64,000 nt of DNA from Bugula neritina (lineage: Eukaryota > Bryozoa > Gymnolaemata > Cheilostomatida > Bugulidae): assembly GCA_964035545.1 (NCBI GenBank), contig OZ037765.1:32005504-32069503 (forward strand). The letters run 5' to 3'. Below the pieces are notes generated by a model. The model saw only the letters and a list, made by a program, of their open reading frames with translations, made no database searches and was not told where the DNA came from. Below, in pieces: positions 1 to 64,000 of this stretch (positions within the stretch are counted from its first letter, which is position 1; every line of letters starts with the position of its first letter). A program made the translations under genes and the position numbers.

Positions 1-481
1 TGTGAGGGGCTTGTAAGAGACTGTTCCCATTCAATGTTTATTTTATTTTTCATTCAGCCAAGCTACTACTTACTCTCACAACTTTATTATATTATAAAAT
101 TGTTAAAACTGAATACTTCAAATCTGTCTGTTAGCAGAAATATATGTAACTATTTGAATAGATATTAATGCAGCTGAACCATGAAAATTTAGTCGTATGG
201 TTCACTATCTTTAAGCTACTCAAACCAACTTGATTTATTAAGTTAGTTTAACAAAAAGGTTATGATTTACATTTCTATTAGGCCAGTGCATTATGTATAC
301 AAACCCTAATTTAAGAAGACAGGTAAATTAAAATTTTAGTGTATATGTACATATATTGACAAAATAAAACATCTTAAATAAAATAACAAAATAGAAACAC
401 TGCCTTTCGATTTATTGAATCTTGAACTACACTAAATCTAATAATGTTTGAGAAATTCAGTGGAATTTTTACACAAACATT

Positions 482-1356
482 TCAGGCAAGAGGGTTTACT
501 GTATCATGACATAACATGTGCTCTCTAAGTTGAACTGAGTCTGTAAAATAAACTTGGCAATATCTACATGGCCATAGCTGGTTGATGCCAGAGTCTTGGA
601 GTTGATGTAGGGCCACAGGCTCAACTGGATGGGCAGCTGTCAGTATAGAATAACCTTGATATAGTGAAGAGTAGCTTTGTGATTTAGTTCCAAGAAAAAT
701 TGATATGTCATCACTTGATGACATTTTAAAGCATTCTCCATAATATGCTTTCACCAAAGGTAAATGAAACGTCAGATCTGTTTTTATGAAGTTCCTAATC
801 TGGGCTTGTCCAACTTGACTGTTACTGATATTGTCAAACTGAAACTGCCTGACAGATAAATCTAAAGGTTGATCTTTAGCTAAAACTGGTGTAGTCATTG
901 AGGCGGGAGGTGAAAAAGTCAGACCTCCAGAAGAATTCATTAGGTTTTCTTGAGAAGTTGGGTTGCTGAATTTTGACAAACTGTTTTCTTTGCATTTCCT
1001 AATGTGTATTTTATGACACTTTTTCTAACAAATGTCTGAAGACAAGTTTCACACTGATACGGTTTCTCACCAGTATGCAGTCGGATGTGCTCATTGTAAC
1101 TGGTTCTTCGGAGGAAGCCCCTCAGGCAGAATCTGCAGGTGTAAGGACGATGATTTGAATGACCTTTCTTATGGCGATTCAAGTTTCCAATCATAGTGAA
1201 ACTAGCATTACATATTTCACATACAAACTTCTTCCCAGTTGTGATACTCTTTGGCTGTTGGTTGTCTGCTATGTTCTCACACATGTCTTCTGTACCAACC
1301 TTGTTCTCTTCGGACAAACTTGTACTCATCATTATATCTTCTAGTCTGTTAATCAT
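482..1356 (-). pseudogene. C2H2 zinc-finger paralog a, frameshifted
   Basis: Minus-strand copy of the local zinc-finger family. It opens at an ATG (MINRLED) and reads three N-terminal C2H2-type fingers. A run of five A residues (1020-1024, minus sense), where the intact paralogs have six, shifts the frame inside finger 3 and stops at 940. The old frame resumes in the other phase to 482 and still encodes the PLDLS motif and the fourth finger. A deletion near 465-482 also removes the start of the last half-finger and brings in a TGA. The same lesions occur in the copy at 11462-12336, so they predate the tandem duplication. A short protein with a broken third finger could still be made. Confidence 0.85.
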
Positions 1357-3590
1357 TGTAAGCACAGTTTCCACCTCTACTCATTCTGATATCCATACAC
1401 TGGAATGTGCACATCAGCAGTAACCTTTTGCTAGTAAGGAAAAATTCAGAATAACTCGTGCTCGCATGAATGATTTTGTTTATTCTACAAGCCAATAAAT
1501 AGCATTTACAGTTCTTGTAAAATTCAACCAATCAAATATTATCTTTTTCTTATAGGTTCAGCTTATATAACTAGCTATTTTGTACTTTCATGGTTTTATA
1601 TATATTTACATATTGCAGGTGCTCAAAGACAAAAAATTAAAGCCTCGAATCGATTTGACCTGCGTCAAAGACATGTATCTAACCATCCTATATTGGCTAA
1701 AGTTAACCAGTATTATTAGAATAATTATTTACAGTCTAGTCCATCAATTCTCATACTCACCAACAGAGTCTTTAATTACACAATTGCACTGGAAATATCT
1801 AGGCCGGTTACCCCACGCATCGCATCTAATAAAAATGTGTTGTAATATGGAGGTATTGTTATATGAAGTGTGTGTAGTATTTCAGCCGCATAGGACTAAT
1901 CAAAGCAAAAATTAGTTCACATAACAGTTACACAAATCATTTTACTAGAGTTTCTAACTATTATTGCTATAATCAGTTCCAATTCTCTTCGTTATCCCAT
2001 GGTATAAAATTAAATGTTTGTTTTTGTGTGTTACCATTCAGCAAAACATTTTTATCTGTGTTATATGTCAACTAGTGATACCACACTAACAAAATGATAT
2101 CAAGTTTCCAAATATGCAACTATTTTTTGGTTTTGAAGTGCAATGTCAGCTAGTGTCTCAATAAAATAAATTCACTGTCATGTATTACAATTTGTAGAAT
2201 TATAATTGAATTATTTGCAGTTATTATATGCAATCTCATTTATTAAATTGTTCAATTGAACTTTAAAGCTTGTCTCACTTGTAGAAGCTTTCAATATTTA
2301 CCTCATTTTGAACAGCATATCAAGTTTTAAACTTAATTATCTAATAACTAAAATATTTTACATTTATTCAAAAGGTCTCTAAATAGTTACAAATCTTACA
2401 TATCTGCCAAAATACGAAGCATCCACACAGCCGGTGATAAAATATTTTAGTAGATAATATAATATTTGCAAAAACACTATGCATTTTAACTATAACTTTT
2501 ATTTCTCACTATAACGCTATAGCTATTGTGGTCATTTATTTTGCTTAGATGTTTTAATTTGAATTTAATCATTTTGTAAGACTGTCTGTATAACTCCATG
2601 AATGCAAATAGATATTGTAAATATGGTCACCACGTTTCTCTTAGAATCCCATATTTACTGGTGAAGAGGCTATTAATAACTATTTATAGCCTTATATAAG
2701 TAATATAATAAGCATTGACTGCTCTGTCTGGTGTTGGTGTAGGCTACTCGTGATGCTAATGTCACATTTTATAGGAATATTTCCCTTCTGTTAACCCTTT
2801 CCTATCCAAGTTTAGGAGGATTTTTGACAGTTTTGTATTTCTTATAATTGATGGGTTGTCCTCGTTCAATTCCATTATGCATAATATTTATTATTTATAA
2901 TTCAAAACAACATCAAAGCAGGTTTCCGGCGGTGAACAAAATAACTCACAAGAAGATCTCAATACTGTGTGGTGATGATTTTAAATTATAATAAAAACTT
3001 TCAATTCCAGGTGGGAGTAGGCATAGTGGTGTGTATATTCATCATGAGTCAATGTTTAAGATAAAATATTGTGAATCAAAGCGCCCATTTCTCTAATTCG
3101 CATAATGCAAAGAAAATTTTTCATCGAAGAAGCTGTTTGACTGAATTTTACTTCGATGCAACTATAATTTCCATATGGCAAATGAAAAAACCCATTCGCA
3201 TAATGGGATAATAGAAATGTAGTGATAGTAGCAATTGCAAGATGATTGTATGTATTTAATAAATTTTAGCCCAATAAAATGCAGTTATATACAGTACAGG
3301 TTTATTATTGTGGTTAGACTTGAGTAATTATGCAAACATCAGCATTCACAGTTAGGTGTGAGATGCAAAAAGAATTTTCAATTAACTTGTCATTTTTATT
3401 TTACAGGCAAGTGATGGAGAAAACTCTCAAATACAGAAAAACCTTTATAAACTGTGTTGCACTCTTACCAATAGAGTAAAAAAGCTTTTTACATGAAGCA
3501 ATGCATTTAGAGTATGTAGAAAAGTCATATCTATATCTGCATGTAGCAGTAAAGCTTTGACTAGACTTTTATATCCAAAATTGTATCAGT
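1357..3590. other. Spacer between divergent zinc-finger copies
   Basis: No gene. Positions 1500-1900 are the inverted 5' flank of paralog a, a degraded version of the family promoter: the TTTGAC-N4-GTCAAA palindrome and CCAAT boxes remain, but the TATA box is degenerate. Positions 2770-3070 hold a repeat (cctatccaagtttaggagg onwards) that recurs near 13750, 18180, 24050, 34050, 36400 and 39130, always in plus orientation. The remainder is AT-rich without recognisable content. Confidence 0.7.
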
Positions 3591-3596
3591 ACCAAA

Positions 3597-3821
<225 letters not shown>

Positions 3822-4056
3822 CTGTCCACAGATTGAGATATTACGCTCTCATTTAATGCTCAGCAATGACATTAAATGATTGAGCACTCTCACCATGGTC
3901 ACAAACTCAAGCTGCTAGCATTTTGCAATGCTCGTGACTCCTAGGTGACCCCTAGAGTCACTTGAGCACTCTGGCTTGAGTTTACACACCTTTTAAATAT
4001 GCTTTAGTAAAACTATAAGTTTTACTATTGCGAAGGTGTGGGCCATGGTACTCTGT

Positions 4057-4103
4057 TCTGTGCTGATGAGGGGACAAATCCCGAAACAGCTGCTGTCCAC
4101 AGA
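4057..4103 (+). ncRNA. Type I hammerhead ribozyme 1
   Basis: Core CTGATGA at 4063-4069 and GAAA at 4083-4086. Stem II pairs 4070-4073 with 4079-4082 (GGGG/TCCC, one wobble) around loop ACAAA. Stem III pairs 4086-4089 with 4093-4096 (ACAG/CTGT) around a 3-nt loop. The cleavage nucleotide is C4097, preceded by U16.1. Open stem I pairs 4057-4062 with 4098-4103 (TCTGTG/CACAGA, 6 Watson-Crick pairs). All universally conserved core positions are present. Confidence 0.93.
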
Positions 4104-4327
4104 TTGAGATATTACGCTCTCATTTAATGCTCAGCAATGACATTAAATGATTGAGCACTCTCACCATGGTCACAAACTCAAGCTGCTAGCATTTTGCAAT
4201 GCTCGTGACTCCTAGGTGACCCCTAGAGTCACTTGAGCACTCTGGCTTGAGTTTACACACCTTTTAAATATGCTTTAGTAAAACTATAAGTTTTACTATT
4301 GCGAAGGTGTGGGCCATGGTACTCTGT

Positions 4328-4374
4328 TCTGTGCTGATGAGGGGACAAATCCCGAAACAGCTGCTGTCCACAGA
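4328..4374 (+). ncRNA. Type I hammerhead ribozyme 2
   Basis: Identical to the ribozyme 271 bp upstream: core CTGATGA at 4334-4340, predicted self-cleavage between 4368 and 4369. It lies between two full monomers, so cleavage here and at the neighbouring sites would free one complete 271-nt unit. Confidence 0.93.
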
Positions 4375-4598
4375 TTGAGATATTACGCTCTCATTTAATG
4401 CTCAGCAATGACATTAAATGATTGAGCACTCTCACCATGGTCACAAACTCAAGCTGCTAGCATTTTGCAATGCTCGTGACTCCTAGGTGACCCCTAGAGT
4501 CACTTGAGCACTCTGGCTTGAGTTTACACACCTTTTAAATATGCTTTAGTAAAACTATAAGTTTTACTATTGCGAAGGTGTGGGCCATGGTACTCTGT

Positions 4599-4645
4599 TC
4601 TGTGCTGATGAGGGGACAAATCCCGAAACAGCTGCTGTCCACAGA
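4599..4645 (+). ncRNA. Type I hammerhead ribozyme 3
   Basis: Third identical copy: core CTGATGA at 4605-4611, predicted cleavage between 4639 and 4640. Its stem I 3' strand is supplied by the 13-nt stub that ends the array before the TA tract resumes, so the ribozyme is complete although it terminates the array. Confidence 0.92.
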
Positions 4646-4647
4646 TT

Positions 4648-4904
<257 letters not shown>

Positions 4905-4978
4905 GATTTTATTGTTATATGGTGGTCATATTTTTTGTTATCATAAATGCAACACAAATATCAATGTTTTGTAAATAA

Positions 4979-5340
4979 TTGGAACAGATAAAATTTTGAA
5001 ATGGTAAAAAATTATGCCAATATACAAATAATAATAGGGAAGAAAACTCGAACTATTTGAAGGTTAAGATTTTCAATATCCAGAAACTCTTGTAAAAACG
5101 ATTTGTGCAATCATTATGTGAACTAATTGTTCTTTTGATAAGATGCATGTGGCTTAAATATGATACACATATCCTTATATAAAATAAAATTTCATATTTT
5201 TTATTACTATGAAACACAATGCGTAGGGTGGCGAGCCTATATATTTCCGGTACAGTTCAGTAATTAAAGACTTCGTTGGTAAGTATATGAGAATTGGTAC
5301 ACTAGTCACTAGACTGTAAATAATTATTCTAATAATACTG
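4979..5340. other. 5' flank of zinc-finger gene b
   Basis: Non-coding AT-rich flank that recurs at 15176 and 19861 and, from about 5038, at 22660. It precedes the promoter block of each plus-strand paralog. Confidence 0.6.
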
Positions 5341-5345
5341 GTTAA

Positions 5346-5548
5346 CTTTAGCCAATAGGATGGTTAGATACATGTCTTTGACGCAGGTCAAACCGATTCG
5401 AGGCTTTAATTTTTTATCTCTGCGTAACTTCAACGTTTTTGTTCATAATATCGAACCTTGCTAGTACGAAATAACTAGTTATATAAGCTGAACTTAGAAA
5501 AAAGGAAGCTAGTATTTGATTGGTTGAACCTAACCAAAGATATAAAAG
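5346..5548 (+). promoter_or_regulatory. Promoter of zinc-finger gene b
   Basis: A CCAAT box at 5352-5356 is followed by the palindrome TTTGAC-GCAG-GTCAAA (5387-5402), an inverted CCAAT (ATTGG, 5519-5523) and a TATA box TATAAAAG at 5541-5548. The predicted transcription start is near 5570, about 170 bp before the ATG. The same order of elements recurs upstream of the other plus-strand copies; the palindrome is kept in nearly all promoter fragments of the region. Confidence 0.65.
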
Positions 5549-5737
5549 ATGAGAAAAGTACTTTAACGCAGCAGGATCTACTTTTTGCTAAATATTGGAA
5601 ACAAAATCATTCATGCGAACATGAGGTTTTTCCTCACTAACAAAAGGCTAATGCAGATGTGCAGATTCTAGCGTATATGGAAAGCGGAATGAGTAGCCAT
5701 AAAAACAGGACTTACATTGATCAACAAACTAGAAGAT

Positions 5738-6655
5738 ATGATGATGAGTACAAGTTTGTCTGAAGAGAACAAGGTTGGTACAAAAGACATGTGTGAGAAC
5801 ATAGCAGACAACCAACAGCCATGTGCAAAGAGTATTACAGCTGGGAAGAAGTTTGTATGTGAAATATGTAATGCTAGTTTCACTATGATAGGAAACTTGA
5901 ATCGCCATAAGAAAGGTCATTCAAATCATCGTCCTTACACCTGCAGATTCTGCCTGAGGGGCTTCCTCCGAAGATCCAGTTACAATGAGCACATCCGACT
6001 GCATACTGGTGAGAAACCGTATCAGTGTGAAACTTGTCTTCAGACATTTGTTAGAAAAAAGTGTCATAAGATACACATTAGAAAATGCAAAGAAAACAAT
6101 TTGTCAAAATTCAGCAACCCAACTTCTCAAGAGAACCTGATGAATTCTTTTAGAGGTCTCATTGTTTCACCTTCTGCCTCAATGACTAGACCAGTTTTAG
6201 CTGAAGATCAACCATTAGATTTATCAGTCAGGCAAGTTCAGTTTGACAATAACACCAACAGTCAAGTTGGACAAGCCCAGATTAAGAAGTTCATAAAAGA
6301 GGGTTCCCAGTTTAATTTACCTATCACGACAGCATATGGAGAGCACTTAAAAATGTTACCAATATACGGCAAATCAACTTTGTCTTCTATGAAAAATGAA
6401 TCACAAAGCTACTCTTCAATACATCAAAGTGATTCTAGGCTGACAGCTGCCCATCCAATTGAGCCTGTGGCCCTACTTCAACTCTATGACTCCGGCATCA
6501 ACCAGCTATGGCCATGTAGATATTGCCAAGTTTATTTTACAGACTCAGTTCAACTTAGAGAGCACATGTTATGTCATGATACAGTAAATCCTTTGACCTG
6601 CACTTTATGCCCAAAAGTGTGTAAGAATCCTACTGAATTCCTAACGCATCCCTAG
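5738..6655 (+). CDS. C2H2 zinc-finger protein b with CtBP-type PLDLS motif (intact)
   Basis: Single-exon gene of 305 codons from the first ATG of an ATG-ATG-ATG run; upstream in-frame codons use TTG where the minus-strand paralogs have ATG. Fingers 1 and 2 (5855-5989) are CX2CX12HX3H, joined to finger 3 by a TGEKPY linker; finger 3 ends H-X3-C. A middle region holds QPLDLSVRQ, matching the PxDLS consensus that recruits the corepressor CtBP. Finger 4 (WPCRYCQVYF...) is complete, and a final half-finger (CTLC...H) runs to the stop. The likely role is a nuclear DNA-binding repressor; this is inferred from motifs. The first three fingers resemble OVO-type fingers in spacing (LNRH, HS, RFC.RGF), but the family was not established. 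The gene sits in a cluster of paralogs and has an apparently complete promoter. Confidence 0.82.
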   Translation: MMMSTSLSEENKVGTKDMCENIADNQQPCAKSITAGKKFVCEICNASFTMIGNLNRHKKGHSNHRPYTCRFCLRGFLRRSSYNEHIRLHTGEKPYQCETCLQTFVRKKCHKIHIRKCKENNLSKFSNPTSQENLMNSFRGLIVSPSASMTRPVLAEDQPLDLSVRQVQFDNNTNSQVGQAQIKKFIKEGSQFNLPITTAYGEHLKMLPIYGKSTLSSMKNESQSYSSIHQSDSRLTAAHPIEPVALLQLYDSGINQLWPCRYCQVYFTDSVQLREHMLCHDTVNPLTCTLCPKVCKNPTEFLTHP

Positions 6656-9600
6656 CTTTAGAATAGTTGCTCAAGATCAAACAGTTTCAAGTATGATATT
6701 CTTAATGTTTAATTTTATTTTTAATGTATATTTTTATTAAATACATACCCATATGTCTAAATATCCTAACTAACCTGCTTTTTCTTCTTAACTGGAGTTT
6801 ATATAAATATTGCACAAGCCTAATATATTACTAATAGTACAATATGTCATCTTCACTAATTTCAGTCAGTCAAGTTGGTTTGATTTACATAAATTAATGA
6901 AGCATAAATCAGAGGCATCATTTCTTTCAGATATAGTTATTCATAAATCTATAAATATTTTAAGTGTTTTGGTTTTATTGATTTTATAACAAAAAAGTTG
7001 TAAGCATAGTTTAGCTGAGTAAGTTTTGTTTATAAAACAAACATTGAATGAGAGCAGTTGGGGGTTTTGTTTACACTCCTTTCACCATAAGCTTGGAGTA
7101 GCCTATTAATAGAGTTTTTAAGTTAGTCTTTATTTGACTATTTAAAGTCTAAACTTATGACTAAAACTGCTTTTTTTTATCGTTTCTCTGCATCATGACG
7201 TGGGCTTTATTATTAGATGAATTCAAGCTTTTGAGCTGAGCATGCAACATGTCTCTTGGGTCTTTACTTTCATTTCTATTCATTGGCATGACACATGTTC
7301 ATTCCAAAAGTGCACATATTATATTTGAATCATCGAGAAAATTAATTTTTTTGACGTAGCCTAATATAGATTTTATACTTACTAGATTAGGAGTTTTTTT
7401 ATAATTGATGGCTATGATCTTGGATTTTTCGAAATGCTCAAGGGTGACAGGTCCACACTTATCTGAAAGTATTTACTTAAACTCTCAAGCAGGATAGGTA
7501 ATCAGGAAAGAAAAAGGCGTCGTCCGGGATTTTGAGCCTTGCCCTAAGTTCGGCCAGACTATAACATAGTACTTGTTAGTTCCTGTGCCAAGTCTAGTAT
7601 ATTATGTGGTATTTCCTGATGTCAATCACATTTGTCGAATGTGTGATTGGGTGACCTATGAATATTTGTATGTTGCAGTACTGTATAAGTATCATATTAA
7701 AATATTATACATTGTGCATTATCAATTATCATATAATCGGCATAATGTAATGTTATGTTGTAATCAACAAGAAGCTTTATTAAAAGCTATACTTTCATTG
7801 TGGCCTATAAATGATTTGAATTTCAGTTTCTTCTGCTTTTATACACTCCCTCATCACTGAAAACAAATAATTATATATTTTGTTGAGAAAAATATGCCAT
7901 TGACAACTACTTATGATTTTAGATAAAGATTATGACAATAACCGTATAGCTCCTTCGTATTAACTCCCCCCCCCCCCTCAAATGCGTGAGGAGTGATGAG
8001 CTATCTGGCAATAAATTGTAATTATCATTTATTATAATAAAAATTTTCAGATCCGGGTGTGTGTAGGCGTAGTGGCATGTATATTTATCATGAGTCAACA
8101 TACAGGTCTTAAAAAAGTATATCCTGGATCATGCAGTGCAACACACCAAGTCCTTGTAGCTCTAGCTGTATCTGTTGGCCTGTAAGATGCACAAATATTG
8201 ATAAAAGTTTCAAATTTTAAAATCTAGTTCAGTAAAATGCAGCTATATTGTGTAGTTTCATTATTTTATAAGTTAGACCTATAAAGTACCCTACACAAAA
8301 GTTATCTTGCATATAGCTATATGTGATAAGTAAAAAATTTGTTTCAACTTGTCATGACATTTTTTCTGTACTTAAATTTTACTGAAACATATACATGTCT
8401 GAGTCTGGCCAGGCATTGCATCAGATCAAGATCACATGCATTTAATTTACAGGTAAGAGATGAAAACTTCCATCATATGAAACAATGCAAGTAATATCTA
8501 TCTGCATGTAGTTCTAAAGCTCAGACTAGACTTCTTGACAATAAGTGTAGCAGATCAAAACTTTTATCATTAAGTCAGAAATTACTTAAGCCAAGTTGTA
8601 TAGTGAAATTTTTACTAGTTTGCTTATAGCTATGTCAGCTATATATTGAGAGCCTACAAAGAAAAGCTTTCTACATAGGACAGTCAGTGCTAACTAAAAG
8701 ACCGATCTGGTACTTGGCAATAGTTGGTGCTAGTGGACTAGTTGTAATTTTAAGAAAGCAAAAATAATTGTTTAGAATGTTTTTTTTCTGACGTGGAATA
8801 CAATTGTTTATTTAAGTTTATGCTGAAATTATGCAAGTTTTGAATTGCAATTGTAGTCTTGACACGTCAAGCGGTGTCAAATGGTGTCAAGCAGTGTCAA
8901 CCAGTGTAATGTTAGAATAATAATACAATAAAGGACATCAGTGAAGGTTTTTTGCCCAAATCACAGCATATATAGCTCATTACACAAGTACTTGCTATTC
9001 AGCTTTTATGTTTTATATGGTATCAACTTTGCTATAACAGGTGGTTAATATGACAGATTTATTTTTATGGCCATGCAATCTTGCCAATAATTTCAATGTC
9101 TTCATGTAATAAAGAAGTTTAGTCAGTTGGTACTTTGCTGCATACTTAGAAGAATTGAGATCCCAACACATTGGTTTTATACTGTGTTAAGATATCTTCA
9201 ATACTGGAACCCTAAAAGAAAACATTACTATTACCCTCATCTTGAAATTGTTTTGCTTTAAGTGCGCGTGCACAACTTCATGGCATCTGTCGCAAACTTT
9301 GTATGTTGAAGAATGAAACACTATTGAGATTATTATACGTCTATAACAGCAATGACATTCCAGAACAAGACTGCACAATATTAATAGAAAAAAGACTGCT
9401 CATTTATATATTAGAATGCATGCGGCATAAGACAACTTCAAGTAAGAGTAACCAGTAAAGTTGTAAAATAATATAAATTGTTTAATGTATCTCAGTTCAC
9501 TAACACCACATAACTTAATCTTAAAACATTATGCAGCATCCTAAACTGTATCACAGATTTTCTCACACTTTATACTAAACACCAAAATTGATAATATTTT

Positions 9601-9704
9601 CACACTCATATGATATAAACTTTGATTTCATCAGTTCACTTGTTTATTTATTGTTTCTATTGCAAATTTCAAAAAAATTTGCCTGATGTGTTCGTATTTG
9701 ACAT
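6656..9704. other. 3' flank of gene b, no gene seen
   Basis: AT-rich non-coding sequence shared with 16853-19860 and partly with 21506-22330. Positions 7100-7870 are nearly identical to unit B, while the stretches on either side differ by several percent with indels. Short tandem units of a gtgtcaa motif lie at about 8868-8905. A 95-codon frame at 7573 changes length between copies and shows no domain. Confidence 0.6.
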
Positions 9705-9747
<43 letters not shown>

Positions 9748-9853
9748 TATACACGCACACGCACACGCACACGCACACACACACACACACGCACACACAC
9801 ACGCACACACACGCACACACACGCACACACACGCACACACACGCGCACACACA
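9705..9853. repeat. (CA)n microsatellite with CACG variants
   Basis: About 150 bp of CA dinucleotides interspersed with CGCA units. It lies in the stretch found only after unit A and not after unit B. Confidence 0.97.
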
Positions 9854-10030
9854 GTGACTAAAAAGTTTTTTTAAAATCAACCACATACAAATTGTTTTTG
9901 TAGCATGAAAAGTTTTGCCACTCATCAGGGTAAATAGCTATAGTTGAAGAGCCATCTAATCTCAATAATGATGATAAACACAATGGAAATGTTAATGTAG
10001 CACTGGTAGTCATAGTGATAATAACAGTTA

Positions 10031-10374
10031 GCCTAGGGCCACACTGTGCGTATTGTCGCATGCGAAAATTGAAACCACAAGTAGCAAAGGTGTCTACTGT
10101 AGTGTCAGTGACGCGTGATAAATAAAGCTTTCATTTTTAAATCGCACTCGCTTTCAATAAAACGCAATTTACTGGAATGTAGCACTAAAATAAAGAAATT
10201 GGGCTAACTGAATAACTACCAGCCAATTAGGTGGCGGCGACAGAGACGATTCGCACTTGCGTTGAGAATGCTAAGCGACAAGTGCGAATGTTTTCTCAAC
10301 GCGTACAGTGGATACCTTTGCTACTTGCGATTTCAATTTTCGCATGCGAAAATACGCACAGTGTGGCCCTAGGC
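10031..10374. mobile_element. MITE 1, long terminal inverted repeats (GCCTAGGGCCACAC)
   Basis: This 344-bp non-coding element has inverted ends alike over about 90 bp, starting GCCTAGGGCCACAC and including TCGCATGCGAAAATTGAAA. The flanking trinucleotides TTA and TAA fit the TWA target preference of PIF/Harbinger transposons. An element of 343 bp with the same interior lies inverted at 25127-25469. No transposase is present, so movement would depend on an autonomous relative. The superfamily assignment rests on target sequence only. Confidence 0.85.
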
Positions 10375-10431
10375 TAACTCGATCACACATTTGCTAAATG
10401 TGATTGGCTTTAGGAAGATCTATGAAAGTAA

Positions 10432-10863
10432 ATCCTAGGCCACACGACGCGAGACTCTTTATGCGAGTTTAAATTGCAAAGAAAATTGTCCCGGGAGCGA
10501 CCTGCCACACACAATGCGTGTGTTGCAAGCGCGAAATTTATTAGCTAATAATTTCAAAGTTTAACATCACTGCTCGCCTACAGACATTTGTTTTTAAAAC
10601 TACGCCATCTAATTATTATAAAAGGGGAAATGCAAATTATATGAAACTGTTTTAATTCAGTTTGCTAAAAGCTAAAACATGAATTGAAATAAAAAAGTGT
10701 GCTCGCTAAATGATAATCAGCCAATTAAATAAAACCGCACAAGCTTTCCGCACTTCTTGCTCAGCATGTTACCCGCATGAAAATCCGCACACAGCGTCCT
10801 ATTTTGGGCTAAGCGGTGTTCTCACACATCCCGGGTGAGTAAATCGGGTCGTGTGGCCCTACG
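10432..10863. mobile_element. MITE 2, related TIRs
   Basis: A second element 57 bp after MITE 1. Its left end CCTAGGCCACACGACGC mirrors the right end, which reads CGTAGGGCCACACGACC on the other strand; the outer bases match MITE 1. The interior of about 430 bp is different. No open reading frame of note. Boundaries are approximate to a few bases. Confidence 0.7.
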
Positions 10864-11461
10864 CTTACTGTAGGAATAAAAACTGACAGCTAGGTAAACT
10901 GTCAGACTCAGTTTTAGTCATTAGTGCACATAATCACATAACGACTAAAGCAAAAGTTCTATTGCAATAAGCATATGATGTGTGAGGGGCTTGTAAGAGA
11001 CTGTTCCCATTCAATGTTTATTTTATTTTTCATTCAGCCAAGCTACTACTTACTCTCACAACTTTATTATATTATAAAATTGTTAAAACTGAATACTTCA
11101 AATCTGTCTGTTAGCAGAAATATATGTAACTATTTGAATAGAAATTAATGCAGCTGAACCATGAAAATTTAGTCGTATGGTTCACTATCTTTAAGCTACT
11201 CAAACCAACTTGATTTATTAAGTTAGTTTAACAAAAAGGTTATGATTTATATTTCTATTAGGCCAGTGCATTATGTATACAAACCCTAATTTAAGAAGAC
11301 AGGTAAATTAAAATTTTAGTGTATATGTACATATATTGACAAAATAAAACATCTTAAATAAAATAACAAAATAGAAACACTGCCTTTCGATTTATTGCGT
11401 CTTGAACTACACTAAATCTAATAATGTTTGAGAAATTCAGTGGAATTTTTACACAAACATT

Positions 11462-12336
11462 TCAGGCAAGAGGGTTTACTGTATCATGACATAACATGTG
11501 CTCTCTAAGTTGAACTGAGTCTGTAAAATAAACTTGGCAATATCTACATGGCCATAGCTGGTTGATGCCAGAGTCTTGGAGTTGATGTAGGGCCACAGGC
11601 TCAACTGGATGGGCAGCTGTCAGTATAGAATAACCTTGATATAGTGAAGAGCAGCTTTGTGATTTAGTTCCAAGAAAAATTGATATGTCATCACTTGATG
11701 ACATTTTAAAGCATTCTCCATAATATGCTTTCACCAAAGGTAAATGAAACGTCAGATCTGTTTTTATGAAGTTCCTAATCTGGGCTTGTCCAACTTGACT
11801 GTTACTGATATTGTCAAACTGAAACTGCCTGACAGATAAATCTAAAGGTTGATCTTTAGCTAAAACTGGTGTAGTCATTGAGGCGGGAGGTGAAAAAGTC
11901 AGACCTCCAGAAGAATTCATTAGGTTTTCTTGAGAAGTTGGGTTGCTGAATTTTGACAAACTGTTTTCTTTGCATTTCCTAATGTGTATTTTATGACACT
12001 TTTTCTAACAAATGTCTGAAGACAAGTTTCACACTGATACGGTTTCTCACCAGTATGCAGTCGGATGTGCTCATTGTAACTGGTTCTTCGGAGGAAGCCC
12101 CTCAGGCAGAATTTGCAGGTGTAAGGACGATGATTTGAATGACCTTTCTTATGACGATTCAAGTTTCCTATCATAGTGAAACTAGCATTACATATTTCAC
12201 ATACAAACTTCTTCCCAGTTGTGATACTCTTTGGCTGTTGGTTGTCTGCTATGTTCTCACACATGTCTTCTGTACCAACCTTGTTCTCTTCGGACAAACT
12301 TGTACTCATCATTATATCTTCTAGTCTGTTAATCAT
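11462..12336 (-). pseudogene. C2H2 zinc-finger paralog c, frameshifted
   Basis: Unit B counterpart of the pseudogene at 482-1356, differing by only a few bases. It shares the one-base deletion in the A run (12000-12004) that breaks finger 3 and the 3' deletion that removes the last half-finger. Both halves of the former protein remain readable in two phases, including PLDLSVRQ and finger 4. It has the upstream ATG. Confidence 0.85.
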
Positions 12337-14576
12337 TGTAAGCACAGTTTCCACCTCTACTCATTCTGATATCCATACACTGGAATGTGCACATCAGCAG
12401 TAACCTTTTGCTAGTAAGGAAAAATTCAGAATAACTCGTGCTCGCATGAATGATTTTGTTTATTCTACAAGCCAATAAATAGCATTTACAGTTCTTGTAA
12501 AATTCAACCAATCAAATATTATCTTTTTCTTATAGGTTCAGCTTATATAACTAGCTATTTTGTACTTCCATGGTTTTATATATATTTACATATTGCAGGT
12601 GCTCAAAGACAAAAAATTAAAGCTGCGAATCGATTTGACCTGCGTCAAAGACATGTATCTAACCATCCTATATTGGCTAAAGTTAACCAGTATTATTAGA
12701 ATAATTATTTACAGTCTAGTCCATCAATTCTCATACTCACCAACAGAGTCTTTAATTACACACTTGCACTGGAAATATCTAGGCCGGTTACCCCACGCAT
12801 CGTATCTAATAAAAATGTGTTGTAATATGGAGGTATTGTTATATGCAGTGTGTGTAGTATTTCAGCCGCATAGGACTAATCAAAGCAAAAATTAGTTCAC
12901 ATAACAGTTACACAAATCATTTTACTAGAGTTTCTAACTATTATTGCTATAATCAGTTCCAATTCTCTTCGTTATCCCATGGTATAAAATTAAATGTTTG
13001 TTTTTGTGTGTTACCATTCAGCAAAACATTTTTATCTGTGTTATATGTCAACTAGTGATACCACACTAACAAAATGATATCAAGTTTCCAAATATGCAAC
13101 TATTTTTTGGTTTTGAAGTGCAATGTCAGCTAGTGTCTCAATAAAATAAATTCACTGTCATGTATTACAATTTGTAGAATTATAATTGAATTATTTGCAG
13201 TTATTATATGCAATCTCATTTATTAAATTGTTCAATTGAACTTTAAAGCTTGTCTCACTTGTAGAAGCTTTCAATATTTACCTCATTTTGAACAGCATAT
13301 CAAGTTTTAAACTTAATTATCTAATAACTAAAATATTTTACATTTATTCAAAAGGTCTCTAAATAGTTACAAATCTTACATATCTGCCAAAATACGAAGC
13401 ATCCACACAGCCGGTGATAAAATATTTTAGTAGATAATATAATATTTGCAAAAACACTATGCATTTTAACTATAACTTTTATTTCTCACTATAACGCTAT
13501 AGCTATTGTGGTCATTTATTTTGCTTAGATGTTTTAATTTGAATTTAATCATTTTGTAAGACTGTCTGTATAACTCCATGAATGCAAATAGATATTGTAA
13601 ATATGGTCACCACGTTTCTCTTAGAATCCCATATTTACTGGTGAAGAGGCTATTAATAACTATTTATAGCCTTATATAAGTAATATAATAAGCATTGACT
13701 GCTCTGTCTGGTGTTGGTGTAGGCTACTCGTGATGCTAATGTCACATTTTATAGGAATATTTCCCTTCTGTTAACCCTTTCCTATCCAAGTTTAGGAGGA
13801 TTTTTGACAGTTTTGTATTTCTTATAATTGATGGGTTGTCCTCGTTCAATTCCATTATGCATAATATTTATTATTTATAATTCAAAACAACATCAAAGCA
13901 GGTTTCCGGCGGTGAACAAAATAACTCACAAGAAGATCTCAATACTGTGTGGTGATGATTTTAAATTATAATAAAAACTTTCAATTCCAGGTGGGAGTAG
14001 GCATAGTGGTGTGTATATTCATCATGAGTCAATGTTTAAGATAAAATATTGTGAATCAAAGCGCCCATTTCTCTAATTCGCATAATGCAAAGAAAATTTT
14101 TCATCGAAGAAGCTGTTTGACTGAATTTTACTTCGATGCAACTATAATTTCCATATGGCAAATGAAAAAACCCATTCGCATAATGCGATAATAGAAATGT
14201 AGTGATAGTAGCAATTGCAAGATGATTGTATGTATTTAATAAATTTTAGCCCAATAAAATGCAGTTATATACAGTACAGGTTTATTATTGTGGTTAGACT
14301 TGAGTAATTATGCAAACATCAGCATTCACAGTTAGGTGTGAGATGCAAAAAGAATTTTCAATTAACTTGTCATTTTTATTTTACAGGCAAGTGATGGAGA
14401 AAACTCTCAAATACAGAAAAACCTTTATAAACTGTGTTGCACTCTTACCAATAGAGTAAAAAAGCTTTTTACATGAAGCAATGCATTTAGAGTATGTAGA
14501 AAAGTCATATCTATATCTGCATGTAGCAGTAAAGCTTTGACTAGACTTTTATATCCAAAATTGTATCAGTACCAAA
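12337..14576. other. Spacer of unit B, no gene seen
   Basis: Nearly base-for-base copy of 1357-3596, including the degraded inverted promoter of the minus-strand pseudogene (about 12480-12880) and the plus-oriented repeat near 13750-14050. Confidence 0.7.
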
Positions 14577-15103
<527 letters not shown>

Positions 15104-15542
15104 TTTTATTGTTATATTGTGGTCATATTTTTTGTTATCATAAATGCAACACAAATATCAATGTTTTGTAAATAATTGGAACAGATAAAATTTTGAAATG
15201 GTAAAAAATTATGCCAATATACAAATAATAATAGGGAAGAAAACTCGAACTATTTGAAGGTTAAGATTTTCAATATCCAGAAACTCTTGTAAAAACGATT
15301 TGTGCAATCATTATGTGAACTAATTGTTCTTTTGATAAGATGCATGTGGCTTAAATATGATACACATATCCTTATATAAAATAAAATTTCATATTTTTTA
15401 TTACTATGAAACACAATGCGTAGGGTGGCGAGCCTATATATTTCCGGTACAGTTCAGTAATTAAAGACTTCGTTGGTAAGTATATGAGAATTGGTACACT
15501 AGTCACTAGACTGTAAATAATTATTCTAATAATACTGGTTAA

Positions 15543-15745
15543 CTTTAGCCAATAGGATGGTTAGATACATGTCTTTGACGCAGGTCAAACCGATTCGAGG
15601 CTTTAATTTTTTATCTCTGCGTAACTTCAACGTTTTTGTTCATAATATCGAACCTTGCTAGTACAAAATAACTAGTTATATAAGCTGAACTTAGAAAAAA
15701 GGAAGCTAGTATTTGATTGGTTGAACCTAACCAAAGATATAAAAG
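15543..15745 (+). promoter_or_regulatory. Promoter of zinc-finger gene d
   Basis: Copy of the gene b promoter: CCAAT at 15549-15553, palindrome TTTGAC-GCAG-GTCAAA at 15584-15599, inverted CCAAT near 15716 and TATAAAAG at 15738-15745. It differs from the gene b promoter by almost nothing. Confidence 0.63.
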
Positions 15746-15934
15746 ATGAGAAAAGTACTTTAACGCAGCAGGATCTACTTTTTGCTAAATATTGGAAACA
15801 AAATCATTCATGCGAGCATGAGGTTTTTCCTCACTAACAAAAGGCTAATGCAGATGTGCACATTCTAGCGTATATGGAAAGCGGAATGAGTAGCCATAAA
15901 AACAGGACTTACATTGATCAACAAACTAGAAGAT

Positions 15935-16852
15935 ATGATGATGAGTACAAGTTTGTCTGAAGAGAACAAGGTTGGTACAAAAGACATGTGTGAGAACATA
16001 GCAGACAACCAACAGCCATGTGCAAAGAGTATTACAGCTGGGAAGAAGTTTGTATGTGAAATATGTAATGCTAGTTTCACTATGATAGGAAACTTGAATC
16101 GCCATAAGAAAGGTCATTCAAATCATCATCCTTACACCTGCAGATTCTGCCTGAGGGGCTTCCTCCGAAGATCCAGTTACAATGAGCACATCCGACTGCA
16201 TACTGGTGAGAAACCGTATCAGTGTGAAACTTGTCTTCAGACATTTGTTAGAAAAAAGTGTCATAAGATACACATTAGAAAATGCAAAGAAAACAATTTG
16301 TCAAAATTCAGCAACCCAACTTCTCAAGAGAATCTGATGAATTCTTTTAGAGGTCTTATTGTTTCACCTTCTGCCTCAATGACTAGACCAGTTTTAGCTG
16401 AAGATCAACCATTAGATTTTTCAGTCAGGCAGTTTCAGTTTGACAATAACACAAACAGTCAAGTTGGACAAGCCCAGATTAAGAAGTTCATAAAAGAGGG
16501 TTCCCAGTTTTATTTACCTTTCACGACAGCATATGGAGAGCACTTAAAAATGTCACCAATAGAAGGCAAATCAACTTTGTCTTCTGTGGAAAATGAATCA
16601 CAAAGCTATTCTTCACTACATCAGAGTGATTCTAGGCTGACACCAGCCCATCCAATTGAGCCTGTGGCCCTACATCAACTCCATGACTCCGGCATCAACC
16701 AGCTATGGCCATGTAGATATTGCCAAGTTTATTTTTCTGACTCAGTCCAACTTAGAGAGCATATGTTATGTCATGATACAGTAAATCCTTTGACCTGCAC
16801 TTTATGTAGAAAAGTGTGTAAAATTTCTACTGAATTCCTAAAACATCCCTAG
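15935..16852 (+). CDS. C2H2 zinc-finger protein d (intact; PLDFS variant)
   Basis: 305-codon single-exon paralog of the gene at 5738. The three N-terminal fingers are the same except Arg to His in the linker after finger 1. From codon 126 on, about 30 nucleotide and 17 amino-acid differences separate the two genes, mostly amino-acid changing. The corepressor motif reads PLDFS instead of PLDLS, replacing the conserved leucine. Finger 4 is intact apart from Thr to Ser, and the protein ends in the same half-finger (CTLC...KHP). The likely role is a DNA-binding regulator whose CtBP contact may be weakened; that is inference. Confidence 0.8.
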   Translation: MMMSTSLSEENKVGTKDMCENIADNQQPCAKSITAGKKFVCEICNASFTMIGNLNRHKKGHSNHHPYTCRFCLRGFLRRSSYNEHIRLHTGEKPYQCETCLQTFVRKKCHKIHIRKCKENNLSKFSNPTSQENLMNSFRGLIVSPSASMTRPVLAEDQPLDFSVRQFQFDNNTNSQVGQAQIKKFIKEGSQFYLPFTTAYGEHLKMSPIEGKSTLSSVENESQSYSSLHQSDSRLTPAHPIEPVALHQLHDSGINQLWPCRYCQVYFSDSVQLREHMLCHDTVNPLTCTLCRKVCKISTEFLKHP

Positions 16853-19800
16853 CTTTAGAATAGTTCCTCAAGATCAAACATTTTCAGGTATAACATTCCT
16901 AATGTTTCATTTTATTTTTAATGTATATTTTATTAAATACATGCACATATGTCTAAATATCCTAACTAACCTGCCTTTTCTTCTCAACTGAAGTTTATAT
17001 AAATATCCCACAAGCCTGCTATATTACTACTACTACAAGATGTCTTCTACACTAACTTCAGTCAGTCAAGTTGGTTTGATTTACATAAATTAATGAAGCA
17101 TAAATCAGCTGCATCGCTTTTTTTCAGATATAGTTATATATATTTATAAATATTTTAAGTGTTTTAATTTTATTAATTTTATAACAAAAAAGTTGTAAGC
17201 ATAGTTTAGCTAAGTATAAGTGTTGTTTATAAAACAAACATTGAATGAGAGCATTTGGGGGCTTTGTTTACACTTCTTTCACCATAAACTTAGAGTAGCC
17301 TAATAGAGTTTTTAAGTTAGTCTTTATTTGACTATTTAAAGTCTAAACTTATGACTAAAACTGCTTTTTTTTATCGTTTCTCTGCATCATGACGTGGGCT
17401 TTATTATTAGATGAATTCAAGCTTTTGAGCTGAGCATGCAACATGTCTCTTGGGTCTTTACTTTCATTTCTATTCATTGGCATGACACATATGTTCATTC
17501 CAAAAGTGCACATATTATATTTGAATCATCGAGAAAATTAATTTTTTTGACGTAGCCTAATATAGATTTTATACTTACTAGATTAGGAGTTTTTTTATAA
17601 TTGATGGCTATGATCTTGGATTTTTCAAAATGCTCAAGGGTGACAGGTCCACACTTATCTGAAAGTATTTACTTAAACTCTCAAGCAAGATAGGTAATCA
17701 GGAAAGAAAAAGGCGTCGTCCGGGATTTTGAGCCTTGCCCTAAGTTCGGCCAGACTATAACATAGTACTTGTTAGTTCCTGTGCCAAGTCTAGTATATTA
17801 TGTGGTATTTCCTGATGTCAATCACATTTGTCGAATGTGTGATTGGGTGACCTATGAATATTTGTATGTTGCAGTACTGTATAAGTATCATATTAAAATA
17901 TTATACATTGTGCATTATCAATTATCATATAATCGTCATAATGTAATGTTATGTTGTAATCAACAAGAAGCTTCATTAAAAGCTATACTTTCATTGTGGC
18001 CTATAAATGATTTGAATTTCAGTTTCTTCTGCTTTTATACACTCCCTCATCACTTAAAACAAATAATTATATACTTTGTTGAAAGTGCATATAGAAAAAT
18101 ATGCAACTACTTATGATTTTAGATAAGGGTTATTACAATAACCATAGTTCCTTCGTATTAACTCCCCCCCCCCTCCCAATGCATAAAAGAAATTTTGACA
18201 GTTTTAAAGTTCTTATGATTAATGAGTAATTCTCCTTATTTAGTTCTATTATTATTTACAATTCAAAACACCACCAATAAAGCACATTTCTGGTAGTGAA
18301 TAAAATTACCAATAAGAAGATATTGATACTGCGTGGTGATGAGTTATCTGGCAATAAATTATAATTATAATTTATTATAATAAAAATTTTCAGATCCGGG
18401 TGTGTGTAGGCGTAGTGGTACGTATATTTATCCTGAGTCAACATACAGGTTTTAAAAAAGTATATCCTGGATCATGCAGTGCAACACACCAAGTCCTTGT
18501 AGCTCTAGCTGTATCTGTTGGCCTGTAAGATGTACAAATACTGATAATAGTTTCAAATTTTAAAATCTAGTTCAGTAAAACACAATTATATTGTGTAGCT
18601 TCATTATTTTATAAGTTAGACCTATAAACCCTATACAAAGTTATCGGGCATATGGCTTTATGTGATTTTTTCATTTTGTGATGAAATATTTTCTGTACTT
18701 AAATTTTACTAAAACATATGTCTGAGTCTAGCCAGGCATTGCATCAGATCAATAGCCTACTCATGTATTTAATTTACAGGTAAGAGATGAAAACTTCCAT
18801 CATATGAAACAATGCATCTAGAAAGTCATATCTATCTGTATGTAGTTCTAAAGCTCAGACTAGACTTTTTAACAATAAATGTAGCAGATCAAAAATTTTA
18901 TTATTTTATAAAAATTTTATCATTAAGTCAGAAATTACTAAAGCCAAGTTGTAGTAAAACTTGCTAAAACTTAACTTGTAAAACTTAGCTATCTTAATTA
19001 TATTGAGAATACCTATAAAGAAAAGCTTTCCACATAGGACAGTCAGTGCTAACTAAAAGATTGACCTGGCACTTGGCAATAGTTGGTGCTAGTGGACTAG
19101 TTGTAATTTTAGGAGAGCAAAAATAATTGTTTATGATGTTTCTTTTCTGATGTGGAATACAAATGTTTATATTTTTCATATTGTTTATTTAAGTTTATGC
19201 TGAAATTATGTAAGTTTTGAATTGCCATTGTAGTCTTGACATGTTAAATGATGTCAAGCAGTGTCAACCAGTGTAATGCTAGAATAATATTACAATAAAG
19301 GACATCAGTGTGGATTTTTTTCTCAAATTAGAGCCTATAGTTCACTCGAAAAGTATTTGTTATTCATGCAGCTCTTATGTTTTATATGGTATCAACTTTG
19401 CTATAACGGGTGGTTAATATGACAAGTTTATTTTTATGTCCAATCTTGCTAATAATTTCAATGTCTTCATGTAATAAAGAAGTTTAGTCAGTTGGTACTT
19501 TGCTGCATACTTAGAAGAATTGAGATCCCAACACAGTGGTTTTATACTGTGTTAAGATATTTTCAATACTAGAACCCTAAAAGAAAACATTACCATTACC
19601 CTCATCTTGAAACTGTGTACACAACTTCATGACATCTGTCACAAATTTTGTATGTTGAAGAATGAAACACTATTGAGATTATTATACGTCTATAACAGCT
19701 ACAATATTTCAAACCAAGACTACACAATATTAATAGAAAAATATTTATATATTGGAATGCATGCGGCATAAGACAACTTCAAGTAAGAGTAACCGGTAAA

Positions 19801-19860
19801 GCTGTAAAATAATATAAATTGTTCAATGTATCTCAGTTCACTAACACCACATAACTTAAT
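16853..19860. other. 3' flank of gene d, no gene seen
   Basis: Counterpart of 6656-9519, with mosaic divergence. It contains a copy (about 18180-18440) of the plus-oriented repeat seen near 2780. A 115-codon frame at 17769 differs in length from its copy in unit A and has no recognisable domain. Confidence 0.6.
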
Positions 19861-20226
19861 TGGAACAGATAAAATTTCGAAATGATAAAAAAGTAAGCCA
19901 ATATACAAATATTAATAGGGAAGAAAACTCACACACTATAGTTGGTTAAGATTTTCAATATTCAAAAACTCTTGTAAAAATGATTTGAGCAATTATTAGG
20001 TGGACTAATTTTTCTTTTGATGAGATGCATGTGACTTAAATATGATACACATATTTTTATATAAAATGCAATTCCATATTTGTATTGCCATTAAACACGA
20101 TGCGCGGGTGGCGGCCTACATATTTCTAGTACAGTTCCGTAATTAAAGACTCTGTTGGCATAAGTATATGAGAATTGATACACTAGTCACTAGACTGTAA
20201 ATGATTATTCTAATTATACTGGTAAA

Positions 20227-20425
20227 CTTTAGCCAATCAGATGGTTAGATACATGTCTTTGACGCAGGTCAAACCGATTTGTTGCTTTAATTTTTTATCT
20301 TTGCGCAACTTCAACATTTTTATTTATAATATCAAACTGTGCTAGTACAAAATAACCAGTTATACAAGCTGAACTTCGAAAAAGCTAGTATTCGATTGGT
20401 TGATCTAAGTCAAAAATATAAAAGG
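20227..20425 (+). promoter_or_regulatory. Promoter of zinc-finger gene e
   Basis: CCAAT at 20233-20237, palindrome TTTGAC-GCAG-GTCAAA at 20258-20273, inverted CCAAT near 20395, TATAAAAGG at 20417-20425. Despite the higher divergence of the unit, these four elements are retained. Confidence 0.62.
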
Positions 20426-20611
20426 TGAGAAAAGTACTTTAACGCAACAGGATCTATTTTTTGCTAAATATTGAAAACAAAATCATTCATGCGAGCATGA
20501 GGTTTTTCCTCGCTAACAAAAGGTTAGTGCGAATGTGCACATTCCAGTGCATGGATAGCAGAATGAGTAGCCATAAAAACAGGACTTACATTGATTAACA
20601 AACTAGAAGAT

Positions 20612-21505
20612 ATGATGATGAGTACAAGTTTGCCTGAAGAGAACAAGGTTGGTGCAGAAGACATGTGTGAGAACATAGCAGACAACCAACAGCCAAAGAG
20701 TACTACAGCTGAGAAGAAGTTTGTATGTGAAATATGTTATGCTAGTTTCACTATGATAGGAAACTTGAATCGCCATAAGAAAGGTCATTCAAATCATCGT
20801 CCTTACACCTGCAAATTCTGCCTGAGGGGCTTTCTCCGAAGAACCAGTTACAATGAGCACATCCGACTGCATACTGGTGAGAAACCGTATCAGTGTGAAA
20901 CTTGTCTTCAGACATTTGTTAGAAAAAAGTGTCATCAAATGCACATTAGGAAATGCAAAGAAAACAATTTGTCAAAAGCCAGGAACCCACCTTCTCAAGA
21001 GAACCTGATGAACTCTTCTGGAGGTATGACTTTTTTACCTTTGGCCTCAATGACTAGACCAGTTTTAGCTGAAGATAAACCATTAGATTTATCTGTCAGG
21101 CAGTTTCAGCTTGATAATATCTATGACAGTCAAGTTGAACAAGCCCAGATTAAGAAGTTCATAAAAACTGGTTTCCAGTTTTACTTACCTTTCACAACAG
21201 AATACGAAAAATGCTTAAAAATGTCACCAATAGACAATTCACCAACTTTAATTTCTAAGGAAAATGAATCACAAAGCTATTCTTCACCACATCAGAGTGA
21301 TTCTAGGCTGACACCAGCTTATCCAATTGAACCTGTGGCCCTTCATCAACTCCATGACTCCGGCATCAACCAGCTATGGCCATGTAGATATTGCCAAGTT
21401 TATTTTACTGACTCAGGTCAACTTAGAGAACACATGTTATGTCATTATACAGTAATTCCTGTGACCTGCACTTTATGTAGAAAAGGTGTGCAAAAATTCC
21501 ACTGA
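20612..21505 (+). CDS. C2H2 zinc-finger protein e, C-terminus frameshifted
   Basis: 297-codon single-exon paralog. Fingers 1-3 are intact; finger 1 has CEICYASF and finger 3 CHQMHIRKC. KPLDLSVRQ is retained. Finger 4 is complete, with Asp to Tyr just after its last His (CHYT) and Val to Gly inside. An extra G near 21486 (aaaaggtgtg where paralogs read aaaagtgtg) shifts the frame within the last half-finger, giving a GVQKFH tail. Because only the terminal half-finger is lost, the gene may still work. It is the most diverged of the three full-length copies and has a complete promoter. Confidence 0.75.
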   Translation: MMMSTSLPEENKVGAEDMCENIADNQQPKSTTAEKKFVCEICYASFTMIGNLNRHKKGHSNHRPYTCKFCLRGFLRRTSYNEHIRLHTGEKPYQCETCLQTFVRKKCHQMHIRKCKENNLSKARNPPSQENLMNSSGGMTFLPLASMTRPVLAEDKPLDLSVRQFQLDNIYDSQVEQAQIKKFIKTGFQFYLPFTTEYEKCLKMSPIDNSPTLISKENESQSYSSPHQSDSRLTPAYPIEPVALHQLHDSGINQLWPCRYCQVYFTDSGQLREHMLCHYTVIPVTCTLCRKGVQKFH

Positions 21506-22655
21506 GTTTCTCAAACATCATTAACATTGGTATAGTTGCTTAAAATCAAATAATATAAAGACGCAATATTCTTAATTTTAGTCTATACTTTTTAATGTTT
21601 TTTTTTTCAAAATACATGCACATATAAAATATGCCTTAATATTTTAACTAACCTGCCTTTTCTTCTTAACTGGAGTTTATATAAATACTTTACAAGTCTG
21701 AAATATTGTTAAAAGTACAGTTTTTCTGTTACACAAAATCCAATCAATCAAGTTGGTTTGATTGACATAAAATAATGAAGCATAAATTAGTTGCAACCAA
21801 TTTTTTTTTCAAAGAGTTATAAATTTACAAATATCTTAAGTATTTCTATTTTATCTTTTTATAATAATAAAGTTGCAAGCATAGATAATGAGTTAGCTGG
21901 GTGAGAGTTGTTAATAGAATAAACATTGAATGGGAATAATTAGTGACTATCTTTTACACTCTTTTCCCCCTATGCTTATAGTAAAAGAGCTTTTACTTCA
22001 GTCTTTATATGCAGCTATGTACAATAATGACTAAAACTGTGCTTAATATAGTACTTGTTATAGTTCATGTACCAACAGTCTAGTATATTATGTGGTATTT
22101 CCTGATGTCAATCACAGCCACTGAAATGAGTGATTGAGTGAATGTTATTATCACTTTGACATGAATATATATTTGTATATTACAGTACTGTGTGAATTAT
22201 GATATCTATTACAATATTGCATCATTATATTATATAGTTATCATAATATAATAATGTACTATAATTAATATGAAGTTTTCTTAAACACTCTGTGCATTTC
22301 GACCTATAAGTAGTTTGAATTAAATATTGAATATTATGCATGGGAAAGAAAATTTTGTGAAATGCTTTTGAAGCTTCTATTAATAGCTTGAAATGTTAAA
22401 AAAGTTGTTAGTTTGTGAATCGAATCAGACAAAGGTCTCCAATTTCTTGCAGTCAAATGATGGCAAATGTATAGCTAGGATGCTTAATATAAATATAAAA
22501 AATTATCTAAAATACTAAGACTTGCATTCGAATCAGTTTTATGTTAACCCTTTCATACATGAAACAGACATTAATATAACTGTTTCTTTTAGTCAGCAGT
22601 TTTAAACTTTAGAAATATTTTAGAAATATATTTGCTAAAACCTAAAAATATTAAA
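21506..22655. other. 3' flank of gene e, no gene seen
   Basis: AT-rich sequence homologous to 6656-7800 up to about 22330. Nothing further recognised to 22655. Confidence 0.55.
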
Positions 22656-22659
22656 ATTA

Positions 22660-23345
22660 AAATGGAAGAAAACTCACACATCAGTTGGTTAAGATCCTAA
22701 TATCCAGAAACTTTTGAGAAAATGACTTGTGCAATCATTTTGTGGACTAATTTCTTTTCGATGAGCCACATGTGGCTTAAATGATACGCATATCTTTATA
22801 AAAAGTATAGTTTCTTATTCGTATTAAACTACGTACTAGACACAATGCATAGGGTGGGGGGCCTATATATTTCCGGTATACAGTTCAGTAATTAAAGACT
22901 TCGTTGGTAAGTATATGAGAATTGGTACACTAGTCACTAGACTGTAAATAATTATTCTAATAATACTGGTTAACTCTAGCCAATAGGATGGTTAGATACA
23001 TGTCTTTGACACAGGTCAAACCGATTCGAGGCTTTAATTTTTTATCTCTGCGTAACTTCAACGTTTTTGTTCATAATATCGAACCTTGCTAGTACAAAAT
23101 AACTAGTTATATAAGCTGAACTTAGAAAAAAGGAAGCTAGTATTTGATTGGTTGAACCTAACCAAAGATATAAAAGATGAGAAAAGTACTTTAACGCAGC
23201 AGGATCTACTTTTTGCTAAATATTGGAAACAAAATCATTCATGCGAGCATGAGGTTTTTCCTCACTAACAAAAGGCTAATGCAGATGTGCACATTCCATG
23301 GTGTATGGAAAGCGGAACGAGTAGATGTGAAACCGGAACTTACAT
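22660..23345 (+). pseudogene. Fourth unit: promoter and 5' leader without its gene
   Basis: Starts with sequence equivalent to about 5038 and keeps CCAAT (about 22980), the palindrome in variant form TTTGAC-ACAG-GTCAAA, inverted CCAAT and TATAAAAG (23169-23176). The leader runs to the cttacattgattaaca motif just before the start codon, where homology stops. A (CA)n tract follows at 23488. If transcribed, this promoter would drive an unrelated RNA. Confidence 0.75.
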
Positions 23346-23484
23346 TGATTAACATACTTGTACTGATATAGAAGACAAAGAACTCTAGATACTAGATATT
23401 TAGGTGTAAAGAGTTGTCTTCTCTTCCATTGTGGCCGATGCATACATAGTATATATAATTATAAACATTTCCCAATACAATATC

Positions 23485-24536
<1,052 letters not shown>

Positions 24537-24587
24537 AACTTATTTTTTTTCATCTCACATATATGTGAGATGAAAAAAAAATAAGTT
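24537..24587. repeat. Near-perfect 51-bp palindrome
   Basis: Left arm 24537-24561 and right arm 24562-24587 are complementary with one extra A and no loop; the centre is CTCACATATATGTGAG. The paralogous flank near 8330 has no such palindrome. Confidence 0.9.
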
Positions 24588-24859
24588 TTTCAACTTGTCA
24601 TAAAGTCTTTTTTGCCCCTAAAATATTTTCTTATTACTATTAGGTGAGTGCAATATTTACACAAACTTTAGTTTAAAAAAATATAGGCAAAATAAAATGT
24701 TATTTAATATCATATTTCTGTGTTATTAAAATTAAATATTGAAAAATGAAATAACAAAATAGTAATATTGTCTTTGGAATTATTTAATTTGGGGCAACTA
24801 TATGAAGTGCCAAATGGTCAAAGATTCGCTTATTATTGCATCACATATGCTTATAATAA

Positions 24860-25123
24860 AGTATCTAACCATTATTCTCTCTCATATGCTCACAAAATGC
24901 TCTCATTGGTCTATAATTTGCTCTCATACCCTCATTATTTATGCTCTTAGGTCTATTATTTGGTCTCACACTGTCATTATTCATTCCCATACCCTTATTT
25001 CTCTTCCTTTTATGCTCATTATTCAGTCCTATACCTCCATTATGCACTCTCATACTCCTATTATTTGCTCTGTTATAGACATTATTCACTCTCTTATGCT
25101 TATTATTCTTTCTCATACCCTTA
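24860..25123. repeat. Degenerate minisatellite, about 24-bp period
   Basis: About eleven diverged units of the type CTCATTATTTGCTCTCATAC. The minus-strand frame through it reads an Asn-Asn-rich 8-residue repeat, which is only a translation of the satellite. MITE 3 begins right after it. Confidence 0.75.
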
Positions 25124-25126
25124 TTA

Positions 25127-25469
25127 GCCTAGGGCCACACGATGCGTATTTTCGCATGCGAAAATTGAAATCACAAGTAGCAAAGGTGTCCACTGTGCGC
25201 GTTGAGAAAACATTCGCGCTTGTCGCTCTGCATTTTCAACGCAAGTGCGAATCGTCTCTGTCGTCGTCACCTAATTGGCTGGTAGTTATTCAGCGAGCCC
25301 AATTTCTTTATTTAGTGCTATATTCCAGTAAATTGCGTTTTATTGAAAGCGAGTGCGATTTAAAAATGAAAGCTTTATTTATCACGCATCACTGACGCTA
25401 CAGTGGACACCTTTGCTACTTGTGATTTTAATTTTCGCATGCGAAAATACGCACAGTGTGGCCCTAGGC
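25127..25469. mobile_element. MITE 3, inverted copy of MITE 1
   Basis: 343 bp with the same GCCTAGGGCCACAC ends as the element at 10031 and its interior in reverse orientation, about nine-tenths identical by eye. It is flanked by a TTA direct repeat on both sides, supporting a 3-bp target duplication. Confidence 0.87.
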
Positions 25470-25939
25470 TTACTGTCTTGCCTTTGCGCCTGATTCTGAC
25501 TCACTAGTATTTGTGTACACATCACAATAGTAGAGTATATGCCAGTCTATTCGGGTCACACTACTAAGCTCCGCCCTATTCATTAAATCTGATTGGGTAA
25601 CTGCAATGACACCGGGAGTAATAATAAATGCTGGGTGGGTGCCTAGGTTTAGTTAGCCATTCTTCATTCATAAGTATCAGACTAGGAGTGAACAGGAGCG
25701 TTACGAGTTACCTACATTTCGCAAGGAAATCCCACCTCATTTAAATTATGTAATCAGAAATACGCACAGAGTAACAGTCAATTTTACATAATCAGTAAGA
25801 AAGCCACGGCTATTAGTAGAAAGGCATGCATTAGAAGCTGGTTATTATACTTAATATAAGGAAAAGCACCTGGCGATTGATAGAAAAGTACACAAACATT
25901 AGGATAATTGTAAGTTTACTGGGGCATGCATTCGCAGTT
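25470..25939. other. No gene seen
   Basis: Sequence of somewhat higher complexity not shared with the duplication units. No convincing coding frame, RNA or repeat recognised. Confidence 0.5.
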
Positions 25940-26215
25940 TTACCCCAATGGGCAGTTATAACTGATTCGTAGGAGGAAGCCCTTCAGGCAGAATTTGCAG
26001 GTGTAAGGACGATGGTTTGAATGACCTTTCTTATGGCGATTCAAGTTTCCTATCATAGTGAAACTAGCATTACATATTTCACATATAAACTTCTTCCCAG
26101 CTGTAGAACTATTTGGCTGTTGGTTGTCTGCTATATTCTCACATATGTCTTCTATATCAACCTTGTTCTCTTCAGGCAAACTTGTACTCATCATGTTCTC
26201 TTGTTTGCTAGTCAT
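25940..26215 (-). pseudogene. C2H2 zinc-finger paralog f, 5' fragment
   Basis: Starts at an ATG (MTSKQEN...), reads the leader and finger 1 (CEICNASFTMIGNLNRH) and breaks off inside finger 2 at SYN, where unrelated sequence supplies CPLG and a stop. Fingers 3-5 and the CtBP motif are missing. Its inverted promoter flank follows at 26221-26700, with the palindrome in variant form TTTGAC-CTTT-GTCAAA. It is the most diverged of the 5' ends. Confidence 0.8.
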
Positions 26216-28988
26216 TGTAAGTCCTACATTTCACGTCTAAACATTCTGAAATCTACAACATCTCTTGCTAGTGAGGAAGACTTTAAACTAACTTGTTCGC
26301 ATGAACCATTTTGGGTTTGACAGTCCAATAAAAAGGGGTTATCACGAAGTTTAATTACAACTCTCAGCATTCATCCTGCTAGTAAAATTTACCCAATCAG
26401 AAACTAGCTTCTTTGTTTTGTTAACAACTTGAGTAACTCGCTGTTTTTCGCAATTTCACGCTTTTATATATATGTGCACATTGCAGGTGCTCAGAGATAG
26501 AAATTAAAGCTGATGCAAATCGGTTTGACCTTTGTCAAAGACATGTATCTAGCCATCCTATTGGCTAAAGTTAACCAGTATTATTAGAATAATTATTTAC
26601 AGTTTAGTCCATCAATTCTCACATGAAGTCTATAATTACTGAACTGTACTGAAAATATTTAGGCCCGCCACCCCACGCAGCGTGTTTAATAGCTTGCATT
26701 CTTTAATACGGAGGTATTGTTATATGCATCCTGCGTATTACTTCAATCTCATGCGACCAATCAAAGCAAAACTTAGTCCACGAAACGATTGCACAAGCCA
26801 TTTTACCAAGGTTTCTGAATATTATTGATCATCAACAAACAATTTTTTTTACGTAAATAAATGTTTTGATTTGCATTTTTTACCATTCAGCAGCTTTATC
26901 TGTTTTAATTATTTATAAAGCATTATTCTTTTTTTACACAATAAAAAGATAATGCCAAAATCAAACACATGCAATTATTTTTCATTTTCATTGTGTAGTA
27001 ACTATTTTTCTCAATAAAACGAATAGATTCACTGCAATGCAGTTGTTTTTTAATTCTATTTCTTTTTTTAAAAAAATCCTAGAACTTATTCTTGTTTCTT
27101 TCAGCGGCAAATTTCTACCTCATGTTGAACAGGATACAAAGCATTGACCATTTACATATATTAACAACTATAATATAAACAAAATACATCACATCACTGC
27201 AAGTTGCCATAAGTTTTGAAGGCAATTATGCAACTTTGTTGTTTTACACATCTTGGTATTATATAAACAAGATACAAATAGCTGCACAGTCAGTGATAGA
27301 ATACATGTTTTAGTAGATAAGTTTTACAAAAAACATTATTTCTTTCAACTAAAAATGTTGTCTCACACTATGATATAGCTTTAATGGTCATTTATATATT
27401 TCATTTAGAAATATATAATATTTGGATTTAATTACTTTTGTAAAACTATCTGTTCAACTGTATATATGTAAATAGATATAACGTACTATAATACGTTCTC
27501 CACATTCCTCTTAAAAGCCCACATTAACTGCATCTACACATATTTTACTGAAAATTAGGCAATCAAACATAATATAATGCCTTATATAGTTTTTTTCCTT
27601 AAAAATTCAAAGATATAAACAATTGTCTGCTCATTCCAAACAACAACTAATTATTGTAAAAATCATGCTGCAGAATTCTTTCTGTTTTTCCTATCACTAA
27701 AAATACTAATAAATGCATAACTTCTTTTGCTCTGATCCCTTTCACCAAGCAAAACAAAGGATGTTAATGATATAGGATGTTGAACATGCATGTGAAAGAG
27801 CTAGGCTATTAATAACTACTTATTAGCTTATAATATAGAATTATTATAATGGCCATTGACAGCTCTGCATGCAAGCATGCATGGCCTGGGTGTATAGGCT
27901 ATAACACTGATGCTAATGTAAGGTTAAAGTTCCACTCTTTGTATTTACAGCTCTATAGTAAAATTTAACCAATCAAATGCTAGCTTTTTTTAGGTTCAGC
28001 TTATATAACTAGTTGTTTTGTATTCCCACAGTTTTGTATATATTTATACATCGCAAGCGTGTGCAAGGATGAAAAATTAAAGCTGATGCAAATCGGTTTG
28101 ACCTGCGTCAAAAACATTTATCTAACCATCCCATTGGATAAAGTTAACCAGTATCATCAGAATAATTATTTACAGTCTAGTCCATCAATTCTCATACTCA
28201 CTAACTGAGTCTTTAATTACCAAACCGTTACAAGAGATACATCAAGGCCCGCCACCCCACCCGTCGTATTTAATAGTAATACATTATAATATGAAGGTAT
28301 TGTTATATGCGGTCTGTGTATTACTTCAGCCGCATGTGACCAATCAAAGTCCACATAACGGTTACACAAGCCATTTTACCAGAATTTCTGAATATTTGTG
28401 TTCATCAGTTCAAATTCTCTTCGTTATCCTAGTATGTAAATAAATGCTTTTATTTATTGTTTACCATTTTGCACTTTTATTTGTTGTAATTATTTAAAAA
28501 AACATTAATATTTGTGTTACATTATAATAGCTAATCATATCACACAAATAAAATAATATCAAAATCAAAAATTTACAACTATCTCTTGGTGGTCATTTTT
28601 CAGTTAGAAAATTATATTCTAATTTAATTATTTTGTAAGACTATATCTGTGCAACTATAAGGATATAATAACTTTACTACATTTCTCTTAAAATCTAAAT
28701 CTCCTATTGAACTGATGACAAGAGTATGGAAACATAGGACTTCAGTTTCTGATTGTTTAAAGTTTTACAGATGCATGTATAGAAATCATCAGCCTGATTC
28801 AATTAACAATTAATTATTTCAGCAAAACATGAAGCAGAATTGTTTCAGATTTTTGTATCACTAAAAGAGTTTTAATGTATTCTTATTTTCTTTTGCTCTG
28901 ATGCTGCTCCCCCCCAGCCCGCCATGCAAAACAAAGAGTGTGAAGAAAAGATTTCAAAGCTATATAATTATGCAAAAGGTTTTCAATA
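26216..28988. repeat. Old fragments of the zinc-finger unit, no gene
   Basis: Positions 26221-26800 are the inverted 5' flank of fragment f. Positions 27840-27900 match the insertion region of the LTR element (ctctgcatgcaagcatgcatgg). Positions 27960-28340 are another inverted promoter block with the palindrome TTTGAC-CTGC-GTCAAA and no gene attached. The remainder is AT-rich and unrecognised. Confidence 0.6.
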
Positions 28989-28993
28989 GCCTT

Positions 28994-29293
28994 TGTTGTA
29001 TTCTTGAGTAGAAAGGATAATTTATGTAGATATCATACAATGTAGTATATTTGAATTCCAGAAAAATACAATTAGCTCAGAGAAAACTCACGGTTTATAT
29101 ACAAAAATATTACATAACTTTTTAGTGATAGCCGGTCATAATACAAAATTATAATAAATGCTTCATGGCTATATGGCTATATGCTATATAGCTATATGGC
29201 TATATGGCCATATGGCTATATGGCTATATGGCTTTATGGTATGGTATAATTCTCATAGTCAGGGCTGTAGCAGCATCCGTTGCATATGTAACA
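28994..29293 (-). repeat. 3' LTR (left end)
   Basis: 300 bp, TG...CA. It contains a tandem block of GGCTATAT units near 29165-29235, two units longer than in the other LTR. The purine-rich AGTGGGGAGA (29294-29303, minus sense) directly inside it is the likely polypurine tract. Confidence 0.93.
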
Positions 29294-29317
29294 TCTCCCC
29301 ACTAGCCTTTGATGCAT

Positions 29318-29638
29318 CTATGTATTTTGGCGAGCTGCCAATCTCTTTGACCTTCTAAGATTTTCAGATCCATACTCTCCGCCTGTGGGTAGTCTGGGAT
29401 TTCTCCATGGTTGAGGTGTTTGGTTAGCAGTACTATTGTCATTTGAAACATCAGCCATTTGAACTTCAGATTTCACATCGTCTGCTGGTTCAGAATCTTC
29501 CTCAACTCCGTAGCGTGGTAATAGTTGTTCAATATGACGTCTCCATATTGGTCCTCTTGGTGTGACTTTGACATTTATACTTCTTGGTCCCAATACTTTT
29601 GTGACAATGGCAGGGATCCATCGTGGTTCTCTGTCTCT
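29318..29638 (-). pseudogene. C-terminal end of retrotransposon Pol after in-frame TGA
   Basis: Continues in the same phase as the polymerase frame directly after the TGA. It contains the basic integrase tail (IWRRHIEQLLPR) and an acidic stretch, ending RLAARQNT. The TGA may be a C to T change of a CGA arginine codon. Confidence 0.8.
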
Positions 29639-32320
29639 TCAGGGTCCACAATAGAGTGCATAGCAAGGACTTCCAACTGTATAGGTGTGAACTTTGGATA
29701 CAGTGGATTTCTGGTCTGTAGACTTTTCCACTTCTTTTGATTGTCGTCCTTGGGCTTGGTGTGCTGGTGATGGTAGCAGAACATCAATTTTGCAACGAAT
29801 CTGTCTCCCATTCAGCAGTTCTCTGGGCGAGTATCCTCCTATCAAGGGTGTGCGTCGATAGTGCATCAGGAATTCAGTCAAAGCTAGATTTGGTGGTAAA
29901 TTAGATTTTTGTAGAGCCTGTTTAAATGATTGCACTAGTCTTTCGGCTGCTCCATTTGTGGCAGGGTGATAAGGGGCTCCAGATAGATGAACTATTCCAC
30001 GATCCCGGCACCAGCTTTGAAACTCTTCAGACTTGAATGTGCTTGCATTGTCGGATACAATTGTGTGTGGATATCCAAAGTGTGCAAAGTCTTGTTCTAG
30101 AAGTTCTGTAGTTCTCTTCGAAGATGTTGATGTAGTTGGATGTATGCAGGGATACTTTGAGTATGCATCCACAATTACTAGCCAGTTGCTTCCCAGAAAG
30201 TTGATTGCATGGTCGATGTGAATACGACTCCATGGCTTTTCTGGAATCATCCAAGGATGGAGAGGAGCTTTGGCTGGTTGATTCTGGTGCTCAGCGCAAG
30301 AGCTGCACTGTTTACAAGCATCCATGATGTCTGCGTCTATTCTTGGCCAATAAACAGCAGAACGTGCGAGTTGTTTCATCCGCTGTATGCCAAAGTGTCC
30401 TAGATGAAGAATCTGCAGAACTTGTGGCTGAAGGGTAAGCGGTATTACAACTCTTGAACCGTACAGCAAGCATCCATCTGAGATAGAGAGTGAGCCAGAC
30501 ACCTTCTTGAAACACTGTATGTTGTAAGCTGCACTATGAGTTTGGTCCTCATCTTCTGTGTTTGTCTCTTCTAGTGTTTTAGGCCATCCTTCTCTTGTAT
30601 AGCGAATTACTGTAGACAGAACGGGGTCTTTCAAGGTTTCTTTTAGAAGTACTCCTGGATCTGTTGGCTTCAATTGTTGAGAAATCAGTCGTATCGTGCA
30701 TATCGTGTCCATATCATTGCCATCTTCCTCCTCATCAAACTTGAAGTCTGGGCCAACTGGCAGACGACTAAGTGCATCTGCATTGCCATGTTTGCTGGTC
30801 GTGCGATACTCAATACTATAATCGTATTGACTCAGTTGCAGTGCCCATCTTGCTAGTCTGTTGGCTGCTAAAGCTGGCGTCTTCTTTGTAGGTCCAAATA
30901 GTGCCAATAATGGTCGGTGATCGGTAACCAAGATAAACCGCCGGCCGTAGAGGTATTGATGAAACTTCTTTAGTGCGAACACTATAGCTAGCGCCTCTTT
31001 TTGTATCTGTCCGTATTTCTTCTGAGTTCCAGTTAGTGTCTTTGAAACGTTGAAGATTGGTCTTTCTGATCTATCTGGGTATCGATGAAAAAGAACAGCT
31101 CCTATTCCCACTGATGAGGCATCACAGGAAATCCCGACTTCCAAGGTAGGGTCAAAATGAGCTAGTACTGTGTCCGAGCATAACATCTCTTTAAGTTTCT
31201 GAAAGCTTGACTCTTCTTCAGATCCCCACTTCCAAACAGCGTTCTTTTTAGTCAAATGGTGTAGCGGCTCTGTAACTGTAGATAAATTTGGTAAGAATTT
31301 GCTGTAGAATACTATCGATCCAAGAAATGACTTGAGTGATGATACATCTGTTGGTACCGGCATAGTTTTAACAGCGTCTGCCTTCTCTCCTTTAGCTATG
31401 CCATGGTTAGAGAGGAGATGTCCTAGGTAGTGGATTGCTGGCTTTGCAAATTCACACTTCTCTCTACGACATCTTAGTCCTTTCTCATCTAGGCGTTGTA
31501 GAAGTATTCTGAGGTTGTTTAAGTGTTCCTCTGCTGTTGATCCGCTGACCAGGATATCATCTAGATACACTGCCCCACCTTCTAGGTCGCTAGTGAGTTT
31601 CTCCATGATTTCTTGAAAGTACCCTGGTGCCGAACTAATGCCAAAAGGAAGTCTCATCTGAAGAAGTACTCCTCGATGGGTGTTCAGAGCCAGTCTTCTT
31701 TGACTTTCTGGAGCTAACAGAATCTGGTTGTAGGCATGCGCCAAGTCTATTTTGGTGAATCCATATCCTCCTCTGAGCTTCTGCATCAAGTCTCCTGGTA
31801 AGAGCATTGGTTGACGGTGAGTTTCAAGTTGGCTGTTGATGGACACCGAGTAATCTCCGCACACTCTGAGCTTTCTTTTCTGTTGATCTGGGAGTGCGGC
31901 TTTCCTGATTGGTACTACTGGTGTGCCATAGTTGTTGAACTGCACAGGTTTCCAGACTCCTCTTCTTATTCCTGCTTCATATTCTTGGACAATATCGTCT
32001 TGCATAGCGAATGGAACTGGTCTGGCTTTGCAGAATACTGGTTTCGAGTCAGGTTTGAATTCAATCTCCAACTCAAAATCTTTGAGACAACCCAGTTCTG
32101 GTTTGAAAAGATCTGGAAATTCTTCACAAACTTGTTCGCAAGCTTTCTGTAATGAGTAGTCAGGTTTAAGATCTTGGAAAACTGTGTTCACTGGATTACT
32201 TGTAGGTGATGATGTACATGGAATCTTCATCTTGTCGTCTATAGATATCTGTAGCCTTTGTATAGCGTCACGTCCTAGAAGATTTAGTTGTGGTATTTCT
32301 GTGACTACGAAGTTCAACAT
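29639..32320 (-). CDS. Retrotransposon Pol: protease end, reverse transcriptase, RNase H, integrase
   Basis: 893 codons. Protease remnant LLGRDA is at residues 14-19. Reverse transcriptase has the catalytic Asp at 192 and YLDD at 252-255. RNase H has Asp400, Glu442 and Asp467. The integrase zinc-binding region has His639, His642, Cys669 and Cys672. The integrase core triad is Asp703, Asp757 and Glu793, with the 35-residue spacing typical of DDE integrases. All key residues are present. A TGA at 29639-29641 stops the frame early, and the same phase continues to about 29318. Related elements are common in invertebrate genomes. Confidence 0.93.
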   Translation of the reverse strand: MLNFVVTEIPQLNLLGRDAIQRLQISIDDKMKIPCTSSPTSNPVNTVFQDLKPDYSLQKACEQVCEEFPDLFKPELGCLKDFELEIEFKPDSKPVFCKARPVPFAMQDDIVQEYEAGIRRGVWKPVQFNNYGTPVVPIRKAALPDQQKRKLRVCGDYSVSINSQLETHRQPMLLPGDLMQKLRGGYGFTKIDLAHAYNQILLAPESQRRLALNTHRGVLLQMRLPFGISSAPGYFQEIMEKLTSDLEGGAVYLDDILVSGSTAEEHLNNLRILLQRLDEKGLRCRREKCEFAKPAIHYLGHLLSNHGIAKGEKADAVKTMPVPTDVSSLKSFLGSIVFYSKFLPNLSTVTEPLHHLTKKNAVWKWGSEEESSFQKLKEMLCSDTVLAHFDPTLEVGISCDASSVGIGAVLFHRYPDRSERPIFNVSKTLTGTQKKYGQIQKEALAIVFALKKFHQYLYGRRFILVTDHRPLLALFGPTKKTPALAANRLARWALQLSQYDYSIEYRTTSKHGNADALSRLPVGPDFKFDEEEDGNDMDTICTIRLISQQLKPTDPGVLLKETLKDPVLSTVIRYTREGWPKTLEETNTEDEDQTHSAAYNIQCFKKVSGSLSISDGCLLYGSRVVIPLTLQPQVLQILHLGHFGIQRMKQLARSAVYWPRIDADIMDACKQCSSCAEHQNQPAKAPLHPWMIPEKPWSRIHIDHAINFLGSNWLVIVDAYSKYPCIHPTTSTSSKRTTELLEQDFAHFGYPHTIVSDNASTFKSEEFQSWCRDRGIVHLSGAPYHPATNGAAERLVQSFKQALQKSNLPPNLALTEFLMHYRRTPLIGGYSPRELLNGRQIRCKIDVLLPSPAHQAQGRQSKEVEKSTDQKSTVSKVHTYTVGSPCYALYCGP

Positions 32321-32362
32321 ATGTCCACTGGCTTTATCAGGAATGTTGGCAACTCGTTGGAA

Positions 32363-33487
32363 TTATCCCATTACATTAATAGGATGTTTAGATGCTGACT
32401 CGTACTGTGCTTCTGTTGGCTCCAAATTCGGTCGATCAAGTTTCTCCCAAATGTCGGCAGTGATGAAATTTTCACATGCTCCGCTATCCAATTCCATAGT
32501 GAATTCCACACCCTCTATCTGTAACTTCTGTTGTAACTGTGATAGAGATTCAATCCTTCTTACGGTAGAAGTGATAACTTTGACAGGTTGTGATGTTGAT
32601 GTTGATTTCTTCTTAAGTCGGCATGCTGATTCTATGTGACCTAGTTTTTTGCAAAAATTGCATTGAGCACTTTTATATGTGCAAATACTTTGTGAATGTC
32701 TTTTTCCACATCTGTAACAGCTGGTTTTTCGTTGAGTCTCTTCTTTCTTTGTTGAAGAAACGCTGCTAGCATTGTTTGTTGATCTTTTGTCAGTCTGAAC
32801 TTTGTTGACACCTGTAGCCTTAACTCCATGCGCAGTTTCCTTGGCTACTTTTGCTGCATCTTCAGTTTCAATTGCAATTTCCACAGCTCTGGTGAAGGTC
32901 AATTCATCATCTTTAATTTTGAATAACGCTTTTAGAACTGCTTCATTGCTAACAGAACAAATGAATTTTGTCTGCATAGCTTCATCTAGTGGATTGGTGA
33001 TGGAAGCAAAATCACAAGTTGTGGCATCCTGACGAATCCGTGCAGCTAATTCCTGAACAGTCTCGCTTGGTTTACGTCGCATTTCACTCCAAAATTTGAA
33101 TCGCTCTCTTATGATGAACTTCTTTGGGTCGAACTGGTCCTTCATGAATTCTGTTATTTCTGCCATTGTAAGTTCATTGATGTCTTTTGGTGGTGTCATC
33201 TGAGCTGATAAGTTTCCTAGAATCTTATATGTTGCAGCTGACTGAGAGGTTAGGGAGATCTTTGGGTTGCGGTCTTCTGGAATAGCGTGTGCAGCTACAA
33301 AAGTGTTAAACCTAGCCCAGTAGTCCGTCCACAATTCTAATGTCGAATCAAATGCCGGAAAATTAGGTATAGAAACTGTCGGTAATGCTTTAGGTTCATT
33401 TCTCCCTTCCATTAGCATTTGCATTAGTTTTCTATTGTCTTCCTGTGTCTGTTTAAGCATGGCTACTAACTCCGCAACTTCTGCCAT
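32363..33487 (-). CDS. Retrotransposon Gag and start of protease
   Basis: 374 codons from ATG at 33487. The N-terminal half is a Gag-like helical region (LTLWTDYWARF-type, here LELWTDYWARF). Two zinc knuckles follow: CX2CX3HX4C (CYRCGKRHSQSIC) and canonical CX2CX4HX4C (CNFCKKLGHIESAC). The aspartic-protease active-site motif LDSGA lies about 45 residues before the end. The frame ends at a TAA (32363-32365) that is in phase with the downstream polymerase frame, so this is a single premature stop or, less likely, a readthrough codon. Confidence 0.9.
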   Translation of the reverse strand: MAEVAELVAMLKQTQEDNRKLMQMLMEGRNEPKALPTVSIPNFPAFDSTLELWTDYWARFNTFVAAHAIPEDRNPKISLTSQSAATYKILGNLSAQMTPPKDINELTMAEITEFMKDQFDPKKFIIRERFKFWSEMRRKPSETVQELAARIRQDATTCDFASITNPLDEAMQTKFICSVSNEAVLKALFKIKDDELTFTRAVEIAIETEDAAKVAKETAHGVKATGVNKVQTDKRSTNNASSVSSTKKEETQRKTSCYRCGKRHSQSICTYKSAQCNFCKKLGHIESACRLKKKSTSTSQPVKVITSTVRRIESLSQLQQKLQIEGVEFTMELDSGACENFITADIWEKLDRPNLEPTEAQYESASKHPINVMG

Positions 33488-33689
33488 TGTGAAAAATTTT
33501 GAAAATTAATTTGTGTTACTCACAAGGCGATTAGAGTGTAGATATTGCTTAGCCTGGTATTGTTCTGAACAGTCCGAGATTCTTCTGCTGTAGGTAGTTC
33601 TATCTGTCAAACTCTGAAGTAAATGTAGAACTCCACTGGTAACTTTGTCCACTCAAAAGAAGAATCCCATCCTCGTCGCCAATTTATCC

Positions 33690-33973
33690 TGTTGTATTCT
33701 TGAGTAGAAAGGATAATTTATGTAGATATCATACAATGTAGTATATTTGAATTCCAGAAAAATACAATTAGCTCAGAGAAAACTCACTGTTTATATACAA
33801 AAATATTACATAGCTTTTTAGTGATAGCCGGTCATAATACAAAATTATAATAGATGCTTCATGGCTATATGGCTATATGCTATATGGCTATATGGCTATA
33901 TGGCTATATGGCTTTATGGTATGGTATAATTCTCATAGTCAGAGCTGTAGCAGCATCCGTTGCATATGTAACA
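33690..33973 (-). repeat. 5' LTR (right end)
   Basis: 284 bp, the same as the left LTR except for four substitutions and 16 bp fewer of the GGCTATAT block. The inner flank on the minus strand reads GGATAAATTGGCGACGAGG, where a tRNA primer site is expected; the tRNA was not identified. Confidence 0.93.
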
Positions 33974-33978
33974 GCCTT

Positions 33979-35743
33979 ACACATGAGGACAATAATTATA
34001 ATGACTTCTGACCGCTCTGCATGCAAGCATGCATGGTGTGGGTTAACCTTTTCCAATTGTAGGATAATTTTTGACAGCTTTGTTTTTCCTGTAATTGATG
34101 GGTTGTCATTTTTCTATTCCATTATGCATAATATTTATTATTTATAACTCAAGACAATGTCAAAGCAGTGCTCTGTTAGTGAATAAAGTGATCAATAAGA
34201 GGGTGTCAATACTATACTCTGTGGTGATGAGTTTAAATTATAATAAAAACTTTCAAACCCAGGTTTGTGCAGGCATTACAGTATATTTATCCTGAGTAAT
34301 AATATCATCACTTGTGTTTCTATATAGTTTCATATTTGTATTACTATTAAACACCACACATGGGGTAGCGGGCCTAAATATTTCCATAACAGTTTGGCAA
34401 TTGTAAAAAATCTCTGTTGATGAGTAGGAGAATTGATGGACTAGAGTCTAGACTGTAAATAATTATTCTAATAATACCAGTTAACTTTAACCAACAGGAT
34501 GGTTAGATATAAAATCTTTGACGGAGGTCAAATCTATTTGAAGTATAAAATATTGAAGCAGAAATCAACTGCATCAACTTTCTTCAAATAGTTAATATCT
34601 GTGGATAACTTGAGTATTTCTTTATTATTAATTTTATTATAATAAATTTGTAAGCATGGGTAAGGGTTTAGCTGAGTGAGAGGCTTTTGTAAAGTAAACA
34701 TTAGATTGGAACAGCTGATATGATGTTATTAAAATTAAAGCTTTTACTTTAGTCTTTATGCGGCTACATCTACTACAGTGAGTATAAGCTGTGACTAACA
34801 TAGTACATGTTGGTTTTTGTACCATTTGACAGTAAGAATTTAGTATTTTCCTGCATGGCCCTTCCTAAGGTTGATCACATTTATAGTAAATGTGTGAGTA
34901 AGTGAATGCCATTGTTACTATGACTACCAGTGCTACATTATTAATTTTCATTGTGATTGCCATCAGCATCATGATTAGATATGGCACTGAAACTCTTGCT
35001 ATGTAATTAGGTTTACATTTTCTTTCTTTTGTGGAAGAATGAAAGCTTTTTCAGGTGCTTTTTAAGCTTATATTAAAAACTTTATACGTCTCAGATGTTG
35101 TATTTTTGTAAATTAAATAAAACAGTAGTTTCCAACATCTGGGTGTCAGTTGATAACAAATATAAATAATAGATATTTAAAAAAAAAGTATAAAGCTCAC
35201 TAAAACACCATGACTGTATACACATCTGTCTATGGTTATGAAAAATTAATATATCTCCTTAAACTAACAGTTTCAAACAATGCATTTTGAATAAATGTGT
35301 CAACAACTAATATATAAGACAACACACAGCACACTCTAAATATTAGATATTTTGGTGTGCAGAGTTACCTTCTCGCAACTTGTAGCTGCATGATGCATAC
35401 ATATATGTATACTGATAGATTTTTACTAACGCAGCATGTTGTTGCAGTTAAAACTTAATTATCATCTGTGATGACATACTCACCATGCGGGTATCAGTGA
35501 TAAATTAATTATATTCAAATTGTGGTGGCAGTCAATTTAATATACACCACTTTATAAGGGCCTAAATGCTTATAGGGAGCGCTACAGTAATTATTGCTTT
35601 AAAATTCTCAAAAAAAATTTATCCAATAATAATATAATTTTAAAAAGAGGTTTATAGAGGTGGGTCATTTTACTTAGTTTAAAGTACACACTGGAAATCT
35701 CCAGTTTTTTGCGATGTTTTACAATTTAGTTGCTAATATTTAT
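33979..35743. repeat. Old fragments of the zinc-finger unit, no gene
   Basis: Positions about 34050-34310 carry the plus-oriented 3' repeat. Positions 34340-34540 carry a plus-oriented promoter block with TTTGAC-GGAG-GTCAAA but no gene. Positions 34540-35000 resemble the 3' flank of gene e. Nothing else recognised. Confidence 0.6.
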
Positions 35744-37066
<1,323 letters not shown>

Positions 37067-37546
37067 CTAAAGATGTCTCAGTAAATCAGTAGAATTTTTA
37101 CACATCTTTTCACATACAGTGCAGGTCAAAGGGTTTACTGTGTCATGGCATAACATGTGTTCTCTAAGTTGAACTGAGTCAGTGAAATAAACTTGGCAAT
37201 ATCTACATGGCCATAGCTGGTTGATGCCGGAGTCATGGAGTTGATGTAGGGCCACAGGCTCAATTGGATGGGCAGCTGTCAGCCTGGAATCACTCTGATG
37301 TAGTGAAGAGCAACTTTTCAATTTATTTTTTGTCCAAAGTAAAGCTGATGTGTCATCATTTGGTGAAATTTTAAAGCATCCTCCATAATATGCTGTCGCC
37401 AAAGGCAAATAAAAATTCAAACCAGTGTTAATGAATTTCTTAATCTGGGCTTGTTTAACTTGATTGTCTTTAATGTTATCAAACTGAACTTTCCTGACTG
37501 ATAAATCTAATGGTTTATTGTCAGCTAAAGACATGTATCTAACCAT
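37067..37546 (-). CDS. Recombinant zinc-finger paralog g: CtBP motif and C-terminal finger only
   Basis: A 159-codon open frame. The first residues (MVRYMSL) come from the promoter repeat (ATGGTTAGATACATGTCTTT), fused in frame to the middle of the zinc-finger gene at a short TTT/CTTT overlap. It keeps KPLDLSVRK, the whole C-terminal region, finger 4 (CRYCQVYFTDSVQLREH) and the terminal half-finger (CTVCEKMCKNS...HL), but has none of the three N-terminal fingers. The CCAAT boxes and flank upstream of the fusion remain, while the TATA box and palindrome were deleted. It could be a non-functional relic or a corepressor-binding fragment without main DNA contacts. The frame has no lesion. Confidence 0.6.
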   Translation of the reverse strand: MVRYMSLADNKPLDLSVRKVQFDNIKDNQVKQAQIKKFINTGLNFYLPLATAYYGGCFKISPNDDTSALLWTKNKLKSCSSLHQSDSRLTAAHPIEPVALHQLHDSGINQLWPCRYCQVYFTDSVQLREHMLCHDTVNPLTCTVCEKMCKNSTDLLRHL

Positions 37547-40500
37547 CCTGTTGGCTAAAGTTAACCAGTATTATTAGAATAATTATTTACAGCCTAGTCG
37601 ATCAATTCTCATACTCACTAACTGAGTCTTTAATTACCAAACCGTTACAAGGGATACATCAAGGCCTGCCACCCCACACGTCGTATTTAATAGTAATACA
37701 TTATAATATGAAGGTATGTTATATGCGGTCCGTGTATTACTTCAGCCGCATGTAACCAATCAAAGCTAAAATTAGTCCACCTATCATTTTCATAAGCTAC
37801 TTTACCAGAGTCTCTGGATACTGCTCATCAACGTACTATTGTCTGAATTCTCTTTGCTATATCCCAATATATGAATAACCGTTTACTTTTTAACATTCAG
37901 CAATTTTATCTGTTTTCACTATATATAAAACATTAATAGTTGTGCTATATAATAACTAGTGATATAACAATAATATAATATATGTAATTATCTTTTGGCT
38001 TTGAATATATTTCAATGTCTTCTATTATAGTGTCTTAAAAGAAATAGATTAACTGATATGTTCCACATTGCAATTATCTTTAAATCTCATCTACTTGTTC
38101 AATAGATTTATCTTAAAACACTTGACACCTATAGCAGCTGTTAGCCTTTATCTTGTTTGAACACTTATCATGTGTTGACCATTATTTGCTGCGCTAACTT
38201 AATATATGTTGCATCAATTCAAATTGCTATTAGCTTTTTGAATAGTTACAACTTTCTTGTTTTATGCATCAAACAAATATAAAAAAGCTGTACAGTCAGT
38301 GATAAAATCTTCTCGTAAATATATTTGCACAAAACATGTTACAGCTTTAAATGAAAGTTTTTTCGCTATTATGTAAGAATTTTGGTGGTCTCTTTTCATT
38401 TAAAAATGTGTATTTTTATTTAGACATTTTCCTAAAACTATCTGTAGTGAACTTTATGCTGCGATACACCATACCTGCAGCATAGTCTTAGCTTTCAAGC
38501 ACAGCCACTTTACAAAGACATGTGTTAGTGGACATGTCATATATTGGATAGCATATAATTGTTTATGTTGTATTTTTTACTCTAAGTTTTTTTATAAGTC
38601 TGTAGTCATTTTAGTGAAGTATTGCTTTGGTGCGATATTGTTTAATTTTGAAGGACAGTATATAATTGAGACACCAATGAAGAACAAACAGGCCTACAAG
38701 CTCCCCATATTATCTTTACACTTGCAATGTTGCAAACAAATATATAATAGTTTCACCACATTTCTCATATAATTATGCATTTACTGCATCTACTGTAAAT
38801 ATAAGAAGTCAAGCATCCTACTTTATTTTCTTCGTTTTTGCAGAAATTTTCATAGATGTAGAAAATATTTTGCCTCTTTCAATAAACAACTAAATATTTT
38901 AGAAAAATATGTAGCAGAAATCTTCCAGTTTTTCTTATCTCTAAAAATATCCAAATATTCATAACTTCTTTTGCTCTGGTACCTCATCAGCAAGCAAAAC
39001 AAAGGATGTGAATAGCTATAGGAAAATGCACATGAAAGAGGCTATTATAATAACTATTTATAGCCTTATATAAGTAATATAATAAGCATTGACTGCTCTG
39101 TCTGGTGTGGGTGTAGTTTATAAGAATATTTCCCTTCTGTTAACCCTTTCCTATCCAACTGTAGGAGGATTTTTGACAGTTTTGTATTTCTTATAATTGA
39201 TGGATTGTCCTTATTCAATTCCATTATGCATAGTATTTATTATTCATAATTCCAAGCAACGTCAAAGCAGTGCTCTGTTAGTGAATAAAGTAATTTATAA
39301 GAGGGTCTCAGCACTGTGTGGTAATGAGTTATCTGGCATATCACAAAAACAACTTTCAAACCCAGGTGGGTGTAGGCGTAGTAAGAGCACTCTGTGTATA
39401 TATTTATCATCAGTCAACCACACTGTAATGCCCTGTTCTATTTTTTCAGGTTTAAAAAGAAATATATCCGAGATCAGTATAACACACCAAGTCCTCATGT
39501 CTTTGAACCTTCCACTGTACCTATGCAAGCTAATATTACTGATTTTAATTGCAATTTGTAGAATTTGAGTTAGTGCAGCACAATTATAGCATATTAGTGC
39601 AGTTCTATTGTTAGAGGTACATTCAAGTATATCATCATCACATTTATAAATGTCATCACTTAAAGCTATTATGCAATTAGATCTCTACCAATCAATGAAC
39701 TCTACCATTTGCCATGTAAACTTTAATGAGACTGAAGCAGAGTAGCATGACCATGACGATATATTCATAGGCTGTGTCGTAAAACTTTTCTCAGATGTCT
39801 TCATAATAATTCAGATGAACTGATTTTCAACTTTTTATGATATAAAATTGTTGGATGGTAGAATACCTCCACGGCTACTAGAATGCGTATATTTGGTACA
39901 TTATGTCAAAATAGAGAAGTGCCAAGTCAAGAGTACTAGTTTTATAGCAGAAACCATTCAGCATAAGACAACTTCAATTTGAAACAAACTAACTGAAATT
40001 ATGGTAAGACTTGAGTTATATAAATTATGCATATTTATCTTATTTTGCAAAAAAATTAATCAATTCTTTTTTATTAGCTGCTTGCAGCTTTGCATTTATT
40101 ATTTTATTTTCTATTTTTATCAATATATTGAACTAAAAAATATGACATCTATGGACTAGCATTCATGCTGTAAATGGACTGTTTTTATTTACAAATAATA
40201 CCATATTAAAAAGACATAGAAATACATTCACTACAAACTAGCTTTTACAAAGAGAGTCAAGCGAATGCCTTCCAGTACCTGCTCTCTATAATAAGCAGTT
40301 TGGAAAAAACCTACACCCCACGTATGAGAAGGTAAAGCATCTGAAAATACATCACTGGGATAGAGTATATGGTTGGATAATGCCTTTTTATCTTTCTATA
40401 TTAAGAATTTTATTTTACTTTTGCACTAAAAGAATCTATTAAAACTAGTATAATATAAAAGTTCTATATTGGGAATAAGAGTTTTACTGGGTTGCTCTTG

Positions 40501-41136
40501 ACTGTTCTAACTTACCAATAAGATCAAAACCTAATTCAGCTCAGGGAATTATTATTTATAGTACTTATTAATATTGACAAATTTTTACCAAGCAATTGGC
40601 CTGTAACTGAATTTTTTAATATTTAAAAGCTTATAAGATTTGTTATTACAACTTTACAGCAACTAAATGTCTCTTCCTACATTCAGATCAGCTAGAGTGT
40701 TACACAAAAAGCCCTTTTTTCTATTGAGTCTAAAATTCTTCATGGTTGAGATAAAAAAAAGTCTATATCCCAAAATTTATCATCAATGTCAGGAGATTTA
40801 TGGGAAGGATGACTCCAAACTTTTTCTGATGGGTATTTAGATGTTTAGTATAATTTTTTTTAAGTTTAGAACATTTCATAATGACAGCCAAGAAATCAAG
40901 AAGTTATTTAGAATTACATGAATAGTAGTAAACAGTAATTAAACAGACATGTAGTAAATAGGATAATCACAAAATTATCTCAAAATGATTTATAATCTTC
41001 ATTGTTTATGTAGCTACACTTTACTGCCAATTTTTCTATATAGATATAAATAATAAGTTATTTTAACTGTTTAATTAATTATCTTAAGGTTTTGGTTAGA
41101 AAATCAAAAGGTTGTAACAAAATGTGATTGCCCAGT
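37547..41136. other. Last fragments of the zinc-finger unit, then unrecognised sequence
   Basis: Positions 37547-37800 are the inverted promoter flank of fragment g. Positions 38900-39480 contain the spacer and plus-oriented 3' repeat. From about 39600 to 41130 nothing is recognised; the sequence is AT-rich. Confidence 0.55.
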
Positions 41137-41208
41137 GGTCCCGTCGTGTAATGGTTAGCACACTTGCTTGCAGGCCAGAAGTTTTGGGTTCGAATCCCAC
41201 TGGGGGCA
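41137..41208 (+). tRNA. tRNA-like sequence, probably a tRNA pseudogene
   Basis: 72 nt can be laid on a cloverleaf. The D stem GTGT/GCAC is perfect and the T arm TTGGG-TTCGAAT-CCCAC has 4 of 5 pairs with a perfect B box. The acceptor GGTCCCG/TGGGGGC has 6 of 7 counting wobbles. The anticodon stem CTTGC/CCAGA pairs at only about three positions, and the loop TTGCAGG would give anticodon GCA (Cys). The poor anticodon stem suggests a pseudogene or tRNA-derived repeat. Confidence 0.45.
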
Positions 41209-41869
41209 ATTATTTTTCAAAAAATAATTTATGTTCAAAGTTGATATTCACCAAATAGTTCAAAGATTTTTTGATCAAAGAATCAACCCGAGGAAATCAT
41301 AAAATTACCAGTTCAAATATTTAATAAGTAAGAATTATAAAACAAATAAACATATTGAATTATAATACTATTGGCCATATGCACAAATCCTAGTTTATGT
41401 TATACGTAGTATATTATGCATATTAAATCTTACTTTGTGATGAAATTTTGTGGTCAGCTTCAAACACATAGTGTTTATATATTGGCATCATATTATTCAA
41501 CCAATAGGATATAATTCAATACCACAATCACAATTTTATGTTAACAGGGGTGAAAATGAAATACATTCAAACTAAAAACTGCAGTATATATTGTACCTTC
41601 ATTTATTTATATATATAAAACTTTCGATTCAACTTTTATTTAATCTAGCAGCTGCCAAAAGTGTAAGCCCTTGATCTAACCCTGATAATTTATCTTCAAC
41701 ATTATCTTCTAAGGTCAAATATTTGACTTTGAACTTTTCAAAGGTAACACTTTGGCATAACAGATTGGTGATTGCAAAGTAAATACTATTATTCACTAAC
41801 AAACTAGTAGTTGTGTAAGTCCCTTCTTCTGTACAATTCAAGTGGCAGAAAACAACATAAAGCTACACA
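41209..41869. other. Upstream region of the amine oxidase gene
   Basis: AT-rich, no gene. An in-frame TAA lies four codons before the ATG at 41870, so the 5' leader is non-coding there. Confidence 0.55.
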
Positions 41870-44800
41870 ATGTACGATGTGGTAATTGTTGGCGGAGGAA
41901 TAAGTGGTTTATACACTGCGTGGAGGCTGGGTACAACTACCACCCTCAAAGTTTTAGTACTTGAAGCTGATGAAAGGTTTGGAGGCAGATACCTGAGCTG
42001 TAAGATGCCGGGAGGTTACGTGGCAGATCTTGGTGCAATGCGGTGAGTTTAATACATGAGCAGACAACTTTGAATAAGCTATTAAAAGTAATCATGTCCT
42101 AACAGTGTCCTATAAATGTATAGGGTATATTATATTAAAGTTACTTAAGCCCAACTGCCCATAGTCAATTTATTATTTTCATTCCCAGTTTAGGTCAAAA
42201 AGTGGTCTTAAAACACTATATTCACTAAAACATGACATTGCAAAACTCTATACTGCAATAATTTCAAATTTTGGCTGCCAAGGTTACAGTTGGGGGCTTT
42301 GTGTAAAGCCCCCAACTCTTAACTTGAGAACCCACATTACTACACTTGTTCACCCCAACCTGGAGCTACTTAAAGAACAATTCATATACTCGGAGCTGTA
42401 CAAATTTAGTTAAAATTTCTTGTTGCAATATTGTGTTTGACATTTTGGTTTTTATGTAGCATTGCATTATTGTAGTGAATTGTAGATAGACACTTTAGGG
42501 TAGAGTGTAAAAGGCCTAGAGATAATACTATTAGTCTGAGAAGTTTATAAACTAGTCTTAAATTATAAACCTGAACAATTAATTAGCTACAAGATCTGAC
42601 TGAATTTTGAATTATTCTTTGCCATAAAGATTAAAGGGATAACTGGAAAGTTATGCTACTCGAAATGAAGGTAGAGTTTCCAGGTGACATGGTTTATGGT
42701 GCAAGTGGCTATTTATAGCACATTTTTTAAAAATGCAAATGTGGTAAGCTAAATACATAGTTTGCCACGTCTTTATTCTACCACCAACTTATACACCTAT
42801 ATTTATATATTAATTGTTATACAGGTATTTTCCTTTGAGACACAAGATGCTGCATCAACTTATCCAAGCCTTAGGTTTAGACATAGAAAAGCAGGCAAGC
42901 AGTTTAACAGGAAACAACACCAACGGTATTATAGCACATTTCCAAAATACTGCTATTACCAGCTTTGATGACTACGTGAAGCTGTACTCATTAAGTGAGG
43001 GTGATATGCCATATCTAAATCCTGCTAAATACAAGTTCCAGGTTGAGATGCCCGACAATGGAAACATATTTGAGGGAACCATTGGAAAAACTGGCCAGAA
43101 AACTACAGATATGAATCTTCAGCAGTACCTCTCCTATTCCTCAAACATGGCCTTGCTGTCTAGAGGGTTTGACTTGTATGAACTTGCTGCCAACGTCTCT
43201 GACGTGCTGTCTTGGATAAAGCAGTTCCAAGTGGTGGATGACTCAGACCCTTTAAAGGGGCTTCACTCTGTGAAAGGAGGAATGACAACTGTAACAGACG
43301 AGTTGGTGTCAAGGCTGAAAATGTTGAGTAATGTGAGCATGATAACTGGAGCAAAGGTAGTAGAAGTTACTGAAAAGGAGAATTCATTTGATGTCACAAC
43401 AAGTTCTTCTGAAACTCCATTTGAGGGAAAGAAACTGATTCTGGCCTGCAATAAGGGAGGAGTTGATATGATTTCATGGAGAAGTTCAAGTCGTAGGAGT
43501 GTGCAGTTTCAACAGCTCTTTTCAAAGATAAAAACAACCAAAGCAGCTAAAGTATTGTTTACATACAGAGAAGCGTGGTGGGAAAAGGCCGGTTTTGTTT
43601 CGGGTAGAATTACTACCGATTTACCTATTTCGTCAGTTGCAACGTTGGGAGATAAAGCGAAGAATGATGGATACGCTACCTTGCTAGCAGTCTACACATG
43701 CAAGTATACTGAAGTGTTCAAGGGGCTAAATCAGTCTAAATATGAAAGGTTTAAACCTTCTGCTGGAGATGTACCTGATGAGTTTCTGCCCAGCCAGAAG
43801 ATGGTAGACTACATACAAGACCAGCTTTGTAGAGTTTTTGGTGAGTCGACTGTTTTTAATTTACAAGGTATTATGCAAATATATACCACAATTTGCATAA
43901 AACTGGCTCTTAGTTTGAAAAATATTTTGAGTTTTAGGACATTGACCTTCTCAACTTGTTTGCAGTTTAGAGTTATCTACATTTGCTGGCCACAATATTT
44001 GATAAAGGATAATATTTGATATTGAATGTTGGGAGTGTGAGATGATTAACTGTCTTTTAAACTTCTCTTTCTAAAACCAACATTACCCAAAGCAGCATTT
44101 GCAATATAACTTTAAAACCCATTCACTGAATATTTCATGTCACGCCAGCAAGACTTCAACGTTTCTTATTATTTCTTTTAAACTCCTTAAAAAAGTGTTT
44201 GGTATGATTTCTTTTTAATTTACTTTTTTAACAAAATTTTCTAAATGAGTTTGAGGTAGATAAATATTACAGCTAGCTAGTGTTTATAGTACTAGTAACA
44301 AGTGTGTACCTCATAACATATGTATATAATACACACAATGTACACGCTGTAAATTATATATATATATATAGTTTGTATTCCGAGATTCATTTATTCTCAA
44401 AACAGCGCCGCTAATATAATATAGAAAACTGCACTCAATAAATAACTTTCTATAGGTATAAACAGATAACACAAGTGTGTTAACTGTTGTGAATCACTCA
44501 ATCTTCCTTCATTTCTGTAACTGTATATTATATATATTTTGTACACAAATATAATATATTATAATATACTGTATATTATACACAAATATAATATACAATA
44601 TACTGTATATTACGTATGTATATAATAAATCTTCATACTTTTAGGTTTGACGAGTATACCAGCCCCTGTCAGCGCTGCTGTAAAAAACTGGGACTGTGAC
44701 CCGATTTCTGCTCTAAATCTCTCACAAATTGGAGTCGATGCATATCAGCTACAGTTCAAGATGCTGAAACCCTTCCCTGAAGCTCACATCTATATTGCAG

Positions 44801-44955
44801 GAGACGTTTTCTTTTCTTCTACCAAAACGGATGGTTCTTTCTACGGATGGTCAGAAAGTTCTTTGATATCTTCAGAAAGAATATTAGTCAACCATTTTGG
44901 TCTTCAACAATTTTGTACAAGTGTCAACCTTGAAAATGAGTTTCCTGAGAGCTAA
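41870..44955 (+). CDS. FAD-dependent amine oxidase, L-amino-acid-oxidase-like
   Basis: Three exons: 41870-42042, 42825-43840 and 44645-44955. The junctions are phase-consistent (CG|G, G|GT) and give 499 residues. The N-terminus MYDVVIVGGGISGLYTAW is the dinucleotide-binding GxGxxG fold; LEADERFGGR is the second FAD contact. GAMRYFP, spanning intron 1, matches the family motif near the substrate pocket. The C-terminal YIAGDVF (446-452) and YGWSESSL (463-470) are the FAD/active-site end. The family oxidises amino acids or amines to oxo products, ammonia and hydrogen peroxide. Related molluscan enzymes (aplysianin/escapin type) are secreted defence proteins, but this one starts at the FAD fold with no signal peptide and an upstream in-frame stop, so it is predicted intracellular. 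An AATAAA at 45389 is a possible polyadenylation signal. Substrate unknown. Confidence 0.88.
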
Positions 44956-45575
44956 GAAAGTTACATCTATAATTTGCCAATAATTCCGAAATAGGGGCTA
45001 AAAACAATGTAGTTTTATTATATTATTATAATTGTTTTATTTAACACTTTAGATCATTTTTCCAATAACACCTGTTTGCTCTATAGTTGTAGAACTTTTC
45101 AGTTTCCTAGATATACAAAAGTGCAGCCATGAGGTTTAATCTGTTGCTAGCATGCAGTTGCTATGTCATTGAAATTAACAAGAATTTTATGGTTGTGGCA
45201 GATTCCAGAGCTCTGCACACACAAAACATATCTAATCTCTATTGTTTGTTTGCTTCTATATTAAATTTTTAGCAATTATCTACAAATTGATTTATTCAAA
45301 TAACGTACATTGTGTCATTGTGCAACAATGAGACAAATTGATAAGTAATACCTACAGTATACAAGTTTACTTTTATTGTATTGTTTCCAATAAATTTCAG
45401 TCTATTGTTTTCAATTCATCCTTTACATATATTATTTTTTTATAACAAAGACTCACCGCTTTATATTTAATTTACAAAATACCAGTTTGTGGCATGACAA
45501 GTTGTAAATATAATCATACAAAGCACCTCAAACGAGTTCTTCATTCTAATATTTAATATTCAAATCTTATATAGA

Positions 45576-45618
<43 letters not shown>

Positions 45619-46600
45619 CTATAATAACTATTCTTTACAAACTAAATTATTCAATTCATAATAATTACATTTAAAATTAATGGAATAAGAGAGAGGAAAC
45701 ATCCAATGTCAATGTCGAGTAGCATATAGCAACATATTGTATGTTAAATACTGCCAGCACTCATGAAAAACACCAACAGGTTTCAAGTATTCATTATTAA
45801 TAAAGGAGACAACTCCAATATTTATTTCCTGTTAGCTAACTAACAACTCATTAGTTGTTCTTTCCTTTTAATTTCAATGTGATGGTTTTGTTGGACAAAT
45901 AATATGTGCGGAAATTTTGCTATGGCTGTAGCTAAATTATCAAGTATTTCTGAGAAATTTAGCAAACTGCATTGTTAGACTTTTTCATCCACAAAAACTT
46001 GAGCACACAGTTGAAATGCAAGCAATAAGCGACCATTTTCTAGATCCAACTACTGTTTAAGCTGCATGCATGCTGCATACCTTGGTTTACATGCAGCAAT
46101 CAGTAGTCTGGTAGGCTGTAGCCTTGTATCCGTTTTCGTAGAAATAGTAACAATCATTGAACTGAAACTACTATAATTATAGTTCAATGGTAAAAATATA
46201 CTTCATTATATTTAGTGGAGACAACTCTTGCAAAATAAGTAGTCATCTTTTCCTGGATAGTAGCCAAGACAAGCATCGGAAATAAGCTGTGAATTATTAG
46301 TTCCATGCGAATGAGTAATGAGTAGTGAGTGACTGGTAGTCATATGCTTAAAGTTGGTGACTCATCGTAGAATTATGACCAACCGAACAATGAAATAACT
46401 AAGCGGTGAATCACTATTCGGAATTCTCCAAGGTTGCAGGTTCACAAAGATTTAATTTTGCAGCTGCCCGTAGTAAAAGTATGACTATCGGCATTGCTAT
46501 GTCAACGTGGTCGCGAAACACTAACTAGTAACTAACAAATTAATTTAATTTAATTTTAAACGGTCCCCTAGGGCTAGTCCTACTCCTAGTAACTCGACTG
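44956..46600. other. Intergenic, no gene seen
   Basis: The probable 3' UTR of the amine oxidase runs to about 45410. A TA run lies at 45580-45610. No coding frame or RNA recognised. Confidence 0.55.
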
Positions 46601-46609
46601 TAATTGTAA

Positions 46610-47230
46610 GTATTACTCGATTAGTAACGACAAAGCTAGTATTTTTATTTACTATTAGTATTAGCAACACCAATACTAATAGTAATACTAATACTAATAG
46701 ACTTATACTAATACTAATAGTTTAATAATACTATTAGTATTACTAATAATATTAATAACAATACTAACAGTAACAGTAATACTAATACTAATACTCAGAG
46801 TCAGTAATAGTAATACTAATAGTAATAGTAGCACTACTAGAGTAATAATGATAGTACTAATAGACATATTAATCTTCGTAGTGATACTGGTACAGTGGTA
46901 CACATAGTTTAAGAGAATCTAAGACTGATATACGTAGAGTTAAAGTATCATATTGAGTTAGTCACATACTCATAATCATACTACTACTCTGACTCATAAT
47001 CATAATGGTACTGGTAGTAAATTTATACTAATCTTTATACTATAACTTATAATATTACTATTAGTAATGCACTATTATGCTCTATTGGTATAAGTTTACT
47101 GTTTAGGTGTAGAAAGTCACTTAAAGCTTGACTGAATATCAAATTTTATACTAATAGTAATAGGAACATTTAACATCTATTGTAATACTAATAGTAATAG
47201 ACTAGTAGTACTACTATAAATATTTGTTTT
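46610..47230. repeat. Degenerate (ACTAAT/AGTAAT)n low-complexity island
   Basis: Long stretch of imperfect 6-bp units such as actaatagtaatactaatag, gradually diverging. Similar islands are at 55400-55830 and 56450-56790. Confidence 0.75.
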
Positions 47231-47339
47231 GATAAAGGATTGTGACTATTAGAAAAGCAGAGCTAATTTTAACAGTGCAAAGAGGTTTTTGTCTTATAGG
47301 ATGGCAATGTAGATAGGTATTTGGTGAGGTCAAGGAGAA

Positions 47340-50300
47340 ATGGTTATGGATGTGAGAGAAATACCACTGTACGATGCCATAGTTGTGAGTCATCTTAAGG
47401 ATAGGAAAGGGGCATTAGAGTTCATAGCACTTTTATGTGACAAATGCTCAGACTTTGAGACTCAAGTTGTTATATCTGATTTGACCGACATAAGGGACCA
47501 GTTCCGTACGTATAATAAGCTGGTTCTTGCTACTCATTCTGGACTAATTGCCTAATAAAACATGGCTGTCATTTGTCAACATTTTACTTGTAGCTGAGAA
47601 AACCAGTTTAGGGATTCTAAAGGAAGCTGTTCAAAATTCTACTTGCATTCTGGTGTATGTATCTAAAAAGTATGATGAAAGTGGATCTCGCTATGGTCAG
47701 TTCAATCATTATGATACTCTTGATAATTATAATACATAGTTGATACTCTTCTGTGTTGTCATTCTACCAAAAGCTTTGACACCCGTATTGAATATTTAAC
47801 ATTATCTTCAAGTATTTTCATAGTAATACTGTCCTCACCAATTTTCTGAAAAAGAAGCAAAATTTCAAACCCGGTTTTGTGAATTTCTCTACTGAAGAAG
47901 GAAAAATCGGTAAAAAGATGTGTGATAATATCAATTAAGTGTATGAAAATGTTTTCTGTGCAAACACCGAGTATGGCAGTGCTGACTTTTGGTGTATTTA
48001 TAGAAAACTTTGTTGATGATTTCTGTCAAAGCTCTGCCATCTTTGACGAAACTAAGCAGGATTGCCTGATTCCCATTTGGGTTGATCACGATCCTTTAAC
48101 TGAGAATGGCCAACTTTCTACTTTACACATTTACACTGGCTGGAGATATTATAAGGTGATCAAAGTTGTCAGTCATCACCTGTCTTGTAATCACCCATCA
48201 TATAGATGATTTTCTAGTAACTTGCAGGTGTACAATTGTGGTTTTGATTAACTCAAATAGACAATGCAATTTAATTAGCTAGCAGATGAAACCTAAGAAA
48301 CCAGGCATTGTTGATCACAGTCATTATTATTTAGATGCATGTTTAAGGATGATTGATTTAATTTATTTTCGGTAATGTTTAAATACATGTAGCAATAACT
48401 TGAGAAATTGTCTTCTACACCTCCACTTTTGGTCTAGTGGCATAGGTTATGTAGATAAGTTCTCGGTTTCTATTGGTAAATGAATTGCTCAAAGGTTTAA
48501 CTCCACTGAAACTAGAGAAGTTAAGGAACACTCTAAAGTTTAAAAAATTTAATAATTTCTTGTTAGATGTCGTTGAGTTATTAAAATATAATATATATCC
48601 CTCAATGTCAACACTGACTATTATAGCATAGTGAAAATTCATGGTATGGATTAACGAAAAAACTTCGCCGATGTGTTAAATATCGACTTGAAAAAGAAAA
48701 GGAAAAGCAGGAGCTGGATAAAATTCGCTCACGAAAAAAGAGACTTAAGTAAGATCTTATTTCACGCTTTATAGGGAAATGAATAAAGCTATTTATTTTG
48801 TGGTCCTAAATAAAGTCTGACATTGAAATACTTGGCAAGTTTTAACACATAGATAAGACCAGGTACTCTTAAAGTATCTTGAAGTGTCTTGAATGGGCAA
48901 GTTTTTCAGATATACATAGGCAAACCATAGTTTGAATGATATTATATGCACATTATTGTATGAGTAGGTGCTGTAAGAAGGCTAACCTCTTTGGTAGTGG
49001 ATTCAATTTAAAAAGTAATGTGCCATCAGTGAAGTTTGAACCCTCAACATCACTCTTATAGTGGTGTGGTAAAAGCCCTTTTCCACTACACCACCCAGGT
49101 CAATCCTGGAAATGGAAAGCTAACCAATGAACTTGCTTTATTTCCTATATCTTGCTATAGCAATTAGCTTATGCAAGTTTATATTGTTCAGAAAAGAAAT
49201 ACAACTAGAAGTAGAGAAAAAAGAAAAGTTAGATGAGATAGCAGAACTAGAAAGGAAGTTGGCAAAGGCTAAAGCTGCAGCCAATGAGATGTCGCCACAT
49301 AGTGCAAGGACACCTGGTGACAGTCTGTCTGAACAGGTGGCTGTCTCTCCCACAGGTGTTACTGTAAACATCAACATTGCCTCAGCAACTTTAAATGAAT
49401 CTGTGAGTGGTGCTTTTAAACAGTTTAATAGCGTTTCCATTTTCATGTTTTCTGTATGATTATGTGATATTCAAAAAGAGTGAAATAGAGTTTTGTCATT
49501 CTATAACTGAGTGCTGTTGCTATAGTGATAGTTGAGTGTGCTGCTTGTAGCAAAATAGGCTAAGTAATGTAGATGGTAAGCACCGCCCTCCATTTCCTTC
49601 ATCCTCTACTTTGTCAGACTGCCAAGCATCTAGTTCAGAGTTTACTGGGTCAAGGTAAGTAATTTCTATTATCACAGAATAAAGTTTTACCATTAGGAAA
49701 TAAATTCGGTGTTAAAATAATATACAGAAGTTGGTGTAAAGTGCCAGCCTATGTCTTGTACTAATAGATGTCTTTTGATAATATTTAAATATTTTAATCC
49801 GGTGATAAAAATAAGATTATTTCATATTTATCTAAACTCAACAACTTGGGTAGAGATTCACTGTGACATTCAGTCGCAAAGTGTGGTGGAAGCAATAAGC
49901 TAATAAACCAGTGAGTTGGGTGTTGACTAGCAGCCTGAGAAAAAACAGTTTTTTTACAATGTTGATATATAAACGCATGGCTAATCAATAATTACAATTA
50001 AATTAGTTTATTGAAACAAATTTGCAAATTTAATCTGAGTTTTAAAGAGCTGCTGGAAACTTCCGGAAGCCTGGCATAGGCATGATTTTGAATGGTTTGT
50101 TGTCTGATTTATTCTAAAAGAAGTTAGATGTGTTTTTAGACTGACTGACTATGAATCTCCGGAGAATATAACATCAAGCAGTGGATTGGCATCTGCAGGA
50201 TGTGAACGTGTGAACACAGAAACTGTGGGGGAATTAACATTAACCGGCGTAGAAAGGTTGCATCTTGAGAACATCAAGAGTGAGCCTACGGTCTGCGAGA

Positions 50301-51930
50301 GTTCGAAATCAAAGGATGATTTGCGATTTGCTCTTAAATCTATTCATTTGGAAAATGTGGATGTGAATGCTAGAAATGGTAACAGTGGTGACATCCTCAG
50401 TTCGCCAGGAAGTAGTCGGTCAGCGCTTGTAAAAAGAGGAAGTGACAAAAGTTCGGCTTCGAAAGATGGAGTCTTGGTTGCCTATTCAACAGAAAACAAT
50501 GACAGACCTGCGCAAGCTAGGTTTGGTTAATCGCCTTGTTGTGAGATCTCTAAGAAAGCATTTTTTAGTTTAGTTTCTCTTCCCACTTCAGACTTCGAAA
50601 TATCATGTTTGCAGGTCAGCAGCAGATGACCACGCTGCCAGGCAGCACCAGCGTGATCTTTCCTTGTCTCTCGGCACAATTGAGTTTCAGCAGTCTCACC
50701 GTAGTGGTAAGTGCACTTCTCAACTACTGTTACTACTGTTGCTGATACTGTTGTTACTACTGTTGTTGGCAATGTTGTTACTACTGTTACTTCTGTTGTT
50801 GATACTGTTGTTGGTAATGTTGATACTACTGTTACTACTGTTGTTGGTAATGTTGTTACTACTGTTACTTCTGTTGTTGGTAATGTTGTTACTACTGTTA
50901 CTAATGTTGTTAACACTACTTCTAATAGTGCTGTTTATGCACCTATCACAGCACTGATACCATTACCCTTGCAACAAATGGGAGACAGTGTTACAAGTGA
51001 ATATGTGCCACCTTCCCCTTCTGATTTCTGTGGATTGTCTAAACAAGAAGTCAGTTCAGCAGAGAATGGAACTTTGGTTGGTATATTATACTGTGTAGTG
51101 TAATCCTATACTGAATAGTACATTATCTTACTCACTTACTGTATAGTACAATCTACTATATAGTATAATATTACACCTAACACTCACTAGTAATAATATC
51201 TTGTATATTATTACTTTTCTTTTTGTAGTCTTTTTATCTTTTTACCAGACCAAAAAACCTCATGCAAGTTTATAGTCACCATCGCTGTGAGAAACCCCCT
51301 GATTGAAAGGGTTTTTGTTAAATTGGGCTAAGGACTTATTCAGATGGGGCGGAGGAGCAATTATGACTGGATGCTCTTTCTAGCATCACCTATAGCTTTT
51401 GTCGGGGCTCAAACCCATGGCTTCATGCTTACTAGGCAAACGCTCTAACCCCTAGACCACGGCTGCTCCTATCTTTTTACCAGACATATATTTTAACATA
51501 GTTTATTGATTTCTGATCTTCTGCACTTTTCTTTCGTTTAGAAAGCTTAAGATTTCCTTCTTGAAACCCATTGAATACTTAGTGCACTGCAAAAGTATCT
51601 TCTGTATAACAGAGAGATAAATCTGACTAAAATTAGAGCATTATTTAAATCTAAAAATTCAAAAGTTTCATGGTGTGTGACACACAGCGTTATATTATAT
51701 AACCCTGGTCTTGATATGCAGAAGAACTTCAGTTTTTGTCAAATCTCGGCATTTTTAACCTTTTAATTCCGATTTTATTCATTTTTCATCTCAATGCACA
51801 CTAGCCCTAGTATTTATACACAACAGTGATTGTAAACTACTTTCTGTTATAGTATGCTTCAGACTGCAACCTTCCCAGTGGCAGTTCATCACACTCTCCC
51901 CTTTCTCTGACGGAGCTTCCACCTTATTGA
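47340..51930 (+). CDS. TIR-domain, coiled-coil protein (uncharacterised)
   Basis: Ten exons: 47340-47505, 47594-47695, 48004-48155, 48627-48748, 49192-49402, 49551-49654, 50140-50520, 50615-50706, 50952-51076 and 51853-51930. They sum to 1533 nt (510 residues) and every junction keeps phase. An in-frame TGA precedes the ATG. Residues about 8-155 read as a TIR domain: first strand YDAIVVSH, strand QVVISDL, a BB-loop region with DQFPEK, CILVYVSKKY, CLIPIWVD, and a box-3-like WYGLTKKL. Glu90, in SRYENF, aligns with the conserved TIR glutamate that is catalytic in NAD-cleaving TIRs. Residues about 155-215 are a highly charged coiled coil (KEKEKQELDKIRSRKKRL). The remaining 300 residues are Ser-rich and unrecognised. 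The likely role is an innate-immune or NAD-related signalling protein; this is inference. Donors of introns 2 (gtcagt), 3 (gtgatc) and 7 (gtttgg) are weak, so those edges are less sure. Confidence 0.72.
48980..49110 (-). repeat. tRNA-like SINE remnant in intron 4 of the TIR gene
   Basis: On the minus strand an A-box-like TGGTGTAGTGG is followed about 45 bp later by a B-box-like GGGTTCAAACTTC. No clear target duplication. Confidence 0.4.
50722..50931. repeat. Minisatellite (GTTACTACTGTTGTTGGTAAT-type) in intron 8 of the TIR gene
   Basis: Imperfect units of 12-30 bp made of GTT, ACT and GGT triplets. Because the unit length stays a multiple of three, no stop arises, and the phase of exon 8 would read on as poly-Leu if the intron were kept. 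Confidence 0.8.
51251..51469 (-). mobile_element. tRNA-derived SINE with 16-bp target duplication
   Basis: 219 bp in intron 9 of the TIR gene, inverted to it. The minus strand starts GGAGCAGCCGTGG, with A box TGGTCTAGGGG and B box GGGTTTGAGCC at tRNA spacing, followed by an unrelated body and a short T-rich tail (GGTTTTTTG). A perfect direct repeat TATCTTTTTACCAGAC lies at 51235-51250 and 51470-51485. Confidence 0.85.
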
Positions 51931-53547
51931 TGACGCTGTGCTGTTTGAACTTGTGGCAGTTTTGGTGTAGTGTGAATTCAGAGAAGGTATAGGCAGATGG
52001 GTGTTACGAGTCAAGTATAATGTTCCCATCCTCCACCTTCAAAGAGTTTGGCCAATAGGATATCAAATGTGTCGCTTGTATTTGTGGCTATCTTGCTGCT
52101 TTTGTTTAATTTATGCAGAGTTTTCTGCAATGAGTTTCATAGTACCTACATTATATTAGAATTTTAATTTAATCTTTTTTAGCCTTTCTTTGCCAGTTTT
52201 ATAAACTTGATTTTGTAGGTGCGGCATGTTTTACTTTGTTCATCAAACTAGTCTATGTAATAGATCAGCTACTAACTCATTTTTAAGTAGCCAAAGTTGC
52301 TGTTCTCAATTAATTGAATCTATTTCCTTGTGCTGTGTATTTCACCATTTTGCCACTGGAATGGAAGTTTAACTCTTGGTCATATGGCATTGTTTATTTA
52401 CACTGAGCATTAGTGTAGATACTAAAAGCTTAGTTGTTATTAATCTCTTCATTAGTCAATTGTTGCTGCAGTTTATAAGCATTGAACAGTTCTGCATCGA
52501 TCAATTGGTAGCTGACACCAGATCTTTCTAGTAGCAAAATTTAGGTTCTGAGTGTCACAGTATAGATTTTGTTGAACTGCCCAATAAAGCATAGCGGGAT
52601 ATTTAACATTTAGATTAATTAATAAATGCATGTTTATTAAGTGGTAAAATAATTATTGTGAAATATGTCATGCAGGGCTGATGGTTCAAATTCTCCACCT
52701 GTCATAAGCATTTTTTTTTATAAATATTAGGTTGTGAAATAATTCACATTTCAATTTGTTGAAAAAATTCCAGCTGGTCTTCTCCAACATAAAGGTTTTT
52801 GCCTCTTTACTACTTGAGACATGTTCAACCTCCTAGTTGGGAACACAACTCCAGTAATCTATATAGTCTGCATTAGTAAAAATAGAATATTTTAAGCATA
52901 CAGCATGTTTACAGGAATGCTGCAGTAAAATTGTATCTAAATACATTGAGAGAATATTTTCTTATTTTATACATGCGAGATACAGGTGAAAACTTGTGCA
53001 GCTCACCAGTGTTTCTTTTATAAACCGGTTTTTTTAATCTCAACTTCAGCTTTTGTGCCATGTCTTTTACCTAAATTCCATGTTTATTGTGATTTGGTAA
53101 ACTTGAGTTTTCTAAATATAGGTGTGTTGATATGCCTTTTATTGTTTTTGGTTTTACTAAATATATAATGTATTTTTCTTCAAGCCTAGTATTGTTGCTC
53201 TTTATAGTTTCAATTTTGCTATAAAAAACTGTAACAGTATTGAAGAAAGCTTAGCAATGTACTGCCTTACAATTTAAAGAACTACAATTTGATTGTAATT
53301 TAAATATATGTCAGAATATTATTTCGTTACAGCTATAAAAATGTATTGTGGCAACATACCCAATGTTAAATGGCCACTGTTCACAGCTGGATGATCATTA
53401 TAATTATAAAGTAAGGAAAAAGTGCTTTACAGGTTCACACATGGTATATGGACCACAAATGTAATATAGGTGAAAGGTATAATATACAGTAGATTGAGTA
53501 GAATATACAGCATATGGTACATGAAGTTAGCAATGAGCTAAAATAGT
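51931..53547. other. Intergenic between convergent genes
   Basis: 3' side of the TIR gene; AATAAA at 52583-52588 is a candidate polyadenylation signal. Positions about 52675-52700 carry a B-box-like GGTTCAAATTC, too weak to call. No other content recognised. Confidence 0.5.
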
Positions 53548-55947
53548 CTATCTAGATCTGGACCTAGGAGATCTTGAGCGGGATTTTCGTGGTGAACCTT
53601 GCGGAGACCTTTTAGGAGAGGGCGACCTTCTTGGTGATTTGGAACCCGACCTTCTTGGGGATACAGAACTCTTTCTGTGAGACTTTGATCTAGACCTGCG
53701 GGGTGTCCTTGACCTTCTAGGTGACCGAGATCTGCGTCGAGATCCTGCATAAAAACAAAGAATGTTCATTACTGCTACAAACTTGCATGTTGAAATTCAA
53801 GAAATCTTCATATGACTATAGACAACGTAGGTTAGTAAATAGCAGTACAGGTAAACTTACGAGATCTTCGTGAGCTTCGGCTGCGAGACCTTGACCTTGA
53901 GCGACTGTATCGTGAAGAGCGCCTACCAACTGGAGACCTGCCTCTTCCATAACTTCTAAACCCTGACATCCGACAGTCTCTGCCAAAGTGACCTCTCATA
54001 CCACACCTATAGCACTCATCTGAGGGTCGGCCCTACACATTACATTATATATTACTAGACGCTCACTTCTTATACAAGTAGCAGCACATAATGTTCTTTG
54101 AACTCATAATCCTTATATCAAAGTGATAACAATGCTTACAATAGGCAGGGATTTGCTGTGTCCTTTAGACCACTCCACCACCATAGTTGCTCCCAACAGC
54201 TTTCGTCCATTCTCACTAGCTATAGCATCCTGCAATGATCAATGCAACATGAATTACTGTTTTTCATCATTTGACCCAAATCTTACAAAATTCAACTGGG
54301 TTCAAGTTTGAAAGTAACATATTGTATGGTCAAAGTTTAGTGTCAATTTTAAATCTCAGAATCAAAAGTTGGAAAGGATTATTTGATAGCTTACTTAAGT
54401 CACTTCGACAATGTGAACCTCCAAGGAGAGAGCATATTATGTGACCAAGTGCAATATTATTCTCAATTCTGCTATTCATTTGAATTACTCTCCAACAGGC
54501 CTAAATACTTCCAGTTCTAAAGTGCAATAACTACTCGTAGATCTAACATAGCTGCTAGACTACAAACCTTCACCCAACCAATAAGTTGAATACTATGGGG
54601 AGATTAAACCCACTGCTTCATCTAATACCACGAGAAGCTTGCCGCCATGTGGCTAATTATTAAATTTTCACATGTATAACCTGATTGCAGCTGACAATAA
54701 GATGGAAACTCCTGCAAGGAGGATTGGAGCAGAAGGGAGGGAGGGATGTGGGAACATGGCTCCTAGGGAGAGAACACTGGAGCTATAAGTGTCTCAACAA
54801 GCTATCAATCTAGTCGTGGGAAGCACAGGCTATTAAAGGGAATCGCTGGCTCCAAATAGTTGATGCTTGATTAATCGAACGTCTCCATAATCAAAATGGC
54901 TCCAAAACATGGAGAGGCAATTATTCTAAGACATAGAGTCATGGTGGCTCCAGTCGGTGGAGGGTTCTCCATGAGATTTACTGGAGTACGACTGAGATAT
55001 ATAAGCATAAACAATCAGCACCAGTGCTTCACACCTTCTTATTGTTCAAATGAAAATAATATTAAATATACAAAATTCTTAAGACCAACATCTAAATATT
55101 AGCTTCAAAACAATTTATCTACATTTCAAAGTAGTTATAGCTATACAGGGCAAACATTTCAATATGAAAACAACAACAAGGCAGTTCTCAACTGACCACA
55201 GACAATGGTCAAGTAATAATTGTGAAATCAAGTAAAACGTACCTCAGCATCTTGATCATTTTCATAATCAACAAACGCATAGGCTGTATCTTGACCTAAA
55301 ACATAAGAAATAAAACTTTATAGCATCAAGTATAACCTTACAGTTAACTTATCGGTTATACTCAAGTTATTCTTATAGTCACTGTGATTAGCCGCAGGCA
55401 TATACTAATACAGTGATAGTGATACTGGTATAGGCTTAAGATAAGTATAGGACTGGGAGTCCACTAATTCTAAATCGTATACAATAGACTAAGAGTAATA
55501 CTATAGCATTACTGATACTACCACTAATGCTAATAGTAATAGTGACTCCTTGTGTTAATAATTATAATCATACTGATACTTATAGTTATTCTTATACTAA
55601 TTCTAAAACTATAACTAGTATAAGTAAAAGCAGACTGAAACCGAGTCATACTTCAACAATAACTTAGAGTTAGTAAGGCCTTACAGTTACTGTTGCTGAA
55701 TTACATTTACTGTTCTGTGTTAATTTTTGAGTTCAGGTCTTACAGTTACTGTTAGTCTTAGTCAAACTCAAAGTCATTGCGATACTGAGTGAGAGTCTGA
55801 TTCAGTGAATGTGATGGTCAAACTGAAACTCAAAGTCATACCATATTTCACATCACATCGAGTCAACCGTCCATATCTGTCAAAGACATCTTCTACGTCA
55901 GCCACTCGAGTTCGTCGACTTAATCTTCCCACGAATAATTTACGCAT
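53548..55947 (-). CDS. SR splicing factor with RRM, CCHC zinc knuckle and RS domain
   Basis: Five exons on the minus strand: 55947-55842, 55295-55243, 54229-54140, 54032-53861 and 53744-53548. They sum to 618 nt (205 residues) with all junctions in phase. The RRM (1-80) has RNP2 LFVGRL and RNP1 AYAFVDYE. The knuckle CYRCGMRGHFGRDC (90-103) is CX2CX4HX4C. The rest is an Arg-Ser repeat domain ending RSPRSRSR. The architecture is that of SRSF7 (9G8) and, in the detail of the RRM (VGRLSRRTR), also of plant RS2Z proteins. It binds pre-mRNA in the nucleus and promotes spliceosome assembly; the RS tail is phosphorylated in this family. The gene is divergent from FZR1, with about 2 kb between start codons. 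Confidence 0.92.
55370..55830. repeat. Degenerate AGTAAC/ACTAAT-type island in SR intron 1
   Basis: Imperfect short units resembling those at 46610-47230 and 56450-56790, here inside the first intron of the SR gene. Confidence 0.6.
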
Positions 55948-57914
55948 GGTGCTTAAAATAAATACTCTTGGATTTTAAGTTTTCCTTTTCAACACGACAC
56001 AAACAATTTTTGAAGCTCCTGCAATACCCAACCACTTGAACAATCTCAACGGTATGCGCGACACGCAGAATAGCCCTAGGTCTTCAGGCATTTGCGTTGC
56101 TGTAAACAAATAATATTTCTCGCATGCAATGTTGTTGGAGCACAGGATCCTGATCAAACAGCCTCGGTTTGGTGTGCACTAATCTCACATGCAGCTGTTA
56201 TTTCTGTCGGAGTAACACTAGTACAGCATAATAATTACGATGATAAAATAGCTTTAAATTTTGTACTATCACAATAACGGAAAGACGCCATTCTTAATCT
56301 GTTTATTCATCCTAGAAATATAGTTATACCCCAGATACAAACCCCATTACATCAATTATTGCAAATGTAAACCATGATCATTGAAAATCATAAATTCATG
56401 TTGAACAATTATCTGTATAAATATGTATCATATTAAAACACTTTTAATATAAGCATTAGTAATAGTCTGATACTTAGGAAGTTAGAGTTAGTGTTACACT
56501 TACTGTTACTAACAGTAACAGTAACACTAAGACTAAGAGTAAGACTAACAGTAACAGTATGAGTATGACTATCACTATGAGTAAGTCAAAGTGTAACACT
56601 AACAGTATGAGTAAGTGTAACTCTAACAAATTAGTAATACTATAGTATTGGTATTACATTTTGATTTAGTTTTACTGATATAGATTAAGATTGCCCATTA
56701 CTCATAGTCATTATATTATTATTTAATCATTTTGTTTTATTTTTACGAATACTAATACTAATAGTAATACTAATAGACATAGTGATAGTAGTTATTCTGA
56801 TATTTTCAAATTTATCATTATCATTATGACTATAAAAATAATGTGCGTGTAACTAAGTTAAGTATCAGTATGATACATATTTTATAATATTAATTGAATA
56901 TTACAGTAGTACTAGGTCTAGTAGCTATAAATGAAAGTAATTTTATTTTAAATTGATTTGTATTTTATTTCGGACTACAAATATAATTTTTTGTTTGACT
57001 TGCAGTTGCTTAAGTTTTCTGTTTCATAAATATGGTTTAGATTATTGATAGAAAACAAGCGTTGTTGTTATCTGAATATTCAAAATTTCACACTGCACAT
57101 CAGAAAAAAATTAATCTAAATGCTTTTATTTAGTGTGTGACTGCAACCAAGCAAAATAAAATGACATTGACATTTTTTTTGTTTTATTGATTCTCTCCAT
57201 GTGACCCAGTTTTTAATAGATATACTTTAATTTATAAATTAGAATATTTGTTAATTATTAAATAAAATAAAAGTTATATTGTAATTGTTGTCAGTCGTAT
57301 GAGATTAACAGTAAAAGAATAAAATTAAATGCATTCATTATACAATAATAAGGTTTCTATAAATGAAATTTTGTTCGGAGTTATTTGTGCTCCTAGCAGT
57401 TTTATTCCTTATGAGATAATCGTATCTACTTTTTACTAATGTAGCCCAATGGCCCCTTGATAGCGTAGCTGAGAGTGTTGAATGTAGAAATTTCAGACAG
57501 TAATCAGTAATTAGTTGATTTTGTTTTTGTTTTTAACGCTTTATCAATCATAGTTTCACACTACCAGATGTAAAAATTCTCTTGGGGCAGGTGCATTGTT
57601 GCAGATTCTACTGATAGCTGTAGTTCTAGCAGTAATTTATTGGGTTAGAAGCTGTCTATATTCAGCATCAGTCAAGCTTTATGAAAGATCTAAGCTGAAC
57701 AACGGCACATCTCTACACTCAATAGGTTTTAGTGATGGAGCTATGTAATAACCTTGAGGTCATGTATGAAAAATGTCTAAGGTATATTTATTATGTTTAG
57801 AGTATTATTTGACCGTGGCGTTGCTGTGGTGTGCATTGAGTAGCAGAGTGTCCATCTCTGTGGATACAGGCAGAGGGAGTGACGAGGTATCCCCCTCACT
57901 TTCAGCTATGAGCT
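55948..57914. other. Divergent intergenic region between the SR gene and FZR1
   Basis: Must hold both promoters, but no clear TATA or initiator is recognised. Positions 56450-56790 are a degenerate repeat of agtaac/actaat units. The remainder is AT-rich. Confidence 0.55.
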
Positions 57915-60900
57915 ATGGATCCTGTCTATGAGAAACGTCTTGCTGGCTCTCCTTTGTCATCAGTAAGTACCTCTGTATTATTTTACATACAATAAAGTAA
58001 TACTTTATCTTGAGAAACTTAATATACGGCTATACTGTAGTAAGAACCTTACCCCAGCTCTGTGAGGTGTTGGTTATTGCCTAGTGGATCAGAACCCTGA
58101 TCTACTGGCCCACAAGTGTTAGATGTGTGAGGCAAACTCTACCAGAGCATTGATAATTTCATCCAATCAAAAAATATGCTGTTATGTCACCTGGAAGCGG
58201 TCAAGCCTTGTTGCTAGTGCAGTTTAAGGCTCATTTAAAACTGTTACCATCGGTGTTTCTAATAGTAATGGTGGCTTTAGGCAAAATCAGTTTTTGTGAC
58301 AAGTACCGTAATATAATGTTGGTTGTTAAATATTCTACGTAGCCTGTGAAACCACAAAACTCTAGCCCGATTACTTCACCCACGAAGCTCAGCTACGGTG
58401 ACAGATTTATACCGACCAGGAGTGGAGCTCGCTGGCACATCAACTTTGACTCACCCAACGTGGAGAAGGAGGCTGCTATCCGATGCTCTCCACAAACCCA
58501 GTCGAGGAAATCAAAGGAAGTCCCTTCTGTTGAAGGTAAATAGCTGGAGTTTTCTCTCCTGATGAACAGATATTTCTTTATTGTTATCAGTGGGTAATAA
58601 TAGCCTTGACTTCTTTATAAGCAATGCTAGTACAAAGTAGTGATTAGGTTTTTCCTATTCTCTTCATGCCTTGAAGTGTCACTTATTTTATGTACGTATG
58701 TGTGTATATCAGGGTTGGAGTAATTGTAATTTGTAAAATTGTAATTGGTTGTAATTAATTACATTTTGTCAAGTAATTGAATGTAATTTTTAATTGATGT
58801 ATAAAATTGTAATTGTGATTAATTGCATATCTAATGTAATTGAGTTTTACAATTATATTGTAATTACGTATCAATTACTCCAAAGTTTTAAATCTTAAAA
58901 ATTTCACACTTTTCTTACCATGCCAACTATTTAATAAAAAATTAAGTGTATTATTAATCACTATTGAGATTCTCCACTTTCAAAATTTCCAGGGTAGTTG
59001 GACTTATATTTACCCCTTGTGAGAACAAAAGTAATTATAACTGCAACTAATTATATTCATATGTAATTGACCCCAACCCTGAATTGTATATATGTTGTAT
59101 ATTGAGGGAATTACAAAACTTGAGTATAATTATTCAGGAAACCTTGACTCGATAGCCTACCAATGCTTGCTGAAGAATGAGTTGCTCGGAGCTGGTATAG
59201 TAGATCTAAAGCACTCCTCCAATCTCCTGTCAGATGGTGTTGCTGACCCTAGCGGCAGCGCAGCTAATACGGTTGGCTCTGTCAGCTCCATCAACAACGC
59301 TAGTAGCTCTCACAGTTCTCCTACGAATGGCTCTTGTGGCGGTATGAGACGCAGAGTGCTGTATCCTAAAGAAAACACCAGCCTCTTTCAGGTACTCAGT
59401 CTAACAGATATGCTTTATGTCAAGTATTTGCAGCCCAAATTTGACTTATAATCTTATCCTGAGGGCAAGGAACTTGGCAGCGGTTCTCTGTGTAATGTTG
59501 GTAAATTTCTTTCTCAGATTTTCTTTAATGGGATTTTTTATTATATAATCTCTTTCTAACTTTGTGTTTCGTCACTTGTTATGGCATTGCGTTAAACTAA
59601 CCTAACAGAATGCTGTGTTATAGTATCGAGTGCACGGTAAGAATATAAAAGACGACACATCACCCTATTCTCTGTCTCCAGTCGGTGAAAACAGCCAGAA
59701 ACTACTTCGATCTCCTCGTAAGGTGAGCCTATACTTGATATTCTCTGCCTACGTCAGCCAATCAGGTGATAGCATACAGCAAAATCTTTATCTGTAACTA
59801 TATACCAATACCTTGGATTCATAGTGCATCAGTACGAGAGAACATAATTCCTATTCTGACCAGTGGAAGTAACTCTTCATAATCATTCACCAAAGTTACC
59901 ACCTACTGTGGCTATTCACTCAGTATGTATATGTTTACAGGCTCAAAGGAAGATTCCGCGTGTACCGTTTAAGGTGCTGGACGCTCCGGAACTGCAGGAT
60001 GATTTCTACTTGAACCTGGTGGACTGGTCCGCCCAAAATGTGCTCAGCGTGGGCCTTGGTTCCTGCGTGTATCTGTGGAGTGCCAACAACAGCCAGGTGG
60101 TGCGGCTCTGTGATCTGTCAGTTGAGTCTGACACCGTGACCTCAGTCTCCTGGGCAGACAGGGTCAGTATGTTCTCTTCTGCACTCTAGTTTTCTTCTCT
60201 CTTCTGCACTCTAGTTCTCTTCTCTCTTCTGCACTCTAGTTCTCTTCTCTCTTCTGCACTCTAGTTCTCTTTTGCACTCTAGTTTTCTTCTCTCTTCTGC
60301 ACTCTAGTTCTCTTCTGCACTCTAGTTTTCTTCTCTCTTCTGCACTCTAGTTCTCTTCTCTCTTCTGCACTCTAGTTCTCTTCTGCACTCCAGTTCTCTT
60401 CTGCACTCTAGTTCTCTTCTCTATTCTGCACTCTAGTACTCTTCTTTCTTCTGCACTCTAGTTCTCTTCTGCACTCTAGTTCTCTTCTCTCTTCTGCACT
60501 CCAGTTCTCTTCTGCACTCTAGTTCTCTTCTCTCTTCTGCACTCTAGTTCTCTTCTCTCTTCTGCACTCTACTTCTCTTCTCTCTTCTGCACTCCAGTTC
60601 TCTTCTCTATTCTGCACTCTAGTTCTCTTCTCTCTTCTGGACTCTAGTTCTCTTCTGCACTCCAGTTCTCTTCTCTCTTCTGCACTCTAGTTCTCTTCTC
60701 TATTCTGCACTCTAGTACTCTTCTGCACTCTAGTTTTCTTCTCTCTTCTGCACTCTAGTTCTCTTCTTTATCCTGCACTCTAGTTTTCTTCTCTCTTCTG
60801 CACTCTAGTTCTCTTCTCTCTTCTGCACTCTAGTTCTCTTCTGCACTCTAGTTTTCTTCTCTCTTCTGCACTCCAGTTCTCTTCTCTCTTCTGCACTCTA

Positions 60901-63496
60901 GTTCTCTTCTGCACTCCAGTTCTCTTCTGCACTCTAGTTCTCTTCTCTATTCTGCACTCTAGTACTCTTCTTTCTTCTGCACTCTAGTTCTCTTCTGCAC
61001 TCTAGTTCTCTTCTCTCTTCTGCACTCTAGTTCTCTTCTCTCTTCTGCACTCTAGTTCTCTTCTCTCTTCTGCACTGTGTGCATGATGTTACAACTAGTC
61101 ACTGTATGATAGTGCATCTAGTCACTGTATGTATTGACAGTGTCTTGTATATTCCCAGGGGAATTATGTGGCCGTGGGCACTAACAAAGGTTACGTACAG
61201 ATCTGGGACGTGGCGGCCACCAAACGAGTCAGTCACTTCTCTGGGCATACGGCGCGTGTCGGTGCTCTGGCCTGGAACGCTGACCTTTTGTCGTCTGGCA
61301 GCCGCGACAGAAACATCTTACAGAGAGACATACGGTCGTCTGAAGGGGTGAAGAAGCTGACGGGTCATCGGCAGGAAGTGTGCGGTCTCAAGTGGTCACC
61401 TGATCACCAGCACCTCGCCTCCGGCGGGAATGATAACAAGCTGCTTGTGTGGAACGCCTCGTCCAGTAATACTCCTTTGCAGACCTATTCAGATCACGTG
61501 GCAGCCGTAAGTGTATATTGAATATATATGTCAGTGTACGTATGTCAGTGTATGTATGTCAGTGTATGTATGTCAGTGTATGTAATGTATGTCAGTGTAT
61601 GTAATGTATGTCAGTGTATATATTTATTTGCATATCAACGAGTAACATATAAAGACTGCACCTTATAGCACACCTTATAGCTCTAAACATTATAGTCATA
61701 TGACCTGTTACCTTCATCAAACTCTTGCTTAGAAATAAGTTGCCTGCAATGGGATTCAAACCTGCCCATCACCATGTTCAGCCCAGGAATTCCTGTGCCT
61801 TGTTTTGACTCCATTGTTTCTGTAATGTCTCAGGTAAAGGCCATAGCCTGGTCTCCCCACCAGCACGGTCTGCTGGCTTCAGGAGGGGGCACGGCCGACC
61901 GATGCATTAGATTCTGGAATACTCTAACTGGACAACCGCTACAGTCTGTTGATACCGGCTCTCAAGTTTGTAATCTTGCGTGGAGTAAACACTCCAATGA
62001 GTTGGTTAGTTTTTACTCTTTACTACTCTGTACTCTGCTACTCTACTACTCTGTACTCTACTACTCTATACTCTACTACTCTCTACTCTACTACTCTCTA
62101 CTCTACTACTCTCTACTCTACTACTCTACTACTCTCTATCTACTACTCTATACTCTACTACTCTACTACTCTGTACTCTACTACTCTATACTCTACTACT
62201 CTATACTCTACTACTCTATACTCTACTACTCTATACTCTACTACTCTGTACTCTACTACTCTCTACTCTACTACTCTCTACTCTACTACTCTCTATCTAC
62301 TACTCTATACTCTACTACTCTACTACTCTATACTCTACTACTATCTACTCTATACTCTACTACTATCTACTCTGTACTCTACTACTCTTCACTCTACTAC
62401 TCTCTACTCTATACTCTTTTACTCTGTACTATACACTATGAACTCTGTTGTTTAGGTAAGCACTCACGGCTATTCTCAGAACCAGATTCTTGTATGGAAA
62501 TACCCATCTCTGCTGCAAATGGCCAAGTTGACTGGTCACTCCTTTAGAGTATTATATTTAGTACGTATACATCTTTCATCATACAACTTGAATTTAAATA
62601 ATGTTTTCTAATTTAATATTCTTGTTTTTGATACCACAATCATGACATTGACCTTTCTTGCCACATTCCTTGTTTCCATAGTAAAATTATATGTTGGGCT
62701 CTTACTACAGGCAATGTCTCCCGACGGTGAAGCCATAGTAACTGGTGCTGGGGACGAGACACTCAGATTCTGGAATGTTTTCAGCAAAACTCATTCAAAC
62801 AGGGTAAGTTTGGCGAGTGTTGTCATGCCAACACATGCTTCCTGTCTACTATTCTACTAAGAGCTCACTTGATTGGGAAAGCACAAGTTTATTTTTGAAG
62901 ACCAAACATCTGTTCATGTTTTAGTCTCTACCACAATGTCATTTAGCCGAGTTGTTTTACCAAGTGAAACTGTTGGATTTCACATTTGCTTACTGCTATA
63001 TTGCCTCTTCATTTCTATAAAATTTGAACGTGAAATACGCAGAATGAAAGTATTTTTATGAATATGTGCTGTAAAAACACTAGAAAATATTTCTATTTTT
63101 GTGACGCAAAGCTTGTTGCTGGTAAACTTGCTTCTTTCTAAATTTCAAGCTAAATTATCTAATTAAGTTTATGAGGCTGGAGCAATAGGCTGATACTATA
63201 AACTGCAATTGTAAGACTGAAAAATAACTTAATGTTTGCATTTTGTTCCGAAAATGTAAGGATGCATCTTTGCTTGAGTCACAAGTGAACTATGACCTCA
63301 GCGATTGGCCCGATATAAGTTATTTTTTCTTGAGTTCTATTTGAGAAGGCACTACGGCCAGTAAGCCAGAATGTTTTACCTCAACTAGTTGTTGAAACTT
63401 TCATTGATATGTTTTGCTTTGTTATAGGCTTCACAATATTTATGCCTTTTGTAGGACTCAAAGTCCGTTCTTAACTTATTCAACAGAATACGATAA
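57915..63496 (+). CDS. FZR1: Fizzy-related protein / Cdh1, APC/C activator
   Basis: Ten exons: 57915-57962, 58343-58535, 59138-59391, 59624-59722, 59941-60162, 61159-61506, 61834-62004, 62456-62560, 62711-62803 and 63455-63496. They sum to 1575 nt (524 residues), all in phase. The C-box DRFIP (36-40) binds the [12 protein letters not shown] is followed by a Ser-rich insert (exon 3) longer than in vertebrates. [19 protein letters not shown] leads to [25 protein letters not shown], then seven WD repeats (about 205-510) with near-identity to animal FZR1 ([45 protein letters not shown]). The last exon ends NRIR, the Ile-Arg tail that docks on APC3/Cdc27. It recruits D-box and KEN-box substrates for ubiquitination in late mitosis and G1. 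AATAAA overlaps the stop codon (63495-63500). Confidence 0.97.
58710..59081. mobile_element. hAT-like MITE in FZR1 intron 2
   Basis: Ends are inverted repeats: CAGGGTTGGAGTAATTG on the left; the right end reads CAGGGTTGGGGTCAATTAC on the other strand. The interior is AT-rich, rich in GTAATT motifs, and non-coding. CAGGG termini are typical of hAT elements. An 8-bp target duplication is imperfect (gtgtatat and attgtata share TGTATA). Confidence 0.6.
60165..61076. repeat. Pyrimidine-rich minisatellite in FZR1 intron 5
   Basis: About 900 bp of TTCTCTTCTCTCTTCTGCACTCTAG units (24-25 bp) and short units of 16 bp lacking one CTCTTCT block; roughly 40-45 copies with few substitutions. Each unit looks like a 3' splice site (pyrimidine tract, then TAG). 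It fills almost the whole intron. Confidence 0.93.
61515..61620. repeat. GTATGTCAGT minisatellite in FZR1 intron 6
   Basis: Repeats of gtatgtcagtgtatgta, 14-19 bp, beginning a few bases after the splice donor at 61507. Confidence 0.85.
62010..62450. repeat. TACTCTACTACTC minisatellite in FZR1 intron 7
   Basis: About 430 bp of TACTCTACTACTCTRTACTC-type units, occupying nearly the entire intron from donor to acceptor. Long Tyr/Ser/Leu frames through it are artefacts. Confidence 0.93.
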
Positions 63497-64000
63497 TAAA
63501 TTGCCAAATGTAGTTAACCCTCAGTAACTAGCCCCTTGGTCAGGCCTCAGCTCAACCTACTGTTCTATACCACCATCTGTTGACATCTCTGTTGTGATCA
63601 CTACTCCTGCTGTAATGACATGCTACAGCAGGTGCTAGTCTATGGGTATAGTGCTGTGTTAGTTTAGTTATTTATTGATATAGTTTAGATTATTTGTTAG
63701 TGAGATAGTCGCTGCAATTACCAATGTTGTGAATCAGTCAAAGAGATAATATAAAGTATTCTTAATTATTTATGTCAGATTTATACAACAGCCTATTAAT
63801 ATATACGTAGGAAGAATATAGTAGCAATATATATATTTTTTGTTGATAATTTATTCAATTTTAGCTGCCTGTAAACCATTCTATTGTTTTTATGTGTTAT
63901 TTACTCGCTTTCATATATATTTTTGTGTAATTTTATTTCAAGTCGAAACCATGCTTGTTTTACTATCACGATTCATTGGTAATTTCGTGTAAATATCTAA
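63497..64000. other. Downstream of FZR1, no gene seen
   Basis: 3' flank and probable UTR of FZR1, AT-rich. No coding frame, RNA or mobile element recognised before the window ends. Confidence 0.5.

Follow-up and report, generated by a model that had tools for sequence, protein, structure and literature searches.

It is established that animals harbour retrozymes with type I hammerheads, tandem units and circular RNA (PMC7229834), and the element type treated here is itself already known (Cervera and de la Pena 2020). Plant LTR retrozymes, as set out in the available part of PMC7761336, are hammerhead-flanked non-coding units with a circular RNA model. They carry LTRs together with a tRNA primer site and a polypurine tract, show target duplications of 4 bp, and have been proposed to use a Gypsy helper. 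The same part of that source, which comes from the group of PMC7229834, names Penelope-like elements (PLEs) as strong helper candidates for retrozymes and reports that retrozyme repeats hold no conserved motif revealing the helper. In both sources, as far as these parts go, the helper enzyme of animal retrozymes and the priming on the circle are open questions. Reverse transcription by a purified lizard PLE is reported to begin at an internal site beyond the hammerhead cut, at AT-rich DNA, and hammerhead mutants of this PLE still insert (PMC11167929).

The DNA analysed here is a stretch of 64,000 nt from the bryozoan Bugula neritina (contig OZ037765.1), called the window below. Tandem Repeats Finder placed an array of period 271 at 3822-4654, with 3.1 copies and 100% matches. 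The first-pass annotation, made from the letters alone, had described three identical tandem units of this period; the units and their number stood, and the array was corrected to three units plus 20 nt, with an end at about 4652-4654, where the exact end is ambiguous because AT comes next. The array and its parts are as follows.

3822..4654, + strand: retrozyme array of three identical 271-bp units plus 20 nt (Tandem Repeats Finder), missing from the duplicate segment
4057..4103, + strand: type I hammerhead 1, core from 4063, predicted cut 4097/4098 (descriptor scan)
4328..4374, + strand: type I hammerhead 2, core from 4334, predicted cut 4368/4369 (descriptor scan)
4599..4645, + strand: type I hammerhead 3, core from 4605, predicted cut 4639/4640 (descriptor scan)
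4640..4654, + strand: insertion 3' tail beyond the last cut, CACAGATTGAGAT followed by AT; most of the 92 arrays end alike; proposed start of reverse transcription

Each unit carries, in order, TCTGTG, CTGATGA, GGGG-ACAAA-TCCC, GAA, ACAG-CTG-CTGT, C and CACAGA, which form a stem I of 6 bp, a stem II of 4 bp (one G.U) and a stem III of 4 bp with a 3-nt loop, the cut being predicted after the C. As shown by a descriptor comprising the core, the three stems and the cleavage H, the window holds exactly three hammerheads on the + strand and none on the - strand. Across both strands of 100 dinucleotide-shuffled versions of the window the same descriptor gave no match, which bears out the claim of a complete hammerhead in each unit. 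The predicted cuts at 3826/3827, 4097/4098, 4368/4369 and 4639/4640 are 271 nt apart, so that the distance from cut to cut is one monomer, as had been proposed. No ribozyme core lies on the 5' side of the cut-site copy at 3822-3831, and the array thus contains three ribozymes, not four. A covariance search with Rfam, named beforehand as a check, was not passed: no hammerhead reached the gathering cut-off over the window, and none was found at E<=1 over 3700-4750. When 71 bases of the array were searched, RAGATH-1-hammerhead matched in the correct register at 15.2 bits (cut-off 56.3, E 1.2), and the sole other hammerhead match, Hammerhead_3 at 12.8 bits, was also below its cut-off. In the narrow Rfam sense the covariance score is therefore at background, while the descriptor still finds the hammerhead far above chance.

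The array resembles the metazoan non-LTR retrozymes, as described in the available part of PMC7229834, in its tandem units within the 170-400 nt range, its type I hammerhead, a GC content below 50% (43% in the unit), strongly self-paired RNA, the lack of LTRs and hundreds of copies; its 271 bp also fall among the tandem repeats of ~150-450 bp that characterise the group. The two differ in that target duplications of the described elements, when present, exceed 4 bp, whereas none was found here in the 20 arrays compared, some of them poor tests. A word search of PMC7229834 gave no mention of what is seen at these arrays, insertion into (TA)n from a fixed start. The direct LTRs around a central region that define plant LTR retrozymes were not found at the array, which consists of head-to-tail units only, and its hammerhead of type I, not type III, sets it apart from them.

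Empty sites had been suggested as a further check, and one was found within the window itself, in a segmental duplicate at 10981-18182. The features that define it, and the reading frames of the duplicated segments, are given below.

10981..14805, + strand: duplicate of 1-3825 (99.06% identity), left flank of the empty site with its (AT)n
14897..18182, + strand: duplicate of 4700-7985 (95.2% identity), right flank of the empty site
3598..3821, no strand: target microsatellite, an (AT)n tract on the 5' side of the array (Tandem Repeats Finder; segment duplicate)
4651..4700, no strand: (AT)n tract 3' of the array (Tandem Repeats Finder)
3567..3596, + strand: 30 nt matching the tail end of a PLE at 93%, directly 5' of the (AT)n
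482-1374 (- strand), 5717-6655 (+), 11462-12354 (-), 15914-16852 (+), 20591-21505 (+) and 37067-37546 (-): zinc-finger reading frames

The array sits between these flanks in the first segment copy only. In the second copy the (AT)n tract is uninterrupted and runs into ACATATACATATGTGTG, the same letters that lie beyond the (AT)n of the array in the first copy. Because the tract of the duplicate is uninterrupted, the simplest reading of the alignment is that the array entered a pre-existing (AT)n microsatellite after the segment had been duplicated. Since 3567-3596 matches a PLE tail, the tract from 3598 onwards may already hold a very short PLE copy. The segments belong to tandem and inverted duplications with zinc-finger reading frames at 1-23358 and 36777-37546. 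Elsewhere in the window, two long minus-strand frames at 29639-33487 resemble by eye gag and pol of a Gypsy-type LTR retrotransposon. Rfam gave a tRNA match at 41137-41208 (34.1 bits, cut-off 29) with no ARAGORN call, perhaps a tRNA-derived SINE.

At least 40 loci spread over nine contigs matched the unit (40 of 625 candidates scored). The ribozyme-core pattern occurred 367 times, against 35 for the reversed control, and the exact tail site CTGTCCACAGATTGA occurred 475 times in the 216-Mb genome, against once in the control. The genome-wide copy count thus revealed a dispersed family and not simply a local satellite. In IMG/VR, the exact 27-base core pattern had no match. The family comprises two subfamilies, A and B, which differ at 13 alignment columns, one of them in the ribozyme, where a G.U pair of stem II becomes G-C.

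The RNA of the monomer is predicted to be strongly self-paired, with a fold of -105.5 kcal/mol against a shuffled mean of -66.2 (z -8.3); the circular monomer folded at -99.6 kcal/mol. On its own, the ribozyme region is predicted to prefer an alternative fold over the hammerhead by 2.9 kcal/mol, and forcing the hammerhead within the circle is predicted to cost 3.7 kcal/mol. In the covariation test, no change on both sides was seen anywhere in the ribozyme stems. In the rod, 2 of 97 pairs had changed on both sides, a level matched by shuffles (mean 2.3); the sole measure above shuffles was the number of cells with both-sided change (25 vs 5.7), and these 25 stem from one A/B subfamily split. 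Covariation of the rod may thus lend weak support to the structure. After insertion, resident ribozymes decay as fast as the remaining element (24 of 2254 ribozyme sites against 97 of 10,735 other sites over 48 rows, p 0.47).

To describe the insert ends, we fetched 100 loci, chosen by best match or by intact ribozyme core (first places only); of their 110 arrays, 92 remained once loci fetched more than once had been dropped. At least two of them, L068 and L069, look like a single insertion that was copied (both flanks ~98.8% alike), so the 92 are not all independent. The 3' end ran into (TA)n in 84 of the 92 arrays, against a background of about 1%. In 78 of the 92, TA began 9, 11 or 12 nt past the predicted cut, a position rule to which 202 of 20,000 random window positions conformed. 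Among 65 tail sites on one contig, 45 were followed by (TA)4, 11 were unit junctions and 9 were neither. The 5' ends of the arrays were ragged and scattered. At two loci, the (TA)n bearing the retrozyme is flanked by short inverted repeats, as if TA tracts were palindrome centres.

The dispersed family, the signatures of retrotransposition, the strongly self-paired RNA and the empty site together support the initial reading of the array as a retrozyme. On balance, we favour a non-autonomous animal retrozyme that inserts into (TA)n microsatellites and relies on Penelope-like machinery for its copying. Self-cutting of the transcript at each hammerhead would release 271-nt RNAs, which would be closed into strongly self-paired circles. 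A presumed endonuclease would nick genomic (TA)n, insertion into pre-existing (AT)n being observed at the window locus, and the nicked TA end would pair with the AUAU about 12 nt past the ribozyme cut, at the fixed end observed in the arrays. This pairing would prime reverse transcription at GATTGAG/AUAU. The polymerase would then travel round the template, covering anything from less than one turn to several and often halting after one whole turn, and the outcome would be the arrays observed, whose 3' end is fixed and whose 5' ends are ragged. The likely helper is a resident PLE, since copies of one PLE family end by a like rule. Copying is thus proposed to proceed by target-primed reverse transcription at nicked (TA)n, probably from circular RNA.

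The lengths of the inserts bear on the form of the template. They peak at one whole turn, 271 nt, and 33 of all 84 arrays had whole-turn lengths. Among arrays not chosen for length, 14 of 44 fell within -5 to +14 nt of a multiple of 271, a window fixed after the data had been seen, where 3.2 were expected (p 1.9e-6); an earlier form of the test (16 of 51) took in five arrays chosen by best match, and 14 of 44 is the count without these. Nearly all of this signal lies in the one-turn peak. Inserts longer than 400 nt fitted multiples of 271 in 7 of 21 cases. Within the length-unselected set the figure was 2 of 6, and a period scan of this set did not single out 271. Two or more whole turns are thus weakly favoured, and because the higher multiples are weak, we lowered the weight given to whole-turn clustering and, slightly, the odds of a circular template.

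The weak higher multiples would also be in keeping with a template of linear, partly cut multimeric transcripts, on which the one-turn peak would arise by run-off near the cut 5' end or by TA microhomology at ATAT. We consider such a template unlikely, though it deserves to be weighed. The 5' starts of 35 of the 92 arrays lie within the first 13 nt of the unit, including near the cut, as run-off would have it. However, they are spread over positions 1-13, and 12 of the 35 are at position 12, not at the cut itself. One array, L061, is a mosaic in which a subfamily A unit is followed by a subfamily B unit; it reveals that template switching, uncut multimers or later recombination play a part as well. 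A linear template would further agree with the use of uncut RNA in vitro by the lizard PLE (PMC11167929), whereas the arrays of up to four whole turns (L078) speak against it.

The second part of the favoured reading, copying of the retrozyme by Penelope-like machinery, rests on the resident PLEs. The genome contains at least 150 matches to the PLE endonuclease (150 of 395 candidates scored). One PLE copy, L105, has (TA)n on both sides and one open frame with an RT YRDD motif and a CxC...CPLNGKCL...YIGL endonuclease region. The frame itself had no significant Pfam match; its homologues carry PF26215, the best of them PF01541 (GIY-YIG) together with PF26215, and a related 86-aa fragment was just above the Pfam GIY-YIG cut-off (22.8 vs 22.6 bits). 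L105 is 5'-truncated against TA, and its 3' end reads ...GTACCAA/ATATAT, 56 nt past the predicted cut of its PLE-type hammerhead. This hammerhead lies in the terminal repeat; its core was identified by eye, and no Rfam hammerhead matched it at E<=10. The PLE tail directly adjoins TA in L072 and in the window, and follows ATTT in L068 and L069. In three other copies (L025, L015 and L049) the PLE sequence runs on through the point of the terminus, which is therefore internal. Thus the PLE end, like GAG/ATAT/TACG of the retrozyme, corresponds to an internal AUAU past a ribozyme. The retrozyme and the L105 family share an end rule, both ending past a hammerhead at AUAU abutting (TA)n. The distances differ, the retrozyme ending 9-12 nt past its cut and L105 56 nt past its own, and the two tails have no common sequence except AT.

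Genome-wide, 151 PLE tail sites were found, and 64 distinct ones were followed by (TA)4; the patterns behind the two counts are nearly, not strictly, nested. Among the 100 tail sites listed of the 151, neighbour pairs less than 3 kb apart comprised 28 with tails outward and none with tails inward, and these back-to-back tail pairs give the L105 family the inverted or tandem terminal repeats of PLEs. In several such pairs, inspected by eye, (TA)4 follows just one of the two tails. Three loci, L102, L103 and L104 (about 696-2140), hold near-identical copies of a PLE endonuclease fragment with inverted ends, PLE-type hammerheads and TA tracts, and L103 and L104 also have a 5'-truncated retrozyme end in the adjoining TA tract. 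Other PLE groups reportedly target microsatellites, and (TA)n targeting by PLEs may already be in print.

The retrozyme resembles PAc of Anolis (PMC11167929) in that the insert ends past the hammerhead cut at an internal start, in an AT-rich target and in 5' truncation. Unlike PAc and the PLEs, it is non-coding and has a fuller hammerhead with a 4-bp looped stem III. The start of PAc is not homologous to the cut DNA (PMC11167929), whereas AUAU here matches (TA)n; this difference, and the insertion of hammerhead mutants, limit the analogy with the lizard PLE.

Mobilisation of the retrozyme by a LINE-type retrotransposon targeting (TA)n, not by a PLE, is unlikely, somewhat more so than a linear template; in that case ends and target would look alike. 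Target-primed reverse transcription by LINEs, too, typically yields one constant 3' end and ragged 5' ends, a pattern that the arrays fit. LINEs with restriction-like endonucleases target microsatellites, according to the available part of PMC4640811. What speaks for the PLE is the similar terminus of the resident family past a hammerhead and with (TA)n, in a comparison that covers PLE ends only.

The position of (TA)n relative to the arrays relates to whether it is the target or a 3' tail appended by the enzyme. By script, (TA)n was present on both sides of 64 of the 92 arrays, on the 3' side only of 20, on the 5' side only of 3 and on neither side of 5; the 20 include L012, with a masked flank, and L081, where 5' TA lies just beyond a piece of the element. 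An added tail would account for the excess of 3'-only arrays, but not for the 64 with (TA)n on both sides. The empty duplicate already holds (AT)n, and no target duplication beyond TA was found in 20 arrays (mean longest match 5.85, against 5.83 in mismatched pairs), of which at least 4 are poor tests: L012 is N-masked, L054 and L081 have the 5' junction inside the element, and the row of L063 is a 27-nt fragment. A target duplication within (TA)n itself would be invisible. The duplicate and this comparison disfavour an added tail, which we regard as highly improbable. A simple tandem satellite that carries a hammerhead by chance and was dispersed through DNA recombination would agree with the Rfam scores below cut-offs, but is hardly credible given the hundreds of short, scattered arrays that share one fixed end, the empty site and the absence of descriptor matches in 100 shuffles.

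New here are the empty site, the fixed 3' end bound to (TA)n, the one-turn length peak and the end rule common to the resident PLE. It is possible, at somewhat short of even chances, that animal retrozymes are parasites of PLEs that mimic the PLE tail, in which a nicked TA repeat pairs with AUAU outside the hammerhead of the circle and the PLE enzyme copies whole turns. If this is true, the insert ends alone would reveal both the helper and the circular template. The fixed start past the ribozyme, the (TA)n target and the one-turn peak form a sharp genomic signature, and since it resembles that of the resident PLE, helper and priming could be tested by a purified-protein assay like that used for the lizard PLE. 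The family also presents (TA)n tracts as landing sites in which several such elements gather.
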